Positions 1-64,000 of a stretch of DNA of 64,000 bases are shown one piece after another (the first letter of the stretch is position 1; each line of letters opens with the position of its first letter). The stretch spans positions 3,720,001 through 3,784,000 of the forward strand of contig NZ_CP082928.1 of assembly GCF_023517795.1 (NCBI RefSeq), written 5' to 3'. The translations under genes were made by a program, and so were the position numbers. The DNA comes from Pseudomonas fulva. GTDB lineage: Bacteria > Pseudomonadota > Gammaproteobacteria > Pseudomonadales > Pseudomonadaceae. The notes below the pieces were generated by a model that had not been told where the DNA came from, did no database searches, and saw only the letters and a list, made by a program, of their open reading frames with translations.

Positions 1-942
1 CGCGCCGGAGCCCTTGCCACCGAAGGCGGCGAAGAAGTCACCGTCGAGCCCGACCGAGCCGACGCTGATGGTCGCCGCACCGGTGAGCTTCTTCGCCCAG
101 CCGGCGAAGTTCAGACCCTCGGCACCGTCCAGTTCCGGGAACTCCGGTTCCCAGAAGCGCCGCTGCGAACAGTGCAGGATGTCCACGCCGGCCTCGACCA
201 GGGGCGCCAGCCATTCGCTCATCTGCTCGGGGGTAGTGGCCAGGCGCGCGGCGTAGTCCTGCTGCTTCCACTGGCTGACCCGCAGGATCAGCGGGAAGTC
301 AGCCCCCACCGCCGCCCGTACCGCACGCACCGCCTCGGCGGCGAAGCGCGAGCGTTCGGCAATGGTGGCGCCACCAAAGGCATCGGTGCGGGTGTTGGTA
401 CCGGGCCAGAAGAACTGGTCGATCAGGTAGCCGTGGGCGCCGTGCAATTCCACGGTATCGAAGCCCAGGCGCTTGGCATCGGCCGCGGCCCTGGCAAAGG
501 CGGCCACGGTGTCGGCGATGTCTTCCAGGCTCATTGCCACGCCGCGCGGATCATCCGGTGCCACCAGCCCGGACGGGCTTTCGACCGGTGCATCGGGTAC
601 CCACTCGCCGCGCGAACGGGTCGAGCCGGTGTGCCAGATCTGCGGGCCGATGCGCCCACCGGCCGCGTGCACCGCCTCGGCCACGCCGGCCCAGCCAGCC
701 AGGGCCGCCTCGCCGTGGAAGAAGGGGATGCCCGGCATGTTGCGCGAGGCCGGGCGGTCGATCACCGTGCCCTCGGTGAGAATCAGCCCCACGCCGCCTT
801 CGACGCGGCGTCGGTAGTACGCGGCATGCGCCTGGCCGGGAATGCCCTCCGGCGCCATGCTGCGGGTCATGGGCGCCATGACGATGCGGTTGGGGAGATC
901 CAGGCTTTTCAGTTTGAAGGGGCTGAACAGAACGTCAGACAT
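1..942 (-). CDS. NADH:flavin oxidoreductase, Old Yellow Enzyme family (3' end outside window)
   Basis: FMN-dependent ene-reductase of the Old Yellow Enzyme family, which reduces activated C=C bonds or nitro groups with NAD(P)H. The frame opens at an ATG (MSDVLFSPFKLKS) and runs off the left edge, giving about 314 codons of an expected 360-370. Visible family marks are the N-terminal LPNRIVMAPMTR strand of the TIM barrel, the HTGSTR segment, and the HGAHGYLIDQFFWPGTNTRT substrate/FMN region. It is divergent from the TetR gene at 1249, the usual arrangement for an oxidoreductase under local TetR control. The physiological substrate cannot be read from sequence. Confidence 0.93.
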   Translation of the reverse strand, partial: MSDVLFSPFKLKSLDLPNRIVMAPMTRSMAPEGIPGQAHAAYYRRRVEGGVGLILTEGTVIDRPASRNMPGIPFFHGEAALAGWAGVAEAVHAAGGRIGPQIWHTGSTRSRGEWVPDAPVESPSGLVAPDDPRGVAMSLEDIADTVAAFARAAADAKRLGFDTVELHGAHGYLIDQFFWPGTNTRTDAFGGATIAERSRFAAEAVRAVRAAVGADFPLILRVSQWKQQDYAARLATTPEQMSEWLAPLVEAGVDILHCSQRRFWEPEFPELDGAEGLNFAGWAKKLTGAATISVGSVGLDGDFFAAFGGKGSGA

Positions 943-1248
943 GGACACCTCGTCTCGGGTCGGATGGCCGCTGCGATCAGCGGCTTGCAATATGGGTAGG
1001 GCTGGACCGGGCGCGGCGCGCCGGCCGCCTCGACAGCGAAGCGCCGCCATATGCCCACGGCCATCACCAGCTTGCAAGATCCGCTGCAGCGCTGATACCT
1101 GCGCCATTCATGGCGCGAATACCGGCAGGGGCTGCCACTGGCCGTCAGGATTACGTTCATCATCTTTGCTCTCCCGTCTTTTTTGATTATGATCGACATC
1201 AATATGTGCAGATGTCATGGAGGTGAGCGTGAACCTGGAGGCGGCGAT
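943..1248. promoter_or_regulatory. Divergent OYE/tetR intergenic region
   Basis: 306 bp without a convincing gene. The only AT-rich part is about 1175-1208, next to the TetR start, with a TATGAT -10-like hexamer at 1188-1193. No perfect inverted repeat was found, so no TetR operator is called. The short open frames here are GC-rich chance frames. Confidence 0.35.
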
Positions 1249-1794
1249 ATGCGCGTGAGCAAGGCCCAGGCCCAGGCGAACCGGGCGCTGATCGTTGAAA
1301 CGGCATCCCGGCTGTTCCGCGAACGCGGCTACGACGGCGTGGGCGTGGCTGACCTGATGGCGGCCGCCGGTTTCACCCACGGCGGCTTCTACAAGCACTT
1401 CGCTTCCAAGGCCGACCTGATGGCGGAGTCTGCCGCCTGCGGTATCGCGAAAAGCCTGGAGCACAGCCAGGATCTGAGTGCGCAGCAGTTCTTCGACCGC
1501 TACCTGACGCGCCAGCACCGCGATGCCCGGGATCTGGGCTGCACGCTTCCCGCCCTGGGCGGCGATGCGGCGCGCCAGCCGGAAGCCCTCAAGGCAGTCT
1601 TCGCCGACGCCATCGAGGCCCTGCTGACGGCGCTGGCGCGCCATGACCAGGAGACCGGCGAGCAGGGGCGGGCCCAGCTTGTCGGCCAGCTCGCCCAGGC
1701 GGTTGGCGCCATCGTGCTGTCACGGGCCTGCCCCAATGATTCGCCCCTGGCCGATGAAATCCTCAGCGCCTGCCGCTCGCACGGCACGCCCTGA
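1249..1794 (+). CDS. TetR/AcrR family transcriptional regulator
   Basis: 181-aa one-component repressor. Residues about 10-55 form the TetR helix-turn-helix (IVETASRLFRERGYDGVGV, then AAAGFTHGGFYKHFASKADL), followed by a helical ligand-binding domain. The ATG at 1249 is chosen over the upstream frame opening at 1183 because GGAG lies 8 bases ahead and the protein then starts at the family-typical point. It is divergent from the Old Yellow Enzyme and upstream of maoC-like and aldo/keto reductase genes, so it probably controls one or both directions. The ligand is unknown. Confidence 0.93.
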   Translation: MRVSKAQAQANRALIVETASRLFRERGYDGVGVADLMAAAGFTHGGFYKHFASKADLMAESAACGIAKSLEHSQDLSAQQFFDRYLTRQHRDARDLGCTLPALGGDAARQPEALKAVFADAIEALLTALARHDQETGEQGRAQLVGQLAQAVGAIVLSRACPNDSPLADEILSACRSHGTP

Positions 1795-1839
1795 AACGCC
1801 GTCAACCAATGTGCACCTGCCACGTACAGGGAGACCGCC

Positions 1840-2295
1840 ATGACCCTTCACTACCTCGATGACCTTGCCCCCGGGCAGCGTTTCACCGGCGCCACCCGGG
1901 CGCGTGTCGACGAAGAGGCGATCAAGGCCTTTGCCCGTGAGTTCGATCCGCAACCCTTTCATCTCGATAACGAGGCAGCGCGCGATTCGCTGTTCGGCTC
2001 GCTGGCGGCCAGTGGTTGGCACACCGCGGCGCTGACCATGCGCCTGCTGGTAGACAGCGAGCCGAAGCTGGCCGGCGGCATCATCGGCGCCGGCTTCGAT
2101 GAGTTGCGCTGGCCGCTGCCCGTGCGGCCCGGCGACGAGCTGCGGGTCGAACTCGAGGTGCTGGAGGTGCGGCCGTCCAGGAGCAAGCCTACCCAGGGCC
2201 TGGTCAAGCTGCGCACCACCACCCTGAATCAGCACGATCAGGCGGTGCAGATTTCCGTGGGTAACCTGGTGGTGCCACGGCGCCCCGCGCAGTAG
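1840..2295 (+). CDS. MaoC-like hot-dog dehydratase
   Basis: 151-aa single hot-dog domain protein of the MaoC/R-hydratase family. The hydratase signature is recognisable: the DPQPFHLDNEAA segment carries the catalytic Asp and His, followed by GLAASGWHTAAL-like residues that line the acyl pocket. Members hydrate enoyl-CoAs or related thioesters. It has a good AGGGAG ribosome site and sits 45 bp after the TetR gene on the same strand, so the two may be cotranscribed. Substrate unknown. Confidence 0.88.
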   Translation: MTLHYLDDLAPGQRFTGATRARVDEEAIKAFAREFDPQPFHLDNEAARDSLFGSLAASGWHTAALTMRLLVDSEPKLAGGIIGAGFDELRWPLPVRPGDELRVELEVLEVRPSRSKPTQGLVKLRTTTLNQHDQAVQISVGNLVVPRRPAQ

Positions 2296-2344
2296 ATGCA
2301 ACCGACCTAAGCCGCCTGGCGGCATGACGACAGTGGAGCAGACC

Positions 2345-3337
2345 ATGAAATACGCAGCGTTCGGCACTACCGGCTTGCAGGTTTCCCAGGTGGCACTGGG
2401 CACGGGCAACTTCGGCACGGGGTGGGGCCATGGCGCCGACCCGGATACCAGCAAGAGCATGTTCGAGGCCTACGTCGAGGCCGGTGGCAACTTCATCGAT
2501 ACGGCGGACGTCTATCAGTTCGGCCAGTCCGAAACGCTGCTCGGCACCCTGCTGGCAGGGCGTCGCGAGGACTTCCTGCTCGCCAGCAAGTACACCAGCG
2601 GTGCAGTGCCGAACGCCAACCGCCTGGTGACCGGCAACAGTCGCAAGGCCATGGTCGCCTCCGTCGAAGCCAGCCTCAAGCGCCTGAAGACCGACCGCAT
2701 CGATCTCTACTGGGTGCACCACCCCGATGGCGTGACGCCGGCCGAGGAACTGCTCCGCGGGCTCGATGACCTGGCCCGGGCCGGCAAGATCCTCTACGCC
2801 GGGCTGTCCAACTTCCCGGCCTGGCGCCTGGCCCATATCGCCACGCTGGCCGAGCTGACCCGGGCGCTGCCCATCGCCGCCGCGCAGTTCGAGCACAGCC
2901 TGGTACACCGCGATCCCGAGGCCGACCTGTTCCAGGCGTGCCGGGCGCTGGGGCTGGGCATGGTCACCTGGTCGCCGCTGGGCGGTGGCATGCTCACCGG
3001 CAAGTATCGCCAGGGCGAGAAGGGCCGCGCCGAAGGGCTGGGCGGGCGGGTATTCCAGGCCGAGAATTCGCCGCAGCGTACGCAGATCCTCGATACCGTG
3101 CTGGCGATCGCCGAGGAGCTGGGCGCCACACCGGGCCAGGTCGCCATCGCCTGGGCCGGCAGCCACGGCGCGGTGCCGATCATCGGGCCGCGTTCCCTGG
3201 CGCAGGCTACCGACAACCTCGGCGCGCTGGCGCTCGAGCTGTCGACCGAGCAGCTCGCGCGGCTCGACGCGGTGAGCGCCCTTGGCGAGGCCACGCCTGC
3301 GAGAACACCGCTGCCCGCCATGCCCGTGATCGCCTGA
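2345..3337 (+). CDS. Aldo/keto reductase
   Basis: 330-aa NADPH-dependent aldo/keto reductase with a TIM barrel. The tetrad is readable: Asp and Tyr in FIDTADVYQFG, Lys in LLASKYTSG, His in WVHHPD. The C-terminal nucleotide-binding part includes VPIIGPRSLAQ. The ATG at 2345 has GGAG 6 bases upstream and is preferred to the start at 2324. The gene follows the maoC-like gene by about 50 bp and probably belongs to the same transcription unit. The subfamily resembles general stress or YhdN/YdhF-type reductases; substrate unknown. Confidence 0.93.
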   Translation: MKYAAFGTTGLQVSQVALGTGNFGTGWGHGADPDTSKSMFEAYVEAGGNFIDTADVYQFGQSETLLGTLLAGRREDFLLASKYTSGAVPNANRLVTGNSRKAMVASVEASLKRLKTDRIDLYWVHHPDGVTPAEELLRGLDDLARAGKILYAGLSNFPAWRLAHIATLAELTRALPIAAAQFEHSLVHRDPEADLFQACRALGLGMVTWSPLGGGMLTGKYRQGEKGRAEGLGGRVFQAENSPQRTQILDTVLAIAEELGATPGQVAIAWAGSHGAVPIIGPRSLAQATDNLGALALELSTEQLARLDAVSALGEATPARTPLPAMPVIA

Positions 3338-3435
3338 TAGCGGCGCCGCGCCAAAACCCTCTCCACGCAGTATGATGGCGTATGGCTATGTCGCGTCGGG
3401 TGCCTGCCGCCCGGCATGACGCAGGGGGAGGGGGC

Positions 3436-4422
3436 ATGGATTCGCTGAGCAAACCGCAACTCAAGGAACTGGTACGACGCGTCATCGTCGCCCAGGGCAA
3501 TGCCTTCATCAAGGAGCTGTTGCGCGGCACCGGGGTCAAGATTGGCGCGACCAAGGAAGACTTCGCTGCCAACCTGGATGCCGCCATCGATGCCGATGAG
3601 CTGACCCAGGAAGAGCTCGAAGCCTGGCTGGCGGAAGTCGAAGGGTGGGGCGACCAGCATCTTTACCTGATCGAGCCGCCGCAGGTCGAAGCGGCCATGC
3701 TCGCAACCGGCATTGCAGGGGGCGTTCACGCCAGCGTGCTGAACGCCGGCGCCAGCCTGGACTTTCCAGCGGCACTCACGCTCAAGCACATCGCCCAGTC
3801 CGACGCCGGCCTGTCGATGGTCTGGCACCAGGGCAAGGCCGGCTGGAATCGCTTCAAGCCCAAGGATTTCACCCTCGAAGAAGGGCTGGAGCAGTACCGT
3901 TTCGACGCGTACCGGCAGCGCCTGGACCGCAGCGTGGTGCGCTTCGAATGGCGCTTCGCCGACCCTTATTGCCTGGTGCTGATTCACCGCAACCCGCAGA
4001 TCGACCACAAGGCGGTCTTTCAGGACGTGCGCCTGACCCTGGTGGCGATTGGCTGCCCGGACGCCGCCCTGCAACCAATTCCCCTCGACCAGGCGGTAAA
4101 GGTCGCCGCGAGCAGGGGCAAGGGCGTGCACTCGACCCGCTTCGAGCTCGACGGTGGTTACGTGGAGATGGCCTCGACCCTCGCCGACGGCGGCATCGAT
4201 GCGGTCGAGCCGGTGCGCGTGGTGCTGCAGGCGGTGGACACCGGGCAGTTCGACCGGGCCCAGGGCATGCTGCATTTCGCCGCCGAGGAACACGGTACCA
4301 GCCGGCGGATCGCCGTGCAGGTCCATGGTCGTGAAGGGCGGCTGCGCATCTGGGCGCAATGCAAGCGCGACGACGTGCTGCATATCGTCGAGCTGCTCTG
4401 GGCGTACAACAGCGCGCCATGA
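3436..4422 (+). CDS. Conserved protein of unknown function, first gene of a coupled pair
   Basis: I do not recognise a characterised family. The 328-aa soluble protein has an acidic helical N-terminus of about 75 residues (KPQLKELVRRVIVAQGNAF to the EELEAWLAEVEGWGDQ segment), which looks like a small adaptor or death-fold-like domain, then an alpha/beta region and a C-terminal RLRIWAQCKRDDVLHIVELL stretch. No signal peptide or membrane segment is seen. The ATG at 3436 follows a purine-rich GGGGGAGGGGG tract; 18 earlier codons lack a ribosome site. Its last codons overlap the next gene by ATGA, so the two products are likely made together. Confidence 0.75.
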   Translation: MDSLSKPQLKELVRRVIVAQGNAFIKELLRGTGVKIGATKEDFAANLDAAIDADELTQEELEAWLAEVEGWGDQHLYLIEPPQVEAAMLATGIAGGVHASVLNAGASLDFPAALTLKHIAQSDAGLSMVWHQGKAGWNRFKPKDFTLEEGLEQYRFDAYRQRLDRSVVRFEWRFADPYCLVLIHRNPQIDHKAVFQDVRLTLVAIGCPDAALQPIPLDQAVKVAASRGKGVHSTRFELDGGYVEMASTLADGGIDAVEPVRVVLQAVDTGQFDRAQGMLHFAAEEHGTSRRIAVQVHGREGRLRIWAQCKRDDVLHIVELLWAYNSAP

Positions 4423-5513
4423 GTGCTGCCCGGTCAGACCGCTGGCAGGCGGAAGTCGAGCGCCGTCTGGGCCAGGGCGTCGAGCTGGAGTTCACCCTGG
4501 GGCAGTTCGCCCTGGCGGTCGGGGCTGCGCCTGGCGATGGCGCGCTGCACGCCTTTCTCGACGGCCTGGTCAGCGCCGCGGTTGCCCTGCGCAGCGACGC
4601 CTATCGGTGCCCCATGGCACCCTGTGCGCGTTTGCTGCCGGTTGGTACGGCCAATACGGTCTGCCCGTTCTGCCTGGCGGATTTCCAGCAGGAGGGCGTG
4701 GCGCCCGAGGTCGAGCCCGCCTACCGGCTGGTGGGCGAGAGCAGCCGCGATATCCGCTGGGTGATCGTCATCCACGGCATGAACAGCCGCGCCAAATGGC
4801 AGGAAGCGTTCAGCTGGGAAATCGCCAACCGGCTCAGCTATTCGGCCCCGGTACTGATCTACAAATACGGCTGGGCGACCATCGACGTCTTTGCCCGCTG
4901 GCTGCACGAGCGTCTCGCCCGACGCCTGGGCGAGCGCATGCGCATCGCCATCGAAGAAGCGCAAAAGAGCCGGCTACCCGACCGACCGGACATCATCGCC
5001 CACAGCTTCGGTACGCTGCTGCTGTCGCGGGTGCTGGAGAACCCGGCGTTCGCCGACCTGAAATTCGGTCGCATCATTACCGCGGCGAGCATCGTGCGCC
5101 CGGATTTCGACTGGGATCGGCTGATCGAACAGGGGCGCGTCGAGGCGGTGCTCAACCATGTCGGCGGCCGGGATCGCGCGGTGCCCTTGGCACAGTTCGC
5201 CATTCCCGGTGCCGGGCCGGGCGGCAAGGTGGGCTATCTGGCCGCCGCGACGCTCAACGTGCGCGCCGACCACTATGGCCACTCGGGTTTCTTCATTCCT
5301 GAAAACCTCGGCACGGCAATCTCGCGGCATGGCCTGTGGCAGGCTTTCCTGACCCGGCCCCTGGCCCATTTCCGCCCGGCGGGCGCCTTCGTGCCTGGGC
5401 CGCACTGGCGCCCGGCACCGCTGCCGCTGCGGTTGTGCACGCGGGCGCTGGCCTACGGCCTGTTCTGGGTGCTGGCGCCGTTCTCGTGGCTGCGGCGCCG
5501 GCTCGATCCCTGA
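4419..5513 (+). CDS. Zinc-ribbon plus alpha/beta-hydrolase fold protein
   Basis: 364 aa. Residues 64-85 hold C-X4-C-X12-C-X2-C, a likely zinc ribbon. An alpha/beta-hydrolase follows, with the oxyanion-type VIVIHGMNS strand near residue 115-123 and a nucleophile elbow AHSFG with Ser196; ADHYGHSGFF is a candidate catalytic His region. The C-terminus (ALAYGLFWVLAPFSWLRRR) is hydrophobic and may sit at a membrane. It starts inside the previous gene (ATGA overlap), so it is translationally coupled. A lipase/esterase activity gated by the helical partner is possible but inferred. A metabolic esterase is the alternative. Confidence 0.75.
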   Translation: MSAARSDRWQAEVERRLGQGVELEFTLGQFALAVGAAPGDGALHAFLDGLVSAAVALRSDAYRCPMAPCARLLPVGTANTVCPFCLADFQQEGVAPEVEPAYRLVGESSRDIRWVIVIHGMNSRAKWQEAFSWEIANRLSYSAPVLIYKYGWATIDVFARWLHERLARRLGERMRIAIEEAQKSRLPDRPDIIAHSFGTLLLSRVLENPAFADLKFGRIITAASIVRPDFDWDRLIEQGRVEAVLNHVGGRDRAVPLAQFAIPGAGPGGKVGYLAAATLNVRADHYGHSGFFIPENLGTAISRHGLWQAFLTRPLAHFRPAGAFVPGPHWRPAPLPLRLCTRALAYGLFWVLAPFSWLRRRLDP

Positions 5514-5538
5514 ACCAGGGGGCTGGCCAGGCGATTGC

Positions 5539-6003
5539 TCAGTTGCTCGGACGTTGCTTGGTCGAGTCCAGTTCTGCCTTGCTGGCCGTGGTGATCTCGG
5601 TGATCTGCGCCGATTTGGCAATGGCGTAGTCGAAGGTGTCCTGCATCCTGGCGATCGCTTCGGTGGGCGTGCCTTTCAATCCGCCGCTGGCGGCCCAGTC
5701 GAAGTTCCACACCCCGGACAGCTCATCGGCACCGGCCACGTCGTGGGTCTCGATGGCCGTGAATACGTCAGGGTGACGCTGCATGTATTTGGCCGCCTCG
5801 ACCACATCGCTCGGCACCTTGCCCGAGGTGTCGTTGGCCAGCTGCGACACCTCCTGCTTGGTGATCGCCTGCTTGCCGTTCTGGCGCATGTAGTCGGCAA
5901 TGGTCTTGCTGGATTTGGCGATGTCCAACTTGGTATCGAAAGCCGAAGTCGACGAGTTCGGAGTATTCGGGTTACCGCCGGTAGGTGAAACGGTCGTGGA
6001 CAT
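5539..6003 (-). CDS. Small HrpF/NolX/HrpK-like secreted-type protein
   Basis: 154 aa. The N-terminus is rich in Ser, Thr, Pro and Asn with few charges (MSTTVSPTGGNPNTPNSST), like type III secretion substrates. The central part (ITKQEVSQLANDTSGKVPSD, then AAKYMQRHPDVFTAIET) resembles the repeated unit of HrpF/NolX/HrpK translocator-type proteins. The ATG at 6003 has GGGAG about 9 bases upstream on the minus strand; 18 earlier codons are discarded. No secretion apparatus genes are nearby, so secretion is unproven. It is convergent with the hydrolase gene and lies downstream of a 72-aa gene on the same strand. Confidence 0.65.
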   Translation of the reverse strand: MSTTVSPTGGNPNTPNSSTSAFDTKLDIAKSSKTIADYMRQNGKQAITKQEVSQLANDTSGKVPSDVVEAAKYMQRHPDVFTAIETHDVAGADELSGVWNFDWAASGGLKGTPTEAIARMQDTFDYAIAKSAQITEITTASKAELDSTKQRPSN

Positions 6004-6221
6004 CGGCTCTGCTCCCTCAGTGGATGAACGGCGTGTGGCAGACGTTATCGTCCGCACCCTGGACGTTATCAGCAGGTAGGCGGCTAGAGCGCAGTGCCTT
6101 CACGACAATTCGCAACTATCCGAATATTTCACAGGCTTTCACAGCTGGCGGGACCAACGCAGCGCAGCACCCCTGGGCATCCTGCCCGGCGTGCTGCTTG
6201 CTTCGGGTGGCGTGCAAGGCC

Positions 6222-6440
6222 CTAGAGGCGGGGGGCACTCTTGATCGTCGACAGGGCGCGTTCGATGGCTTCGTGGGGCGTCGAGGGCATGGGTTGCTCG
6301 ACGTAGTTGTACTTGCTGTTGTCCAGAACCAGCACCTGGGCCTTTTTCGCCAGTTTGTCGACGTCGTAGCCCAGGTCGATGCAGGCGCCCAGCATGGCCA
6401 TTATGGCCTGTTCGAGCACTTTTTCACTCTGTGTAGCCAT
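6222..6440 (-). CDS. Small conserved hypothetical protein
   Basis: 72 aa, predicted alpha-helical at the N-terminus (SEKVLEQAIMAMLGACIDLGYDVDKLAKKAQ), without signal peptide or membrane segment. GAGGTG lies 6 bases upstream of the ATG, supporting real translation. It precedes the HrpF/NolX-like gene by 218 bp on the same strand and could be its partner or chaperone, but that rests on position and size only. Confidence 0.55.
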   Translation of the reverse strand: MATQSEKVLEQAIMAMLGACIDLGYDVDKLAKKAQVLVLDNSKYNYVEQPMPSTPHEAIERALSTIKSAPRL

Positions 6441-6742
6441 TTACGCACCTCGGTGATGGCCTGTTGCCGGCCGGCACTGGGCGCGGAGATTCCGCGCCCT
6501 ACTGGTGTGTTATGACTGTGCCAGCGCGCCAAGGATTCAGCAGAAGTTGCGCGGTTGGACTGCCCAGCCGATGACTGACATGTGGCCTCCGGCTATTCCT
6601 GGCACCTCGCGGCAGCGAGAGCGATCGCACAGTGCCTGATGGGGCAGGGTGCTAAGATTGCCGCCGCCTTTCGCAGCACGCGCACCACGCGCCAGGCCAG
6701 GAAGGCCGAACATTCCCATCATGGACATGCATTGAGCAGACG
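6441..6742. other. Intergenic region upstream of the YdgA-family gene
   Basis: 302 bp with no credible gene between two divergent genes. It holds one perfect hairpin, GGGCGCGGA/TCCGCGCCC with a 3-base loop at 6479-6499, near the small minus-strand gene. There is no T-run, so it may be a leader structure or a DNA palindrome. No clear promoter hexamers were identified. Confidence 0.4.
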
Positions 6743-8323
6743 ATGAACAAATTAGCAGCAGTAGCAGTAGGGCTGGTGGCGGTTGGCGCACTCGGCACGG
6801 CCGGCGCCTGGTACACCGGCACCCAGTTGCCCGGCGTTCTCAACGACCTCATCGAGGAATCCAACCGGCAGGGCGCCGAGGCGCTGCTGGGCACCGGAGC
6901 CAGCGTCAAGCTGGAGCTGGTGTCGCTGGAGACCCGTTTGTTCACCAGCACCGCACGCTACAAGTTCAGCTTCGACGCGCCCTCGGAGGAGGGCCCGGCG
7001 CGGCACATGGAAGTGCTGCTGCTGGACAACATCGAGCACGGCCCGCTGCCGCTGTCGCGCCTGATGCGCCTGAACCTGTGGCCGGTCATGGTCGCCAGCA
7101 ACTACCAGCTGGAACCCAACGAGCTGACCCGGAAGTGGTTTGATGCCGCCAAGGGCGCCGCGCCGCTCACCGGTGAGGCCAGCCTGGGTTACAGCGGTGC
7201 CAGCCGCGGTTCGCTGGTGCTGACGCCGCTGGATTTCGCACCGTCGCCAACCTCCACGGTCAAGTTCTCCGGCATGACGCTGGACTTCGAAGCCAGCAAG
7301 CACGCCAGGGACGTGCAGGTCAGCGGCACCATGGACAGCCTGTCGATCACCAGCACCGAGGACACGCCGATGCAGGCCGACCTGCATGGCCTGACCCTGA
7401 GCAGCGATCAGCGCCTGGGCAGCGCCGATTTCTACGTCGGTGACAGCAGCATCAAGCTGGCCACCGCGCAGATCAAGGTCGGCGACAAGCCCGCCGTGCT
7501 GATCAAGGACATCGCCCAGGTCGGCAGCCTGCAGGAAAGCGGCAGCATGCTCAACGGACAGATCGGCTATGACCTGGGCATGGTCAGCTACGACGGCAAG
7601 GACATCGGCGGCCTGCGCACCCTGTGGGCCATCAAGAACTTCGACAGCGCGGCGTTGCAGTCGCTGTTCAAGCTCTACCAGGACAAACTGACGCCCGTCC
7701 AGCAAGCCCAGGCCCTGGGTGAAGAGGCCCCGCAGCTCGACTTCTCCGCCGACGAGGAGGCACGCATGAAGGCCGACCTGGAGAAGCTGCTGGCTGGCAA
7801 ACCCCAGCTGGCGCTGGACAACTTGACCCTCACCACGCCCCATGGCCAGGCCTCGCTGCGGGTGGTGGTGGACATGGACAAGCCCGAATCCTTCGAGCTG
7901 CCGCCTGACGAGCTGGCCCGCCAGCTGATCGGCAAGCTGGAGGCCAAGCTGGCGGTCGCCAAGGCGGTGATCGGCGATGGCGTGCGCATCCAGGCCATGG
8001 TCGAGGGCGTCACCGACGCCCAGGCCATCGAGCAGCAGGCGGCGATGATGACCGAGATGGGCAGCGGCATGGCGCTCGGCACCGGCCTGCTGACCCTGGA
8101 AGGCGAGACCCTGCAATCGACCCTGCACTACGCCGACAACAGGGTGACCTTCAACGGTCAGGACATGAGCGTCGAGGAGTTCGTCACGCTGGTGATGTCC
8201 AAGACCGGCGGCATGGGCGGTGGTCTGGGTGATGAGGCGTCGGCCTACGGCGACGATGCGACGCAAGACCTCGGTGGCTACGACGACGGCGCCGAGACGC
8301 AGGCGCCCGATCAGGCCGAGTGA
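6743..8323 (+). CDS. YdgA family protein (DUF945)
   Basis: 526 aa, YdgA/DUF945 family. It starts with a hydrophobic export/anchor segment (residues about 5-25, LAAVAVGLVAVGALGTAGAWY). The family-typical YTGTQLPGVL follows, then a long beta-rich periplasmic region and an Asp/Glu/Gly-rich tail. YdgA proteins are inner-membrane-anchored periplasmic proteins of poorly defined role. Full length for the family. It is followed by a strong hairpin and is monocistronic. Confidence 0.9.
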   Translation: MNKLAAVAVGLVAVGALGTAGAWYTGTQLPGVLNDLIEESNRQGAEALLGTGASVKLELVSLETRLFTSTARYKFSFDAPSEEGPARHMEVLLLDNIEHGPLPLSRLMRLNLWPVMVASNYQLEPNELTRKWFDAAKGAAPLTGEASLGYSGASRGSLVLTPLDFAPSPTSTVKFSGMTLDFEASKHARDVQVSGTMDSLSITSTEDTPMQADLHGLTLSSDQRLGSADFYVGDSSIKLATAQIKVGDKPAVLIKDIAQVGSLQESGSMLNGQIGYDLGMVSYDGKDIGGLRTLWAIKNFDSAALQSLFKLYQDKLTPVQQAQALGEEAPQLDFSADEEARMKADLEKLLAGKPQLALDNLTLTTPHGQASLRVVVDMDKPESFELPPDELARQLIGKLEAKLAVAKAVIGDGVRIQAMVEGVTDAQAIEQQAAMMTEMGSGMALGTGLLTLEGETLQSTLHYADNRVTFNGQDMSVEEFVTLVMSKTGGMGGGLGDEASAYGDDATQDLGGYDDGAETQAPDQAE

Positions 8324-8340
8324 TCCCACTTGCGTGGGTG

Positions 8341-8372
8341 CAAGAAAGCCAGTCGAAGGACTGGCTTTCTTG
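8341..8372. terminator. Bidirectional hairpin terminator
   Basis: Perfect 14-bp inverted repeat (CAAGAAAGCCAGTC / GACTGGCTTTCTTG) with a GAAG loop. It lies between the converging YdgA and TonB-receptor genes. The A-rich start and T-rich end let it work on both strands. Confidence 0.88.
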
Positions 8373-8388
8373 TGGGTGAGGTTTGGAC

Positions 8389-10563
8389 TTAGAAGCTGTA
8401 CTTGGCGGTCAGCATCAGGTTGCGTGGGTTACCGTAGTTATCTCCGCCGTAGTTTACCGACTGGGATATTGAACTGTAGTACTTACGATCAAACACGTTG
8501 TTGGCATTAAGCTGCAGGTCAAGATTTTCAGTCATCTGATAGCCGGCCATGAGGTCAGTGATCGCATAGCTGCCTTGCTCGAGTCGATATTCTCCGCCGC
8601 TTGGCAGCGCTATGTCGTTATACATGCGGCTCTGCCACGACAGGCTGCCACCGACTCGCAGTTTTTCCAATTCGCCTTGGAAGCGATAGCTGGTGGTGAG
8701 CTTGAACAAGTGTTCAGGCGTATCGGTATCGAAGCGTTGGTTCTCGTTCTGAGGATTCGCAGCGTCCTTCATGGTGTGCACACGGGCGTAGGTATAGCCC
8801 GCGCCGACTTGCCAGTTTTCGGTCAATGCACCTTGCAGCTCCATGTCGATGCCCTGGCTCCGGACTTCACCAGAAGGGGCGTAGCATTGGTTGTTGGCTT
8901 GCGGGCAGTTGGGCACGAAGACCTGTACCGCGCGGTTTTCCTGGTCGATACGGAACAACGCTATGCTGGCGTTCAGGGCGCCGTCGAAGTACTCGCCCTT
9001 GATACCAATTTCATAGTTTTTACCGACGATGGGGCGCACAGGCGTTGCACTGGCGTCGAGTCTGGACTGAGGTGTGAAGATGTCGCTGTAGCTGACATAG
9101 ACCGAGTGATGCTCGTCCAGATCGTAAATTAGGCCACCGTAGCGAGTGACGTTACGAGTGACCTTGTAGTCGCCAGCGCCATCACGATTGTCATAGTCGT
9201 ACCAGTCAAGGCGGCCGCCGAGAATCAGCTTCAGCGGATCTGCCAGGCTCAGGCGGCTCGTGAGGTACACGCCATCCTGGGAGGTCACCGCACGGCGATG
9301 GCCGGTGTGGACGAAATCAGGCTCGGCGATATCCACCGGCTGCCCACCCAGGTTGTAAGGCGAGTAGTCGTGGGTGGTCATGTCGTAGATGCGCTTGCTG
9401 GCCCCGACTACCAGTTCATGAGTGCGGCCGAATGCCTGAAAGGGACCGCTCGCAAAGGCATCCACACCACCCTGATTTTCATCGTAGGTTGCATGGTAGA
9501 TCGTCCTACGCTTTGCGTAGCCGACGTTCGCCATCTGTGTCAAGTACGAGCCTGAGAACAACCCATTCTGCTCGGCATAGTTGGCGTTCAGTTGCAGCGC
9601 CCAGTCATTGGCGAGGCGGTGACGGAGTTCGGCAAAGACCGCGTTGGTTTCCTGATCCTTGTTTTCCCAGTCAGTCCCTGGATTGTAGGAGCGCGGTAGA
9701 TCGAGGTGGTGGCCATCCAAGCCGATCAGGGACGAGCCCCAGAATGAGTTCGTCTTGTCCTTCTGATGAGAGAAGCCGAAGGTCAAGGTAGTGTCTTCGC
9801 CAAAGTCTGCCTCGGTGACCGCATAGAACAGACCATGCTGCTCCTGCGCACGGTCCATAAAGCTGTTGGCGTCGCGGTACGAAGTGACTACGCGACCACG
9901 CAGGGTGCCGCTACTGTTAAGTGAACTGGATGCGTCGAGTTCGCCGCGATAGTCATCCCAGCTACCCGCTGCGCCGGTGAGGGTAACGCGCTGCTCGGCC
10001 AGCGGGCGCTTGCGCACCATATTGACCGCCGCCGAAGGGTTGCCTGCACCGGTGACCAGGCCAGTGGCACCGCGCACCACTTCCACCCGGTCGAACATCG
10101 CCAGGTTCGGCTGCACGCCGACGGCAACGCCGTTGTAGCCGCTGGGAATACCGTCATACATCAGGTTGTCGATTTCAAAACCGCGGGAGATGTAGGTCTG
10201 CCGACCGCGACCGCTAGCCGTGCTGAGGAACAGGCCGGGTGTCGCCTTAACCACGTCGTTGATGCTGGTCATGCCCATATCGTCCATGCGCTGGCGCGTG
10301 ATCACGGTGACCGCCTGGGGCGTCTCGCGCATGGTCATGGGCAGCTTGGTGGCGGTGGACATGGCGCCGGTGGTGTAGGAACGCGAGCCTTCGGTGGTGC
10401 TGCCCAGCTGGGTATTGGTGATTTCGGTGGCGCCCAGCTCCATCACGCTGCCTGCTTCGCTGCTTTGTTGAGCCAGGGCCGGGGTCATGGTGGCCATGCA
10501 GATGGCCAGCGCCAGGTGATTACGGTGCGCGGCGAAGCAGCGAGGTGGGGTGAGACGCGACAT
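8389..10563 (-). CDS. TonB-dependent siderophore receptor
   Basis: 724-aa outer-membrane ferric-siderophore receptor of the FpvA/FoxA-like group. Signal peptide residues 1-31 (cleavage after PALA). A plug domain follows, with MRETPQAVTVITRQRMDDMG and VEVVRGATGLVTGAGNPSA, then a 22-strand barrel ending in an aromatic residue (LTAKYSF). The N-terminal STN signalling domain of transducing receptors is absent: the plug begins soon after the signal peptide, so it imports without signalling to a sigma/anti-sigma pair. A Fur-like box lies 41 bp upstream. No siderophore genes are adjacent. Confidence 0.95.
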   Translation of the reverse strand: MSRLTPPRCFAAHRNHLALAICMATMTPALAQQSSEAGSVMELGATEITNTQLGSTTEGSRSYTTGAMSTATKLPMTMRETPQAVTVITRQRMDDMGMTSINDVVKATPGLFLSTASGRGRQTYISRGFEIDNLMYDGIPSGYNGVAVGVQPNLAMFDRVEVVRGATGLVTGAGNPSAAVNMVRKRPLAEQRVTLTGAAGSWDDYRGELDASSSLNSSGTLRGRVVTSYRDANSFMDRAQEQHGLFYAVTEADFGEDTTLTFGFSHQKDKTNSFWGSSLIGLDGHHLDLPRSYNPGTDWENKDQETNAVFAELRHRLANDWALQLNANYAEQNGLFSGSYLTQMANVGYAKRRTIYHATYDENQGGVDAFASGPFQAFGRTHELVVGASKRIYDMTTHDYSPYNLGGQPVDIAEPDFVHTGHRRAVTSQDGVYLTSRLSLADPLKLILGGRLDWYDYDNRDGAGDYKVTRNVTRYGGLIYDLDEHHSVYVSYSDIFTPQSRLDASATPVRPIVGKNYEIGIKGEYFDGALNASIALFRIDQENRAVQVFVPNCPQANNQCYAPSGEVRSQGIDMELQGALTENWQVGAGYTYARVHTMKDAANPQNENQRFDTDTPEHLFKLTTSYRFQGELEKLRVGGSLSWQSRMYNDIALPSGGEYRLEQGSYAITDLMAGYQMTENLDLQLNANNVFDRKYYSSISQSVNYGGDNYGNPRNLMLTAKYSF

Positions 10564-10603
10564 GAGGGATCCCTGATAATCGAGTGGTAGGCGTTATGGT
10601 GGT

Positions 10604-10622
10604 GAGAATCGTTATTATTATA
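10604..10622 (-). promoter_or_regulatory. Fur box upstream of the TonB receptor
   Basis: On the minus strand the 19 bases TATAATAATAACGATTCTC match 14 of 19 positions of the Fur consensus GATAATGATAATCATTATC. The site is 41 bp ahead of the receptor start codon. Iron repression is expected. Confidence 0.72.
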
Positions 10623-10741
10623 ATCTCAAGAATGTCGCTGGATGACAAAGCGTGCTGCTTGAATTCGTCGACTCATCAAGGGCTTATCGATCGGAAAGCA
10701 GTGGGCGTCAGCCACCCGACGCCGTGCAACGAGGGCGTCCC

Positions 10742-11217
10742 ATGATCTGCCAACCCACAGCTGGCGACTCGAGGCCTGTGCTGAGGCCCGCGCGGGTCAT
10801 CGATCTTCCGGCGATCTACCGGGGCGAGCTGGGCTATATCCGCCAGTGGGAGCCGCAGCACGAGCACGCCTGGCAGGTGGCGGCCGAGCGGCACCTCGCG
10901 CAATGGGTCGAGAATTTCGAGCGGCTGACCCTGGCCTGGGTCGATGACCAGCTCGTCGGCTATTCGTTATGGGCCGATGAGCTGGGCAATGCGCAGTTGT
11001 GCGCCCTGCAGGTGAGCGAGGCGTATCGGTGCAGGGGGGCGGCCAGGTGCTGATCGCGCCCTATGTCGAGAGCGCCCGGCAGGCCGGCTTCGAGACGCTG
11101 AGCCTGCACGTGCGTAGCGATAACCCGGCCCGGCGGCTCTACGAGCGGGCCGGGTTCGCTGAAGTCGGGACCAATGCCCTCGGCTACCTGCGCTACGAAC
11201 GGCAGGCCGCGGCCTAG
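10742..11217 (+). pseudogene. GNAT acetyltransferase, frameshifted
   Basis: An N-terminal half (from MICQPTAGDSRPVLRPARV to QLCALQVSEAYRCRG) and a C-terminal half (QVLIAPYVESARQAGFE to YLRYERQAAA) form one GNAT domain in two frames. The break is at a run of six G (about 11034-11039), inside the acetyl-CoA-binding Q/R-x-x-G-x-G/A loop; a seventh G would restore one frame of about 158 codons. The first frame stops at 11053. It may be a real inactivation, a slippage-switchable gene or a sequencing error. The C-terminus meets the convergent fsr-like gene with overlapping stop codons. Confidence 0.8.
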
Positions 11218-12464
11218 CGGCCTGTCGGCGCTGGCGCCTGCGGCTTGAGCGGCCGGGTGCGTGGCAGCAGGGCAGTGGCCAGGCCCAGCAGCGGCAGGAA
11301 GGACACCAGGTGGTAGACCCAGACGATGCCGTGCACGTCGGCCAGCTCGCCCAGGCCGGCTGCGCCAATGCCGCCGATGCCGAACATCAGGCCGAACATC
11401 AGCCCCGACACCATGCCGACGCGCCCCGGCACCGCCTCCTGGGCATAGACCACCAGGGCGGCGAAGGCCGAAGACATCACCAGGCCGATCATGATCGCCA
11501 GCACCGCCGTTGCCGTGGCACCGACGTAGGGCAGGGCCAGGGCGAAGGGTGCCACGCCCATGAAGGAAATCCAGATCACCGCCTTGCGGCCGATGCGGTC
11601 GCCCACCGGGCCGCCCGCGAAGGTGCCGAATGCCACCGCGGCGAGAAAGATGAACAGGTAGATCTGGCTCTGCTGCACGCTCATGGCGAAGCGCTCGATC
11701 AGGTAGAAGGTAAAGAAGTTGGTGAACGCGGCGATGTACACGAACTTGGCGAACATCAGCACGCAGATCACCGCGATCGCCTGGATCACCTGGGTGCGGT
11801 TCAGGCCCACCGTCTGCTTGCTGGCCAGGTTCTTCAGCTTGGCCTGGCCATGATGGACGCTCCAGATGGTCAGGCGGCAGAGCACGAAGATCGCCAGGGC
11901 GGCGGCCAGCATGAACCAGGCGATGGCGTGCTGGCCGTAGGGGATGACGATGGCTGCCGCCAGCAGCGGGCCCAGGGCCGAGCCGGAGTTGCCGCCAACC
12001 TGGAAGGTCGATTGCGCGGTGCCGAAGCGCCCGCCCGAGGCCATCCGCGCGATGCGCGAGGCTTCCGGATGGAAGGTCGCCGAGCCCACACCGACCACCG
12101 CCGCCGACAGCAACAGCATCTCGTAGCTGCTGGCGAAGGCGAGCAGGGCAATGCCGATAAAGGTCATCAGCATGCCCGAGGGCAGCAGATAGGGCTTGGG
12201 GTGCTTGTCGGTGTACATGCCGATCCACGGCTGCAGCAGCGAGGCGGTGATCTGGTAGACCAGGCCGAGCCAGCCGATCTGCGCGAAGCTCAGCGCGAAC
12301 TGGGTCTTGAGCATCGGGTAAACGGCGGGCATCACCGACTGGATCAGGTCGTTGAGCAGGTGCGAGAACGCGGCGGCGCCCACCACCGGCAACAGAAAGC
12401 CGTGGGCCTGGGGGGACTGAGCGAGGGTCGGGTCGGCAGGGAGGTCGGGTGTGCTGGTTTTCAT
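11214..12464 (-). CDS. fsr: MFS transporter, fosmidomycin resistance (Fsr) family
   Basis: 416-aa, 12-helix major facilitator of the Fsr efflux group. Typical features are HLLNDLIQSVMPAVYPMLK in helix 1, MYTDKHPKPYLLP in loop 2-3, GSATFHPEASRIAR after helix 4 and the GPVGDRIGRKAV repeat in the second half. Fsr proteins export fosmidomycin and related compounds by proton antiport. The ATG at 12464 is preferred to an in-frame TTG two codons earlier. Monocistronic; no local regulator. Confidence 0.85.
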   Translation of the reverse strand: MKTSTPDLPADPTLAQSPQAHGFLLPVVGAAAFSHLLNDLIQSVMPAVYPMLKTQFALSFAQIGWLGLVYQITASLLQPWIGMYTDKHPKPYLLPSGMLMTFIGIALLAFASSYEMLLLSAAVVGVGSATFHPEASRIARMASGGRFGTAQSTFQVGGNSGSALGPLLAAAIVIPYGQHAIAWFMLAAALAIFVLCRLTIWSVHHGQAKLKNLASKQTVGLNRTQVIQAIAVICVLMFAKFVYIAAFTNFFTFYLIERFAMSVQQSQIYLFIFLAAVAFGTFAGGPVGDRIGRKAVIWISFMGVAPFALALPYVGATATAVLAIMIGLVMSSAFAALVVYAQEAVPGRVGMVSGLMFGLMFGIGGIGAAGLGELADVHGIVWVYHLVSFLPLLGLATALLPRTRPLKPQAPAPTGR

Positions 12465-12725
12465 ACGCAAGGCTTCGTGTGGCTGCTGGGCCCGCCGGCA
12501 CCAGGGTGCCAGCCCGGCCAGAGGGCGGGACGGGCCGCCAAGCTTACGGGCGCCGACGCCGCCTGTCTCGCCTGATTCGGCAACGGGTTAAACTTCCGCG
12601 CCGCCGCGCCGGTCGATTTTGGACATACCTCAATCGACGGCGAGGCCAATGCATAGCAGTCACACCACCCAGGCGAACCGTGAGCACCCGGGCTCCAGGC
12701 CTGGTGCCCGCGGATCGGTAACCGG

Positions 12726-13088
12726 ATGAGCCGCCCTGACGCGGCAACCCTGACCACCCCGGACGGCCGCTACCTGATCGTCAGGGGCCGGCTGTGGCGG
12801 TTATCCAACCCCGAGCTGACCGAGCCGCAGCGCCAGGCGCTGGTCAATCAGCTAATGGACGCTCGGCGTCTGGTCAAGGCCGCCAAGGCGGCGGACGATG
12901 CCGCTTCGCTCAAGCAGGCGCGGGCCCAGGTGCAGGCCGCCAAGGTGGCGCTGGGTGAGCGTGGCCCGGTGTGGTGGCGCGATGGGGCGCCGGACTACAA
13001 CCGCCATCTGGTCGGCAACAGCCCCTACGCCGACTGGTTCGATACCCTGCCGGTTGAAGGCGCTGGGCCGCAGGGTTCCGGAGCGTGA
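12726..13088 (+). CDS. Conserved hypothetical protein (120 aa)
   Basis: Small soluble protein with a beta-type start (TPDGRYLIVRGRLWRLSNPEL), a helical Ala/Lys/Arg-rich middle and a Trp-rich end (GPVWWRDGAPDYNRHLV, then YADWFDTL). The pattern occurs in proteobacterial proteins of about 100-120 aa without assigned function. No signal peptide. It precedes the diguanylate cyclase gene by 154 bp. The ribosome site is weak. Function unknown. Confidence 0.65.
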   Translation: MSRPDAATLTTPDGRYLIVRGRLWRLSNPELTEPQRQALVNQLMDARRLVKAAKAADDAASLKQARAQVQAAKVALGERGPVWWRDGAPDYNRHLVGNSPYADWFDTLPVEGAGPQGSGA

Positions 13089-13242
13089 GCGAGGCGGTGT
13101 ATACCGGGGCAGGGGGGCTGGGCGCCGCGCCCATCTGTGCGTACGCTGTGCGCGCCGGGCCCGATAGCGGATTGTCGACCGACGGTCGGGGCGGCAACCG
13201 GGAGCGATGCAATGGCGCGGCAGCGAACAGGGGTGACCAGAG

Positions 13243-14790
13243 GTGCATGATTCCGGCCGGCGACAGTTCGACCTGCCTGCGGGCGCCGGCAATCCCCGCG
13301 GGCTACTGATCGCCGCGGTGATTTTCGTCTGTGGCGTGCTGTTGCTGTCCACCGCCCTGCACGTGCGCTGGGACAAGTCCCAGGCCATGGCCAAGAACAC
13401 CGAGGCCATGCAGACCCTGGCCGCTGCGCTGAACAGCCAGGCCGAATCGACCATTCGGGTCGCCGATACCCTGCTTACCGCACTGATCTCCATGTACCGC
13501 TCCGGCGGACACGGCGAGGCCAACATCCGCGAGCTCAATCAGGTGGCCCGAGCCCAGATACGCGAGCTGGGCGAGCTGGACGGCCTGTACATGTCCGACG
13601 CCGGGGGGCAGTACTTTCTGGCCACCAATGCCGAAGCCCATACGCTGAACAATGCCGATCGCCTGTACTTCCAGCACCACCGCCAGGGCTCGGGCAGCGC
13701 GCTGTACATCGGCCAGCCGATAAGGGGCAAGACCACCGGGCAATGGGTCATCACCTTTTCCAAGGGCATCTACGACGAGGACGGCAGTTTCCAGGGCGTT
13801 GCCCTGGCCACCCTCGGCGTCGAGCGGTTCCGCACGCTCTATCGCTCGCTGCCGCTTGGCGAGCAGGGCATCGTGGTGCTGGCCAAGCGCGACGGCACCA
13901 TCCTCGCCCGCTCGCAGAGCGATGCGCAGACCTACCTGACCAATATTTCCCAGAGCCCGATGCTCCAGGCCATCAACGGCGGCACGCCCAGAGGCGCGGT
14001 GACGCTGACCGCCATCGTCGACGGCGTGCGGCGGGTCTATGGTTTCGACGCCAGCCTCAAGTACCCGATGCTGGTGGCGGTGGCCACGCCCGAGGAACAG
14101 GCGCTGGCCGCCTGGCGGCAACGCGCCTGGACGATGTGGAGTTTCGCCCTGGCCGCCGTGCTGGGCGTCGGCATCATGGGCCTGCTGGTGCTGCGAGCGC
14201 TGGGCCGGCAGTCGGCCATGGCGGTCGAGCTGCAGGCCGCCCACCAGTCCCTGGCTACGGCCAACAGCACCCTGAAAACCCTCGCCGCCGAAGACGGCCT
14301 TACCGGTCTGGCCAACCGACGCCATCTCGACGGCTACCTGGCCAGCGTGTTCCAGCGTGCCCGCAGCGATGGCACGCCACTGGCCTTCGCCCTGGTCGAC
14401 GTGGATTTCTTCAAGGGCTACAACGATGCCTATGGGCACCAGCGCGGCGACCAGGCGCTGATCGAAGTCAGCAAGGCGATGCGCGCGCGGGTGCGCCGTG
14501 AGGGCGATCTGGTGGCCCGCTACGGCGGCGAGGAGATGGCCATCGTGCTGCCGGACGTGTCCGCCGAGCAGGCGCTGGGCATGGCCGAACAGGTGCGTGA
14601 GGCGGTGCAGCACCTGGGCATCGAGCATCGCCAGTCCGCCTACGATCAGGTCACCGTGAGCATCGGCGTGGTCACCGGTGTGCCAGGCGTGGACTTCGCC
14701 GACCCCGAGGCCATGGTGGCCGCCGCCGACCGTGCGCTCTACGCCGCCAAGGGCGGCGGTCGCAACCGCGTGGTGCTGGCCTCCCGGTAA
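13243..14790 (+). CDS. Membrane diguanylate cyclase with periplasmic sensor domain (GGEEM variant)
   Basis: 515 aa. Transmembrane helix about 22-40, periplasmic PDC/dCache-type sensor about 42-295 (including NNADRLYFQHHRQGSG), second helix about 302-322, then a GGDEF domain 345-512. The active loop reads GGEEM at residues 428-432 instead of GGEEF. DEDGLTGLANRR-type and DVDFFKGYND metal/substrate motifs are present, so c-di-GMP synthesis is likely retained. The GTG start at 13243 is the only in-frame candidate close to a purine-rich stretch. Predicted to make c-di-GMP in response to an external small ligand. Confidence 0.9.
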   Translation: MHDSGRRQFDLPAGAGNPRGLLIAAVIFVCGVLLLSTALHVRWDKSQAMAKNTEAMQTLAAALNSQAESTIRVADTLLTALISMYRSGGHGEANIRELNQVARAQIRELGELDGLYMSDAGGQYFLATNAEAHTLNNADRLYFQHHRQGSGSALYIGQPIRGKTTGQWVITFSKGIYDEDGSFQGVALATLGVERFRTLYRSLPLGEQGIVVLAKRDGTILARSQSDAQTYLTNISQSPMLQAINGGTPRGAVTLTAIVDGVRRVYGFDASLKYPMLVAVATPEEQALAAWRQRAWTMWSFALAAVLGVGIMGLLVLRALGRQSAMAVELQAAHQSLATANSTLKTLAAEDGLTGLANRRHLDGYLASVFQRARSDGTPLAFALVDVDFFKGYNDAYGHQRGDQALIEVSKAMRARVRREGDLVARYGGEEMAIVLPDVSAEQALGMAEQVREAVQHLGIEHRQSAYDQVTVSIGVVTGVPGVDFADPEAMVAAADRALYAAKGGGRNRVVLASR

Positions 14791-14887
14791 CATTCGGTCG
14801 CCAGGCAACCGGCCGTGATGCCTTGAACAGCGCAGCGCCGGGGTGGGTCAGATTGAGCACTTGTCGGCTGCGTTGGGTTCGAGGCGT

Positions 14888-15523
14888 ATGAGAATTGCCT
14901 GTCTGGGATGGGGGTCGTTGATCTGGAAACCCGGCGTTCTGCCGGTCGAAGCCCGCTGGCGCCGCGATGGTCCGGACCTGCCCATCGACTTTGCCCGTGA
15001 GTCGGACGGCGGCGAGCTGGCCACCGTCATCTGCAGCACGGCGCCCGTCACCCGGGTGATGTGGTCGCTGATGCACGGCGACTCGATGGCCTGTGCACGT
15101 GAGCTGTTGCGCCAGCGCGAGAAGATCCCGTCTTCCCAGCCCTGGTCGGTAGGTAGCGTGGCCCAGGGCACGCTCGATCCCCAGCTGCCCCATGCCCGAT
15201 CGATTGCCGCCTGGGCGCGCGCCCAGGGGCTCGACGGGGTGGTGTGGACAGCCCTGCCGCCGCGCTTTCAGGGCGAGAACGGGCGCATCCCGAGTATCGA
15301 AGAAGCGCTGCAGTATCTGCAGGCACTGCCCGAGCAACGCCGGCGCCACGCCGAGCGCTACGTATGCGACACGCCGAGGTTCGTCGCCACCGCGCTGCGC
15401 GAGACCCTGGAACGGCAGCTCGGCTGGGCACCCGGCCCTGGCGCCGCACCCCTGTTGCGAGCTCGGCAGGGGGCACCGCGGCCCGGCACCAGCCGGCGGC
15501 GATCGCCCGTCGCTGGCGCATAG
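14888..15523 (+). CDS. Conserved protein, gamma-glutamylcyclotransferase-like start
   Basis: 211 aa. It starts with RIACLGWGSLIWKPGVLP, reminiscent of the Gly-rich YGSL loop of the gamma-glutamylcyclotransferase (BtrG) fold, with an acidic and Arg-rich remainder. No experimental function is known to me for this subgroup. The ATG at 14888 matches the conserved beginning; 15 codons further upstream are not conserved-looking. It converges on a LysR gene with a hairpin between them. Confidence 0.65.
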   Translation: MRIACLGWGSLIWKPGVLPVEARWRRDGPDLPIDFARESDGGELATVICSTAPVTRVMWSLMHGDSMACARELLRQREKIPSSQPWSVGSVAQGTLDPQLPHARSIAAWARAQGLDGVVWTALPPRFQGENGRIPSIEEALQYLQALPEQRRRHAERYVCDTPRFVATALRETLERQLGWAPGPGAAPLLRARQGAPRPGTSRRRSPVAGA

Positions 15524-15531
15524 ACTTCCAG

Positions 15532-15551
15532 GCGCCTGGTGCTCCAGGCGC
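15532..15551. terminator. Hairpin between convergent genes
   Basis: Perfect 8-bp stem GCGCCTGG/CCAGGCGC with TGCT loop, 9 bp after one stop codon and just before the other gene's stop. No T-run, so a terminator is likely only from position. Confidence 0.5.
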
Positions 15552-15552
15552 G

Positions 15553-16455
15553 TCAGGAGCGCGCCGGGCCGGCTTCGACCTGTTCGCGCAGCAGCTGCAG
15601 GTAGCGGCGAGCACCCAGGCCCAGCGGGCGGCTCTTGTACCAGATCACGTCCACCCACAGGCGGATCTGGCTGGCCATGTTGTCGAACTTCACCGCGGCC
15701 AGCACACCGGAGTCGATCATCGGCTGCACCAGCGGATGGGGCAGGTAGGCCCAGCCCATGCCGGCCTGCACCAGGTCGAGGGTGGCCATGTAGCTGTCGG
15801 TAAGCCACACCCGGTGGGACAGCACGATCTGCGGCTCCGAGGCCCTGGGGTCGTCACTGGCCACCACGATCTGCCGGGTGTCGGCCATCTGCCCGGCGTC
15901 CAGCCGCTTGCCTTCACTGTCGAACGGATAGCCCGGCGCCGCCACCGCGGTGAGCAGCTGGCTGCCGGCCTCGGCGAAGGCTTCGCGCTCGTCGATGCCC
16001 GGGCGCTCGAACATCAGCGCCACCTGCGCGCTGCCGTCATGAATCATGCGCACCGCATCGGTCTGCGCAGCCGAGCGGATCTCGATCTCCAGGGTCGGGA
16101 ATTCCCGGGCCAGGGTAGTCAGCGGGCGGCTCCAGGCGCCGGTCTGCAGCTCCGGCGCCATGGCGATCACCAGGCGCCGTTCCAGGCCCTTGTGCAGTTG
16201 CAGCGCGTGGGCGTCGAGCAGGTTCAGCTGGCTGGCCACCTGCCGGGCCTGGGGCTCCAGGGCACGAGCCGCAGGGGTGGGCAGCGCCTTGCGGGTCGAG
16301 CGATCGAAGAGCGTCAGGTCGAGCTCCGCCTCCAGTTGCGACACCGCCATGTTCACCGCCGAGGGCACCCGGCCCAGGGCACGGGCGGCAGCGGAAAACG
16401 AACCCTGATCGATGACCGCCAGAAACACCCGCAGCGATTCGCTGGTAAACACCAT
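15553..16455 (-). CDS. LysR-type transcriptional regulator
   Basis: 300 aa. Winged helix at residues 1-60 (FLAVIDQGSFSAAARALGR, then AVNMAVSQLEAELDLTLFDR), followed by a periplasmic-binding-protein-like effector domain. It is divergent from the SDR/SDR/aminotransferase/ligase cluster at 16550-21028, with an inverted repeat in the shared promoter. It is therefore the probable activator of that cluster. The inducer is unknown. Confidence 0.93.
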   Translation of the reverse strand: MVFTSESLRVFLAVIDQGSFSAAARALGRVPSAVNMAVSQLEAELDLTLFDRSTRKALPTPAARALEPQARQVASQLNLLDAHALQLHKGLERRLVIAMAPELQTGAWSRPLTTLAREFPTLEIEIRSAAQTDAVRMIHDGSAQVALMFERPGIDEREAFAEAGSQLLTAVAAPGYPFDSEGKRLDAGQMADTRQIVVASDDPRASEPQIVLSHRVWLTDSYMATLDLVQAGMGWAYLPHPLVQPMIDSGVLAAVKFDNMASQIRLWVDVIWYKSRPLGLGARRYLQLLREQVEAGPARS

Positions 16456-16468
16456 GATTGTCAGTTTT

Positions 16469-16497
16469 CCTGATAACAGTTGTCTTTTTGTATCAGG
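16469..16497. promoter_or_regulatory. Candidate LysR operator
   Basis: CCTGATA and TATCAGG form a perfect 7-bp inverted repeat with a 15-base AT-rich spacer. It lies in the 94-bp region between the divergent LysR and SDR genes. LysR regulators bind dyads at this type of position. Confidence 0.5.
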
Positions 16498-16549
16498 TTC
16501 ATGCGCCTAGCATCCACCTCCATCGAAACCCGGTTGGCGTGAGGTGGGT

Positions 16550-17326
16550 ATGTTCAGGGTAATGGCAGGTCAGGTCGCGTTGGTCAGTGGGGCCGGCAGC
16601 GAGCGCGGCATCGGCATGGCCATTGCGCGTCGGCTCGGCGCGGCAGGCGTGAAACTGATCGTCACCGCCAGCAGTGCGCGCATCGCCGAGCGGGTGGCCG
16701 AATTGCGCGCCGCCGGTTTCGAAGCCGAAGGCCGCGCCGTCGACCTCACCGACGAAGCCCAAGTGCAGGCGTTCGCCGGCTGGGCCGAGGCCTGCTGGGG
16801 GCGCATCGACATCCTCGTCAACAACGCCGGCATGGCCATGCAGGGCAGCCCGGAGCCTTTCGTCGAAGTCGCCAAGATGAGCCTCGATGTCTGGAACCTG
16901 TCCATCTCGCGCAACCTGACCACTGCCTTCCTGCTCACCCGCGCCGTGTTGCCTGGCATGCAGCAGCGCGGCTATGGCCGCGTGGTGCACGTCAGCTCGG
17001 TGACCGGCACCCGTGTCGGCAACCCCGGTGAGGCCGGCTACAGCGCGGCCAAGGCCGGGATGGTCGGCCTCAACCTGTCGCTGGCGCTGGAAGTGGCCGG
17101 GCAGGGCATCACCGTCAACTCGGTGGCGCCGGGCTGGATCGCCACCGGCGCCAGCCAGCCGGAAGAGCAACGGGCCGCCGCCTACGTGCCGGTGGGTCGC
17201 GCCGGCCATCCCGAAGAAGTCGCCGCCGCGGTGGCCTTCCTGGCTTCGCCAGAGGCCAGCTACATCACCGGCGAGACGCTGGTGATCGACGGTGGCAATG
17301 CCCTGATCGAGAACAAGGCGCCCTGA
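16550..17326 (+). CDS. Short-chain dehydrogenase/reductase (SDR)
   Basis: Classical SDR of 258 aa. Coenzyme motif SGAGSERGIG, NNAG structural motif, catalytic Ser in HVSSVTG, YSAAK pair (Tyr and Lys), and a C-terminal ITGETLVIDGGN. It resembles FabG-like oxidoreductases acting on hydroxyl or keto groups. ATG 16550 has GAGG 5 bases upstream; ATG 16562 (MAGQVAL) is an equally family-like start. First gene of a run of four on this strand, divergent from the LysR gene. Confidence 0.92.
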   Translation: MFRVMAGQVALVSGAGSERGIGMAIARRLGAAGVKLIVTASSARIAERVAELRAAGFEAEGRAVDLTDEAQVQAFAGWAEACWGRIDILVNNAGMAMQGSPEPFVEVAKMSLDVWNLSISRNLTTAFLLTRAVLPGMQQRGYGRVVHVSSVTGTRVGNPGEAGYSAAKAGMVGLNLSLALEVAGQGITVNSVAPGWIATGASQPEEQRAAAYVPVGRAGHPEEVAAAVAFLASPEASYITGETLVIDGGNALIENKAP

Positions 17327-17384
17327 GCGCCAACCCTCTTACTTTCCATCTTCTCGAGCGGCCCGCGGGCCGAGGAGCGAATCG

Positions 17385-18140
17385 ATGCAACCCGTCGTTC
17401 TGATTACCGGTGCCCTGGGCGGCATCGGTCAGGCCATGTGCGAGCGTTTCAATGCGGGCGGCTGGGCGGTGTTCGGCACCGATCTGGACGCCGCCGCGCT
17501 GTCCGCCCAGCAGGCCGCAGGCAAGCTGGCCGGCGCCCATGCCGCCGACATCCGTAAACCCGGCGCCTGCCATGAGGTGGTCGCGGCGCTGCTGGCCACT
17601 ACCGGCCGCCTGGACGCCCTGGTCAACTGCGCCGGCGTATGGCGCGAGGGGCCGGTCGAGTCGTTCAGCGAGGAGGACTTCGACCTCGTGCTGGACGTCA
17701 ACCTCAAGGCCACCTTCTTCATGTGCTCGGCCAGCATCCCGGCGCTGCGCCACAGCAGGGGCGCCATCGTCAACCTCTCCAGCGACGCCGGCCGCCAGGG
17801 CAATCGCAATGCCGCCGCGTACTGCGCCAGCAAGGGTGCGGTAACCCTGATGACCAAGGCCCTGGCGCTGGACCTGGCACCCGATGGGGTGCGCTGCAAC
17901 AGCCTGTCTCCGGGCGACGTGCAAACCCCGATGCTCAGGTTCCAGGCCGAGCGCTACGGCAACGGCGACCCGCAAGCCTATTACCAGGAGCTGCTGGCCA
18001 AGTACCCGCAAGGCGCGGCGGCGCGCTTTATCCAGCCCGGCGAAGTCGCCGACCTGGCGTTCTTTCTCTGCCAGAGCGGCGCGCGGTCGATCACCGGCGC
18101 CGACCTGGCCATCGACTGCGGTGTGTCGGCCGGCAACTGA
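17385..18140 (+). CDS. Short-chain dehydrogenase/reductase (SDR)
   Basis: 251-aa classical SDR with TGALGGIGQ coenzyme loop, NCAG, catalytic Ser in NLSSDAG, YCASK catalytic pair and ITGADLAIDCG tail. A GAGGAGCG ribosome site is close to the ATG. It lies 58 bp after the first SDR. The two SDRs are only distantly alike, suggesting two different oxidation steps rather than a recent duplication. Likely part of the same amine or alcohol breakdown route as the following aminotransferase. Confidence 0.92.
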   Translation: MQPVVLITGALGGIGQAMCERFNAGGWAVFGTDLDAAALSAQQAAGKLAGAHAADIRKPGACHEVVAALLATTGRLDALVNCAGVWREGPVESFSEEDFDLVLDVNLKATFFMCSASIPALRHSRGAIVNLSSDAGRQGNRNAAAYCASKGAVTLMTKALALDLAPDGVRCNSLSPGDVQTPMLRFQAERYGNGDPQAYYQELLAKYPQGAAARFIQPGEVADLAFFLCQSGARSITGADLAIDCGVSAGN

Positions 18141-18176
18141 GTGCGCCGACCCAATTGATAACAACAGGAGCCTCCC

Positions 18177-19568
18177 ATGTCCCCGAGTGGCATCAACGAT
18201 AAGGCCGTCGAAACCTTCGCTGCCCGTGAGCGCGAGCGTTTTCTGCAGCGCAACCCGAAATCCGTCGAGCTGGCCAAGCGTGCGCGCAAGTCGCTGTTCG
18301 GCGGCGTGCCGATGCACTGGATGAATGACTGGTCGATGCCCAGTTCGCTGTTCGTCAGCCGCGCCAAAGGCGCGCGCTTCCATGATGTCGACGGCCACGA
18401 GTACATCGACTTCTGCCTCGGCGACACCGGCAGCATGTTCGGCCATTCGCCCGAGCCTATCGCCCAGGCGCTCGCCGAGCAGGGCGCCAATGGCCTGACC
18501 ACCATGCTGCCCGGCGAAGATGCGATCATCGCCGGTGAACTGCTCGCCGAGCGTTTCGGCCTGCCGTTCTGGCAGGTGGCGACCACCGCCACCGACGCCA
18601 ACCGTTTCGTGATTCGCTGGGCCCGTGCCATCACCAACCGCAAGGTGCTGCTGGTGTTCGACGGCTGCTACCATGGCACCGTCGACGACGTGATGGTGCG
18701 CTGCAGGGAAGGCCGCACCGTGCACCGCGGCGGCCTGATCGGCCAGGCGCGCAACCTGGCCAAGACCAGCCGCGCCGTGCCGTTCAACGATGTCGCCGCA
18801 CTGGAAGCGGCCCTCGCCCAGGGCGACGTGGCGGCGATTCTGTGCGAGCCGGCGATGACCAACATCGGCATGGTGCTGCCCGAGCCGGGCTTCATGGACA
18901 AGGTCCGCGAGCTGAGCAAGCAGTACGGCAGCCTGCTGATCATCGACGAAACCCACACCATCTCCACCGGCCCTGGCGGCTGCACCCGCGCCTGGAACCT
19001 CAAGCCGGATTTCATCACCCTTGGCAAACCGATCGCCGGCGGCGTGCCGTGCTCGGTGTACGGCTGCAGCCATGAAATGGCCCAGGCCATGCGCCTGGCC
19101 CAGCAGCATGCCAGCGAAACCAGCAGTGGCCATGGCCATAGCGGCATGGGCACCACGCTGTCGGCCAACGCCCTGGCCATGCGCTGCATGCGCGTGAACC
19201 TGGAGCAGGTGATGACGCCGGCCGCCTATGACCATATGCTGCCGCTGGCGGCACGCCTGGCTGCCGGCCTGCGCGGGCTGATCGGCAAGCATGGCCTGAG
19301 CTGGTCGGTGACCGAGCTGGGCGCGCGCTGCGAATTCCAGTTCTGCGCCACCTCGCCGCAAACCGGTGCCGAGGCCGAAGCGGCCTTCCACGACAGCCTG
19401 CAGATGGCCTTGCACCTGTACCTGATCAACCGTGGCATTCTCATCACGCCGTTCCACAACATGACCCTGTGCTGCCCGGACACCAGCGCCGCCGACGTCG
19501 ACAGGCTGCTCGCCACCCTCGATGAGGGGCTGATCGAGCTGCTGGCGATCCCTGGTGCCCGCGGCTGA
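18177..19568 (+). CDS. Class III PLP-dependent aminotransferase
   Basis: 463 aa, aspartate-aminotransferase-family fold type I, of the glutamate-1-semialdehyde/omega-transaminase type. Key parts: GDTGSMFGHSPEPI near the N-terminus, DGCYHGTVDD (cofactor ring contact), LIIDETHT (Asp to pyridine nitrogen) and LGKPIAGGVP with the Schiff-base Lys284. Substrate is likely an amine or omega-amino compound. Preceded by AGGAG. It sits between the SDR pair and the glutamine-synthetase-like gene, supporting an amine catabolic role. Confidence 0.92.
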   Translation: MSPSGINDKAVETFAARERERFLQRNPKSVELAKRARKSLFGGVPMHWMNDWSMPSSLFVSRAKGARFHDVDGHEYIDFCLGDTGSMFGHSPEPIAQALAEQGANGLTTMLPGEDAIIAGELLAERFGLPFWQVATTATDANRFVIRWARAITNRKVLLVFDGCYHGTVDDVMVRCREGRTVHRGGLIGQARNLAKTSRAVPFNDVAALEAALAQGDVAAILCEPAMTNIGMVLPEPGFMDKVRELSKQYGSLLIIDETHTISTGPGGCTRAWNLKPDFITLGKPIAGGVPCSVYGCSHEMAQAMRLAQQHASETSSGHGHSGMGTTLSANALAMRCMRVNLEQVMTPAAYDHMLPLAARLAAGLRGLIGKHGLSWSVTELGARCEFQFCATSPQTGAEAEAAFHDSLQMALHLYLINRGILITPFHNMTLCCPDTSAADVDRLLATLDEGLIELLAIPGARG

Positions 19569-19660
19569 GCCTGATGTCGAGCGCCCGGCGCCCCTCGCTT
19601 TGCCACCAAGGCAGCGCGGATCGCGCCGGTGTTACCCGCAATCCTTTACGAGTACCGATC

Positions 19661-21028
19661 ATGCAATTCGCCGACATCCAGGAAGCCCGCGACTTTCTCG
19701 TCGCCCATCCCGAAGTGCGCAGCATCGAGCTGATGCTGATCGATGCCAACGGCATTCCGCGGGGCAAGCTGCTGCACCGCGACGAGCTGCTGGCGATCTA
19801 CCAGGACGGTCGCGCGCTGCCCAGCTCGATCCTGGCCCTGACCGTACAGGGCGAAGACGTCGAAGCCACCGGCCTGGTCTGGGAAGTGGCCGACGCCGAC
19901 TGCTGGACCTACCCGCTGCCCGGCAGCCTGACCCTGCAGCCGTGGCGCAGCACGCCCACCGGGCAACTGCAGGTGAGCATGCACCCGACCCAGGGCCGGC
20001 CCGCCGCGCCGGCCGATCCGCGGCATACCCTGGTGCGGGTGATCGAGCGCCTCGAGGCAGACGGCTTCCACCCGGTGATGGCCGTGGAGCTGGAGTTCTA
20101 CCTGCTCGACAAGCAGCGCGACGCCACTGGCCGCCCGCAACCGGCGCTGCAGATGAACGGCGTGCGCCCCGAGGCGCCCCAGGTGTATGGCGTGTACGAG
20201 CTGGAGCTAGTGCAGCCGTTCCTCGATGACCTTTACGCAGCCTGCGAGGTGCAGGGCCTGCCGGTACGCACGGCGATTTCCGAATACGCACCGGGCCAGC
20301 TGGAGCTGACCCTGGAGCACCGCTTCGATGCGTTGCAGGCCGTCGACGAGGGCATTCGCTACAAGCGCCTGGTCAAGGGCGTGGCCAACAGGCACGGGCT
20401 GCAGGCCTGTTTCATGGCCAAGCCGTTCGGCGACCGGGCCGGCAGCGGCATGCACCTGCACGTCAGCCTGGCCGACGCGCAGGGCAACAACCTGTATGCC
20501 AGTGAAGACCCCCAGGGCACGCCGCTGCTGCGCCACTCCATCGGCGGCATGATGGCCACGCTGCTCGAATCCCTGGCGATCTTCTGCCCCAACGCCAACT
20601 CGTTCCGCCGCTTCCAGGCCAACAGCTACGCGCCCCTGGCCAAGAGCTGGGGCGTGAACAACCGCACCGTGTCGTTCCGCGTACCGGGCGGCCCGGCCGT
20701 CAGCCGGCATATCGAGCACCGCATCTGCGGCGCCGATGCCAACCCGTACCTGGCGGCCGCGGCGATTCTCGCCGGCATCCACCACGGCATCCGCGAGCAG
20801 ATCGACCCGGGCGCGGCCATCGTCGGCAACGGCTACGAGCAGGCCACCGAGTTCCTGCCCACCGACTGGCTCACCGCGCTGCGCGCCCTGGAAGGCTCGG
20901 CCTGGGCCCGCGAAGCGCTGGGCGAGGAGTTCCTCAAGGTGTTCCTGGCGATCAAGCAGACCGAGTACCGCCAGTTCATGGCCGAGGTCGGCGAGCAGGA
21001 CTGGCGCTGGTACCTGAACCACGCCTGA
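19661..21028 (+). CDS. Glutamine synthetase-like gamma-glutamylamine ligase
   Basis: 455 aa, GS superfamily of the PuuA/SpuI/IpuC branch, which ATP-dependently joins glutamate to an amine. Markers: MAVELEFYLL metal motif, EYAPGQLEL, KPFGDRAGSGMHLHVSL, and NNRTVSFRVPGGP. The start ATG 19661 gives a normal N-terminus (FADIQEARDFLVAHP); an earlier in-frame opening in the 92-bp gap is not conserved-like. Next to an aminotransferase and SDRs, it most likely activates an amine for catabolism. It is probably not the biosynthetic glutamine synthetase. Confidence 0.92.
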   Translation: MQFADIQEARDFLVAHPEVRSIELMLIDANGIPRGKLLHRDELLAIYQDGRALPSSILALTVQGEDVEATGLVWEVADADCWTYPLPGSLTLQPWRSTPTGQLQVSMHPTQGRPAAPADPRHTLVRVIERLEADGFHPVMAVELEFYLLDKQRDATGRPQPALQMNGVRPEAPQVYGVYELELVQPFLDDLYAACEVQGLPVRTAISEYAPGQLELTLEHRFDALQAVDEGIRYKRLVKGVANRHGLQACFMAKPFGDRAGSGMHLHVSLADAQGNNLYASEDPQGTPLLRHSIGGMMATLLESLAIFCPNANSFRRFQANSYAPLAKSWGVNNRTVSFRVPGGPAVSRHIEHRICGADANPYLAAAAILAGIHHGIREQIDPGAAIVGNGYEQATEFLPTDWLTALRALEGSAWAREALGEEFLKVFLAIKQTEYRQFMAEVGEQDWRWYLNHA

Positions 21029-21063
21029 GCCTTAGGCGTGTGGCCCGGACTGGAGCGGCAGCG

Positions 21064-21525
21064 TTAGAAGCTGGCAGGCAAGGGCAGGGCGGTGGTGGAC
21101 TTGATGCGCTCCATGGCGAAGCTGGAGCTGACGTCGGCGATGCCGGGAATCTCGATCAGCCGCTTGTAAACGGCGTCGTAGCCCTCGATGTCCGGCACCA
21201 CCACGCGCAGCAGGTAGTCGGTCACGCCGGCCAGCCGGTAGAAATCCACCACCTCGTCGATGGCCGCTACCTTGTGGTGGAACTGCTTGAGCCAGTCGGC
21301 GTTGTGCTGATTGGTGCGCACGAAGGCGAATACCGTGACCGGCACACCAACCTGGCGCGGCTCGAGCAGGGCCACCCGGGCGCGGATCACCTTGCTTTCC
21401 TCGAGCTTCTGGATACGCCGCCAGCAGGCGGTGTTGCTCAGGCCCACACGCTCGGCCAGTTCACCCAGCGCGAGGGTGCAGTCCTGCTGCAGAAGACCGA
21501 GGATGGCGTGGTCGAACTTGTCCAT
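21064..21525 (-). CDS. Lrp/AsnC family transcriptional regulator
   Basis: 153 aa. N-terminal HTH (DHAILGLLQQDCTLALGELA, VGLSNTACWRRIQKLEE) and a C-terminal RAM ligand domain (GVTDYLLRVVVPDIEGYD). An in-frame ATG four codons earlier is possible; neither has a strong ribosome site. It converges on the glutamine-synthetase-like gene and is divergent from the class V gene at 21746, with a perfect AT-rich palindrome between them. Likely amino-acid responsive and autoregulatory. Confidence 0.92.
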   Translation of the reverse strand: MDKFDHAILGLLQQDCTLALGELAERVGLSNTACWRRIQKLEESKVIRARVALLEPRQVGVPVTVFAFVRTNQHNADWLKQFHHKVAAIDEVVDFYRLAGVTDYLLRVVVPDIEGYDAVYKRLIEIPGIADVSSSFAMERIKSTTALPLPASF

Positions 21526-21578
21526 GGTGTGGCCCATTAAGATGATTGGGGAATAAGCAAAGCACGTAAGCGGATAAT

Positions 21579-21597
21579 CATGGAAATATTTTCCATG
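21579..21597. promoter_or_regulatory. Candidate Lrp/AsnC operator palindrome
   Basis: CATGGAAA-TAT-TTTCCATG is a perfect 8-bp dyad with an AT centre, 54 bp upstream of the asnC-type gene and 149 bp upstream of the class V gene. AT-cored dyads of about this size are typical Lrp/AsnC sites. Confidence 0.6.
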
Positions 21598-21745
21598 AAA
21601 ACGCTATTTGTCGGAAATTGGTTTCTTATTTGCGCGCGGCAAACCGGCAAATATCAAATTAATTTCCCGGCCGTTCTCTTAGCATATTCACTTTGATCCG
21701 CCGTTGCAGGCGGCCCCTCTGCTGATCCACAACGGCCGTTATCCC

Positions 21746-22876
21746 ATGACTGAGCGCTACTTCGACTATGCCGCCACCACGCCCATCGACGATGACGTGA
21801 TCCAGGACATGCTCGCCCACATGGGCCGCGATAGCACCTTCGGCAACCCCGCGTCGGCCTCCCACTCGTTCGGCCAGCGCGCCCGCCGTGCGGTTGAAAA
21901 GGCACGCCGGCAGGTCGCCGACCTGGTGGGCACCAGCGCCGACAACCTGGTGTGGACTTCCGGCGCCACCGAATCCAACAACCTGGCGCTCAAGGGCGTA
22001 GCCGCCGCGGCGCAGGGACGCCGGCATATCGTCACCAGCAGCCTGGAACACAAGGCGGTGCTGGATACCGCCCGGCAACTGGAGCTCGACGGCTTCGAGG
22101 TGACCTGGCTGCAACCGGATGCCGAGGGCCTGATCCAGCCCGAGGCCGTGGCGGCGGCGCTGCGGGACGACACCCTGCTGGTGTCGCTGATGCGGGTCAA
22201 CAACGAGCTGGGCACCCTGACCGATATCGCCGCGATTGGCGAGCGGGTGCGTCAGCGTGGTGCGCTGTTTCATGTGGATGCCGCCCAGGCGACCGGCAAG
22301 GTGGCGATCGACCTGGCGGGCCTGGCCGTGGATTTGATGTCGTTCTCGGCGCACAAGACCTACGGCCCCAAGGGCATCGGCGCGCTGTATGTGGGTGAAC
22401 GGGCACGGCCGCTGATCCAGGCGCAGATTCATGGCGGCGGCCATGAGCAGGGGCTGCGCTCCGGCACCCTGGCCACCCACCAGATCGTCGGCATGGGCAG
22501 CGCGTTCGCACGGGCCGGCGCGCTGATGGAGGAGGAAAACCGGCGCATCACCGGACTCGCGGCGCAGCTTCGCGAAGGCCTGCTGAGCCTGCCGGGCGTG
22601 CGCCTCAATGGTTGTGCCAGGCAGCGGGTGCCGCACACGCTCAACCTGTGCATCGACCACCCCTGGTTCAACGTCGAGAGCCTCAGCGGCAGCCTGGCGT
22701 TCTCCTCCACCTCGGCGTGCAATTCGGCCAGCAGCGCACCGTCGCACGTGCTGCTGGCGCTGGGGCTGGATGCTACCCAGGCGTATCGCAGCATTCGTCT
22801 GAGCCTGGGGCGCTACACCACGCTCGAGGATGTCGAGGCTGCCACGGATGCGGTTCGGCAGTGCCTGCCACAGTGA
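21746..22876 (+). CDS. Class V aminotransferase, NifS/IscS-like cysteine desulfurase
   Basis: 376 aa. Family hallmarks: YFDYAATTPIDDDV start, SGATESNNLALKG, PLP Lys204 in SFSAHKTYGPKG, and a Cys325 in SSTSACNSASSAPSHVL corresponding to the persulfide loop. It may supply sulfur by desulfurating cysteine, or act on another amino acid. It stands alone, with no isc, suf or tRNA-thiolation genes beside it. Divergence from an AsnC regulator suggests amino-acid control. ATG 21746 (MTERYFDYAAT) is the family-normal start. Confidence 0.88.
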   Translation: MTERYFDYAATTPIDDDVIQDMLAHMGRDSTFGNPASASHSFGQRARRAVEKARRQVADLVGTSADNLVWTSGATESNNLALKGVAAAAQGRRHIVTSSLEHKAVLDTARQLELDGFEVTWLQPDAEGLIQPEAVAAALRDDTLLVSLMRVNNELGTLTDIAAIGERVRQRGALFHVDAAQATGKVAIDLAGLAVDLMSFSAHKTYGPKGIGALYVGERARPLIQAQIHGGGHEQGLRSGTLATHQIVGMGSAFARAGALMEEENRRITGLAAQLREGLLSLPGVRLNGCARQRVPHTLNLCIDHPWFNVESLSGSLAFSSTSACNSASSAPSHVLLALGLDATQAYRSIRLSLGRYTTLEDVEAATDAVRQCLPQ

Positions 22877-23304
22877 TGTGTTGAGCAACGCTTAACGCTG
22901 TTCATGTGCTGTTCGAGCAGCGTATCCAGCCACCATGCTGTGACGGCAGCGCGCCGAGTATCCCCCCAGAAAGCCTGGCAGACATATGTCCGTCAGGTGC
23001 ATAGCGTTCACAGTACCCCGATCGCTCACGCCTAAAAACACGACCACCAGGCGCCGCTTCGAGGTTTCCCTGGGGGTACTGAGGGCGTGATCAAACAGCG
23101 CCTCAGGCCTCGCACTGTGAGGCTCCTGGCCGTTTTTTATATACGCTAAAGTTTTCTTGAGAAGCTCAGTCTATACCGCTCGTTTATATATTTAGCGGAA
23201 TTAATTCGTTCGGAATCGACGCCTTCTAGGCTAGGTTAGCGGCTATCCGTAGGCACCACAGGCCAGTTCTGTGAGCTGCTCACAGCTACCTTATAGGCCG
23301 CCGA
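22877..23304. other. 428-bp intergenic region upstream of the GntR operon
   Basis: No credible gene. The left part is GC-rich. A GCCTC/GAGGC hairpin about 23108-23124, followed by a T-run near 23133-23138, may terminate the class V gene. The right part is AT-rich (23132-23210). It carries CGCTAAA at 23144-23150 and its exact inverse TTTAGCG at 23191-23197, a plausible promoter/operator zone for the GntR operon. Confidence 0.4.
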
Positions 23305-24033
23305 ATGTCGTTATCCATTGCCTCCACCTCCCAGCCAGCCGACAGCACCAGTCAGGGTGATTCGGCTTACGCTCGCATTCGTCGTGACATCCTCTCCTGC
23401 CGTCTGATGCCGGGTGCATTGATGACCGAGCCAGGGTTGATGGAGGCCTATGGCATCGGCAAGAGCAGTTGCCGCATCGCCCTCACTCGTCTCGCTCACG
23501 AAGGCTTTATCCAGTCGTTGCCGCGCAAGGGCTATCAGGTGGCGCCGGTCACCGTGAAGGATGTCGAGGAGGTGTTCACCTTGCGTGTGCAGCTCGAGCC
23601 ACTGGCCGCTCGCCTGGCGGTCGGGCGCGTGGATATCGAGCGCCTGCGGGTGCTGGAAGCGGCCTGCCGGGTACGCCATCCGGTGCCGCTGCCTGATCAG
23701 ATCGATGTGTTCATGGACGCCAACAAGGCATTCCACCTGGAGATCGCCAGGGCTGCCGGCAATGAGCGCCTGTTGCGCACCCTGTCCGGGCTGATGGACG
23801 AGATGACTCGCCTGGTGGCGCTGGGCTTCAACGTCCAGGGCACCAAACCGGAAATCAAGCATGATCACAACGCGATGATCGCCGCATTCGAAGACGGCGA
23901 TGGCAAGCGCGCCGAACTGATTGCCCGCCGGCATATCGAGACCTTTCAGGCCATGACGCTGGAAAAGGTCTATGCCAGTCTCAGCGAAGCCGGCGCGTCG
24001 CTGCCACTGTTGGCCGCGAGATTGGCCCGATGA
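23305..24033 (+). CDS. GntR family regulator (FadR/FCD type)
   Basis: 242 aa. Winged helix about residues 20-85 (AYARIRRDILSCRLMPG, YGIGKSSCRIALTRLAHEGF, LPRKGYQVAPV), then an all-helical FCD effector domain with the metal-type His residues (FHLEIARAAGNERLL, RRHIETFQAM). It is the first gene of a long operon and overlaps the next by ATGA, so the regulator is cotranscribed with the transport and catabolic genes. Probably a repressor relieved by the operon's carboxylate substrate. Confidence 0.92.
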   Translation: MSLSIASTSQPADSTSQGDSAYARIRRDILSCRLMPGALMTEPGLMEAYGIGKSSCRIALTRLAHEGFIQSLPRKGYQVAPVTVKDVEEVFTLRVQLEPLAARLAVGRVDIERLRVLEAACRVRHPVPLPDQIDVFMDANKAFHLEIARAAGNERLLRTLSGLMDEMTRLVALGFNVQGTKPEIKHDHNAMIAAFEDGDGKRAELIARRHIETFQAMTLEKVYASLSEAGASLPLLAARLAR

Positions 24034-24791
24034 ACGCGGCGCTGCAGCAGCACCTTGCGACAGCGGCGATCAGCCTGCATAGAGTCGGCAAGCGCTTCGA
24101 AGCACTGGAGGTGCTGCGTGATATTTCCTTCGACGTCGGGCAGGGTGAAATAGTCGCGCTGCTGGGCACGTCGGGGTGCGGCAAAAGCACCTTGCTAAAC
24201 ATCGTATCCGGTCTGTTGGCTCAGGATCAGGGGCAACTTCGCCTCTTTGGTGAAGCCACGGCGGCGTTCAGTGACTGGCGCCGCATCGCCTACCTGTTCC
24301 AGGAGGACCGCCTGCTGCCCTGGCGCAGCGTGCAGGCCAATGTCGCCTTTGGGCTGGAGGGTACCGGCATCGCCAAGGCGGAACGTGACCAGCGGGTTGC
24401 CGAGGTGTTACGCCTGGTGGGCCTGGAGGCCTTCGCGAAAGCCTGGCCACATCAGTTGTCCGGCGGCATGCGCAGCCGCGTGGCCCTGGCGCGCAGCCTG
24501 GTGGTCAAGCCCCAGGTGTTGCTGATGGACGAGCCGTTTTCCAAGCTCGATCCGCAGACCCGCAGTCAGATGCACGATGAGCTGCTGTGCCTGCAGGCCC
24601 TCACCGGGATGACGGTGCTGTTCGTCACCCATGATGTGGAGGAGGCCGTGGTCCTGGCTGACCGAGTGGTGGTGCTGGAGCCGCGCCCCGGGCGCATTCG
24701 CGCGATTCACTCGATGGCCTTGCCACGCCCGCGGGTGCCCACCGAGCCTGCCGTCAGCGAGCAGGTGCGCCGCCTGCGCCTGGAGGTCTGA
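24030..24791 (+). CDS. ABC transporter ATPase, NitT/TauT/SsuB type
   Basis: 253 aa. Walker A GTSGCGKST, Q-loop FQEDRLLPW, signature LSGGMRSRVALARSL, Walker B LLMDEPFSKLD, switch His in FVTHDVEEA. The N-terminus begins inside the GntR gene (ATGA). With the following permease and binding protein it forms a complete importer of the nitrate/taurine/sulfonate class, whose members also import aromatic acids, thiamine precursors and other small organics. The substrate is not evident. Confidence 0.95.
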   Translation: MNAALQQHLATAAISLHRVGKRFEALEVLRDISFDVGQGEIVALLGTSGCGKSTLLNIVSGLLAQDQGQLRLFGEATAAFSDWRRIAYLFQEDRLLPWRSVQANVAFGLEGTGIAKAERDQRVAEVLRLVGLEAFAKAWPHQLSGGMRSRVALARSLVVKPQVLLMDEPFSKLDPQTRSQMHDELLCLQALTGMTVLFVTHDVEEAVVLADRVVVLEPRPGRIRAIHSMALPRPRVPTEPAVSEQVRRLRLEV

Positions 24792-24792
24792 T

Positions 24793-25557
24793 GTGGATAC
24801 CGCCAAGCGATTTTCCAGCCTCGCCCTGCAACGCTTCGCCCTGATCGCCGTGGTCGGTCTGCTCTGGTGGTACGCCGCGAGCCGCCTGCCATCGTTCGTC
24901 TTGCCCGGGCCGGAGAGGGTCTTCGCCGCGCTCGGCAGTCTGCTGCACAGCGACACCTTCTGGCGTGACCTGAGCGCCACCCTCGGGCGCGTGTTCAGCG
25001 GCTTCGCCCTGGCCACGCTGGTGGGCACGCCCTTGGGGCTGGCACTGGGTAGCAGCCCGGCGCTGGCACGCTTCTTCGAACCGGTGCTGTCGGTGTTCAA
25101 CACCGTTTCGTCGGCGATCTGGGCGATCTTCGCGATCATCTGGTTCGGCATTTCCGATGCCACCACGGTGTTCGTGGTGTTCATGACCGCCATGCCGCTG
25201 ATCCTCACCAATGTCTGGCAGGGCGCGAAGACGGTGGAGCGGCAATACGTGGAGCTGGCGCGCTCGTTTCGCCTGTCGCGGTTGCAGATCCTGCTGAAGA
25301 TCTCCCTGCCGAGCATTCTGCCGTACTTCTTTTCCGGCGCACGCCTGGCGTTCGGCTTTGGCTGGCGGGTATCGCTGGTGGCCGAGACCCTCGGCGCCTC
25401 CGATGGCATCGGTTATCGGCTGCGCCAGGCCGCGGATCTGGTGCAGAGCGATCAGGTATTCGCCTGGACCGTGCTGCTGGTCGCCCTGATGTTGTCGCTC
25501 GAGGCGGGTGTGCTCAAGCCCCTCGAGCGTCGGCTGTTCCGTTGGAAAACCCCCTAG
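24793..25557 (+). CDS. ABC transporter permease, NitT/TauT type
   Basis: 254 aa, about six membrane helices, starting with a hydrophobic helix (ALIAVVGLLWWYAAS). The EAA cytoplasmic loop reads ELARSFRLSRLQILLKISLPSILP. GTG 24793 is chosen: GGAGG lies 6 bases upstream and the previous stop ends one base before it; the open frame extending upstream overlaps the ATPase gene and is spurious. It pairs with the ATPase at 24030. Confidence 0.93.
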   Translation: MDTAKRFSSLALQRFALIAVVGLLWWYAASRLPSFVLPGPERVFAALGSLLHSDTFWRDLSATLGRVFSGFALATLVGTPLGLALGSSPALARFFEPVLSVFNTVSSAIWAIFAIIWFGISDATTVFVVFMTAMPLILTNVWQGAKTVERQYVELARSFRLSRLQILLKISLPSILPYFFSGARLAFGFGWRVSLVAETLGASDGIGYRLRQAADLVQSDQVFAWTVLLVALMLSLEAGVLKPLERRLFRWKTP

Positions 25558-25576
25558 TTCTATCAAGGATCACTCC

Positions 25577-26560
25577 ATGCGTAAGTTGATTGCCGTCGCG
25601 GCCCTCGCCGCGAGCGCGGTGCTGCCTCTTGCTGCCCATTCGGCGGACAAGGTCCGCATCGGTTACTGGACCAGCGGCGTGAGCCTGGGCTACGGCTCGG
25701 TGCTCGAGTCCAAGGATTTCCTCGCCAAGCGCGGTATCGAGGCCGAGTTCGTGCACTTCCCCGACGTCAATGCGCCGATTCGCGCACTGGCGGCCGGCTC
25801 CATCGACCTGGCGTTCGGCGCCCCCCTGGCCGGGGTGTTCTCGACCGCCGCCGAAGGCGTGCCGATCCGTATCTTCGCCGCGACCCAGCCGGCCGACGTG
25901 CAGTTCGTGGTGCCGGCCGACTCGCCAATCACCTCGCTGGCCGAGCTCAAGGGCAAGAAGATCGGCATGTCGCCGGCAGGCTCGTCGGTGGCGGTGATCG
26001 CTGGCGCGGTGTTGGCGGGCAACCATGGCATCAAGGCCAATGATTTCTCCCTGGTCGGCGGCAACGAGTCGCGCCTGGCGCAGTTCCTGGCGCAAAAGCA
26101 GGTCGATGGCGCGGCCCTGCGCTCGGTCACCATCGCGCAGCTCGAAGACGAATTGAAGGTCAAGCGCCTGGGCAGCTTCGCCGAGGAATGGAAGACCCTC
26201 ACGCACGCCGATGCAGTGCCGTACATCGGCGTTGGCACGGTCGCCGCCAAGCTGGTCGACGACCAGCCGGAGGTGGTTGCCCGCGTCATCGCCGGCCTGC
26301 GCGACACCCTCGCCTGGGGCAAGGCGAACCCGGATGAAGTCGTCCGCATCCTGCAGCAGAGCGCCAACCTGCCCGAGCAGGATGCCCGCGTGTACGTCGG
26401 CCAGTGGGATGCTATGAACCGCATCGCCTTCGAACCGGCGGACATCGAGACCCTGCGCCGTCAGCACCAGGTGTTCGTCGACGGCGGCCTGATCAAGGGC
26501 GAACTCAAGGACGACCTGTTCGCCACCGAACCCTACACCCAAGCCAAACACATCCACTAA
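25577..26560 (+). CDS. ABC transporter substrate-binding protein, NitT/TauT type
   Basis: 327 aa. Sec signal peptide of about 23 residues ending AHSA. Then an SsuA/ThiY-type bilobed fold: VRIGYWTSGVSLGYG, DVNAPIRALAAGSIDLAFGA, LKGKKIGMSPAGSS. It has AAGGA 7 bases before the ATG. Periplasmic partner of the permease and ATPase upstream, completing importer 1 of this operon. The ligand pocket cannot be assigned from sequence. Confidence 0.93.
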   Translation: MRKLIAVAALAASAVLPLAAHSADKVRIGYWTSGVSLGYGSVLESKDFLAKRGIEAEFVHFPDVNAPIRALAAGSIDLAFGAPLAGVFSTAAEGVPIRIFAATQPADVQFVVPADSPITSLAELKGKKIGMSPAGSSVAVIAGAVLAGNHGIKANDFSLVGGNESRLAQFLAQKQVDGAALRSVTIAQLEDELKVKRLGSFAEEWKTLTHADAVPYIGVGTVAAKLVDDQPEVVARVIAGLRDTLAWGKANPDEVVRILQQSANLPEQDARVYVGQWDAMNRIAFEPADIETLRRQHQVFVDGGLIKGELKDDLFATEPYTQAKHIH

Positions 26561-26577
26561 TCACGGAGACAACGACT

Positions 26578-27594
26578 GTGAGCAAGACCATGAAAGCCCT
26601 GGTACTCGACGAACACGGCGACCTCGACCAGTTGCGCGTCGTCACTGATAAGCCGATACCGGCAGTGGGCAGCGGACACGTGGTAATTCGCGTTGGCGCA
26701 TCGTCCTTCAATTACCACGACGTCTTCACGGTGAAGGGCATGCCCGGCATCAAGGTGCCGCTGCCGGTGGTCATCGGCCTCGACCTGGCCGGCACCATCA
26801 GCGAACTGGATGAAGGCGTGGAAGGGTGGAAAGTCGGTGACCGCGTGCTGATCAACCCGCTGAAACCCGATGTCGGCCTGATGGGCGAAATGGTCGATGG
26901 CGGCATGGCCGAGTACGCTCGCGTCGATGCACGGCAACTGATCCGCCTGCCCGATGCGGTGAGTTTCGAACAGGCAGCGGCCTTGCCGGTAGCCTACGGC
27001 ACCGCCCACCGCATGCTGATCACCCACAACACCGTGAAGGCCGGGGACCGCGTGCTGATCCTCGGCGCCAGCGGCGGTGTGGGCACCGCCTGCGTGATCC
27101 TCGCCAAACTGCTGGGCGCCGAGGTGATCGCCTGTGCCGGCAGTGACGAGAAGGGCGAGCGCCTCAAGGCGCTGGGCGCCGACCACGTCATCAACTACCG
27201 CGACACTGACTTCTCCAAATGGGCCATCGCCCAGTACGGCAAGCCGCAGCGCCGTACCTACGAAGGTGGCGTGGACGTGGTGATCAACTTCACCGGCGGC
27301 GACACCTGGCTGCCCTCGCTCAAGTGCATCAAGCGCGGCGGCACGCTGCTGGTGTGCGGCGCCACCGCCGGCCACGACCCCAAGGAAGACCTGCGCTATG
27401 TGTGGAGCTTCGAGCTCAACATCAAGGGCTCGAACAGCTTCTACGAAGACAACCTGGTCGGCCTGCTCGACCTGATCGCCGAGGGCAGGATCGACCCGAT
27501 CATCGACCGCGTCCTGCCCCTCGAACAGGCCGCCGAAGGCCTGGCGCTGATCCGTGACCGCGAAGTGCTGGGCAAGGTGGTCATCACGCCCTGA
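26578..27594 (+). CDS. Zinc-type MDR alcohol dehydrogenase/quinone oxidoreductase
   Basis: 338 aa, medium-chain dehydrogenase/reductase. GroES-like N-terminus (SSFNYHDVFTVKGMPG, VIGLDLAGTISEL) and a Rossmann half with ILGASGGVGTACVILAKLLGA. The structural-zinc Cys cluster is missing and catalytic ligands are not obvious, so an enoyl/quinone reductase role is possible. GTG 26578 has GGAG 10 bases upstream; ATG 26590 would be too far. Located 17 bp after the binding-protein gene. Confidence 0.9.
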   Translation: MSKTMKALVLDEHGDLDQLRVVTDKPIPAVGSGHVVIRVGASSFNYHDVFTVKGMPGIKVPLPVVIGLDLAGTISELDEGVEGWKVGDRVLINPLKPDVGLMGEMVDGGMAEYARVDARQLIRLPDAVSFEQAAALPVAYGTAHRMLITHNTVKAGDRVLILGASGGVGTACVILAKLLGAEVIACAGSDEKGERLKALGADHVINYRDTDFSKWAIAQYGKPQRRTYEGGVDVVINFTGGDTWLPSLKCIKRGGTLLVCGATAGHDPKEDLRYVWSFELNIKGSNSFYEDNLVGLLDLIAEGRIDPIIDRVLPLEQAAEGLALIRDREVLGKVVITP

Positions 27595-27614
27595 CCGGCC
27601 TGCAGCGACCCGTA

Positions 27615-27648
27615 CCGTGCAATCGTCCGTTTGCGGGCGATTGCACGG
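27615..27648 (+). other. Intra-operon hairpin
   Basis: 15-bp stem (CCGTGCAATCGTCCG pairing with CGGGCGATTGCACGG, one G-U) and a TTTG loop, in the gap between the MDR and thioesterase genes. No T-run follows, so it may be an mRNA-stability or processing element or an attenuator. Confidence 0.7.
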
Positions 27649-27678
27649 CCTCCGAAACAACTCAACAGGATTGATCTC

Positions 27679-28101
27679 ATGAGCGAAACGACACTTCCGA
27701 GCGCTGCCGACATCCAGGCCAAGCTGCTCAAGGGCCCCTATCACCAATGGCTGGGCCTGCAGGTTCAAGGGGTGGGTGAGGGCAGCATCGAACTCAGCGC
27801 GACATGGCGCGAAGAATGGGTGGTCAACGTCGAAGGTGGCTACACCCATGGCGGCATACTCGCCGCACTGGTCGACCTGACCGCGGACTGGGCGCTGGTG
27901 TCCAAGACCGGCAAGGGCGTGCCGACCATCGACCTGCGCGTCGATTACCACCGCCCGGCCAAGGGCGATCTGCGCGCCAAGGGCACGGTCATCAAGTTCG
28001 GCAAGCAGTTCTCGGTGGCCGAGGCGCAGGTCTTCGATGGCGAAGGCAACCTGGTCGCCAGTGGCCGCGGGGTCTATGCCACGCCTGCACCGAAGGCGTG
28101 A
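27679..28101 (+). CDS. PaaI family hot-dog thioesterase
   Basis: 140 aa. Hot-dog domain with GGYTHGGILAALVDLTADWAL, where PaaI-type enzymes place the catalytic Asp/Gly helix, and VDYHRPAKGDLRA. It hydrolyses acyl- or aroyl-CoA. Start ATG 27679 has CAGGA upstream. Five bases separate it from the VOC gene. With an acyl-CoA synthetase in the operon it may release stalled CoA esters or the final acid. Confidence 0.9.
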   Translation: MSETTLPSAADIQAKLLKGPYHQWLGLQVQGVGEGSIELSATWREEWVVNVEGGYTHGGILAALVDLTADWALVSKTGKGVPTIDLRVDYHRPAKGDLRAKGTVIKFGKQFSVAEAQVFDGEGNLVASGRGVYATPAPKA

Positions 28102-28105
28102 TTCC

Positions 28106-28894
28106 ATGAGTGCGGTACTGGATCACCTGGTCATCAACGCGCGCTTCGCTCTCGATGGGGCGGCAGAGGTATTCGCGGGGCTGGGGTTCACCCTCACGCC
28201 CCGGGGGCAGCATTCCCTCGGCTCGATCAACAACCTGATCATGTTCGCCGAGGGCTACCTGGAGCTGATCGGCTTGCCGGCCGGGGGCGAGCGTCTGCGG
28301 CAGGAAATTCTCGACAGTCCCCTCGGCATCGATGGCCTGGTGCTGGCCAGTGAAGACCCGCGCCGCACCCATGCGGCCCTGGTGCAGGCCGGTTTTCTGG
28401 TGCAGCCGGTGCAGCATTTCTCCAGGCCGGTGGAGGTCGATGGGGCCTCTGTTGAGGCACGCTTCGGCACCGTCCGGCTGCTGCCCGGGCAGTTCGATGC
28501 AGGCCGCGTGTACTTCTGCCATCACCAAACCCCCGAGTTGGTCTGGCGGCCCGAGTGGCTGGGCCATGCCAATGGCGTACACAGCATCGAACGACTGACG
28601 GTGGTCAGCGAGCAGCCGGTGCAGACGCGCGAGCTATTCGAGCGCCTGGGGCGCTTCGATGGGCGTTTCGCACTCGAGGTCATCGACGCGCAGGCCTGGC
28701 GCGCCCGGGTTGTTCAGACGCCAGAGGCCGGACAAGCGCGGCCGGAGCGTTTCGTGTCGATCGGCTTGCGCGGTGGTGACCCGGCGGATCTGGCGCAGCG
28801 TGCGGCGAGTCTTGGTTTGCCCCATCGGCAGGCGGCAGACCGGGTGGTGATTGCCATCCCGGCGTTCGCCACCGTACTGGAGTGCCTGGCATGA
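28106..28894 (+). CDS. VOC/glyoxalase-like protein
   Basis: 262 aa. It opens with LDHLVINARFALDGAAEVFAGLG, as in the Glyoxalase_3 branch of the vicinal oxygen chelate fold, and has ERLTVVSEQPVQTRELFERLG as a second repeat. Possible metal ligands include His in LDHLV and Glu in YLELIG. Members include isomerases, dioxygenases and lyases; the reaction is unassigned. It overlaps the adenylating enzyme gene by ATGA. Confidence 0.85.
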   Translation: MSAVLDHLVINARFALDGAAEVFAGLGFTLTPRGQHSLGSINNLIMFAEGYLELIGLPAGGERLRQEILDSPLGIDGLVLASEDPRRTHAALVQAGFLVQPVQHFSRPVEVDGASVEARFGTVRLLPGQFDAGRVYFCHHQTPELVWRPEWLGHANGVHSIERLTVVSEQPVQTRELFERLGRFDGRFALEVIDAQAWRARVVQTPEAGQARPERFVSIGLRGGDPADLAQRAASLGLPHRQAADRVVIAIPAFATVLECLA

Positions 28895-30426
28895 ACCCGC
28901 AGACCCGTAACCTGGGCCGCGTGCTCGACCCGCTGGTCTCCGGCGAGCGACTGGCGTTCATCGGTCTGGACAATCAGCTCAACGAGTCGCGTTGCAGCTA
29001 TGCCGAGCTGGATGCGCTGGCCGATGGTATCGCCCGTGGCCTGCTGGCCCGTGGGCTGGTGGCCGGAGAGCGCGTCGCGCTGCTGGCGTTCAATTCGCCG
29101 GCATCGATCGCCGCGCTGCTGGGCATCATGCGTGCCGGGCTGGTGGCGGTGCCGGTCAACCACCGCTTCCCGAAGGCGCTGATCGACTTCGTCATCGCCG
29201 ACAGTGGTGCGCGCCTGCTGTTCTGCGATGCGTTCCATGAACAGGTTGCCGCGGGCAGGGCCTGGGTGTCGCTGGAGGCGGAGGGCCTCGAGGCATTCAC
29301 CGAGCCCGGGGCGTTCAGCGCCTTCGAACCCGAGGGCGACGAGCCGGCGATGATGCTCTACACCTCGGGCTCCACCGGCAAACCCAAGGGTGTGGTGCTG
29401 AGCCACCGCGCCCACTTGTGGATCGTGCGCACCCGGTTGCAGGCCACGCCGCTGGCCGATGAGCGCACGCTGATCGCCGCGCCCTTGTATCACATGAATG
29501 CCCTGGCCCTGGCGCTGCTGGTGCTGGCCAGCGGGGCCACCGCGGTGCTGCTGCCGCAGTTCGGCGCTGCGGCCTACATCGAGGCGATCCAGCGTTACCG
29601 TTGCACCTGGCTGACCGCCGTGCCGCCGATGATCGCCATGATGCTGCGCGAGCAGGCGCTGCTGGCGCATGCCGACCTGTCCTCGGTACGGGTGGTGCGT
29701 ATGGGATCGGCGCCGGTGAGCGCCAGCCTGCTGGCGCAGATTCACCGTTTGCTGCCCAATGCGCGGGTCATCAACGCCTACGGCACCACCGAAGGCGGGC
29801 CGGTAGTGTTCGGGCCTCACCCTCAGGGCCTGCCCAGCCCGGCGCTGTCGGTGGGGCATGCCCATCCGGACGTACAGGTGCGCCTGCGTGACGAGGCGGG
29901 CGCGCTGGCCGACGAGGGCGTGCTGGAGCTGAAAAGCCCGGGCTTGATGTCCGGCTATCACAACCGCCCGGATCTGGCCGTACCGTTCACGGTCGATGGT
30001 TTCTATGTTACCGGCGACGTGTTTCGCCGGGATGCCGACGGCTTCCATACCTTCGTCGGCCGCCGTGACGACATGTTCGTCAGTGGCGGCGAGAACATCT
30101 ACCCCGGTGAGGTGGAAAAGCTTCTCGAGCGTCACCCCGAGGTGCAGCAGGCCTGCGTGGTGCCGGTCGAGGACGAGATCAAAGGGTTCAAGCCCATGGC
30201 CTTCGTCGTCCGGCGCCAGGGCAGTGCTGTCGGGGAGGCGGCCATCAAGGATTTCGCCCTGGCCCATGCACCGGCCTACCAGCATCCGCGTCGGGTGTGG
30301 TTCCTCGATAGCCTGCCGCTGGCCTCCACCCACAAGATCGACCGCAAGGCCTTGCTCGACAGGGCTCGGCGAAACCTCCTGGACAGTGACCGGACCACCG
30401 GACCGTCTGAATCGCAATCTGCCTAG
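28891..30426 (+). CDS. Acyl-CoA synthetase (AMP-binding ligase)
   Basis: 511 aa, ANL superfamily. P-loop-like MLYTSGSTGKPKG near residue 152, NAYGTTEGGP (A5), TGDVFRRDADGFHTFVGRRDD (A7-A8) and STHKIDRKALL with the C-terminal catalytic Lys (A10). It activates a carboxylic acid as acyl-adenylate, then as CoA ester. It shares an ATGA overlap with the VOC gene. As the only CoA-forming enzyme in the operon it probably begins catabolism of the imported acid. Confidence 0.94.
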   Translation: MNPQTRNLGRVLDPLVSGERLAFIGLDNQLNESRCSYAELDALADGIARGLLARGLVAGERVALLAFNSPASIAALLGIMRAGLVAVPVNHRFPKALIDFVIADSGARLLFCDAFHEQVAAGRAWVSLEAEGLEAFTEPGAFSAFEPEGDEPAMMLYTSGSTGKPKGVVLSHRAHLWIVRTRLQATPLADERTLIAAPLYHMNALALALLVLASGATAVLLPQFGAAAYIEAIQRYRCTWLTAVPPMIAMMLREQALLAHADLSSVRVVRMGSAPVSASLLAQIHRLLPNARVINAYGTTEGGPVVFGPHPQGLPSPALSVGHAHPDVQVRLRDEAGALADEGVLELKSPGLMSGYHNRPDLAVPFTVDGFYVTGDVFRRDADGFHTFVGRRDDMFVSGGENIYPGEVEKLLERHPEVQQACVVPVEDEIKGFKPMAFVVRRQGSAVGEAAIKDFALAHAPAYQHPRRVWFLDSLPLASTHKIDRKALLDRARRNLLDSDRTTGPSESQSA

Positions 30427-30437
30427 GACCTACCACC

Positions 30438-31502
30438 ATGCGCTTTGCTATCCGTTCCTTGCTGCCCCTGACGCTGGCCGTTGCCAGCCAAGCCCATGCC
30501 CTCGACGAGGTCACCGTCGCCCTGGCCATTCCACCAGCCGTCCACGACGGCGCGCCTTACGCTGCAGCCCAGGAGCTGGGCCTGTTCAAGGAGCAGGGGC
30601 TGAGTGTCAGTACCCTGGTGTTCCAGGGCGCCGGCGCCTTGCTTCCGCAGGTCGCCAGCAAGCGGGTGACCTTCGGTTTTCCGGTGGCTGAACCGGTGCT
30701 CTCCAGCCACTTCAACAAGAACCCCTTGCCGCTGCGCTACTTCTACAACGGCGTTCCCAGCCAGACCCTGGAATACCAGGTGCTCGCCGATTCGCCGATC
30801 AGGACCCTGGCCGATCTCGAGGGCAAGAAGATCGGTGTCGGCGCCCTGACCTGGGGCACGCTGCCCAACAGCCGCGCGGCCCTGCGCGTCGCCGGGCTGG
30901 AGCCTGGCAAGAACGTCGAGTTCGTCGCCGTCGGCGCGCTCGGCGCGGGCTTCCAGGCATTGCGCAGCGGCCAGGTGGATGCGCTCAACTTCAACAACAG
31001 CTGGGGCGACATGCTCGAGCTTTCCGGCACGCAAACCCGGCGCATCCAGTACCCCGAGGTGTTCCAGGAAAACCCCGGCAACGGCTTCATCGCGCACCAG
31101 GATACCTTCAGAGAAAACCCGGACCTGATCCGCCGCTTTGGTCGTGCCTATACCGAGGCACAGTTCGTGTGCGAGGTGAACCCGGCGTTCTGCGTGCAGG
31201 CGTTCTGGCGCCAGCATCCGGAAAGCAAGCCTGCCGATGCCCAGGGCAAGGGCCTGGAAGATGCCAAGACGCTGCTCAGCCGGCGCCTGCAACGTACCCT
31301 GTATTTCCCGGACGGCAGCCCGCGTGTGCCGGGGCAGTACGACCTGCAGGCGATCCGCGCGGCGGTCAAGGCGATGGCCGAGGCGGGCGAGTTCCCCAGC
31401 GCCGAGGTGCCGGTGGAGCAGGTGTTCTCCAACGAGTTCGTGCCGGCGTTCAACGACTTCGACCGTGATGCGCTGCGCAAGCGGGCAGAGGCGGCGCAAT
31501 GA
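30438..31502 (+). CDS. Second ABC substrate-binding protein, NitT/TauT type
   Basis: 354 aa. Signal peptide of about 21 residues ending AHA, then VTVALAIPPAVHDGAPYAAA, LADLEGKKIGVGAL and FQALRSGQVDALNFNN typical of SsuA/TauA-like proteins. Only weakly similar to the binding protein at 25577, and with a long C-terminus, so it probably recognises a different ligand. Its stop overlaps the next ATG (ATGA). It belongs with the ATPase and permease at 32803 and 33554. Confidence 0.92.
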   Translation: MRFAIRSLLPLTLAVASQAHALDEVTVALAIPPAVHDGAPYAAAQELGLFKEQGLSVSTLVFQGAGALLPQVASKRVTFGFPVAEPVLSSHFNKNPLPLRYFYNGVPSQTLEYQVLADSPIRTLADLEGKKIGVGALTWGTLPNSRAALRVAGLEPGKNVEFVAVGALGAGFQALRSGQVDALNFNNSWGDMLELSGTQTRRIQYPEVFQENPGNGFIAHQDTFRENPDLIRRFGRAYTEAQFVCEVNPAFCVQAFWRQHPESKPADAQGKGLEDAKTLLSRRLQRTLYFPDGSPRVPGQYDLQAIRAAVKAMAEAGEFPSAEVPVEQVFSNEFVPAFNDFDRDALRKRAEAAQ

Positions 31503-32806
31503 ACCCGGCATTCGAGATCGACATTGTCGATGGCCTGATCGACCAACCGCGGCGCATTCGCGTAGGGGGGCTGAACCCGGGGCTGGCGCGCCTGACCACC
31601 ACCCTGGAGCATCCCGATGGCAGCCTCTGGCAGAGCGAAGCCCGCTTCGACATCGCGGCCGACGGTGCACTAGATATCGATGCACAGCTGCCATTCGATG
31701 GCGACTGGAGCGAGCGGGAAGCGCTGGCGCCCGTGTGGGCGTTGCGTCAACTGAGCCCGCCCCGCAGGCCGCAAGCCAGCGAAGGGCTGGAGCCGCTGTC
31801 GATTCGCTTGCAGATCCGCGACGCGGCAGGGGCCAGTGCCTCGGCCACGCTCACCCAGCGCTTTCTCGCCCCCGGCGTGAGCCGCCGGGAAATTCGCGAC
31901 GAGGGGCTCAGCGCCAGCTTGTTCAGCCCCGCGGCTGCGGGCCCTCATCCTCTGGTCATCGTGCTCAACGGTTCGGGTGGCGGCACGCCGGAACAACGTG
32001 CAGCGCTGTATGCCGCACAGGGTTACACAGCATTGGCGCTGGCCTACTTCAAGGCGCCGGGGCTGCCTGAGCAAATTAGCGACACGCCACTGGAGTACTT
32101 CGAGCAGGCGCTGAACTGGGCGGCGCGCACGCTGCAGCCGCGACACGGTTTCATCGCCGTCGCCGGGCTGTCGCGCGGCGGTGAGCTGGCGTTGCTGCTG
32201 GGCGCCACCTTTCCCGAGCGGGTATCGGCGGTGATCGGCTACGTACCGAGTGCGGTGATTCACGGCACCTTGCGTGCCGGGCGCCCGGAGCAAGCCCGCG
32301 ACGCCGATGCCTGGACCTGGCGTGGCCAGCCGCTGCGCAATGTCTGGCGGGACAACCCGGCAGCCGACTGGCGGGCCTTCGACCAGCCACCCGAGCCCGG
32401 CGCGGCGATTCGCCAGGCGCCGGCGTTCGTGGCGGTGGAGGCACATGCCGCCAGTGTCGAGGCGGCGCGTATCCCGGTTGAGCGTATCGAGGGGCCGGTG
32501 TTGCTCATCTCGGGCAGTGACGATGGCTTCTGGCCGTCCAGCGCCTACAGCGAGCGCATGCAGGCCGAACTGCAGGCGGCCGGCCATGCCTGGCCGGTCA
32601 CCCATGTGCGCGGCGAAGGGGCGGGCCACGCCATCGGCTTTCCGTTTGTGCCGACCACCCAGATCGCTAAGGTTCATCCGGTTGCCGGGGTACTGATCAG
32701 CGGCGGCGGCACCCCTGTCGCCAATGCCCGGGCCAACCGCGAAAGCTGGCACGCCGTGCTGGCCTTCCTTGCCGATGCGCTGCGTGCCCGCGAGGCGCAG
32801 TCATGA
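31499..32806 (+). CDS. Acyl-CoA thioester hydrolase/BAAT-type alpha/beta-hydrolase
   Basis: 435 aa with the two-domain BAAT/acyl-CoA thioesterase layout. An N-terminal immunoglobulin-like region is followed by an alpha/beta-hydrolase. Catalytic parts: GLSRGGELALL with Ser225, ISGSDDGFWPS (acid), and GEGAGHAIGFP (His). The family acts on acyl-CoA, transferring to amino acids (glycine or taurine) or hydrolysing. It is embedded between binding-protein and ATPase genes with ATGA overlaps on both sides, so it is cotranslated. Confidence 0.88.
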   Translation: MNPAFEIDIVDGLIDQPRRIRVGGLNPGLARLTTTLEHPDGSLWQSEARFDIAADGALDIDAQLPFDGDWSEREALAPVWALRQLSPPRRPQASEGLEPLSIRLQIRDAAGASASATLTQRFLAPGVSRREIRDEGLSASLFSPAAAGPHPLVIVLNGSGGGTPEQRAALYAAQGYTALALAYFKAPGLPEQISDTPLEYFEQALNWAARTLQPRHGFIAVAGLSRGGELALLLGATFPERVSAVIGYVPSAVIHGTLRAGRPEQARDADAWTWRGQPLRNVWRDNPAADWRAFDQPPEPGAAIRQAPAFVAVEAHAASVEAARIPVERIEGPVLLISGSDDGFWPSSAYSERMQAELQAAGHAWPVTHVRGEGAGHAIGFPFVPTTQIAKVHPVAGVLISGGGTPVANARANRESWHAVLAFLADALRAREAQS

Positions 32807-33561
32807 GCGCGGCCCTGACCCTGCAGGACACAGGGCTGACCTACCAGACCCGACGTGGCGAGATCCAGGCCCTGGCCGAGGTGAACCTGCGCATCGAAGA
32901 CGGCGAGTTCGTGGCCGTGCTCGGGCCTTCGGGCTGCGGCAAGTCCACCATCCTCAAGCTCGCGGCGGGCTTGCTCGAGGCCAGCGCCGGGCAGGTCAGC
33001 GTGGCCGGGCAGGGCATCGACGGCCCGAGCCGGCACACCGGCGTGGTATTCCAGAAGCCCAATCTGCTGCCCTGGAAAACCGTGCTGAACAACGTGATGC
33101 TGCCGGCACGTACCCTCGGCCTGCCGATCGCCGAGGCGCGTCAGCGGGCACTGGCATTGCTCGAGCTGGTCGGCCTCGCGCCGTTCGCCAACGATTACCC
33201 GTTCGAGCTGTCGGGCGGCATGCAGCAGCGGGTCGGCATCGCCCGCATGCTGCTGCACGACCCGCGCCTGCTGCTGATGGACGAGCCGTTCGCGGCCCTC
33301 GATGCGCTGTCCCGCGAAGCGCTGACCCTAGAGCTGCAGCACATCTGGAGCCAGCAGCGTAAATCGGTGCTGTTCATTACCCACAGCATTCAGGAGGCGG
33401 TGTTCCTGGCCGACCGGGTGCTGGTCATGTCGCCGCGACCTGGTCGCATCATCGACGATGTGGCAATCACGCTGCCGCGGCCCCGTAGCCTGGACACTCT
33501 GGTCGATCCAACTTTCACCGCATTTTGCCAACAGCTGAGAAGGCATTTCACCCATGCGTAG
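32803..33561 (+). CDS. Second ABC ATPase, NitT/TauT type
   Basis: 252 aa. Walker A GPSGCGKST, Q-loop FQKPNLLPW, signature LSGGMQQRVGIARML, Walker B LLMDEPFAALD, switch FITHSIQEA. It starts inside the BAAT-type gene (ATGA) and overlaps the permease gene by 8 bp. Partner of the permease at 33554 and binding protein at 30438, giving importer 2 of the operon. Confidence 0.95.
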   Translation: MSAALTLQDTGLTYQTRRGEIQALAEVNLRIEDGEFVAVLGPSGCGKSTILKLAAGLLEASAGQVSVAGQGIDGPSRHTGVVFQKPNLLPWKTVLNNVMLPARTLGLPIAEARQRALALLELVGLAPFANDYPFELSGGMQQRVGIARMLLHDPRLLLMDEPFAALDALSREALTLELQHIWSQQRKSVLFITHSIQEAVFLADRVLVMSPRPGRIIDDVAITLPRPRSLDTLVDPTFTAFCQQLRRHFTHA

Positions 33562-34330
33562 ACTGCTGCCCGTGCTTTACCCCCTGACCAGCCTGGCGGT
33601 ATTGATCCTGATCTGGGACCTGTCCGTACGCCTGCTGGACATTCCCGATTATCTGCTGCCCGCCCCAGTGACGGTCTACCAGGCGCTGGCCGGCGGTTTC
33701 GCCGATGGCAGCCTGTGGCCACACATCGGCGTCACCCTGGGCGAAACGCTCAGCGGCTATGCCATTGGTTGTCTGCTGGCCATCACCTTGGGCGCCTTGC
33801 TGGCCGAGTCAGAAACCTTCGAGCGCTTCGTTTACCCGCTGCTGATCGGCCTGCAGGCAACCCCAAAGGTCGCCCTGGGACCGATCATTCTGGTGTGGTT
33901 CGGCTTCGGCATGACCTCCAAGATCGTGCTGGTGGCGCTGGTCTGTTTCTTCCCGCTGTTCGTCAACACGGTAAACGGCATTCGGCGTACCGACCCGGAG
34001 CTGCTCGACGCCTGCCGGTCCTTTTCCGCCTCGCGGCTTTACCTGCTGGTTCACGTGAAGTTCCCGGCCGCGGCCGGCGAGGTATTCGCCGGCCTGCAGA
34101 TCGGTGTGTCGCTGGCGTTGATCGGCGCGGTGGTCGGTGAATTCCTGTCGGCCCAGCGCGGTCTCGGTTACCTAATTGCCTCCAGCTCGGTGAGCATGAG
34201 CCTGGCGACCATGTTCGCCGGGGTCATCCTGCTGGCCTTCATCGGCCTGTGCGGGGCACAGGGCGTGCGCTGGCTACAGCGCCGCGTAATCTTCTGGGAG
34301 CCGGGCGCCGCCCGGCCCCGTAAACAGTGA
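33554..34330 (+). CDS. Second ABC permease, NitT/TauT type
   Basis: 258 aa, about six membrane helices, first at residues 8-25. The EAA loop is DACRSFSASRLYLLVHVKFPAAAGEV. 8-bp overlap with the ATPase gene. Together with 30438 and 32803 it forms a second complete importer, distinct in sequence from that at 24030-26560. Confidence 0.94.
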   Translation: MRRLLPVLYPLTSLAVLILIWDLSVRLLDIPDYLLPAPVTVYQALAGGFADGSLWPHIGVTLGETLSGYAIGCLLAITLGALLAESETFERFVYPLLIGLQATPKVALGPIILVWFGFGMTSKIVLVALVCFFPLFVNTVNGIRRTDPELLDACRSFSASRLYLLVHVKFPAAAGEVFAGLQIGVSLALIGAVVGEFLSAQRGLGYLIASSSVSMSLATMFAGVILLAFIGLCGAQGVRWLQRRVIFWEPGAARPRKQ

Positions 34331-34341
34331 AGGAGCGTTTC

Positions 34342-35964
34342 ATGTCGTTCGATTGGCGCAACCCCTACCCGACAACCCGTATTCCGTTGTTCGCCCGCAA
34401 TGTGGTGTCGACCTCCCATCCCATTGCGGCCCAGGCCGGACTGCGCCTGCTGCTGGCCGGCGGCAACGCCGTGGATGCAGCCATCGCCGCGGCTGCCACC
34501 CTGACCGTGGTCGAACCGGTTTCCTGCGGGTTGGGCAGTGATGCCTTCGCCCTGGTGTGGGACGGCGACTCGCTGCACGGGCTCAACGCTTCCGGTACCG
34601 CGCCCGGCGCCTGGACACCCGAGTATTTTCGTCGGCGCTATGGAGAGGACGGCCATGGCCATGCGAAACGGCCCGTGCGTGGTTGGGATTCGATCACCAT
34701 ACCCGGCGCGGTAGCCGGTTGGGCCGCGTTGCACGAGCGTTTCGGCAAGCGCCCCTTCGCCGAGGTGCTGGCGCCGGCGGTGGAGGTAGCCGAGCGCGGC
34801 ATCACCATCGCCCCGATCGTGGCGCACAAGTGGGCGGCAGCGGTTCCCGAACTGCAGGGCCAGCCGGGTTTCGCCGATGCCTTCATGCCCCATGACCGGG
34901 CGCCGCAGACTGGCGAGAAATTCGTCTTCGCCGATGCCGCGCGCACCTTGCGGTTGCTGGGCGAGCAGGGCGCACGTGCGTTCTACGAGGGTGAGATCGC
35001 CGAGGCTATCATCGGCCACGCCCGGGCCACGGGTGGCAATCTCACCGCCGCTGATCTACAGGGGTATCGCCCTGAGTGGGTCGCACCGATTTCACAGCGT
35101 TACCGTGGTTGCGAGGTGCACGAGATCCCGCCGAATGGCCAGGGCATTGCGGCACTCATCGCGCTGGGCATTCTCGAACACTTCGACCTGGCGGCTCTGC
35201 CGGTCGACTCGGCGGCGTCCCAGCACCTGCAGATCGAAGCCATGAAGCTGGCCTTCGCCGACGTTTACCGCTACGTCGCCGACCCGCGCAGCATGGAGGT
35301 CACCCCCGAGCAGATGCTCGAGCCGGCGTACCTCGCGCAGCGCGCCAGGGCCATCGACCCGCGCAAGGCCAGCCACCCGGGCTTCGGCCTGCCCAGGTCG
35401 GGCGGTACCGTGTACCTCAGCGTCGCCGACGAGGACGGCATGATGGTGTCCTTTATCCAGTCCAACTACATGGGCTTCGGCTCCGGCATCGTGGTGCCGG
35501 GGTATGGCATCAGCCTGCAGAACCGCGGTGCCGGGTTTTCCAGTGACCCGGCTTCGGCCAACGTGGTGGCGCCCGGCAAGCGGCCGTTCCATACCATCAT
35601 CCCGGCATTCCTCACCCGTGACGGTGTGGCGCAGATGAGTTTCGGCGTGATGGGTGGCGACATGCAGCCCCAGGGCCATGTACAGACCCTGGTGCGCATG
35701 CTTGATTACCAGCAGCAGCCCCAGGCGGCCTGCGATGCGCCACGCTGGAAGGTCAACCGGGATTTCTCGGTGGACCTGGAGGCCAGCATGGATGCCGATG
35801 CCATACGCGGGCTGGAGGAATTGGGCAACCGTCTGAAGTCCGTGGAGGACCCATACATGGACTTCGGTTCCGGGCAGTTCATCTGGCGGCTGTCGGATGA
35901 TCCTGCCCATGGCTATGTGGCTGCCAGCGACAGCCGTCGGGACGGACAGGCAGTAGGTTTTTGA
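34342..35964 (+). CDS. Gamma-glutamyltransferase-like Ntn hydrolase
   Basis: 540 aa. GGT/acylase family: AGGNAVDAAIAAAATLTVVEP near the N-terminus, the maturation site GG-Thr356-VYLSVADEDG (aligned with the nucleophile Thr of GGTs) and VMGGDMQPQGHVQ. There is no signal peptide, so it would be cytoplasmic, unlike periplasmic Ggt. It may cleave a gamma-glutamyl or other amide bond in the imported compound. ATG 34342 with AAGGAGCG just upstream. Last gene of the operon begun at 23305. Confidence 0.9.
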   Translation: MSFDWRNPYPTTRIPLFARNVVSTSHPIAAQAGLRLLLAGGNAVDAAIAAAATLTVVEPVSCGLGSDAFALVWDGDSLHGLNASGTAPGAWTPEYFRRRYGEDGHGHAKRPVRGWDSITIPGAVAGWAALHERFGKRPFAEVLAPAVEVAERGITIAPIVAHKWAAAVPELQGQPGFADAFMPHDRAPQTGEKFVFADAARTLRLLGEQGARAFYEGEIAEAIIGHARATGGNLTAADLQGYRPEWVAPISQRYRGCEVHEIPPNGQGIAALIALGILEHFDLAALPVDSAASQHLQIEAMKLAFADVYRYVADPRSMEVTPEQMLEPAYLAQRARAIDPRKASHPGFGLPRSGGTVYLSVADEDGMMVSFIQSNYMGFGSGIVVPGYGISLQNRGAGFSSDPASANVVAPGKRPFHTIIPAFLTRDGVAQMSFGVMGGDMQPQGHVQTLVRMLDYQQQPQAACDAPRWKVNRDFSVDLEASMDADAIRGLEELGNRLKSVEDPYMDFGSGQFIWRLSDDPAHGYVAASDSRRDGQAVGF

Positions 35965-35979
35965 GGTGGGATGGGGCAT

Positions 35980-36511
35980 CTAGCCGCCGAGGTCTTGACA
36001 GTTCTCGAATGTACCGGTTGACGGGTTGTAGAGCAGGTCGGCGGCGCCATCGAGCAGCATATCGGTGAAGCCGTCGGCATTTACATCGGCGAAGCGCACC
36101 TTCACTTTGGTGCTCAGTTGGCAGAGCGTTCTGCCGCCCATGGTCAGCACGTTGAAGTATTCACTGCCCGCGGACCAGAGCCCCTGCTCGCTGAGGGCAT
36201 AGTGGTGCTTGTAATAGCTGTGCTGCAGCGTGGGAATTGCTTGCACCACCAGGCCCAGGCACGCCAGCAGGCCGACGAGCCGGTACTGGCGCGTCAGCCA
36301 GGTTGGCCCGGGGCTCGCGGCGTAGCATGCCGATCAGGAACAGCACCAGGGACGGCAGCAGCACCAGCAGCGTGCCGGCGACCAGTAGCGCCAGGTAAGC
36401 CAGTTCTTCGTTCTCCAGGTAAAAGGCCGAGCGGCTGTCAAGATAGAGAAACACGCTGATCAGCACGTACAGGCCAACCAGCAGCAGGTAATGCGAGCTC
36501 CGTTTGAACAT
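35980..36511 (-). pseudogene. Membrane protein gene split by a frameshift
   Basis: The first part (MFKRSSHYLLLVGLYVLISV to FLIGMLRREP) has two membrane helices, and the second (TWLTRQYRLVGLLACLGLVV, then a soluble tail ending TFENCQDLGG) carries a third. They lie in two frames. Removing one C from the CCCC run near 36319 (plus strand GGGG) rejoins them as one protein of about 176 aa. The tail has KVRFADVNADGFTDMLLDG, like an FG-GAP/VCBS calcium-type repeat. True mutation or sequencing error cannot be separated. Confidence 0.7.
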
Positions 36512-36712
36512 GGCTTTCCTTGTCGCTGTCCGCTGCGTTGTCGGGGGAGTGCGGGCAGTTAACACCGGCCGGCGCTATTCACCAAATCTTGTTACCCGAT
36601 TGCCGATCTGCCGCGACGCAGACAAGTGCGACGCATTGGCGCAGGTGAATCCACAGGCCCATATCGAGTAGCCTTGCGCTTCTGTTTTGCGGCGGTCGGT
36701 AGGAGTCGGGCA

Positions 36713-37369
36713 TTGAGTCACAAGAGTAAAGCGATTCTCTGGGGCAGCATGGGGCTCAGCCTGTTGGTGCTGGTCGTTCTGCTGCGGCTGTTTTTCGTCT
36801 GGGCGACCACCTTGCCGCTCGATGCACCGGTGCGCCTCGATCAGGGCGAAACCGTCGAGTTTCCGGTCAAGACCCGGACCCTGGAGTTCGACACCCTGGC
36901 GGTGGTGTTCTCCACGGGCGAGCTGCCGCTGTTCACGGTGCGCAAGCTGTCCGGCGGGCCGATCTGGGAGAACGAGCAGTGGGTCGAGTACCCGCCGGCG
37001 CCGCTGACCCTGGCCTGGAAGCTGCTGACCCCGGCTGGCGACCTGGTGTCCGAAGGGCAGGGGTCGCTGGGCGCCGAGCTGACCAGCTATGGCAGCGACG
37101 AAATCACCCGCGCCGTGGCGCAGATTCCCATGCAGCCCGGTGATTACCGGCTGCAGGTGCGGGTGCTCGACCCGGATGCGCGCTTTGGCGAAGTGGCCAC
37201 CCGCCTGGCGTTCGTGGCACCCGGCAAGGGGCAGACCTGGGAAACGGCGGTGGCCTGGTGGGGCTCGGTGCTTTCCGGCGTGCTGGTGATTCCGCTGGTG
37301 ATCATCTGCGGGCTGCTGACCCTGCACCACTTCGTGCGCTGGCGTTACGGCGCGCCGGCTGCAGACTGA
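36713..37369 (+). CDS. Membrane protein of unknown function
   Basis: 218 aa. One N-terminal helix (WGSMGLSLLVLVVLLRLFFVW), a periplasmic beta-rich domain and a C-terminal helix (LSGVLVIPLVIICGLLTL). TTG 36713 is chosen because AGGAG is 7 bases upstream and it removes an unlikely charged extension. The central domain (DTLAVVFSTGELPLFTVRKL) is not recognised. It converges on a LysR gene. Confidence 0.65.
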   Translation: MSHKSKAILWGSMGLSLLVLVVLLRLFFVWATTLPLDAPVRLDQGETVEFPVKTRTLEFDTLAVVFSTGELPLFTVRKLSGGPIWENEQWVEYPPAPLTLAWKLLTPAGDLVSEGQGSLGAELTSYGSDEITRAVAQIPMQPGDYRLQVRVLDPDARFGEVATRLAFVAPGKGQTWETAVAWWGSVLSGVLVIPLVIICGLLTLHHFVRWRYGAPAAD

Positions 37370-37376
37370 GCCTCTA

Positions 37377-37400
37377 GCGGGCGGCCCTGGTGCCGCTCGC
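37377..37400. terminator. Hairpin between convergent genes
   Basis: 9-bp stem GCGGGCGGC/GCCGCTCGC (one G-U) with CCTGGT loop, in the 32-bp gap between the membrane-protein and LysR stops. No T-run. Confidence 0.45.
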
Positions 37401-37401
37401 C

Positions 37402-38367
37402 TCAGAACCTGTTGCGCACATCGGTTGCCAGCAGCGCCTGTTCGAAACGCTCTAGAAACACCGCCTCGGCATGGGTGCGTTTCTGGTCGCGGTTCCATAG
37501 CAGGTAGACGTTCACGTCGATCACCCCCTCCGCCGGCGGCAGGCGCCACACCTCGCCGGCCTGCACATCCTTGGCGACGATATGTTCCGGCAGGCAACCG
37601 ATGCCATAGCCGGCGGCCACCAGGCGGCGGATCTCGTCGAGGCTCGACGAAGAGGCGACGATGCGCCCGGTGAAGCCCTGCTGGTCACGAAAGATGGTCA
37701 GCGGCGACAGGTTGCCGCCAATCTGGTCGCTGGTGAAACTCACGAAGTTCTCGCTTTTCAGATCCGCCAGCTTCAGGTCGTTGCGCCCGAACAGGGCGTG
37801 GCGCTTGCCGCAGAAGAACGCGTAGCGCTGCTTGAGCATCACCCGTTGCTCCAGCCGCGGTTGTGGCGAGCGGCACAGGCTGAGCCCGAAGGACGCGGTC
37901 TTCTGCAGCAGGGCACTGACCACGTCGGAGCTGCGCAGCACGTCGAATTCGAACTCCACCCGTGGGTAGTCGACGTGGAAGTTGGCCAGGAAGTCGTCGT
38001 AGAAGCGCGACTCGATGCGGCTGATCATCAGGATGCGGATCTTGCCGGCGACGGTTTCCTCCGGCGCGTCGAGTGCCGGGCCCAGGCGCGACACCGTGCC
38101 GTACAGTTCGGCGGCGATCTGCATGACTTCCTCGCCGGCCTTGGACAAGGCGATGCGCGGCCCGCTGCGAATCACCAGGGCGCTTTCCAGCTGTTCCTCG
38201 AGACGCTTGAGCGCCTGGCTCACGGCCGGCTGGCTGAGGTGCAGGCGCGCCGCAGCGCGGCTGATGCTGCCTTCCTGGCCGATCACCAGAAAGGTACGCA
38301 GCAGGTTCCAGTCCAGCCGGTCGTTGAGAAAGCGGCGCGCTTCGGCGTGGCGATAACCCGCGTTCAT
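37402..38367 (-). CDS. LysR-type transcriptional regulator
   Basis: 321 aa. HTH in residues about 17-75 (LRTFLVIGQEGSISRAAARL, LSQPAVSQALKRLEEQLES), then the effector domain. Divergent from the MHS symporter/aldolase/hydroxyacid dehydrogenase operon at 38532 and so its likely activator. About 14 residues precede the usual start; LDWNLLRTF is the conserved beginning, and an internal start is possible. Confidence 0.93.
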   Translation of the reverse strand: MNAGYRHAEARRFLNDRLDWNLLRTFLVIGQEGSISRAAARLHLSQPAVSQALKRLEEQLESALVIRSGPRIALSKAGEEVMQIAAELYGTVSRLGPALDAPEETVAGKIRILMISRIESRFYDDFLANFHVDYPRVEFEFDVLRSSDVVSALLQKTASFGLSLCRSPQPRLEQRVMLKQRYAFFCGKRHALFGRNDLKLADLKSENFVSFTSDQIGGNLSPLTIFRDQQGFTGRIVASSSSLDEIRRLVAAGYGIGCLPEHIVAKDVQAGEVWRLPPAEGVIDVNVYLLWNRDQKRTHAEAVFLERFEQALLATDVRNRF

Positions 38368-38392
38368 CGGCGTTCCAGTATCCGTTTTACTT

Positions 38393-38404
38393 ATACTTGA
38401 GTAT
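38393..38404. promoter_or_regulatory. Candidate LysR operator
   Basis: ATACT-TG-AGTAT dyad in the 164-bp AT-rich region between the LysR and MFS genes. A short palindrome of this kind fits a LysR site but could be chance. Confidence 0.35.
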
Positions 38405-38531
38405 TGAAATTAGAAGCTTTGCTTAGCATAGGGGCGGGGGCATGATCTGGCAATGCACCGTCAGAGTGCGACCGATCCCACCCGGGATGTGCTTTTCCTC
38501 CTGCCTATAAAAACCAATCCGGGAGCCTGCG

Positions 38532-39845
38532 ATGACCACCCCCACCTCCACGCCGCGTCGTGCTGCGGCGGCCGCCTTCATCGGCACCACCATCGAGTTC
38601 TACGACTTCTACATCTATGCCTTCGCCGCCGCGCTGGTGCTCGGGCAGCTGTTCTTTCCCAGTGACAACGCGGTGCTGAGCACCATGGCGGCGTTCGCCA
38701 CCTTCGCCGTCGGCTTCATCGCCCGGCCCTTCGCCGGCGTGGTGTTCGGCCACCTGGGTGACCGCCTGGGGCGCAAGAAGATGCTGTTGTTCACCATGGT
38801 GCTGATGGGCGTGGCGACCACTTGCATCGGCCTGCTGCCGACCTATGCCCAGGCCGGCATCTGGGGGCCGGTGGGCCTGGTGGCGCTGCGTTTCCTGCAG
38901 GGCATCTCGGTGGGCGGCGAGTGGGGCGGGGCGGTGCTGATGGCCAGTGAGCACGCGCCCAAGGGCCGCAAGGTGTTCTTCGCCTCCTTCGCCCAGCTGG
39001 GCAGCCCGGCGGGCCTGCTGCTGGCGCTGATTGCCTTTCGCGCGATCAGCGAGATGGATCAGCAGGCGCTGATGACCTGGGGCTGGCGCGTGCCGTTTCT
39101 GCTCAGCGGCGTACTGATGCTGGTGGGCCTGGCGATCCGCTTCGGGGTGCCCGAGTCGCCGGAGTTCGCCAGGGTCAAGGAGCAGAAGCAGACCTCGAGG
39201 AGCCCGGTGAAGGACGTGCTGCGCCACAACTGGCGGCAGATCCTGTTCGCCGCGGCGGCGGTGACCATCGGTTCGGGCGGCTTCTTCTTCACCAACACCT
39301 TCATGATCACCTACGTGACCCAGTATCAGGGCATTTCCAAGTCGACCATTCTCGACTGCCTGTTCCTGGTCACCATCCTGCAGTTCCTCTCCCAGCCCTG
39401 CTCGGCACTGCTGGCCGAACGCTTCGGCGAGGGGCGCTTCCTGAAGGGGGTGGCGGCGCTGTGCATGCTGGTGCCGTACCCGATGTTCCTGCTCGTGCAG
39501 ACCGGCAACCTGGTCTACATGACCGCTGGTATCGCCCTGGCCGTGTTGCTGCTGGCGGCGCTGTATTCGGCGATCGCCGGCTACATGGCCGAGGCCTTTG
39601 CCGCCCAGGTGCGCTACTCGGGCATTTCCATCGCCTATCAACTGGGCAGCGGCCTGACCGGCGGCCTCACGCCGCTGATCGGCACCTACCTGGCCGGGCA
39701 GTTCGCCGGGCAGTGGCTGCCGCTGGCGCTGTTCTTCAGCGTGCTCGCCCTGATGTCGCTGGTCGGCGTGATCGGCCTGTCGCGCCTGCGCGCCGAGCAG
39801 CGCGCTACCCCCAGCCTGTCCAACCCGGAGGTCGTGAGCCCATGA
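38532..39845 (+). CDS. MFS transporter, metabolite:H+ symporter (MHS) family
   Basis: 437 aa, 12 helices. MHS hallmarks: AAAFIGTTIEFYDFYIYAFA at the start, RPFAGVVFGHLGDRLGRKKM, and FLQGISVGGEWGGAVLMASEH. Family members import shikimate, alpha-ketoglutarate, proline/betaine and other acids. First gene of an operon with an aldolase and a 2-hydroxyacid dehydrogenase; an organic acid substrate is likely. It overlaps the aldolase gene by ATGA. Confidence 0.94.
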   Translation: MTTPTSTPRRAAAAAFIGTTIEFYDFYIYAFAAALVLGQLFFPSDNAVLSTMAAFATFAVGFIARPFAGVVFGHLGDRLGRKKMLLFTMVLMGVATTCIGLLPTYAQAGIWGPVGLVALRFLQGISVGGEWGGAVLMASEHAPKGRKVFFASFAQLGSPAGLLLALIAFRAISEMDQQALMTWGWRVPFLLSGVLMLVGLAIRFGVPESPEFARVKEQKQTSRSPVKDVLRHNWRQILFAAAAVTIGSGGFFFTNTFMITYVTQYQGISKSTILDCLFLVTILQFLSQPCSALLAERFGEGRFLKGVAALCMLVPYPMFLLVQTGNLVYMTAGIALAVLLLAALYSAIAGYMAEAFAAQVRYSGISIAYQLGSGLTGGLTPLIGTYLAGQFAGQWLPLALFFSVLALMSLVGVIGLSRLRAEQRATPSLSNPEVVSP

Positions 39846-40597
39846 GCAAGCCCGAGATCATCAGCGATGCCGAATGGCAGGCGCGCTGCGAGCTGGCCGC
39901 CCTGTACCGGCTGGTCGCCTACTACCGCATGACCGATCTGATCGACACCCACATCACCCTGCGGGTACCGGGGCCGGAGCATCACTTCCTGATCAACCGC
40001 TATGGCGTGGCCTTCGAGAAGATGCGTGCCAGCGACCTGGTGCTGATCAACCTGCAGGGCAATGTGGTGGATCGCCTGGGCGGCGAGCGGCGGGTCAACG
40101 CTGCCGGTTTCGTCATCCATTCGGCGATCCACGAAGCCCGCCCGGACATGTGCTGCATCGTGCATACCCACACCGCCGCCGGCATGGCCGTGGCGGCCCA
40201 GCGCGACGGCCTGCTGCCACTGACCCAGCATGCGCTGAAGTTCCATGGCCACCTGGCCTATCACACCTATGAGGGCATCGCCCTGTCGCTGGAAGAGCGC
40301 GTGCGCCTGGTGGCGGACCTGGGCAGCCACAAGGCGATGATCCTGCGTAACCACGGCCTGCTGGCCGGCGGGCCGAGCGTGGCCCACGCCTTTCACGAGA
40401 TCTATTTCCTGGAGCGCGCCTGCCAGGCGCAGGTCCAGGCGATGGCGGCGGGCGTGGCGCTGAACATTCCCAGCGAGGAAGTCTGTCGGCATACCGCGGC
40501 GCAGTTCGCCCGTGATGGTATCGACGGCATCATCGACCTGGCCTGGCAGGCCGCCCTCAGCCTGATCGAGGAGCAGCGCGATGACTGGTGCCGCTGA
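39842..40597 (+). CDS. Class II aldolase/adducin family protein
   Basis: 251 aa. Zinc ligands visible in VHTHTAAGMA and RNHGLLAGG, with HITLRVPGPEHHFLIN at the N-terminus. Class II aldolases of this branch cleave or decarboxylate sugar phosphates or hydroxyacids such as 3-oxo-tetronate and fuculose phosphates. Start codon overlaps the MFS stop (ATGA); an upstream extension into the MFS gene is rejected. It overlaps the next gene by 17 bp. Confidence 0.92.
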   Translation: MSKPEIISDAEWQARCELAALYRLVAYYRMTDLIDTHITLRVPGPEHHFLINRYGVAFEKMRASDLVLINLQGNVVDRLGGERRVNAAGFVIHSAIHEARPDMCCIVHTHTAAGMAVAAQRDGLLPLTQHALKFHGHLAYHTYEGIALSLEERVRLVADLGSHKAMILRNHGLLAGGPSVAHAFHEIYFLERACQAQVQAMAAGVALNIPSEEVCRHTAAQFARDGIDGIIDLAWQAALSLIEEQRDDWCR

Positions 40598-41534
40598 CCC
40601 CCTGCCCAGCGTGGTGCTGCTGTGCCGCGAGCGGCCCCTCGAGGACTGGCTCGCCGAGGTGTTCGCCCGCCACGCGCCTGAGCTCAGGGTGCTGCGCCCC
40701 CATGAGCCGGGCGCCGAGCGGGCCGAGGTGGCGGCCTGCTGGTACCCCGCCGAGGGCAGCCTGGGTCGCTTGCCGGCGTTGCGGCTGATCCACTCGATCG
40801 GCTCGGGTGTCGACCACCTCGAGCATGACCGCTCCAGGCCTGCCGGGCTTCCCGTGTGCCGGGTGGTTGATCCCGATCACTCCCAGGGCATGGCCGAATA
40901 CGTGCACTGGGGCGTGCTGCATTTTCACCGAGGTTTCGACCAGGTGGTAAATGGCCGCGCGGGCCAGCAATGGCAGCGGCCGCTGCAGCGCGCCGCGCGG
41001 GATTTCCGGGTCGGCGTCATGGGCCTGGGCGCCATCGGCACGCCGGTGGCCAGGCGGCTGGCCGAGGCCGGCTATGGGGTGCGTGGCTGGGCGCGTACAT
41101 CCCGCGAGTTGGACGGCATCGCCACCTTTGCCGGTGCCGAGGCGTTGCCCGGCTTTCTCGACGGCCTGGACCTGCTGGTCAACCTGCTGCCGCTGACCGC
41201 CGCTACGCACGGCCTGCTCAACCGCGAGCTGTTCGCCCATATGGCCCCGGGCGCCACGCTGATCAACTGCGGCCGCGGCGAGCACCTGGTCGAGGCCGAC
41301 CTGCTCGACGCGCTGGCCGGTGGGCAATTGCGCGGCGCCTTGCTCGACGTGTTCGCCAGCGAGCCTCTGCACCGCGACTCACCGCTCTGGCAGGCGCCCG
41401 GTGTGTGGGTCACCCCGCATATGGCGTCCGCGGCCTCCGACGCCTGCATCGCCCGGCAGATCGCCGACAACCTGCAGCGCCTGCAGGCCGGCCTGCCACT
41501 GAACCATCAAGTCGATCCCGAATTGGGTTACTGA
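40581..41534 (+). CDS. D-2-hydroxyacid dehydrogenase (glyoxylate/hydroxypyruvate reductase A-like)
   Basis: 317 aa. NAD(P) motif MGLGAIGTPVARRLAEAGYGVRGWAR, catalytic Arg in NCGRGEHLVEAD, Glu in VFASEPL and His in TPHMASAAS. The sequence resembles GhrA-type reductases. Within the operon it probably reduces or oxidises a 2-keto or 2-hydroxy acid produced by the aldolase. The 17-bp overlap with the aldolase gene indicates coupling. Confidence 0.92.
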   Translation: MTGAADPLPSVVLLCRERPLEDWLAEVFARHAPELRVLRPHEPGAERAEVAACWYPAEGSLGRLPALRLIHSIGSGVDHLEHDRSRPAGLPVCRVVDPDHSQGMAEYVHWGVLHFHRGFDQVVNGRAGQQWQRPLQRAARDFRVGVMGLGAIGTPVARRLAEAGYGVRGWARTSRELDGIATFAGAEALPGFLDGLDLLVNLLPLTAATHGLLNRELFAHMAPGATLINCGRGEHLVEADLLDALAGGQLRGALLDVFASEPLHRDSPLWQAPGVWVTPHMASAASDACIARQIADNLQRLQAGLPLNHQVDPELGY

Positions 41535-41583
41535 ATCGCCGACGCGCCCGCGCCCGTCGGCCACATGACTACGGATAATCGCC

Positions 41584-42600
41584 ATGAAAACCTTCTTCCA
41601 TCCTCAGCAACGCCTGCATCACCCGCGCAGTTACCTGTCCCGCGGGCAGATGCGTGAGCCCCAGGAAATCCCCGCGCGCATCGACCCGCTGCTGGCCATG
41701 GCCCGCCAGCTCGGCTTCACGGTCAGCGAGCCGGCGGACCATGGCCTGGCGCCGCTGCGCGCGGTGCACAGCGACGCCTACCTGGACTACCTGCAGAGCG
41801 CCTACGCCCAGTGGCACGAGGTCGACGAGGACTGGGGCGACGAGGTGATGTCGAACATCTTCATCCGCGAGAACAACCCGCTGCGCGGCATCCTTGGCAA
41901 GACCGCGCGCTACCTGGCCGACGGCAGCTGCCCGATCGGCGAGCACACCTGGACGGCCGCCTACTGGTCGGCCCAGGCCGCCGTCGCCGCGGCCCTGGCG
42001 GTACGTGATGGCGAGCCACAGGCCTATGCGCTGTGTCGCCCGCCGGGTCATCATGCGCGGGCCGAGGCGGCCGGCGGCTTCTGCTTTCTCAACAATGCGG
42101 CCATCGCTGCCCAGGTGCTGCGCGCCAGTTTCCAGCGGGTCACCATCCTCGACACCGACATGCACCACGGCCAGGGCATCCAGGAAATCTTCTACGAGCG
42201 CGATGACGTGCAGTACGTTTCCATCCATGGCGACCCGACCAACTTCTACCCGGTGGTGGCCGGCTTCGAGGACGAGCGCGGCGCGGGTGCCGGCCTGGGC
42301 TACAACCTCAATCTGCCGATGCCCCACGGTGCCAGCGAGGCGGACTTCTTCACCTACCTGAGCCAGGCCGAGCAGGCGATCATCGCCTTCGCGCCCCAGG
42401 TGCTGGTGCTGTCGCTGGGCTTCGATATCTACGAAAACGATCCGCAGGCCAAGGTGGCGGTCAGCCACGCCGGTTTCGAAGCGCTGGGCCGTCGCATCCG
42501 CGCCCTGGGCCTGCCGTGCGTGGTGGTGCAGGAGGGCGGTTACGACATCGCTACCCTCGACGAAAACGCCGCGCGGTTCTTCAAGGGCTTGCTGGGCTGA
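41584..42600 (+). CDS. Acetylpolyamine amidohydrolase/histone deacetylase family
   Basis: 338 aa. Zinc-deacetylase residues: CRPPGHHARAE (tandem His), LDTDMHHGQGIQEIFYERDD (Asp/His metal ligands), SIHGDPTNFYP, SLGFDIYENDP and the final EGGYDIATLDENA tyrosine. Closely resembles Pseudomonas AphA/AphB enzymes that deacetylate acetylputrescine or acetylcadaverine. A 50-bp gap after the hydroxyacid dehydrogenase leaves operon membership open. The amine cluster at 16.5-21 kb could use its product. Confidence 0.92.
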   Translation: MKTFFHPQQRLHHPRSYLSRGQMREPQEIPARIDPLLAMARQLGFTVSEPADHGLAPLRAVHSDAYLDYLQSAYAQWHEVDEDWGDEVMSNIFIRENNPLRGILGKTARYLADGSCPIGEHTWTAAYWSAQAAVAAALAVRDGEPQAYALCRPPGHHARAEAAGGFCFLNNAAIAAQVLRASFQRVTILDTDMHHGQGIQEIFYERDDVQYVSIHGDPTNFYPVVAGFEDERGAGAGLGYNLNLPMPHGASEADFFTYLSQAEQAIIAFAPQVLVLSLGFDIYENDPQAKVAVSHAGFEALGRRIRALGLPCVVVQEGGYDIATLDENAARFFKGLLG

Positions 42601-42715
42601 GCCGATTACCAGGCGTCTTGCCGCGGTTTCGTCGAGGGCTTGCGAGGCCGGCGGCGCTGCACACCCCGATGCGGCAGCCGCACGGGGGACGGCGCTGCGC
42701 CGCGAAAAGCGTCGA

Positions 42716-42743
42716 CGGCGGATATTTCAAGATATTTCCGCCG
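42716..42743. repeat. Inverted repeat upstream of the DUF2231/PQQ operon
   Basis: CGGCGGATAT pairs with ATATTTCCGCCG (2-base bulge) around TTCAAG, in the 254-bp gap before 42855. It may be a terminator for the deacetylase gene or an operator; no T-run. Confidence 0.35.
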
Positions 42744-42854
42744 GGAAATGGAGGTGAACTAACGCTCCGGCAGGGCAATCTTCCCCTATGCGCTGTCAGC
42801 GCGAGCCTGTGCACCGGCTTTAGCCCCAGGATCGCTCAACGATAAGGAGCCACC

Positions 42855-43283
42855 GTGACCGTTACCACTCACCCCGACTACCGATACAGGCCAGGGCCGC
42901 TGCATGCGATGCTGCTGGCCGGAACCGTTCCACTGTTTCTCGGCGCGCTGCTGAGCGATATCGCCTACCAGAACAGCTTCCAGATCCAGTGGGCCAACTT
43001 CGCCGCCTGGCTGATCGCTGGCGGGCTGTTGTTCGCCGGCCTGGCGCTGCTGTTCGCCCTCGCCAACCTGATCGGTGCCGAGCGCAAGGCCGGTCGCCCG
43101 GTGCTGTATTTCCTGCTGCTGCTGGTCACCTGGGTACTCGGGCTGATCAACGCCTTCGAACATGCCAAGGACGCCTGGGCGATGATGCCGACCGGCCTGG
43201 TGCTTTCGGCCATCGTCGCCGTGCTGGCGGTGATCACCGCCTGGCTGGGCCTGAGCAACCTGCGTTCGGGAGGTGCCCGATGA
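42855..43283 (+). CDS. DUF2231 family membrane protein
   Basis: 142 aa with four predicted helices (residues about 18-33, 46-68, 80-98, 110-130). DUF2231-type sequence: PLHAMLLAGTVPLFLGALLSDIAY. GTG 42855 is preceded by AAGGAGC. It overlaps the PQQ-type dehydrogenase lipoprotein gene by ATGA and is probably its membrane partner, perhaps linking electrons to the quinone pool or cytochromes (inference). Confidence 0.82.
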   Translation: MTVTTHPDYRYRPGPLHAMLLAGTVPLFLGALLSDIAYQNSFQIQWANFAAWLIAGGLLFAGLALLFALANLIGAERKAGRPVLYFLLLLVTWVLGLINAFEHAKDAWAMMPTGLVLSAIVAVLAVITAWLGLSNLRSGGAR

Positions 43284-44572
43284 GAACTGCAGGCACACTG
43301 ACCACCCTGAGCATGGCCCTGCTGCTCGGCGCCTGCGGCGGCGAGGCGGACACCACCATCGAGCGCGGTCCCGACCCCAAGCTGCCCGAGCCGCAACGCG
43401 GCCTGTTGCCGAGCATGAAGATCGCCGAACCGGCGGAGTGGGGCGATAAAGTACCTACCGTACCGGACGGTTTCAGCATCACCGCGATTGCCACCGACCT
43501 GAAGATTCCTCGCCAGACCCTGGTGCTGCCCAATGGCGACATTCTGGTGGCCGAAGGGCGTGGCGGCAACGCCGCCAAGCTCAAGCCCAAGGACGTGATC
43601 GCCAGTTACATCAAGGCTCAGGGCAATACCAAGGTCAAGGGCGGCAACCGCCTGACCCTGCTGCGCGACGCCGACGGCGACGGCACCTACGAAACCCAGA
43701 CGGTATTCGCCGAGAACCTCAACGCGCCCTATGGCCTGGCCTTCCACGAGGGCAACCTGTACGTGGCCAACCAGGACGCCGTGGTGCGCTTCGACTACCA
43801 GGACGGCCAGACCCAGGCCAGCGCTGCGCCGACCAAGGTCACCGACCTGCCGAAAGAGATCAACCACCACTGGACCAAGGCGATGACCATCAGCCCCGAT
43901 GGCCGTTACCTGTATGTCGGCATCGGCTCGAACAGCAACATCGGCGAGCGCGGCATGGAGGTCGAGGCCGACCGCGCGCTGGTCTGGCAGATCGACGCCG
44001 CGAGCGGTATGCACAAGCCCTATGCGACCGGCCTGCGCAACCCGACCGCGCTGACCATCCAGCCGGAAACCGGCCAGCTGTGGGCGGTGGTCAACGAGCG
44101 TGACGAGCTGGGCCCGGACCTGGTGCCGGACTACCTGACCTCGGTGCAGGAGGGCAAGTTCTACGGCTGGCCCTACGCCTACTGGGGCCCCAATGCCGAC
44201 ACCCGCGTGCAGCCGCACAAGCCGGAAATGGTCGACATCACCATCAAGCCGGACTACAGCCTCGGCTCCCACGTGGCGGCACTGGGCGTCGACTTCTCCA
44301 TCCCGGAGATGGGCGAGCAGTTCGCCAACGGCGTGTTCGTCGGTGAGCACGGCAGCTGGAACCGCGACAACCCGGTGGGCTACAAGGTGATCTTCGTGCC
44401 GTTCGCCAATGGCCGCCCGGCCGGCGAGCCCGTCGATTTCGCCACCGGTTTCCGTGGCGAGGATGGCAAGACCCGCGGCCGTCCGGTGGGCGTGACGGTC
44501 GACCCGAAAGGTGCGTTGATCATCGCTGATGACCTGTCCAACACGGTCTGGCGGGTGACGCGTAACCCGTGA
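43280..44572 (+). CDS. PQQ-dependent sugar (sorbosone) dehydrogenase lipoprotein
   Basis: 430 aa. Lipoprotein signal with lipobox LLLGAC. A six-bladed propeller of the soluble glucose/L-sorbosone dehydrogenase family: PRQTLVLPNGDILVAEGRGG, LNAPYGLAFHEGNLYVANQD, HHWTKAMTISPDGRYLYVGIGSNSN, YATGLRNPTALT and GEHGSWNR. PQQ- or calcium-dependent oxidation of an aldose is expected in the periplasm. Cotranslated with the DUF2231 protein. A hairpin terminator follows. Confidence 0.92.
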   Translation: MRTAGTLTTLSMALLLGACGGEADTTIERGPDPKLPEPQRGLLPSMKIAEPAEWGDKVPTVPDGFSITAIATDLKIPRQTLVLPNGDILVAEGRGGNAAKLKPKDVIASYIKAQGNTKVKGGNRLTLLRDADGDGTYETQTVFAENLNAPYGLAFHEGNLYVANQDAVVRFDYQDGQTQASAAPTKVTDLPKEINHHWTKAMTISPDGRYLYVGIGSNSNIGERGMEVEADRALVWQIDAASGMHKPYATGLRNPTALTIQPETGQLWAVVNERDELGPDLVPDYLTSVQEGKFYGWPYAYWGPNADTRVQPHKPEMVDITIKPDYSLGSHVAALGVDFSIPEMGEQFANGVFVGEHGSWNRDNPVGYKVIFVPFANGRPAGEPVDFATGFRGEDGKTRGRPVGVTVDPKGALIIADDLSNTVWRVTRNP

Positions 44573-44580
44573 GCAGGCGG

Positions 44581-44606
44581 TCCCGGGGCGCTCGGCCGCC
44601 CCGGGA
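44581..44606 (+). terminator. Hairpin terminator after the dehydrogenase gene
   Basis: Perfect 10-bp stem TCCCGGGGCG/CGCCCCGGGA with CTCGGC loop, 9 bp after the stop. No T-run follows. The rest of the 263-bp gap up to 44835 contains no gene that I can support. Confidence 0.6.
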
Positions 44607-44835
44607 TGCTGCGGTTGTCGGGCGCCGATCATCCTGGCCGGCGCCCGGTAACGGCTCCATCGTTGCAAGCCCGGTGCCGGCGCAATGTCAGTGCTTTTGC
44701 CGTCATGCATTCCCCTCGATCACGGAGCCGGCAAAGCGCCTTTCGCTGCCTGAAAATCAGCCAAACGTACAACCGCCGGGCGCGCGAAAGCGCTAGGCTC
44801 GACGAACAGATTGGCGATCATTCAGGGAGTATCAA

Positions 44836-45318
44836 ATGGCGGAAAAGCAGCATCACTACGACGTGCGCGTGACCTGGACCGGCAACGAGGGCAGCGGCAC
44901 GGCGTCCCACCGCGGCTACAGCCGGGCGCACCGTATCGAAGCGCCGGGCAAGGTGCCCATCGAGGGTTCGTCCGACCCGAGCTTTCGCGGTGATCCGACA
45001 CGCTGGAATCCGGAAGAGTTGCTGGTCGCCTCGCTTTCCGCCTGCCACAAGCTCTGGTACCTGGGCCTGTGTGCCGGGGCTGGGGTGGTGGTGACCGCCT
45101 ACGAGGACAATGCCGAGGGCGCGATGCTCGAGCAGGCCGATGGTGCCGGGCAATTCACCTCGGTGGTTTTGCGGCCAAAGGTCACGCTGGCAGCCGGCTC
45201 TGATTTGCAGAAGGCCAAAGCCTTGCACCATGAGGCCCACGCCATGTGCTTTATCGCCCGCTCGATGAATTTCCCGGTCAGCCATGAACCCGAACTGCTG
45301 ATCGGCACGGCTGGCTGA
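44836..45318 (+). CDS. OsmC family peroxiredoxin
   Basis: 160 aa. OsmC/Ohr fold with the peroxidatic and resolving Cys in LSACHKLWYL and HAMCFIARSMNFPV and Glu in WNPEELLVASLSAC. It reduces organic hydroperoxides in the cytoplasm using thiols. Monocistronic with AGGGAG upstream. It converges on the Atu4866-type gene with a hairpin between. Confidence 0.93.
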   Translation: MAEKQHHYDVRVTWTGNEGSGTASHRGYSRAHRIEAPGKVPIEGSSDPSFRGDPTRWNPEELLVASLSACHKLWYLGLCAGAGVVVTAYEDNAEGAMLEQADGAGQFTSVVLRPKVTLAAGSDLQKAKALHHEAHAMCFIARSMNFPVSHEPELLIGTAG

Positions 45319-45323
45319 ACGGC

Positions 45324-45353
45324 GCGGGCCGCCCCGATACCGAGGCGGCCCGC
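45324..45353. terminator. Hairpin between convergent genes
   Basis: Perfect 10-bp stem GCGGGCCGCC/GGCGGCCCGC, 10-base loop, in the 41-bp gap between OsmC and the Atu4866-type gene. Confidence 0.6.
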
Positions 45354-45359
45354 ATTCCG

Positions 45360-45731
45360 CTAGCGGCGGCGGAAGATCATGCCACCGTGGTGCAGCGTAT
45401 CCTGGTCGACGAACTCGCCGTCGGCGGTGAAGCCGGTGTCGTCCCAGTAATCGATATGCGTGCCGTTGATCTCGTAGCGACCCTGATAGGCGCTTTCCCT
45501 GGTGCCGCGCGCTTCGTCGTAGCGGTTGTCTGGCAGCAGTTCGTGGCGGATCTGGCCGTCGTCGGTGACCCACATACCCACGTAGGGATGGTTGGCCATG
45601 GCGTTCTCCTGGTTTGGCGGTGTGGCCGCCGTGGTCGGCTGGGAGGCGAGCACCGCACAGGGGGCCGCCAGAAGGAGCGCGCTCAGCAGCAGGGCGCGCA
45701 GGCAGGTTGCTCGGTAGCTCATGGCCGTCAT
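45360..45731 (-). CDS. Atu4866-domain secreted protein
   Basis: 123 aa. Signal peptide (LRALLLSALLLAAPCAVLAS), then the Atu4866-type domain (YVGMWVTDDGQIRHELLPDN, YQGRYEINGTHIDYWDDTG, MIFRRR). The family is structurally known but lacks a defined reaction. It overlaps the upstream NTF2-like gene by ATGA on the minus strand and is probably cotranslated. Regulated with it by the divergent AraC gene at 46515 (inference). Confidence 0.85.
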   Translation of the reverse strand: MTAMSYRATCLRALLLSALLLAAPCAVLASQPTTAATPPNQENAMANHPYVGMWVTDDGQIRHELLPDNRYDEARGTRESAYQGRYEINGTHIDYWDDTGFTADGEFVDQDTLHHGGMIFRRR

Positions 45732-46237
45732 GCCGGGTCGGGGATGCGCTGCAGCACATCGTCATAGGCCGGCAGGTCGAGGTAGGCCGACACCTCGTAG
45801 GCCTTGCCGTCGCGCATGCGGAAGATCCACGCGTAGCTGTTGCGATAGGGCTGGCCATCGCCGGCCATGCCGGTGCCGTCCCACTGGATGATCACGTGGT
45901 CGCCATCGGCCCACACCTGCTTGCTGACTGGGCGGACCGGCGTGGACAGGCGAGCGGCGAACGGCTGTACCGCCTTGCTCACGAATTCGTCCACGCCGCG
46001 ATAGACCCCGGCGCTGGGGCCCGAGCCCTTGATGGTCCACACCACGTCGGGCGTCAGGATGTCGCGAAAGAAGGTGTTGCCGCCGGCCGCCCAGTGGTCG
46101 AAGGCCTGGCTGACCGCCTGCTTGTTGCGAGCCTCGACATTCGCGTCGGCCTGGGCCAGGCCCGGCACCAGGGCGCCGAGCAACAGGGCTCCGTACAGGG
46201 CGGCGACGCGGGTGTTACCAGAGGTGGTGATACGCAT
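45728..46237 (-). CDS. NTF2-like secreted protein (SnoaL/ketosteroid isomerase fold)
   Basis: 169 aa. Signal peptide of about 30 residues ending AQA. Then an NTF2-like domain (VSQAFDHWAAGGNTFFRDIL, TPDVVWTIKG, GVDEFVSKAVQPFA, SYAWIFRMRDGK). Start ATG 46237 has GAGGAG 7 bases upstream; ten earlier codons are excluded. Possible hydrolase/isomerase or binding protein in the periplasm. Cotranslated with the Atu4866-type gene; divergent from an AraC regulator. Confidence 0.85.
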   Translation of the reverse strand: MRITTSGNTRVAALYGALLLGALVPGLAQADANVEARNKQAVSQAFDHWAAGGNTFFRDILTPDVVWTIKGSGPSAGVYRGVDEFVSKAVQPFAARLSTPVRPVSKQVWADGDHVIIQWDGTGMAGDGQPYRNSYAWIFRMRDGKAYEVSAYLDLPAYDDVLQRIPDPA

Positions 46238-46514
46238 GGCTGAACTCCTCTTCATTGTTTGATCCATCTGATCGGCGTGCCTGATCTATGCTGGCCGGTG
46301 TCTGCGTCTCGCCTGCCTGATCGTCCGAGCCCCTGGGGCTGTCGAGCGCGACTCAGGTGAGGCAAGATGGGCGTTGCACAGGCCTGCCCGCCGATCCGTC
46401 ATGAACGAGTCTGCCCGTGCAGCCTGCTGTGGCCGTAGCTGGATCGTCCCGGATACTTACCTGATCATCCGCTTGAAAAACCTTGTAAAACCTTGGGTGT
46501 GCAAAGGAGAAGCC

Positions 46515-47438
46515 ATGGATTCGCTGCACAAGCTGGTACAGATCATCGGCCGCCATACGCCCGGTGACGGCATTCAGCCGACGCCGATTCCCGGCGTCAG
46601 CCTGGTGCGTTCCGCCACGCCCACGGTGCCGATGCCGGTGGTCTACGAGCCGACCCTTTGCCTGATCGTCCAGGGCCGCAAGCGGGTAACGGCCGGCACC
46701 ACCACCTACGTCTACGATGCGGCCAATTACCTGATCGCCTCCGTGGACGTGCCGGTGATGGGTTCGGTGATCGAGGCGAGCGAGGAGCGGCCCTACCTGT
46801 GCCTGGTGGTCGATCTGGACATGACCGTGCTGAGCGATTTGGCCCTGCGTTATCCGGCGGATGACAAGGATGGCGCGCCCGCTGCCGGTATCCAGCTCGG
46901 CGAAACCACGCCTGAGCTGCTCGATGCCGCCGCCCGGCTCGCCAGCCTGCTGGACGCGCCCGGCGATATCGCCGAGCTGGCGCCGCTGACGGTGCGCGAA
47001 ATCCTCTACCGCCTGCTGATCGGCAGTGGCGGGGCCATGGTGCGGCAGATGGTCAGGGCCGACAGCCGCCTCAGCCAGATCGCCAAGGCCATCGTCTGGT
47101 TGCGCAGCCATTACGCCGAGGCCTGCCGAATCGACGAGATGGCCGATATCGCCGGCATGAGCCGCTCCACCTTCCACGCCCACTTCAAGGCCGTCACGGC
47201 CATGAGCCCGCTGGAATTTCGCACCCATTTGCGCCTGCAGGAGGCGCGTCGCCTGATGGTCGCCGAAGCGCTGGATGCCGCGGGCGCCGGCTACCGTGTG
47301 GGCTACGAGAGCCCTTCGCAGTTCAGCCGCGATTACGCACGGCTGTTCGGCCTGCCGCCAGCCCGGGATGCCAGCCGGCTGCGGGATAGTGCCTGGGCAC
47401 CTGCCCAGCCGGCGGAGGCCGTCGCGGCTGAGATGTGA
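46515..47438 (+). CDS. AraC family regulator with cupin-like N-terminus
   Basis: 307 aa. N-terminal AraC-type sensor (LVRSATPTVPMPVVYEPTLC, VQGRKRVTAGTTTYVYDAAN) and C-terminal double HTH (RIDEMADIAGMSRSTFHAHF, VGYESPSQFSRDYARLFG). ATG 46515 has AAAGGAG 6 bases upstream; the 47-residue extension before it is rejected. Likely regulates the divergent NTF2-like/Atu4866 pair. The 277-bp gap before it contains no gene. Confidence 0.93.
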   Translation: MDSLHKLVQIIGRHTPGDGIQPTPIPGVSLVRSATPTVPMPVVYEPTLCLIVQGRKRVTAGTTTYVYDAANYLIASVDVPVMGSVIEASEERPYLCLVVDLDMTVLSDLALRYPADDKDGAPAAGIQLGETTPELLDAAARLASLLDAPGDIAELAPLTVREILYRLLIGSGGAMVRQMVRADSRLSQIAKAIVWLRSHYAEACRIDEMADIAGMSRSTFHAHFKAVTAMSPLEFRTHLRLQEARRLMVAEALDAAGAGYRVGYESPSQFSRDYARLFGLPPARDASRLRDSAWAPAQPAEAVAAEM

Positions 47439-47484
47439 AGTAATTTTTCCTGGTTGGAACCGGAACTTTTCCGCGAACTTACAA

Positions 47485-47515
47485 TTGATTTACCGGCTTT
47501 TCGACTCGTTATAAT
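47485..47515 (+). promoter_or_regulatory. Candidate promoter for alx
   Basis: TATAAT at 47510-47515 with TTGATT at 47485-47490 (19-base spacing, long). A 9-bp inverted repeat (CGACTCGTT at 47502-47510, AACGAGTCG at 47520-47528) encloses the -10 element. Confidence 0.45.
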
Positions 47516-47529
47516 TTGCAACGAGTCGC

Positions 47530-47646
47530 CACTTGAGAACCGCACAGCGCCTGCTAGATTGGCGCTGCGACGCCGGGCCCCTCTGACAGCTACCAGGCTG
47601 CCATGTCGGAGTTGCAGTTTGTACAACTCTGACTTAGGAGGGGCTC
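47530..47646 (+). promoter_or_regulatory. Structured leader RNA upstream of alx
   Basis: Hairpins AGCGCC/GGCGCT (near 47548-47568) and GTCGGAGTTG/CAACTCTGAC (47605-47614 and 47624-47633, one G-U). The latter ends 3 bases before the AGGAGGGG ribosome site, so folding could control translation. alx homologues elsewhere use a pH/Mn leader; the canonical yybP-ykoY motif is not seen here. Confidence 0.4.
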
Positions 47647-48651
47647 ATGAGCACCCTAGTACCGTTCCTCACCGCCGACTTCCTCGGCACGCCAGCCTGG
47701 TTCTGGCTGATCTTCATCACCATCGTTGTCAGCCTGCTGGTCTTCGACCTCGGGGTGCTGCACCGCGAGCACCGCGAAATCGGCGTCAAGGAAAGCCTGC
47801 TGCTATCCGGCGGCTACATCACCGCAGGCCTGCTGTTCGGCCTGTGGGTCTGGCACATGAAAGGCGCCGCCTCCGGTATGGATTTCTATACCGGTTTTCT
47901 GATCGAGAAATCGCTGTCCATGGACAACGTGTTCCTGATGGCGATGATCTTCAGCTTCCTGGCCATCCCGCGTAAGTACCAGCACGAGGTGCTGTTCTGG
48001 GGCATCCTCGGGGTCATCGTGCTGCGCGCGATCATGATCGGCCTGGGCGCCGCCCTGATCTCCGAGTTCAGCTGGATTCTCTACGTGTTCGGCGCCTTCC
48101 TGCTGCTGACCGGCGTGAAGATGCTGTTCAGCAAGGTCGACGACCACCCGGACCTGTCCGAGAACAAGCTGATCAAGTTCGTGCGCCGGCACATGCGTGT
48201 CACCGACCGCCTGCACGAGGGCCGCTTCTTCGTGCGTCAGCCGGATGCCAACGGCAACATGGTGCGCTGGGCCACGCCGCTGTTCCTGGCGCTGGTGCTG
48301 ATCGAGTGTGCCGACCTGGTGTTCGCCATCGACAGCGTGCCGGCTATCTTCGCCATCACCCAGGATCCGTTCATCGTCTACACCTCGAACATCTTCGCGA
48401 TCCTCGGTCTGCGCGCGCTGTACTTCGCCCTGGCGGCGATGATCCACCGCTTCGCCTACCTCAAGTACGCCCTGGCCCTGGTGCTGGTGTTCATCGGCGG
48501 CAAGATCTTCCTGGTCGGCATCATCGGCAAGACCCCGCCGGTGATCTCCCTGAGCGTGACCCTGGGCCTGCTGATCGGTGGCGTGCTGCTGTCGCTGTGG
48601 AAGACCCGCAACGACCCGCCGGCCCTCGACGCTGAAAAGACCCCTCACTGA
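47647..48651 (+). CDS. alx: TerC/Alx family membrane protein
   Basis: 334 aa, about nine helices. TerC/Alx signatures: FLIEKSLSMDNVFLMAMIFS, LALVLIECADLVFAIDSVPAIFAITQDPFIVYTSNIFAILG. Alx proteins are implicated in manganese export and alkaline stress. Strong AGGAGGGG ribosome site. The gene has a long structured leader. A lipoprotein gene follows after a hairpin. Confidence 0.9.
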   Translation: MSTLVPFLTADFLGTPAWFWLIFITIVVSLLVFDLGVLHREHREIGVKESLLLSGGYITAGLLFGLWVWHMKGAASGMDFYTGFLIEKSLSMDNVFLMAMIFSFLAIPRKYQHEVLFWGILGVIVLRAIMIGLGAALISEFSWILYVFGAFLLLTGVKMLFSKVDDHPDLSENKLIKFVRRHMRVTDRLHEGRFFVRQPDANGNMVRWATPLFLALVLIECADLVFAIDSVPAIFAITQDPFIVYTSNIFAILGLRALYFALAAMIHRFAYLKYALALVLVFIGGKIFLVGIIGKTPPVISLSVTLGLLIGGVLLSLWKTRNDPPALDAEKTPH

Positions 48652-48660
48652 CGATCCAAC

Positions 48661-48679
48661 GCCCCGGCGCGGCCGGGGC
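48661..48679 (+). terminator. Hairpin after alx
   Basis: Perfect 8-bp stem GCCCCGGC/GCCGGGGC with GCG loop, 9 bp after the alx stop and 20 bp before the lipoprotein start. No T-run; terminator or RNA processing hairpin. Confidence 0.45.
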
Positions 48680-48698
48680 TCACCACAGGAGATGAGCC

Positions 48699-49016
48699 AT
48701 GAATCCATCCCCCCTTTCCGCGCTGGCACTGGTCGCCGTGATCGGCCTGACCCTGGCCGGCTGCGAGATGGCCGAAGAATCGGCGCAGAAGTTCACCGAA
48801 AAGGCCGAGCAGGCCGTGCAGGACATTGCCCGCGAAGCGGTCAGCGATACGGTCACTGCCTTCAACAAGCAGATCGACGAGGTGCAGAAAACCACCAACG
48901 AAATGCTCGGCAAACCGGAGAAGGAGGGCGCCAAGGAAGACGTCGAGAGCGATGCACAGCCAAAGGCCGAGGATGAGCAACCGCGCACGCCTGGCACCGG
49001 TGGCGTAGAAACCTGA
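48699..49016 (+). CDS. Small lipoprotein
   Basis: 105 aa. Lipobox LTLAGC at residue 22 (LALVAVIGLTLAGCEMAEES), then a charged, coiled-coil-like stretch with a Lys/Glu pattern (KFTEKAEQAVQDIAREAVSD) and an acidic, Pro-rich end. Strong GGAG site. Localisation would be the inner or outer membrane facing the periplasm. Function unknown. Confidence 0.75.
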   Translation: MNPSPLSALALVAVIGLTLAGCEMAEESAQKFTEKAEQAVQDIAREAVSDTVTAFNKQIDEVQKTTNEMLGKPEKEGAKEDVESDAQPKAEDEQPRTPGTGGVET

Positions 49017-49063
49017 GCCGGCGGCCCAGGATTATGAACCGCGGGCAGGGAAGGGATGCCCTA

Positions 49064-49510
49064 TCAGCCAACGCGGCGTTTTTCATAGCGGACATCGCGC
49101 TCGTCTACCCTGGCAACCTGCGCCCAGCCGTGGCGACGGTAAAAGCCGTTGGCACGAACGGCCGCGTGGCCATCGGTCAGCAGATAAATGACCTCATGGT
49201 TGGCGAACAATGCCTGCTCGGCAGCCTCCAGCAACATCGCGCCAAGCCCCCTGCCTTCGCACTGCGGGCGAACGAACAGCGCGAACAGCTCGCCGGCCTC
49301 GGCATCGATCATCGCAAAGCCCGCTGCAGCGCCTTCTAACTCCGCCACCCATACGCACGCTGATTCTTCTATCGCCTGTTGCAGAGCGGCAGCCGTGATA
49401 CCCATTTCTCTTAGTTGCTCACGGGATAGGTGGTTCTCGACGACGCTGGTACGGATCTCGAATAGCGTCTCGATATCCGCGCATGTGGCCAGGCGGATGG
49501 TTGCGGTCAT
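49064..49510 (-). CDS. GNAT family N-acetyltransferase
   Basis: 148 aa. Acetyl-CoA loop in RPQCEGRGLGAMLLEAAEQAL and the FYRRHGWAQV C-terminal motif. Single-domain acetyltransferase of unknown substrate. Divergent from a second GNAT at 49601 by 90 bp; the two proteins are not close relatives, so this is not a simple duplication. Confidence 0.92.
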   Translation of the reverse strand: MTATIRLATCADIETLFEIRTSVVENHLSREQLREMGITAAALQQAIEESACVWVAELEGAAAGFAMIDAEAGELFALFVRPQCEGRGLGAMLLEAAEQALFANHEVIYLLTDGHAAVRANGFYRRHGWAQVARVDERDVRYEKRRVG

Positions 49511-49600
49511 GATGAAGCTCCTTATTTTACGTCTGCCGCACCAACCTATGGCGCGGCGATGGCGGTCCCTTCGGGTGAATAGCTGCGCTAAGCTCGGCCA

Positions 49601-50137
49601 ATGTTATCGAAGCCCATCACCATTCGCCCAGCAGAGCCTGCCGACGCGCCTGCCATTGCCGAGGTTCAGGTGCTCAGTTGGCAGCAGGCCTACGCCGGCC
49701 TGATCCCGGATCAATACCTTGGCGCTCTGCACACCTCGCTCGTTCGACGAGAGGCTTTCTGGCGCGAGTCCATCGCCGCGGGGCGAACCCAGGTGAGCCT
49801 CGCCTGCGCGACCGAGCAAGTCGTCGGCTTCATTGCCATCGGCCCCTGTCGTGACGATGGCGTCAGCGCAGTCGAGACGGGTGAAGTCACTGCTTTCTAC
49901 CTGTTGCCACAGTACTGGCGAAGCGGCGTAGGGCGCTTGCTGTGGGCCGCTGGCGTGCAGTGCCTGGCCGAGCACGATTATCGCCGCGTTACCCTGTGGG
50001 TGCTGAGCGAGAATCAGCGGGCGAGGCGTTTTTACCGCAAGGTGGGCTGGATACCGGAGCCGGAAACTGAGCGCAGCCTGCTTATCGGCGGGGCGAGCCT
50101 GCAGGAAGTCCGCTATCGCTCTCCTGGGACCGAATGA
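49601..50137 (+). CDS. GNAT family N-acetyltransferase
   Basis: 178 aa. N-terminal IRPAEPADAPAIAEVQVLSWQQAYAGL matches the GNAT group found beside resistance-type acetyltransferases. Acetyl-CoA loop YLLPQYWRSGVGRLLWAAG and RRFYRKVGWIPE. Substrate unknown. The hairpin at 50154 separates it from the convergent Nudix gene. Confidence 0.92.
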   Translation: MLSKPITIRPAEPADAPAIAEVQVLSWQQAYAGLIPDQYLGALHTSLVRREAFWRESIAAGRTQVSLACATEQVVGFIAIGPCRDDGVSAVETGEVTAFYLLPQYWRSGVGRLLWAAGVQCLAEHDYRRVTLWVLSENQRARRFYRKVGWIPEPETERSLLIGGASLQEVRYRSPGTE

Positions 50138-50153
50138 AAGCCTTGCGGCTCTA

Positions 50154-50178
50154 CGCTCAGCTAATGATTGGCTGAGCG
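50154..50178. terminator. Hairpin between convergent genes
   Basis: CGCTCAGC/GCTGAGCG perfect 8-bp stem with a 9-base loop, between the GNAT and Nudix stops. Confidence 0.5.
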
Positions 50179-50194
50179 GGTGGGCGCGGACGTG

Positions 50195-51070
50195 TCAGCT
50201 GCCAGGGTTTTCCTGCGGTTGCACAGCCGGAATTTCGCTCAGGTGGTGGTAGATCGGCAGCCCTTTTTGCTGCGCCAGTTCGACCAGTCGATCCGCGCGG
50301 CGGCACGCGCCGCCGATGCGCAATAGGGCATCGCAACGGCTGAGCAGGCGTTGTGCGTAGGTATCGACATCGGCCTGTGAGCCTGAGCCCGGCTGTTCGG
50401 CCAGCATCGGCAGATGACCGGCCTGCAGCAACTGCGTGGCACACGCCTGAATGTCGTTGCTGCCCGGGCCTGCCAGCACAATCATCAGCGGCGAGACGGG
50501 CATCAGCTGCTTGAGGTACTGCAGCAGAATGATGGTCTTGCCATCCATGATGCGGCCGTCTTCGGTCATCGCCAGAGCCTGTTCGAAGGGCAGTTCCAGC
50601 ACCTCGATATCCTCGCCTTCCTCGGCCAGGCCGCCGCCGTCGGCAACGCGATCCTCGGGCTGATACTCGCCGATGAAGAAGTGCACCCGTTCGGTCACCG
50701 AGGCCGGGCTCATAAAGGCCTCGAAGATCTTGCGCACCGATCTCACCCGGTAGCCGGTTTCTTCCTCGGCTTCCAGGCGGATGCGTTCCTCGGGGCTGGC
50801 ATTGTCCAGTAGCCCGGCAGCCGCTTCGATCAGGTAGCCGTGGTGCTCGTTGACGAACGCCGGGATGCGAAATTGCCGGGTCAGAATCACCGTGCGCCGG
50901 GCGCGGTTGTAGAGGCCGATGGTGGCGCCATTGCCGCGGTCGTAGACCTCGCGGGTCTGTGGTTGCCAGCTGCCGTCGCGGCGCTGCAGTTCGAAGTCGA
51001 TCTTCTTCAGTACGTACCAATTGTCCGAAAGCAGGTGCTGCTTGAGGATGCGAACGTTGGGGCTGCTCAC
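50195..51070 (-). CDS. Nudix hydrolase (NudK-like) fused to a C-terminal Rossmann-like domain
   Basis: 291 aa. Residues 1-195 are a NudK/ADP-sugar-pyrophosphatase-type Nudix domain, with the Nudix box at 86-107 and its catalytic Glu in EAEEETGY (E100, E103, E104); the earlier Glu is Ser92. Residues about 196-291 ([40 protein letters not shown]) look like a nucleoside-deoxyribosyltransferase-like/DUF4406-type fold. A NudK of about 190 aa would lack this. The fusion suggests nucleotide-sugar or nucleotide salvage. Confidence 0.85.
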
Positions 51071-51191
51071 TGGCAGTGTCCTCGCGGGTCATCAGAGCGC
51101 TGCAGTGTTCCACAATCAAATGAACGCCCCAAGTCCGCCGTCAGCTGCCACAATCGGCCGGACGTGAGCGGGCTGCAGAGAGGGGCGGGCG

Positions 51192-52214
51192 ATGGCGGAC
51201 AGGCGCAGTTTCAGCGAGACGCTGCAGGGGCAGAACCTGCGCTTCGTGGCGGCTAAGAAGGATGCCGCGCGGCAGACCCGCGTGGGCTTTCTGCTGCAGG
51301 AGCACTTTTCCCTGCCGGCCTTCACCCAGGCGCTGGACGTGCTGGTCACCGCCAACCTGATCGAGCGCGGCCTGTTCGTCACCCGCACCTTCAGCCTCGA
51401 CGGCCAGGCGGTGACCAGCGACCTGGGCATCGTCATCTGCCCGGACGCCGGACTGACCGCCAGGGATCTCGCCGAGCTGGATCTGCTGGTGATCTGCGCC
51501 GGCCTGCGCACCCCGCTGCGACCGCTTCCCGCGCTCAGGCAACTGCTGCGCACGGCGGCCGACAAGCAGGTGGCGCTGGCCGGTTTGTGGAGCGGCGCCT
51601 GGTTTATCGGCCAGGCCGGGCTACTGGATGGCTACCGCTGCGCGATCCATCCCGAGCACCGCGCGGCATTGGCGGAGATCGCCCGGCACAGCCAGGTGAC
51701 CGCGGAAAGCTTCGTGGTCGACCGCGACCGGCTGACCGCGGCCAGCCCGACCGGGGCCTTCCATATGGTGCTGGAGTGGATCGGTACGCTGCACGGCAAC
51801 GACCTGGCCGAGGGCATCGTCGGCATCCTGGCCTTCGAGGAGTCGCGCTACAAACGGGTCAAACCGACCCTGCACGCGAAGATGAGCGAGCCGCTGCGCA
51901 CCGTCATCAACCTGATGAGCGCGAACATCGAAGAACCGTTGAGCACCGACCAGTTGGCCGCCTACTCGGGCCGCTCGCGGCGGCAGATCGAACGGCTGTT
52001 TCAGCAACAGCTGGGCACCACGCCCGCCCGTTATTACCTGGAACTGCGGATCACCGAAGGTCGCCGGCTGCTGCAGCACTCGGACCTGCCGGTGCTGGAC
52101 GTCAGCGTGGCCTGCGGCTTCGTTTCGCCGAGCCATTTCAGCAAGTGCTACACGGCATATTTCGGCAACTCGCCTTCCAAGGAAATCCGCCACGGCAACG
52201 TGAAGTCGCGTTAG
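51192..52214 (+). CDS. GlxA-type AraC family regulator (DJ-1/PfpI-like sensor)
   Basis: 340 aa. N-terminal class-I-glutamine-amidotransferase-like domain (VGFLLQEHFSLPAFTQALDV, LDLLVICAGL, LAGLWSGAWFIGQAGLLDG) and C-terminal AraC double HTH. Related to regulators of choline, carnitine and arginine catabolism. No dedicated catabolic operon beside it is clear; the LysR-controlled operon at 53222 is the nearest. Target uncertain. Confidence 0.9.
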   Translation: MADRRSFSETLQGQNLRFVAAKKDAARQTRVGFLLQEHFSLPAFTQALDVLVTANLIERGLFVTRTFSLDGQAVTSDLGIVICPDAGLTARDLAELDLLVICAGLRTPLRPLPALRQLLRTAADKQVALAGLWSGAWFIGQAGLLDGYRCAIHPEHRAALAEIARHSQVTAESFVVDRDRLTAASPTGAFHMVLEWIGTLHGNDLAEGIVGILAFEESRYKRVKPTLHAKMSEPLRTVINLMSANIEEPLSTDQLAAYSGRSRRQIERLFQQQLGTTPARYYLELRITEGRRLLQHSDLPVLDVSVACGFVSPSHFSKCYTAYFGNSPSKEIRHGNVKSR

Positions 52215-52223
52215 GGCGCTGCT

Positions 52224-53129
52224 TTAGTTGCCCTGAAACAACATCGAAAGGGTCGTGCGTAACCAGCGGTTGCCCGGGTCCTGGTGGTAGCGGGCGTGCC
52301 AGTGCTGCTTGACCAGAAAGGTGTCGATCGGAAAAGGGCAGGCGTGCACCCTCAGGCCGTGGGCGCCGGCGAGCGTTTCGCCGATATGGCGGGGCAGGGT
52401 GGCGATCAGGTCGGTGCTGCCGACGACGGCGCCCAGGCCGAGGAAGCCCGGCAGCTCCAGGACGATCTGCCGTTCGATGGCGTTACGCGCCAGTGCCGCT
52501 TCCAACAGTTTCTGGCCGGTGCCGGCGCTGACGAACACATGGCTTTCGCCCACGTATTCATCGAGCTGCATTACATCGCCAATGCGCGGGTGATTGGGGC
52601 TGACCAGGCACACCCAGTCCTGGGGGAACAGCACCTGCTGGTAGATGCCGCCGCCCAGCCAGGGCACGAAGCCGATGGCCAGATCGGCCTCACCGGTTTC
52701 CAGGGCGCGTTCGGTGTTGCCGTCGATACGCGCAACTTCCAGGCGGATGCCCGGCGCGTCCCGGCGCAGCAATTCGAGAATCTTCGGCAGCAGGGTGATA
52801 TGGCTGGCGTCGCTCATGCACAGGCGAAAGCGCCGCTTGGCGCTGGCCGGGTCGAAGCCGATTTCCCAGGCGGTCAGCCGGCGCAGTGACTCGAGTACCT
52901 CGCGGCACGGGGTGATCAGCGCTTCGGCCTGAGGCGTGGGCGCCATGCCGGTGGGCGTGCGCACGAACAGCGGATCGCCCAGTTGCTCACGCAGCTTGCC
53001 GAGCCACAGGCTGATGGTTGGCTGGCTCTGGCCCAGCTGTTCGGCCGTTCGAGTGACGCTGCGGGTGTCGTAGAGCACGTCGAACAGGTGCAGCAGCTTG
53101 GGTTCGGGCAAGGCGTCTGTTGGGATCAT
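52224..53129 (-). CDS. LysR-type transcriptional regulator
   Basis: 301 aa. HTH in residues about 10-68 (DVLYDTRSVTRTAEQLGQSQ, ISLWLGKLREQLGDPLFVRT), effector domain after it. NodD/NahR-like beginning with a short N-terminus. Divergent from the operon 53222-57527, with a palindromic candidate operator in the 92-bp gap. Probable activator of that operon. The inducer is likely a pathway intermediate. Confidence 0.94.
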   Translation of the reverse strand: MIPTDALPEPKLLHLFDVLYDTRSVTRTAEQLGQSQPTISLWLGKLREQLGDPLFVRTPTGMAPTPQAEALITPCREVLESLRRLTAWEIGFDPASAKRRFRLCMSDASHITLLPKILELLRRDAPGIRLEVARIDGNTERALETGEADLAIGFVPWLGGGIYQQVLFPQDWVCLVSPNHPRIGDVMQLDEYVGESHVFVSAGTGQKLLEAALARNAIERQIVLELPGFLGLGAVVGSTDLIATLPRHIGETLAGAHGLRVHACPFPIDTFLVKQHWHARYHQDPGNRWLRTTLSMLFQGN

Positions 53130-53143
53130 TATTTAATTTTCTG

Positions 53144-53180
53144 ATAGCGCTATTGATTCCATTGTATAGCTCAACAATGG
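53144..53180. promoter_or_regulatory. Candidate LysR operator pair
   Basis: Two dyads in the divergent promoter: ATAGCGCTAT (53144-53153) and CCATTGT-N8-ACAATGG (53159-53180). The second contains TTGT-N8-ACAA, an instance of the LysR T-N11-A pattern, between the LysR start and the operon's TTG start. Confidence 0.6.
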
Positions 53181-53221
53181 GGGCGTGTTTAAGGTGAGGG
53201 AAAAAGCAGGAGCGCCTCACC

Positions 53222-54172
53222 TTGAAAATCTGCATCCTCGGATCCGGTGCGCTGGGCAGCACCTTTGGCGCCGCGCTCAGCGAGGCGGGCCATGAAACCT
53301 GGCTGCTCAACCGCGCCGGTGCACATATCGACGCCATCCAGCATAACGGCCTGACGGTGATCGAAGACGACATCGAGCGCAGCGTGCGCATCAATGCCAC
53401 CTCGCGTGCCGAAGAGGTCGGCCCCGTCGACCTGCTCATCGTGCTGGTCAAGTCGTTCGCCACCGCCCGCGCCATCGCCGATGCCGGCGCGCTGGTCGGC
53501 CCGCAGACCGTGGTGCTGTCGCTGCAAAATGGTCTGGGGCACGAGGACCTGCTCGCCGAGGCGGTCGGCCGCGACAAGGTGATCGCCGGCAAGACCTATG
53601 TAGGCGGCGTGCTGCTGGCGCCGGGGCGCATCCGTTGTGGCGTGGACGGTAAGCGGACCTTTATCGGCGAGCTCGACGGTCAGGTCAGCGCGCGGGTCAG
53701 CCAGATCGCCGAGGTGTTCCGCGGCGCCGGCCTGGATACCAGGGTCAGCGAGAACATCCTCGGCACCATGTGGGACAAGCTGTTGGTCAACGTCGCCACC
53801 GGCGCGCTGACCGGCATCACCATGCTCACCTACGGCCAGCTCTACAGCGAGCTGCTGCTGCGCGAAACCGCCCTGGCTGCGGTGGCCGAAGCCATCGCCG
53901 TGGCACAGGCGGCGGGCGTCACCCTCAGCCTCACCGAGCCGGAACAGGCCTGGAACCTGGCCAGCGCCGGGCTGCCGGCCTCGTTCAAGACCTCCATGCT
54001 GCAGAGCCTGGAAAAGGGCTCGATCACCGAAATCGATTTCATCAACGGCGCCGTGGTGCGGCTCGGCCAGCGCCATGGCATCGCCACGCCCGTCAACGCC
54101 ACGCTGGTGGCCTGCATCAAGGGCATCGAACGGGCCATGGCCGATCAACAACAAGAGGAAACCAAGCGATGA
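53222..54172 (+). CDS. Ketopantoate reductase-like (ApbA/PanE) oxidoreductase
   Basis: 316 aa. N-terminal Rossmann motif ILGSGALGSTFGAALSEAGH. The catalytic-Lys regions TMWDKLLVNVATG and KTSMLQSLEKGSITEIDFINGAVV match PanE-type reductases. TTG start with AGGAG 9 bases upstream. First gene of a coupled run; its context with CoA-transferase and AroE/AroQ-type enzymes suggests it reduces a 2-keto acid other than ketopantoate. Overlaps the VOC gene by ATGA. Confidence 0.9.
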   Translation: MKICILGSGALGSTFGAALSEAGHETWLLNRAGAHIDAIQHNGLTVIEDDIERSVRINATSRAEEVGPVDLLIVLVKSFATARAIADAGALVGPQTVVLSLQNGLGHEDLLAEAVGRDKVIAGKTYVGGVLLAPGRIRCGVDGKRTFIGELDGQVSARVSQIAEVFRGAGLDTRVSENILGTMWDKLLVNVATGALTGITMLTYGQLYSELLLRETALAAVAEAIAVAQAAGVTLSLTEPEQAWNLASAGLPASFKTSMLQSLEKGSITEIDFINGAVVRLGQRHGIATPVNATLVACIKGIERAMADQQQEETKR

Positions 54173-54570
54173 GTATTCCCAAAGCCTATCTGGAGCACGT
54201 GGCCTTCCCGGTCAGTGATATCCACTGGTACATCAAGTTCTTCCACGACGTGTTCGGCATGACTATGCGTGAAGTGCACGGCACCCTCGAGGAGCCGACC
54301 CAGTACTGGACCCTCGGCGGCATGCAGTTCATCAGCCAGCCAGGTTTTGCCGGGCCGGAAGGGCGCATGGGCCACCTGGGCATGATGTGCGAAGACATGG
54401 AAGCGGCGCTGGCCGCTGCCCTGGGTTTCGAGGGCGTGACCGTGATGCCCCAGGGCAGCAACTGGCTGCGCCTGCCCGATGGCCTGGCCGTGGAGTTCAT
54501 CCAGGCTTCGCCGGCCAGTGCGGTGGCCCAAGCCCTGGCGGTGAATGCCCGGGTGGAGGTGTCGGCATGA
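54169..54570 (+). CDS. VOC family protein
   Basis: 133 aa. Vicinal oxygen chelate fold: LEHVAFPVSDIHWYIKFFHD, YWTLGGMQFI, MGHLGMMCEDMEAALAAA and LPDGLAVEFIQ. Candidate metal ligands are His in LEHVAF and MGHLG and Glu in VEFIQ. Reaction (isomerase, dioxygenase or lyase) not assigned. Overlaps both neighbours by ATGA. Confidence 0.87.
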   Translation: MSIPKAYLEHVAFPVSDIHWYIKFFHDVFGMTMREVHGTLEEPTQYWTLGGMQFISQPGFAGPEGRMGHLGMMCEDMEAALAAALGFEGVTVMPQGSNWLRLPDGLAVEFIQASPASAVAQALAVNARVEVSA

Positions 54571-55025
54571 GCATTGTCGAGAAATACTGGGACGATGCCC
54601 AGGAGGGCGACGAAGCCATCACCCCCAGCTACAGGGTGACCAAGGAGCGCATCCTGGCCTACGCCGACCTGACCGGCGACCACACGCCGGTGCATGTCGA
54701 CGAGGAATACGCCAAGGCCAGCCATTTCGGCGGCCTGGTCGCCCATGGGCTGATGGGACTGTCCATCGCCGACGGCCTGAAGACCCAGTGCGAGTACCGC
54801 TTCCTGCCCGGCATGTCGCTGGGCTGGACCTGGGATTTCCTGCTGCCGATCCGCGTCGATGACGTGCTGCACGTGAAGATGCGCGTCGGCGCCATGCGTG
54901 CCAGCAAGAGCAAGCCGGGCTGGGGCATCGTGGTGCTGCCGTCGGAATTGATCAACCAGAAGGGCGAAGTGGTGCAGCGCGGTGAACACCGCCTGATGGT
55001 GCCGCGCCGGGAGGCCAGCGTATGA
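54567..55025 (+). CDS. MaoC-like dehydratase
   Basis: 152 aa. Hot-dog hydratase with ADLTGDHTPVHVDEEYAKAS (catalytic Asp and His) and GGLVAHGLMGLSIADGL. Similar to R-specific enoyl-CoA and mesaconyl-CoA-type hydratases. Overlaps neighbours by ATGA. Together with the CoA-transferase it points to a CoA-thioester hydration step. Confidence 0.9.
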   Translation: MSIVEKYWDDAQEGDEAITPSYRVTKERILAYADLTGDHTPVHVDEEYAKASHFGGLVAHGLMGLSIADGLKTQCEYRFLPGMSLGWTWDFLLPIRVDDVLHVKMRVGAMRASKSKPGWGIVVLPSELINQKGEVVQRGEHRLMVPRREASV

Positions 55026-56254
55026 GCCAGCCACTGCCGCTCAAAGGCATCCGCGTCATCGATTACAGCCATTTTCTCGCCGGCCCCTATGTGGGCCGTT
55101 GCCTGGCGGCCCTGGGCGCCGAGGTGATCAAGGTCGAGCGGCCGGGCAGCGGCGACGCCGGCCGGCAACACGCCTTCATCCTCGACGACCAGCAGAGCGG
55201 CTACTTCCTGCAGCTCAACATGGGCAAGCAGGGCGTCAGCGTGAACATGAAGGACCCGCGCGGCAAAGCCTTCATGCACAAGCTCTGCGACAGCGCCGAC
55301 GTGTTCATCGAGAACTACCGCCCCGGCGCGCTGGACAAGCTTGGCCTGGGCTACAAGGAGCTTGCCGAGCGCAACCCGAAGCTGGTGTATTGCTCGATTT
55401 CCGCCTACGGCCACACCGGCCCGGATGCGCACCGCGCCGGCTTCGGGCTGATCGCCGAAGCCAAGAGCGGCATCATGCAGATGGTCGGCACACCCGGTGA
55501 GGCGCCGCCGCTGCTGCGCATTTCCCTGGGCGACATGTACACCGGCATCCACGCGGTGGCGGCCATCAACGCCGCGTTGCTGGGCCGCGTGAACAGCGGC
55601 AAGGGCCAGCACATCGACATGGCGCTGTACGACACCCTGGTGTCGATGCACGAGTACGCGGTGCAGTGCTACACCCTGTCCGGCGGGGAAATCCTGCCGC
55701 AACAGACCGGCCATGACATGCCGACCTCGACGCTCTACGGCGTATTCCGCGCCGCCGACGGCGACCTGGTGATCGCCGCCCAGGTCGACGATTCCTGGAA
55801 GCGCTTCGCCGCCCTGGTCGAGGCCGACGCTGGCGTTGCCGGGTTCAGCAGCGACACGCGCTTCCATACCCTCAACGGGCGCAACGAGCACCGCGAAGAA
55901 ATCCTCACCATCGTACGTCGCTGGGTCGGCGCCAACCCGGTGGCCCGCCTGCTGTCGCTGCTCGACGAGGTGGATGTGCCGAGCGCCAAGGTGCAGCGCA
56001 TCGATGAAGTGGTCAACGACCCGCAGATCCAGGCGCGCGGCATGATCATGGAGCAGCAGCATCCGCGTTACGGCACCCTGAAATTGCCGAACCTGCCGTT
56101 CCGCTTTTCCGATTGCGATACCACGGTCACCCGCGTCGCGCCGGACCTGGGTGAACACAACGCACAGGTCGCCGCGCAACTGGGCTTCAGCCTCGAGGAA
56201 ATCACCCAACTGCAGGCCGACGGTGTGCTGTACAGCCATGGAGACAAAGCATGA
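55022..56254 (+). CDS. Class III CoA-transferase (CaiB/BaiF family)
   Basis: 410 aa. CaiB/BaiF features: GIRVIDYSHFLAGPYVGRCL, AEVIKVERPGSGDAGR, a central Asp in LRISLGDMYTGIHAVAAINA, DMALYDTLVSMHEYAV. It transfers CoA between acids. Product of the adjacent MaoC-type hydratase or its donor acid is probably the substrate. Overlaps both neighbours by ATGA. Confidence 0.93.
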   Translation: MSQPLPLKGIRVIDYSHFLAGPYVGRCLAALGAEVIKVERPGSGDAGRQHAFILDDQQSGYFLQLNMGKQGVSVNMKDPRGKAFMHKLCDSADVFIENYRPGALDKLGLGYKELAERNPKLVYCSISAYGHTGPDAHRAGFGLIAEAKSGIMQMVGTPGEAPPLLRISLGDMYTGIHAVAAINAALLGRVNSGKGQHIDMALYDTLVSMHEYAVQCYTLSGGEILPQQTGHDMPTSTLYGVFRAADGDLVIAAQVDDSWKRFAALVEADAGVAGFSSDTRFHTLNGRNEHREEILTIVRRWVGANPVARLLSLLDEVDVPSAKVQRIDEVVNDPQIQARGMIMEQQHPRYGTLKLPNLPFRFSDCDTTVTRVAPDLGEHNAQVAAQLGFSLEEITQLQADGVLYSHGDKA

Positions 56255-57069
56255 CAGACCAATATGCCGTGATCGGTAACCCCATCGGTCACACCAAGTC
56301 GCCGCTGATTCACGGGCTGTTCGCCGAGAGTTGCGGGCAGCAGATCGAGTACACCGCCATCGAAGGTTCGACCAGCGACTTCGCCGGTGACGTGGCACTT
56401 TTCAGGGCCAAGGGCGGGCTGGGCATGAACATCACCGCGCCGTTCAAGCTGCAGGCCTTCGAGCTGGCCACCCAGCCCAGCGAGCGGGCGCGCCTGGCGC
56501 GGGCGGCCAACGCCTTCAAATTCGAGGGCGATGCGGTGCTGGCCGAGAACTTCGATGGCGTTGGCCTGCTGCGCGATATCGAGCACAACCTTGGCCAGCC
56601 GCTGGCTGGGCGCCGGGTGCTGCTGCTCGGCGCTGGCGGTGCGGTGCGCGGCGCCTTGCTGCCGTTTTTGGGCGCCGGCCCGGCGCGCCTGGTGCTGGCC
56701 AACCGCGACATGGCCAAGGCACGGGTGCTGGAGAGCGAAGTCAGTGACCCGCGCCTACAGCTGAGCACCTACGACGAGCTGGCCGGGGAGTCGTTCGACC
56801 TGGTGATCAACGCCACCTCGGCCAGCCTTACCGGCGAGCTGCCGCCCGTGCCGGAGTCGGTGTTCGCCAACGCGGCGCTGGCCTATGAGCTCGCCTACGG
56901 CAAGGGGCTGACACCGTTTCTGCAGGTGGCCAAAAAGGCCGGCGTAAGCACTCTGGCGGACGGCGTCGGCATGCTCGTCGAGCAGGCGGCCGAAGCCTTC
57001 GAATGGTGGCGCGGCGTGCGCCCGCAAACCGGGCCGGTAATCAAGCGACTCACCGTGCCGCTGGTTTGA
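56251..57069 (+). CDS. Shikimate dehydrogenase-like enzyme (AroE family)
   Basis: 272 aa. VIGNPIGHTKSPLIHGLF (shikimate-binding strand, with T-K-S instead of the usual S-K-S), NITAPFK with Lys66, Asn87, NFDGVG with Asp102, and GAGGAVRG coenzyme loop. Catalytic Lys-Asp pair is kept. It is likely a catabolic paralogue (quinate/shikimate dehydrogenase type) rather than the housekeeping AroE. Overlaps the CoA-transferase by ATGA. Confidence 0.9.
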   Translation: MTDQYAVIGNPIGHTKSPLIHGLFAESCGQQIEYTAIEGSTSDFAGDVALFRAKGGLGMNITAPFKLQAFELATQPSERARLARAANAFKFEGDAVLAENFDGVGLLRDIEHNLGQPLAGRRVLLLGAGGAVRGALLPFLGAGPARLVLANRDMAKARVLESEVSDPRLQLSTYDELAGESFDLVINATSASLTGELPPVPESVFANAALAYELAYGKGLTPFLQVAKKAGVSTLADGVGMLVEQAAEAFEWWRGVRPQTGPVIKRLTVPLV

Positions 57070-57080
57070 GGGGGTAGACG

Positions 57081-57527
57081 ATGAAAGTACTCATGCTGCA
57101 CGGCATCAACCACAACATGTTCGGCAAGCGCGACCCGGTGCAGTACGGCACCATCACCCTGGACGAAATCGACGCGCGCCTGGGCGAGCTGGCCGCGTCC
57201 CTCGGTGTGCAGATCGACAGCTTCCAGAGCAACTACGAAGGCGCCATGTGCGAACGCATCCACCAGGCCTTCCTGGAAGGCACCGACGCGGTGCTGATCA
57301 ACGCCGGCGCCTGGACCCACTACAGCTACGGCATCCGCGATGCGCTGGCGATCCTCACCGTGCCGGTGGTGGAAATCCACATGTCCAACATCCATGCCCG
57401 TGAAGCCTTCCGCCATCACTCGGTATTCGCCGAAGTGGTGCGCGGGCAGATCAGCGGTTTTGGCGTGGACAGCTACCTGCTCGGCCTGCGTACAGCCGTG
57501 ACGGCGGTGCGCGGCGAACAGGCTTGA
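57081..57527 (+). CDS. Type II 3-dehydroquinate dehydratase-like protein (AroQ family)
   Basis: 148 aa, full length for AroQ. Catalytic Tyr22 (PVQYG) and Arg17 are conserved, as are QSNYEG, His100 (VEIHMSN) and RHHS. The substrate loop differs: HGINHN in place of NGPNLN, and NAGAWTHYS (residues 74-82) in place of NPGAYTHTS. This suggests altered substrate preference. Last gene of the operon, 11 bp after the AroE-like gene. Confidence 0.88.
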   Translation: MKVLMLHGINHNMFGKRDPVQYGTITLDEIDARLGELAASLGVQIDSFQSNYEGAMCERIHQAFLEGTDAVLINAGAWTHYSYGIRDALAILTVPVVEIHMSNIHAREAFRHHSVFAEVVRGQISGFGVDSYLLGLRTAVTAVRGEQA

Positions 57528-57543
57528 GCGAGCTGGCCGCTCG

Positions 57544-57756
57544 GAACCTGTTCACGATCTTTTTAGGCGACATTAAAGAGGCTGCTACAAGGCAGAAGCA
57601 GACATCGGGCGACCTCGTAGGACGGGCTTTAGCCCCGAGCTTTTTATCAAGGCAAACAAGAGCTCGGGGCTGAAGCCCCTCCTACAAAAGCCGCGCATTT
57701 ACCGACCGCTCCTGCCACTTAGCTGCCAAAATCGTGAACGATTATGAACAGGTTCT
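57544..57756. mobile_element. MITE-like composite repeat, copy 1 (213 bp)
   Basis: Ends are GAACCTGTTCA and its inverse TGAACAGGTTC. Both end regions recur in copy 2 at 60004: left GAACCTGTTCACGATCTTT and GCTACAAG-CAGAAGC, right CCGCTCC-GCCACTTAGC-GCCAAAATCG. Inside lies a REP doublet: 57617-57641 (GTAGGACGGGC...) and its inverse at 57661-57685, 23 of 25 matching. No transposase, so a non-autonomous element. It lies between the AroQ-like gene and a convergent LysR gene. Confidence 0.75.
57617..57685. repeat. REP doublet (REPIN) inside copy 1
   Basis: Two 25-base inverted REP copies, GTAGGACGGGCTTTAGCCCC... and the inverse at 57661, separated by 19 bases containing TTTTTATCAAGG. REPs of this kind are dispersed extragenic sequences of Pseudomonas. 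Confidence 0.8.
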
Positions 57757-57780
57757 CAGGGGCGAGCGGGCCACGCTTCA

Positions 57781-58701
57781 TTACGCTGACGCTATCTGCT
57801 GGCCCCAGCGCGCCATCGCGAAATCGACGAAGCGGCGCAGCTTGGGCAACTGATAACGGTCTGGCGAGTAGATCAGGTGCATCGGTCTGCTCGGCAGTTT
57901 GTAGTCCGGCAGCAGGGCGACCATACGACCCTCACGCAGATCTGGTTCGGCATAGGCATCGGGCAGCATGACGATGCCGCCGCCCACCGTGGCGCTTCGG
58001 TACAGCGCGGCCGAGCTGTTCATCACCATGGTGCCGCTGATCTCCACGGTGACTTCACCTTCCGGCCCCATCAGCCGCCAGTGCTTGTCCACGCCACTCC
58101 AGTCATCGCCGGCGGGGTAGGCGAAGGTCAGGCAATTGTGCGCTTGCAGGTCTTGGGGCGTCAGGGGCACGCCACGGCGCGCCAAGTACTGCGGCGAGGC
58201 GCAGAGGGTCATGGTGTAGTCCTGCAGGGGGCGTGCGATCAGGCGGCTGTTTTCCTGCATGTTGCCCATGCGGATGGCCGCATCGAAGCCGCTGTCGAGC
58301 AAATCCACCCGCAGGTTACTGAGCACCAGGTCGAGCTTGACCTTGGGGTACTGCAGCGAGAATTCACACAGCGCAGGGGCCAGCACTTCCGAGCCGAAGG
58401 TCAGCGGTGCGGTGATGCGCAAGGTGCCCGAGGGCTCTTCCTGAGCCTGCTCGGCCAGGCGTTCGGAGGCAGCCACCAGCCCGAGCACCTCCAGACAGCG
58501 CTGGTAATAGGCCGTGCCGAACTCCGTCAGGCGCTGGCGCCGCGTGGTGCGCTTGAGCAGGCTGACGCCCAGGCGTTGCTCCAGTGCGCGCAGGTGGTTG
58601 CCGACCATGGTGGTGGAAATCTCACACTCCTGGGCGGCGGCCGTCATGCTGCCGGTTTCCACGACCTTCACGTACACCGACATTGCCTGGAATAAGTCCA
58701 T
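57781..58701 (-). CDS. LysR-type transcriptional regulator
   Basis: 306 aa. HTH (VKVVETGSMTAAAQECEISTT, GNHLRALEQRLGVSLLKRTT) and effector domain. ATG 58701 is chosen over a TTG two codons earlier; AGGG is about 8 bases upstream. Divergent from the argD-like aminotransferase at 58806, its likely target. The 3' end lies close to MITE-like copy 1. Confidence 0.92.
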   Translation of the reverse strand: MDLFQAMSVYVKVVETGSMTAAAQECEISTTMVGNHLRALEQRLGVSLLKRTTRRQRLTEFGTAYYQRCLEVLGLVAASERLAEQAQEEPSGTLRITAPLTFGSEVLAPALCEFSLQYPKVKLDLVLSNLRVDLLDSGFDAAIRMGNMQENSRLIARPLQDYTMTLCASPQYLARRGVPLTPQDLQAHNCLTFAYPAGDDWSGVDKHWRLMGPEGEVTVEISGTMVMNSSAALYRSATVGGGIVMLPDAYAEPDLREGRMVALLPDYKLPSRPMHLIYSPDRYQLPKLRRFVDFAMARWGQQIASA

Positions 58702-58750
58702 TATCAAGCCCTGGTTGAAGATGATTGAAGTTTCGCGATGTTTATCCAGT

Positions 58751-58784
58751 TCGGGTGGCTAACGATACTGCAAACACCACCCGA
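58751..58784. promoter_or_regulatory. Inverted repeat upstream of the argD-like gene
   Basis: TCGGGTGG (58751-58758) and CCACCCGA (58777-58784), 18-base spacer, in the divergent LysR/aminotransferase promoter. Possible operator. Confidence 0.4.
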
Positions 58785-58805
58785 TGACTGCTGGAGCGTT
58801 ACGTC

Positions 58806-59996
58806 ATGACCACCGACTGCCTGATGTCCACTTACAAACCCCTGGCCCTGAGCTTCGTCCGTGGTCTGGGCGCGCGACTCTGGGATCAGGCCGGTCGCGA
58901 GTACCTGGATGCCGTGGCTGGCGTTGCCGTAACCAACGTCGGCCACTCCCATCCGTTGCTCGTCGCCGCCATCAGTGAACAGGCCGGCCTGCTGCTGCAT
59001 ACCTCCAACCTGTACAGCATCGATTGGCAGCAACGCCTGGCCCACAAGCTCACCCGCCTGTCCGGTCTGGACCGGGCGTTTTTCAACAACTCCGGGGCGG
59101 AGGCCAACGAGACGGCGCTCAAGCTGGCGCGCCTGCATGGCTGGCGCAAAGGTATCGAGCAACCGCTGGTAGTGGTGATGGAAAACGCCTTCCACGGCCG
59201 CACCCTGGGCACCCTGGCCGCCAGCGATGGCCCTGCCGTGCGGTCGGCGTACGGCGCCTTGCCGGGGGATTTCGTCAAGGCGCCATTCGGCGACCTGCTG
59301 GCCTTCGAGCGCCTCTGTGCACAGCATGGTCATCGCATCGCTGCCGTGCTGGTCGAGCCGGTGCAGGGCGAGGGCGGCGTACAGGTGGCGCCGGCCGGCT
59401 ATTTGCAAGCGCTGCGCAAGCATTGCACGCGGCGCAACTGGTTGCTCATGCTCGACGAAATTCAGACCGGCATGGGCCGCACCGGGCAATGGTTCGCTTT
59501 TCAGCACGAAGGCATCGTGCCGGACGTCATCTCCCTGGCCAAAGGCCTGGGCAACGGCGTGCCCATCGGTGCCTGCCTGGCGAAAGCCGGCGCTGCCGAC
59601 CTGTTCACTCCGGGCAGCCACGGCAGCACCTTTGGCGGCAACCCGCTGGCCTGCCGCGCAGCCTGTACGGTGGTGGACATCATCGAGCAGCAAGGCCTGG
59701 TGCAGAACGCACGTGAGCAAGGGCAGTACCTGCTCGAGCGGCTGCGCGAGGTGCTGAACGGCCATCCGCAAGTCGTGGCCGTTCGCGGCCTGGGTCTGAT
59801 GATCGGCATCGAGTTACGCAAGCCCATGCCCGATCTGGTCGCGCTGACCGCGCGTAATCACGGCTTGCTAATCAACGTGACACGGGGCCAGACCATCCGG
59901 CTTTTGCCGCCCTTGATCGTCGGCACTGCAGATATAGAGGCGATCGTGCAGGGCATCGTCAGCGCGCTGAACGGCGCTGAGGGGGCTCGTAAATAA
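58806..59996 (+). CDS. Acetylornithine/succinylornithine-type class III aminotransferase
   Basis: 396 aa, ArgD/AstC branch. [50 protein letters not shown] and the PLP Lys in [16 protein letters not shown]. Start ATG 58806 (GGAG upstream); ATG 58824 (MSTYKPL) is also possible. A catabolic or biosynthetic ornithine/GABA-type transamination is likely; the local LysR suggests inducible catabolism. Followed directly by MITE-like copy 2. Confidence 0.92.
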
Positions 59997-60073
59997 GTGC
60001 CTTAGAACCTGTTCACGATCTTTATGCGCATTAGGCGGCAGCTACAAGACAGAAGCGGCCATCGATGCAGAGC

Positions 60074-60122
60074 GTAGGATGGGTGAAACCCATCAAATTG
60101 CGATGGGTTTCACCCATCCTAC
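60074..60122. repeat. Perfect 21-bp inverted repeat (REP doublet)
   Basis: Arms 60074-60094 and 60102-60122 are exact inverses, with a 7-base loop AAATTGC. It occupies the same nested position as the REP doublet in copy 1. Confidence 0.85.
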
Positions 60123-60124
60123 GG

Positions 60125-60194
60125 CCTGTGGGAACGGGCGGGGACGCCCAGTCCATGCCCGTGATTTTTCGCGGGCATGGCCCGCTCCCACAGG
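60125..60194. repeat. Second REP hairpin in copy 2
   Basis: CCTGTGGGAACGGGC and GCCCGCTCCCACAGG pair at 14 of 15 positions; CATGCCCG/CGGGCATG pairs inside. The GTGGGAGCGGGC core is typical of Pseudomonas REP sequences. Confidence 0.8.
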
Positions 60195-60261
60195 TACTGT
60201 GCGATGGCCGCTCCCGCCACTTAGCAGCCAAAATCGCCGAGCCTGGGCTGAAAGCAGGTTC

Positions 60262-61008
60262 TTAGAACAGAGGCCGCGAGGCCAACTCGACACCGAGCAG
60301 AATCAGAAACGCCATAAAGCACTGCCGAAAGCGCACGGGGCTGATCCGTGCGCGCAGCCGCTGGCCCAGCCACATGCCGAGCAACGCCGGGACGATGGCC
60401 GCGGTTGATGTGCCGAGCTGGCTGACTTGAAACGCACCATGCCAGTAGAGGCCGATGGCGAGCGCCAGGGTGGACACGCTGAAGGATAGGCCCAGCGCCT
60501 GCACCAGCTCGTCGCGGCTCAGGTTCAGCGAGCCCAGGTAGGGCACCGCCGGCATCACGAATACGCCGGTCGCGCCGGTTACCGCACCCGTCGCCAACCC
60601 CACCACTGGCGATAACCAGCGCTCCAGCCGCGCCGCCACGCGCAAGGTCGGTGCGAGCAGGGCGTAGAGCGCGTAGACGACCAGCGCGATGCCCAGCCAG
60701 AACCCCGACCAGAGCGGATCGGCCACCACCAGCAAGGCCGAAGCGGCCAGCGTGCCGAGCACGATGCACAGCATCATCGGCCACAGCCGGCGTAGCAGCG
60801 GCGCCAGTGCAGGGCCGCTGAACAGTTGCCAGAGGTTGGTCACCAAGGACGGCACGATCAGGATCGCCGCGGCCGCCGCAGGCGCCATCAGCGTGCCCAG
60901 CAGGCCCATGGCCACGGTCGGCAGGCCCATGCCGGTGACGCCCTTGACCAGCCCCGCCGCCAGGAAGGTGGCAAACAGAAACAGCAGGTAGAACGTGGCG
61001 TCGTGCAT
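60262..61008 (-). CDS. TauE/SafE family membrane permease
   Basis: 248 aa, about eight helices, TauE/SafE (DUF81) family: FLAAGLVKGVTGMGLPTVAMGLLG, GLATGAVTGATGVFVMPAVPYLGSLN (the duplicated helix-loop motif). Members export sulfite, sulfoacetate and other small organic anions. ATG 61008 gives a normal N-terminus; 19 earlier codons are excluded. Divergent from a LysR gene (61119), its likely regulator. Its stop codon coincides with the end of MITE-like copy 2. Confidence 0.88.
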   Translation of the reverse strand: MHDATFYLLFLFATFLAAGLVKGVTGMGLPTVAMGLLGTLMAPAAAAAILIVPSLVTNLWQLFSGPALAPLLRRLWPMMLCIVLGTLAASALLVVADPLWSGFWLGIALVVYALYALLAPTLRVAARLERWLSPVVGLATGAVTGATGVFVMPAVPYLGSLNLSRDELVQALGLSFSVSTLALAIGLYWHGAFQVSQLGTSTAAIVPALLGMWLGQRLRARISPVRFRQCFMAFLILLGVELASRPLF

Positions 61009-61118
61009 GGGCGAGGGCTCGATTGAGTGGTCGGTGCAATTGAAGCCCTTCAGGGGACTCGGCACAATGCGGAAAACTCAGTGCAGCCTTCGGAAAAACC
61101 GGAGGCAGAGAGGCCCCG

Positions 61119-62015
61119 ATGCGACTCGACCTGGCGGATCTTCAGCTGTTTCTGTGCATCGCCGATGCCGGCAGCATCACCGCGGGCGCGGCGCGGGCCA
61201 ACCTCGCCCTGGCGTCCGCCAGCGAACGGCTGCGCAAGATGGAAGAGGCCGTCGGGGTGACCTTGCTGGAGCGGCGCCCGCGAGGCGTGATCACCACCGA
61301 GGCCGGTGAGGCGCTGGCCCATCACGCCCGCCTGATGATGCGCCAGCAGCAGGCCTTGAACGACGAGCTGCAGGACTATGCAGCCGGGGCGCGAGGCGCC
61401 CTCGATCTGTATGCCAATACCGCCGCGCTGACGCTGTTCCTGCCGGGCCGGCTGGCGCCCTGGCTGGCCGAGCGGCCGCGCCTGCGCATCGAGCTCAAGG
61501 AGCGCACCAGCGTGGATATCGTGCGCAACGTGGCCTGCGGGCTGGCCGAGGCGGGCATCGTGTCCAGCGCGGTCGGCGCCGAGGGCGTGCAGCTGCAACC
61601 GGTGGCCAGGGATCATCTGGTGCTGGTCGCCGCTCAGGGGCATCCCCTCGCGCCACGCCGCAACCTGGCGTTCGCCGACGTGCTGGGCGAGGCGTTCGTC
61701 GGACTGGCCCAGGGCAGCGCCCTGCAGGAGCACATCAACGAGCATGCGCGAGTGGCCGGTCGGCCATTGGATCTGCGCATCCGCATGCACAGCTTCGAGG
61801 CGCTCTGCCAGATGGTCGCCCATGGCATCGGCCTCGGCATCCTGCCCCACGGCATCGCCCGGCTGCACAGGCGCCGCCACGGCCTCAGGATGATCGCCCT
61901 CGACGATGCCTGGGCCCGGCGCGAACTATGCCTGTGTTTCAGGGACTGGAACCAGCTGTCGAGGCCGATGCGCAGCCTGCTCGCCCATCTGGGGGGTGTG
62001 CCCGAGGCCGGCTAA
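61119..62015 (+). CDS. LysR-type transcriptional regulator
   Basis: 298 aa. HTH in residues about 5-62 (LQLFLCIADAGSITAGAARA, LALASASERLRKMEEAVGVT) and an effector domain with VARDHLVLVAAQGHPLA. Divergent from the TauE/SafE permease, with a 110-bp gap. Likely controls the permease. Confidence 0.93.
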   Translation: MRLDLADLQLFLCIADAGSITAGAARANLALASASERLRKMEEAVGVTLLERRPRGVITTEAGEALAHHARLMMRQQQALNDELQDYAAGARGALDLYANTAALTLFLPGRLAPWLAERPRLRIELKERTSVDIVRNVACGLAEAGIVSSAVGAEGVQLQPVARDHLVLVAAQGHPLAPRRNLAFADVLGEAFVGLAQGSALQEHINEHARVAGRPLDLRIRMHSFEALCQMVAHGIGLGILPHGIARLHRRRHGLRMIALDDAWARRELCLCFRDWNQLSRPMRSLLAHLGGVPEAG

Positions 62016-62329
62016 CGTGCCGCGCCTTGCGCAAGAAGGCCTGCACGCTCGCGTAGAGAGCCACTTCAGTTGCAGCGCTCTGCTGATTCTTCTCGTCTGA
62101 GACGAACCTTCGCATCCGTAATCGGGATGTCTGTCAGCCGGGGCAACGTCCAGAAATTACGCTTTTTTTACGCGCCTGATGATTGTCCGCGCTCGATAAT
62201 TCGCCGACATCCAGACGAGTTTTCACACCTCGGGATTCCCGGTATCCGAGGCGCGCCAAATGAACCTTTTTCCTGCCGCATCGCTGCATCTGCTCTTGGC
62301 CCGCAATGCCGGGATGGCGGGAGGCGCCG
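62016..62329. other. 314-bp intergenic region upstream of the kdpE-like gene
   Basis: No credible gene and no kdpD remnant that I can see. It has a short T-rich stretch near 62157-62169 and an imperfect hairpin CCTCGG/CCGAGG (62228-62251). Lower GC than its neighbours, consistent with a promoter region for the regulator/recombinase pair. Confidence 0.4.
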
Positions 62330-63025
62330 ATGAATGAGTCGCCGCGCATCCTGGTGATCGACGACGAGAAGCAGATCCGCAAGCTGCTGCGCATCAGCCT
62401 CGCCAGCCAGTCGTTCACCGTGCTGGAGGCCGCCACGGGCGCCAAGGGCCTGACGCTGGCGGCGATCCAGGCACCGCACCTGGTCATTCTCGACCTCGGC
62501 CTGCCGGACATGGACGGCAGCCAGGTGCTGCTCGAGCTGCGCGCCTGGTCGGCGGTGCCGGTGCTGGTGCTGTCGGTGCGCAACAGCCAGGAGGAGAAGG
62601 TGCGCCTGCTGGACCTGGGTGCCAACGACTACGTCACCAAGCCCTTCGGCATCCAGGCGTTCATGGCCCGCATCCGTGGGCTGCTGCGCGCCTCGTCGGA
62701 CGAGTTGGTGCTGCAGCCGGCCATCCGTGCGGGGCAGCTGTACGTCGACCTGTCCCAGCGCCTGGTGACCCTGCGCGGCGTGGCGATCAGCCTGAGCAGG
62801 AGGGAGTACGGCGTGCTGGAGATTCTCGCCCGCAATCACGGCCGCGGCGTCACCGCCGAACAGTTGATCCGCCTGGTCTGGGGTGCCAGCCACCTGGGCG
62901 ACAGCCGCAGCCTGCGCACGGTGGTCGGCCGGCTGCGCCAGAAGTTCGGGGACGACCCGGGTGCCCCGCGAGTGATCCAGACCATCGTGGGCGTCGGTTA
63001 CCGCTTGATCGATGAGGAGCACTGA
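62330..63025 (+). CDS. kdpE: OmpR-family response regulator, KdpE-like
   Basis: 231 aa. Receiver: acidic DDE at residues 11-13, phospho-Asp55 in LVILDLGLPDMDG, Lys in YVTKPFG. C-terminal winged helix (LSRREYGVLEILARNHGRGV, SLRTVVGRLRQKFGDD). Very like KdpE, which activates the kdpFABC potassium transporter. No kdpD or kdpFABC lies in the window, so it is an orphan here. GGGAGG ribosome site. Its stop abuts the recombinase start. Confidence 0.85.
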   Translation: MNESPRILVIDDEKQIRKLLRISLASQSFTVLEAATGAKGLTLAAIQAPHLVILDLGLPDMDGSQVLLELRAWSAVPVLVLSVRNSQEEKVRLLDLGANDYVTKPFGIQAFMARIRGLLRASSDELVLQPAIRAGQLYVDLSQRLVTLRGVAISLSRREYGVLEILARNHGRGVTAEQLIRLVWGASHLGDSRSLRTVVGRLRQKFGDDPGAPRVIQTIVGVGYRLIDEEH

Positions 63026-63634
63026 GTGGCGAAGGCATCAACAACCAACGGCCCGGCGCCGGCAGCCGGGCGCGTGATCGGCTACGCCCGCCCCAGCCGC
63101 GAAGAGACCGATGCGCAGGCGCAGATCCTGGCGCTGCGAGCGGCCGGTTGTGGCCAGCTGGTCGAGGAGAAAGGCCAGCACGTCTGGCGCAACCGGCCGG
63201 AGCTGGCGCGCCTGCTTGGCGACATCCAGGCAGGCGACACCCTGATGGTCACCCGGCTCGATCGCCTGGCGCGCAGCACCCGCGACCTGCTGGAGATCGC
63301 CGAGCATGTTCACCTCACTGGCGCCCGGCTGGCCAGCCTCGCTGAGCCCTGGGTCAGCGGCGATGCCGGGGGCCAGCCGGTGCTGGCGGTGTTCGCCGGC
63401 ATCGTCGCCTTCGAACGCTCGCTGATCGTCGAGCGTACCAGCCTCGGCCGCGCAGCCGCCAAGGCGCGCGGCGTGCAATTCGGCGCCAAGCCGTGCCTGT
63501 CCGCAGAGCAGATCGTGCTCGCCAAGCAGATGATCGGGCAGGGCAGCTCGGTCAGCGAAGCCGCCAGCACGCTCGGCGTACATCGCTCGACGCTGTACCG
63601 GGCGCTGGGGCGGGTGAAGCAGCCCGCGGGCTGA
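63026..63634 (+). CDS. Serine recombinase (resolvase/invertase family)
   Basis: 202 aa. Catalytic domain residues 15-150: GYARPS with candidate nucleophile Ser24, TRLDRLARSTRDLLEI (Arg residues), FAGIVAFERSLIVERTSLGR. C-terminal HTH (LSAEQIVLAKQMI, SVSEAASTLGVHRSTLYRAL). GTG 63026 begins one base after the KdpE-like stop, with GAGGAG upstream inside that gene. No invertible segment or crossover site is recognised nearby. It may act on a distant locus or be a domesticated element relic. Confidence 0.88.
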   Translation: MAKASTTNGPAPAAGRVIGYARPSREETDAQAQILALRAAGCGQLVEEKGQHVWRNRPELARLLGDIQAGDTLMVTRLDRLARSTRDLLEIAEHVHLTGARLASLAEPWVSGDAGGQPVLAVFAGIVAFERSLIVERTSLGRAAAKARGVQFGAKPCLSAEQIVLAKQMIGQGSSVSEAASTLGVHRSTLYRALGRVKQPAG

Positions 63635-63643
63635 GCGGGCTGC
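63619..63643. terminator. Hairpin at the recombinase 3' end
   Basis: GCAGCCCG/CGGGCTGC perfect 8-bp stem, 9-base loop, overlapping the recombinase stop codon and before the convergent GNAT gene. Confidence 0.5.
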
Positions 63644-63648
63644 CGCTG

Positions 63649-64000
63649 TCAAGAAGGGTGCGAGTCGGCCATCTCGGGCGAGGCGACGAGTCGGTCGAGC
63701 GCCTGCCGGTCCATCTGGTAGGCCACCCATTTGTCGTCGGGCTTGCCGCCCAGGCGGGCGTAGAAGGCTTGCGCGCGCGCGTTGCCGCGCAGCACATCCC
63801 ATTTCAGCCGCCCCGCACCCTTGCGCTGCGCCAGCAGGGCGATCCCCTGCATCAGCGCCTGGCCCAGCCCTGCGCGGCGATATCCTTCGCGGACGTACAG
63901 TTCCTTGAGCAGCAGGGTGGGGCGCAGATCGAAGGTGAAGGGGATTGCCAGCACCACGGCATAACCGGCCAGGTGGCCCCCGCCGTCGGCCACCAGCACC
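63649..64000 (-). CDS. GNAT family N-acetyltransferase (5' end outside window)
   Basis: About 117 codons of the C-terminal part. Acetyl-CoA loop in LYVREGYRRAGLGQALMQGI, then LKWDVLRGNARAQAFYARLG. The N-terminus is cut by the right window edge. Resembles GNATs annotated as diamine/spermidine acetyltransferase-like, but the substrate cannot be assigned. Confidence 0.9.
   Translation of the reverse strand, partial: VLVADGGGHLAGYAVVLAIPFTFDLRPTLLLKELYVREGYRRAGLGQALMQGIALLAQRKGAGRLKWDVLRGNARAQAFYARLGGKPDDKWVAYQMDRQALDRLVASPEMADSHPS

Follow-up and report, generated by a model that had tools for sequence, protein, structure and literature searches.

The NitT/TauT importers, which include SsuABC, TauABC, NrtABC and ThiXYZ-type systems, are each built from an NMT1-like binding protein, one permease and one ATPase. 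Among the enzymes of the BAAT family, bile-acid N-acyltransferase (BAAT proper) uses a cysteine nucleophile, and the usual half-site pattern of GntR regulators is T.GT...AC.A. The residues of the gamma-glutamate pocket of E. coli GGT are named in a review (PMC8062742), where YwrD, of the intracellular GtGGT/YwrD group, is described as having no role assigned so far.

Relatives of these proteins are encoded together in the window, a stretch of 64,000 nucleotides from Pseudomonas fulva. The original prediction of a 13-gene run with many ATGA overlaps is borne out: 13 intact ORFs with the Pfam identities described lie on the plus strand at 23305-35964, from the start of the GntR gene to the stop of the gene for a GGT-like protein. 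The 12 intergenic gaps are -4, 1, 19, 29, 84, 4, -4, 11, -4, -4, -8 and -4 nt, so that no gap exceeds 84 nt; five gene pairs overlap by 4 bases and one pair by 8, and the final overlap holds only if the GGT-like gene starts at the GTG at 34327 rather than the alternative ATG at 34342. The genes are predicted to form one transcript. No promoter-like site was found at the operon, and terminator-like sites were not above shuffled sequences (11 versus 8.1 +/- 3.1). The operon is rare, and no description of it was found in the literature searched, in agreement with the earlier statement that its gene set matches no recognised pathway.

The first importer consists of ATP1 (24030..24791; Pfam ABC_tran), PERM1 (24793..25557, GTG start; BPD_transp_1) and SBP1 (25577..26560; NMT1), and the second of SBP2 (30438..31502; a second NMT1), ATP2 (32803..33561; ABC_tran) and PERM2 (33554..34330; BPD_transp_1). 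All six proteins exceed Pfam gathering scores, and both sets have the composition of NitT/TauT importers. A scan against curated families covered the five proteins other than ATP2, with ATP1 represented by the best 25 of 187 families. The scores fell short of the equivalog cut-offs for TauB (210.3 of 357), SsuC (114.6 of 347), TauC (110.7 of 342) and NtrB (107.4 of 209) as well as that for the SsuA subfamily (106.7 of 163.5). None of the five scanned proteins reached the cut-off of a characterised importer family, so the match to a known transporter that would have undone the original prediction did not appear, and assignment of the importers to a characterised taurine, sulfonate or nitrate type was rejected within that scope. 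That the run holds two different importers is upheld by the nearest solved folds of their binding proteins: AlphaFold models compared with Foldseek place SBP1 closest to PqqT, SsuA and TauA, and SBP2 closest to thiamin- and formylaminopyrimidine-binding proteins. Since these comparisons and those with PDB sequences gave distant relatives only (9-23% identity among the matches listed), no ligand is assigned to either protein.

Five further enzymes are encoded between or beside the importer genes. The AMP-forming acyl-CoA ligase (ACS, 28891..30426; Pfam AMP-binding) follows a Glyoxalase_3/VOC protein (28106..28894; Glyoxalase_3) and a PaaI-like hotdog thioesterase (27679..28101; 4HBT), which scores above the generic thioesterase model TIGR00369 (87.7 of 36.6) and below the hydroxyphenylacetyl-CoA thioesterase equivalog TIGR02286 (27 of 118.9). 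The MDR oxidoreductase (26590..27594; ADH_N/ADH_zinc_N) lacks the usual zinc-ligand cysteines, its first cysteine being residue 168, and stays below the acryloyl/crotonyl-CoA reductase equivalogs (152.3 of 500 for NF041172, 111 of 440 for AcuI and 168.9 of 378.6 for crotonyl-CoA reductase). The BAAT/ACOT-type hydrolase (31499..32806) has both domains of the ACOT/BAAT family, Bile_Hydr_Trans (PF04775) and BAAT_C (PF08840), and carries Ser225 where BAAT proper has cysteine.

The last gene (34327..35964; Pfam G_glu_transpept) encodes a GGT-like Ntn hydrolase whose catalytic threonine, Thr356 in PRSGGT counted from 34342, aligns with Thr391 of E. coli GGT. As had been predicted, it has no signal peptide, judging from the lack of a hydrophobic N-terminus. 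Its score falls short of the cut-off of the curated model TIGR00066 (348.5 of 357.85). In an alignment with 2e0w, counted by hand, the pocket residues Arg114, Asn411, Gln430, Asp433, Ser462 and Ser463 are replaced by Ser, Tyr, Arg, Gly, His and Thr. Serine for Arg114, His-Thr for Ser462-Ser463 and the missing signal peptide are the features of the intracellular GtGGT/YwrD-like group according to PMC8062742, and given GtGGT as described there the view that the protein has wholly lost gamma-glutamyl chemistry was softened.

A palindrome, TGTGAGCNGCTCACA, discovered through words common to the stretches upstream of GntR, occurs there with at most two mismatches in 36 of 40 loci and in 0 of 800 shuffles; a conserved palindrome 5' of the regulator gene is the arrangement expected of an autoregulated GntR/FCD operon. 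In the window, the perfect 15-base form TGTGAGCTGCTCACA (23270..23284) lies 20 nt 5' of the GntR gene (23305..24033, plus strand; Pfam FCD/GntR), and a second operator-like site, CTTGAGAAGCTCAGT, whose core is TGAGN3CTCA, lies at 23156..23170, 114 nt 5' of the main palindrome (start to start); neither site is assigned a strand. With one mismatch allowed in each core, a pair of such cores spaced by 109-115 nt occurs in 28 of the 40 regions upstream of GntR and in 0 of 1000 shuffles. The palindrome is the probable GntR operator. The usual half-site T.GT...AC.A was rejected for this role, as it matched only two upstream stretches. TGTGAGCTGCTCACA is the sole perfect copy in the 5.44-Mb genome; the other three sites there have two mismatches, a reversed control gives four sites, and no further regulon member stands out in that genome.

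Conservation was followed in 80 loci from other genomes, the best of the 247 confirmed matches that a scan with the BAAT-type protein gave; that protein is therefore present in all 80 loci by construction. ORFs were picked by codon scoring, and two loci (L035 and L049) come from contigs that are short or truncated. With identity thresholds applied, 10 of the 80 loci preserve the order of all 13 genes and 35 have every gene of the set minus VOC and GGT, and the run is therefore more than a chance assembly. In 38 loci only the BAAT relative exceeded the thresholds, and these were left out of the module counts. The CoA ligase is present in all 35 full loci, the VOC protein in 19 (missing from 16) and the GGT-like gene in 16 (absent from 19), so that the 'full amide-cleavage set' of the original prediction was an overstatement.

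Two modules make up the operon. Module 1 holds GntR, importer 1, the MDR reductase, the PaaI thioesterase and the acyl-CoA ligase, often with the VOC and GGT-like proteins, and module 2 holds SBP2, the BAAT-type hydrolase and importer 2. In Pseudomonas the two are joined into one run, whereas six Enterobacterales loci have them in divergent orientation and four genomes have them unlinked. Evolutionary distances correlate more closely within modules (r 0.85-0.89) than between them (r 0.62-0.76). In Enterobacterales the GGT gene adjoins ACS within module 1. It may nevertheless have no special tie to the operon, because 18 of 20 genomes have near homologues (68-74%) at other places, in stretches free of the palindrome. 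When one flank gene per locus was inspected for a missing amidase in 10 loci, seven of them without GGT, only L048 had one. Amide hydrolases of other folds occur nearby, namely M20 enzymes near the core set in Sodalis, Paenibacillus and Tistrella and CN hydrolases in L021 and L048, and Ketogulonicigenium has an independent, overlapping GGT-BAAT pair.

Separable halves had been named as a finding that would tell against the prediction, and physically the halves do separate, as the unlinked and divergent loci demonstrate. The modules nonetheless go together. Each of the four genomes in which module 2 is unlinked has module 1 at another site. Among 268 genomes of one family, a near SBP2 (46% identity or more) was found in 27 and SBP1 in 32; all 27 SBP2 genomes have SBP1, where about three would be expected under independence (uncorrected for kinship), and SBP1 lacks an SBP2 hit in 5 of 32. 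This one-way co-occurrence gives module 2 the appearance of an accessory to module 1. The palindrome also precedes three of the four unlinked module-2 copies, with no mismatch in L050 and L083 and one in L062. Genome G004 has only two sites with at most one mismatch, one before each module, and G001 and G003 have such a site at only one of their two modules. Given the palindrome 5' of GntR and before these module-2 copies, the modules probably constitute one regulon. Among 14 SBP2 loci fetched from the family (the SBP1 locus of G766, which was searched, is outside this set), BAAT lies on the same strand in the module-2 run in six and is absent from the 19-kb stretch in four (L190 and L193-L195), and BAAT is therefore not obligatory for importer 2.

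The core set of ACS, MDR, PaaI and VOC genes recurs with other importers in Sodalis, Paenibacillus and Tistrella (TRAP), although the VOC proteins of the first two match that of the operon by Pfam family only. A Methylobacterium plasmid carries module 1 alone. In plasmid records, BAAT was found in 11 of 72,556, always below 60% identity, and E. coli genomes gave no match to the SBP2-BAAT stretch of L025 at blastn sensitivity. In L197, Rieske (best match terephthalate dioxygenase, 426 bits) and UbiD genes lie inside a module-1 layout; neither a palindrome within two mismatches nor an SBP2 was found in L197 or its look-alike L199.

These observations are best explained by two-tier scavenging of one carboxylic acid under GntR control, the acid being taken up free by module 1 and in a bound form by module 2, a proposal that is tentative and falls somewhat short of probable. 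Importer 1 would bring in the free acid, ACS would convert it to a CoA thioester, MDR would modify the thioester, most likely by saturating a C=C bond, the VOC protein may act at this stage, and PaaI would release the acid or recover CoA. Importer 2, as an accessory, would import the bound form, in which BAAT would open an ester or thioester bond and the GGT-like enzyme, where present, an amide bond, and the freed acid would enter module 1. Each of these reactions is inferred; what was computed is the gene set, the two modules, the one-way co-occurrence, the common palindrome and the reappearance of the core enzymes beside other importers. As for the substrate, the best guess is an aromatic or heteroaromatic acid, a hint that comes from L197 and L199. 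It counts against the scheme that an operon with both a ligase and a thioesterase would run a futile loop unless the thioester is altered in between. Also against it are the full loci that lack GGT or VOC, the GGT homologues elsewhere in the genomes, the single palindrome of G001 and of G003, and the occurrence of importer 2 without BAAT, whose constancy in the 80 loci is a search artefact. Of the original suggestion of two importers for free and conjugated forms, the difference between the importers holds and the two forms are plausible only.

It is possible, though on balance doubtful, that the operon represents an undescribed two-tier catabolic regulon whose modules are under one palindromic operator even when unlinked. 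The regulon would comprise a portable CoA-ester cassette, in which ligase, MDR reductase, PaaI and Glyoxalase_3 are joined to varied importers and amide hydrolases from Proteobacteria to Paenibacillus, and a detachable module whose binding protein, BAAT-type hydrolase and importer would bring the same acid, probably an aromatic one, into the cell in bound form and open it. If true, this would put a name to a new class of pathway in bacteria of the environment and of plants, and several families now labelled 'PaaI family', 'VOC family', 'BAAT C-terminal' and 'GGT family' would gain functions. The common palindrome and one-way dependence make the idea directly testable, as the substrate would be defined through the two binding proteins and the regulator, and the unlinked genomes permit each module to be removed separately.

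Alternatively, each importer could serve its own free acid, the two acids being related, or both could serve a single acid at different concentration ranges, with BAAT as a second CoA-recycling thioesterase and no conjugate involved. The ACOT-like domains and serine nucleophile motif of BAAT are those expected of an acyl-CoA thioesterase, importer 2 occurs without BAAT in L190 and L193-L195, and GGT is often absent from full loci. This account is rather unlikely, however, as in the four unlinked module-2 copies, which were found through BAAT, it accompanies importer 2 rather than the ligase, and its paralogues in type-B clusters accompany Dpp-type importers without the ACS/MDR/PaaI set. That module 2 has an unrelated purpose and merely responds to a signal common to both modules would suit the partly separate histories of the modules and the five family genomes with SBP1 and no SBP2 hit, but is improbable given that a near SBP2 was never found without SBP1, either in the family sample or in the four unlinked genomes.

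Import of glutathione or gamma-glutamyl adducts, with VOC and BAAT acting on the thiol adduct and GGT or a Nit1-type amidase removing the gamma-glutamyl part, would account for the GGT fold, for the CN hydrolase of L021, which scores above the 'deaminated glutathione amidase' cut-off (434.8 versus 355) and has a relative in L048, and for the 5-oxoprolinase-type genes that lie close to the copies in Methylobacterium and Ketogulonicigenium. It is nevertheless quite improbable: the gamma-glutamate-holding residues are replaced (although the GGT class still includes related intracellular enzymes), M20 hydrolases lie near the core set elsewhere, the operon has no glutathione transferase gene, and the ligase would have no obvious role. 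Scavenging of a sulfonate, taurine or nitrate by an ordinary operon that carries passenger enzymes is the least credible of these accounts and very improbable indeed; the importer parts resemble Tau/Ssu/Nrt families and the modelled SBP1 fold resembles SsuA and TauA, but the equivalog cut-offs among the families listed are missed (as for TauB and SsuC), the 13 genes include no sulfonatase, TauD-like protein or nitrate reductase, and every full locus has the CoA ligase.

The GGT-like protein shares with the intracellular GtGGT/YwrD group, as set out in PMC8062742, the lack of a signal peptide and the Arg-to-Ser and Ser-Ser-to-His-Thr changes, and its nearest structure is 2nlz, but its gene sits beside importers and a CoA ligase. 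Phthalate/terephthalate-type pathways share Rieske and UbiD genes with the module-1 layout of L197, whereas the window's operon carries none of these. Type-B clusters (with Avi_7170/Avi_7169-type CMD proteins, of which the CMD_Avi_7170 cut-off is exceeded and the Avi_7169 and TIGR04028 cut-offs are missed) contain BAAT paralogues at 45-50%, and TIGR04028 clusters in Pantoea and Rhizobium have VOC homologues alongside. Both are uncharacterised and differ from the operon in their Dpp-type importers and monooxygenase or flavoprotein genes, and type-B loci also in having no palindrome within two mismatches. With the ACOT/BAAT acyl-CoA thioesterases, the BAAT-type protein shares both Pfam domains and the serine in G-L-S-R-G, although it appears to be tied to a NitT/TauT importer and not to lipid metabolism. 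The NitT/TauT importers themselves are matched in composition and in the predicted folds of the binding proteins, which resemble SsuA/TauA/PqqT or thiamin-precursor binders; the operon differs in missing the curated equivalog cut-offs in the five proteins scanned, in placing two importers under one regulator and in pairing them with CoA-ester enzymes instead of sulfonatases or reductases.

The operon comprises 13 intact genes that form a single run on the + strand of the window (23305-35964), with successive intergenic distances of -4, 1, 19, 29, 84, 4, -4, 11, -4, -4, -8 and -4 nt. The gene families assigned in the original prediction were confirmed, as was its proposal of two different importers. 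The importer parts are two of each kind (binding protein, permease and ATPase), and AlphaFold models of the binding proteins differ in their nearest folds. The SBP1 model (29 sequences, pLDDT 91.7) is nearest to PqqT, SsuA and TauA, and the SBP2 model (31 sequences, pLDDT 91.3) to a thiamin-binding protein and a formylaminopyrimidine-binding protein. Because the top structural matches of both share only about 20% identity with them, a ligand cannot be assigned to either. Upstream of the operon (21704-22876, + strand) is a gene for an IscS/NifS-like cysteine desulfurase that scores under the IscS equivalog cut-offs. The 5.44-Mb genome, a single contig, also has a region (115283-144198) with eight adenylation-domain matches in open reading frames as long as 4937 codons, which is probably a large NRPS cluster.

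Layouts in other genomes were compared among the best 80 of 247 confirmed loci from a scan with the BAAT protein alignment, so BAAT is present in all 80 by construction; the closest relatives among them are in Pseudomonas sp. PA27, PA15 and P. flavescens. At author-set identity thresholds, 42 of the 80 loci hold at least one further operon gene and 38 hold none. Module 1 has seven constant genes (GntR, ATP1, PERM1, SBP1, MDR, PaaI and ACS); 35 of the 42 loci carry them all, and each of these 35 also has the four module-2 genes (SBP2, BAAT, ATP2 and PERM2). VOC occurs in 19 of these full loci and GGT in 16. The 13-gene order of the window is found in ten (nine Pseudomonas and Corticimicrobacter), a single run without VOC and GGT in 15, and a single run without GGT only in three; BAAT is on the opposite strand in one (L053). 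Six full loci, all from Enterobacterales, have a divergent two-block layout in which GGT adjoins ACS in module 1. At six loci module 2 is complete but module 1 is not; one of them is a 3.7-kb contig (L035), and one lacks only a recognisable GntR (L063). In the other four (L021, L050, L062 and L083) module 2 stands alone inside the fetched flanks, and module 1 is on another contig in all four genomes. Pairwise distances over 36 sequences correlate at r 0.85-0.89 within modules versus 0.62-0.76 between them. From the layouts, the unlinked copies and the distance correlations, therefore, the operon is a composite of two modules.

Co-occurrence was examined independently of BAAT in 268 genomes from the family to which one Achromobacter genome belongs. 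Of these, 32 have SBP1 (49-77% identity) and 33 have SBP2, with identities of at least 46% in 27 of them and of only 36-39% in the other six. All 27 genomes with the closer SBP2 fall among the 32 with SBP1, where about three joint occurrences would be expected if the two were independent (kinship uncorrected). At E 1e-60 SBP2 was not found in five of the 32 (G766, G870, G871, G880 and G892), and the four of these searched at E 1e-40 (all but G766) had no match there either. A Methylobacterium plasmid, the replicon searched, carries module 1 without module 2. The two-module system is rare: SBP2 was found in one of 369 genomes of the window's class, which is the window itself, and BAAT in six of 298 genomes of its genus, with near relatives only in the window's genome and G186. 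The BAAT gene in G186 was read as two adjoining pieces (90% and 84% identical; L154, L160) and may be broken.

A 15-base palindrome, TGTGAGCNGCTCACA, is located at 23270-23284, 20 nt before GntR, and is a putative operator. It was sought in 40 upstream regions (the window's own, those of 35 of the 80 loci, and L104-L107), each a 461-nt stretch around the called GntR start with 400 nt upstream and 60 inside. With two mismatches allowed, 36 regions contain it (26 with one allowed), compared with none of 800 dinucleotide shuffles. A second site with the core TGAGN3CTCA is found 109-115 nt from the palindrome in 28 of the 40 regions (0/1000 shuffles), and this spacing suggests that the paired sites could support looping. 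The regions are not independent, since the upstream DNA of relatives is common by descent, and for this reason the unlinked copies carry more weight. The palindrome precedes three of the four unlinked module-2 copies, exactly in L050 and L083 and with one mismatch in L062; none was found before that of L021. In searches of the four genomes allowing one mismatch, G004 has only two sites, one before each module, and two of three sites in G002 stand before modules 1 and 2. G003 has one site, before module 2, with a two-mismatch site before module 1, and G001 has one, before module 1. Reversed-sequence controls gave no sites in these genomes at that threshold, and no further site stands out in the window's own genome. 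The third G002 site, a one-mismatch palindrome in this Caballeronia genome (G002:C1:469697; L141 position 6698), is distant from both modules. The halves of the operon are thus physically separable, an outcome that the original prediction had named as a refutation, yet their co-occurrence and common palindrome make them one system in which module 1 is the core and module 2 an add-on.

ACS, MDR, PaaI and VOC also recur together with different importers: GntR and importer 1 in Methylobacterium (MDR 77%, ACS 64%), with a one-mismatch palindrome; another ABC importer in Sodalis (57%, 44%); a NitT/TauT-like importer in Paenibacillus (51%, 35%); and a TRAP importer in Tistrella (53%, 29%). The VOC proteins of Sodalis and Paenibacillus have only the Pfam family in common with that of the window. 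Operon-type VOC homologues on Pantoea and Rhizobium plasmids (L150, L151) adjoin TIGR04028/luciferase-like monooxygenase clusters.

Across 37 sequences, 172 of the 335 MDR positions are invariant, a larger share than in any other protein of the constant set; GGT has a similar share over 17 sequences. The first cysteine of MDR is at residue 168, and the lack of earlier ones speaks against zinc and for a C=C or quinone reductase. BAAT contains a serine nucleophile motif, which is typical of ACOT thioesterases. BAAT paralogues (45-50%) at L052, L054-L061, L064-L082 and L084-L093, with the match near 10001 in most, belong to a conserved cluster, mostly in Burkholderiales, of LysR, a flavoprotein, a Dpp-type importer, BAAT and Avi_7170-type and Avi_7169-type CMD/AhpD-like proteins, the loci scanned being L061 and L052.

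The best guess for the substrate is an aromatic or heteroaromatic acid, because Rieske, UbiD and aldolase genes occur in a few loci. In L197, which is a module-1 variant lacking SBP2 and the palindrome, SBP1 is immediately followed by a Rieske oxygenase pair, and a UbiD decarboxylase adjoins ACS-VOC-PaaI-MDR. The top match of its Rieske alpha subunit is terephthalate dioxygenase (426 bits; 397 of 750 for the AndAc model), and its UbiD matches 6h6v at 276 bits; the genes of L199 correspond to those of L197 in size and order. Two variant operons, L190 and L191, contain a class II aldolase, and another kind is upstream of GntR in four loci (the L040 copy was family-scanned). L191 also has a tandem pair of SBP2 genes (12420-14652), 55% and 70% identical to that of the window. 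The suggestion that the importers take up free and conjugated forms of a substrate is the best fit, held tentatively at somewhat under an even chance. A strict version is weakened by one family in which BAAT lies within the module-2 run in only six of 14 SBP2 loci and is missing from four, and by the lack of GGT in 19 of the 35 full loci. A literature search at the level of listings found no paper on the two-module operon.

Amide hydrolases of three folds recur near the system, though not always. By Pfam, M20 hydrolases occur in the core-set neighbourhoods of Sodalis, Paenibacillus and Tistrella, and one lies about 5 kb past ACS on the opposite strand in Methylobacterium. A CN hydrolase adjoins module 2 in L021, and another follows PERM2 in L048, whose genome also encodes a GGT homologue at 70% identity. 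Ketogulonicigenium has a GGT, 54% identical to that of the window, that overlaps a BAAT gene. A flank scan of one gene in each of seven GGT-less loci gave an amidase in one, the L048 gene. Among 20 genomes, 18 have GGT homologues elsewhere (68-74%) and one more (G012) has one at 48%; only the L021 genome is without a match at E 1e-60, and a 30% relative is present there. These homologues often adjoin a recurrent gene set resembling another importer by size and order alone, and no palindrome was found in the fetched stretches around them. The window's own genome has a second GGT-like gene (3173725-3175272, - strand; L139), 49% identical, adjoining an ABC-type ATPase gene.

Alignment with E. coli GGT indicates that the GGT-like protein of the operon keeps the catalytic threonine. 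It differs in that Arg114, Asn411, Gln430, Asp433, Ser462 and Ser463 of the E. coli enzyme are Ser, Tyr, Arg, Gly, His and Thr, respectively. A review (PMC8062742) describes intracellular GtGGT-type enzymes with the same Ser and His-Thr and states that YwrD is still without an assigned role.
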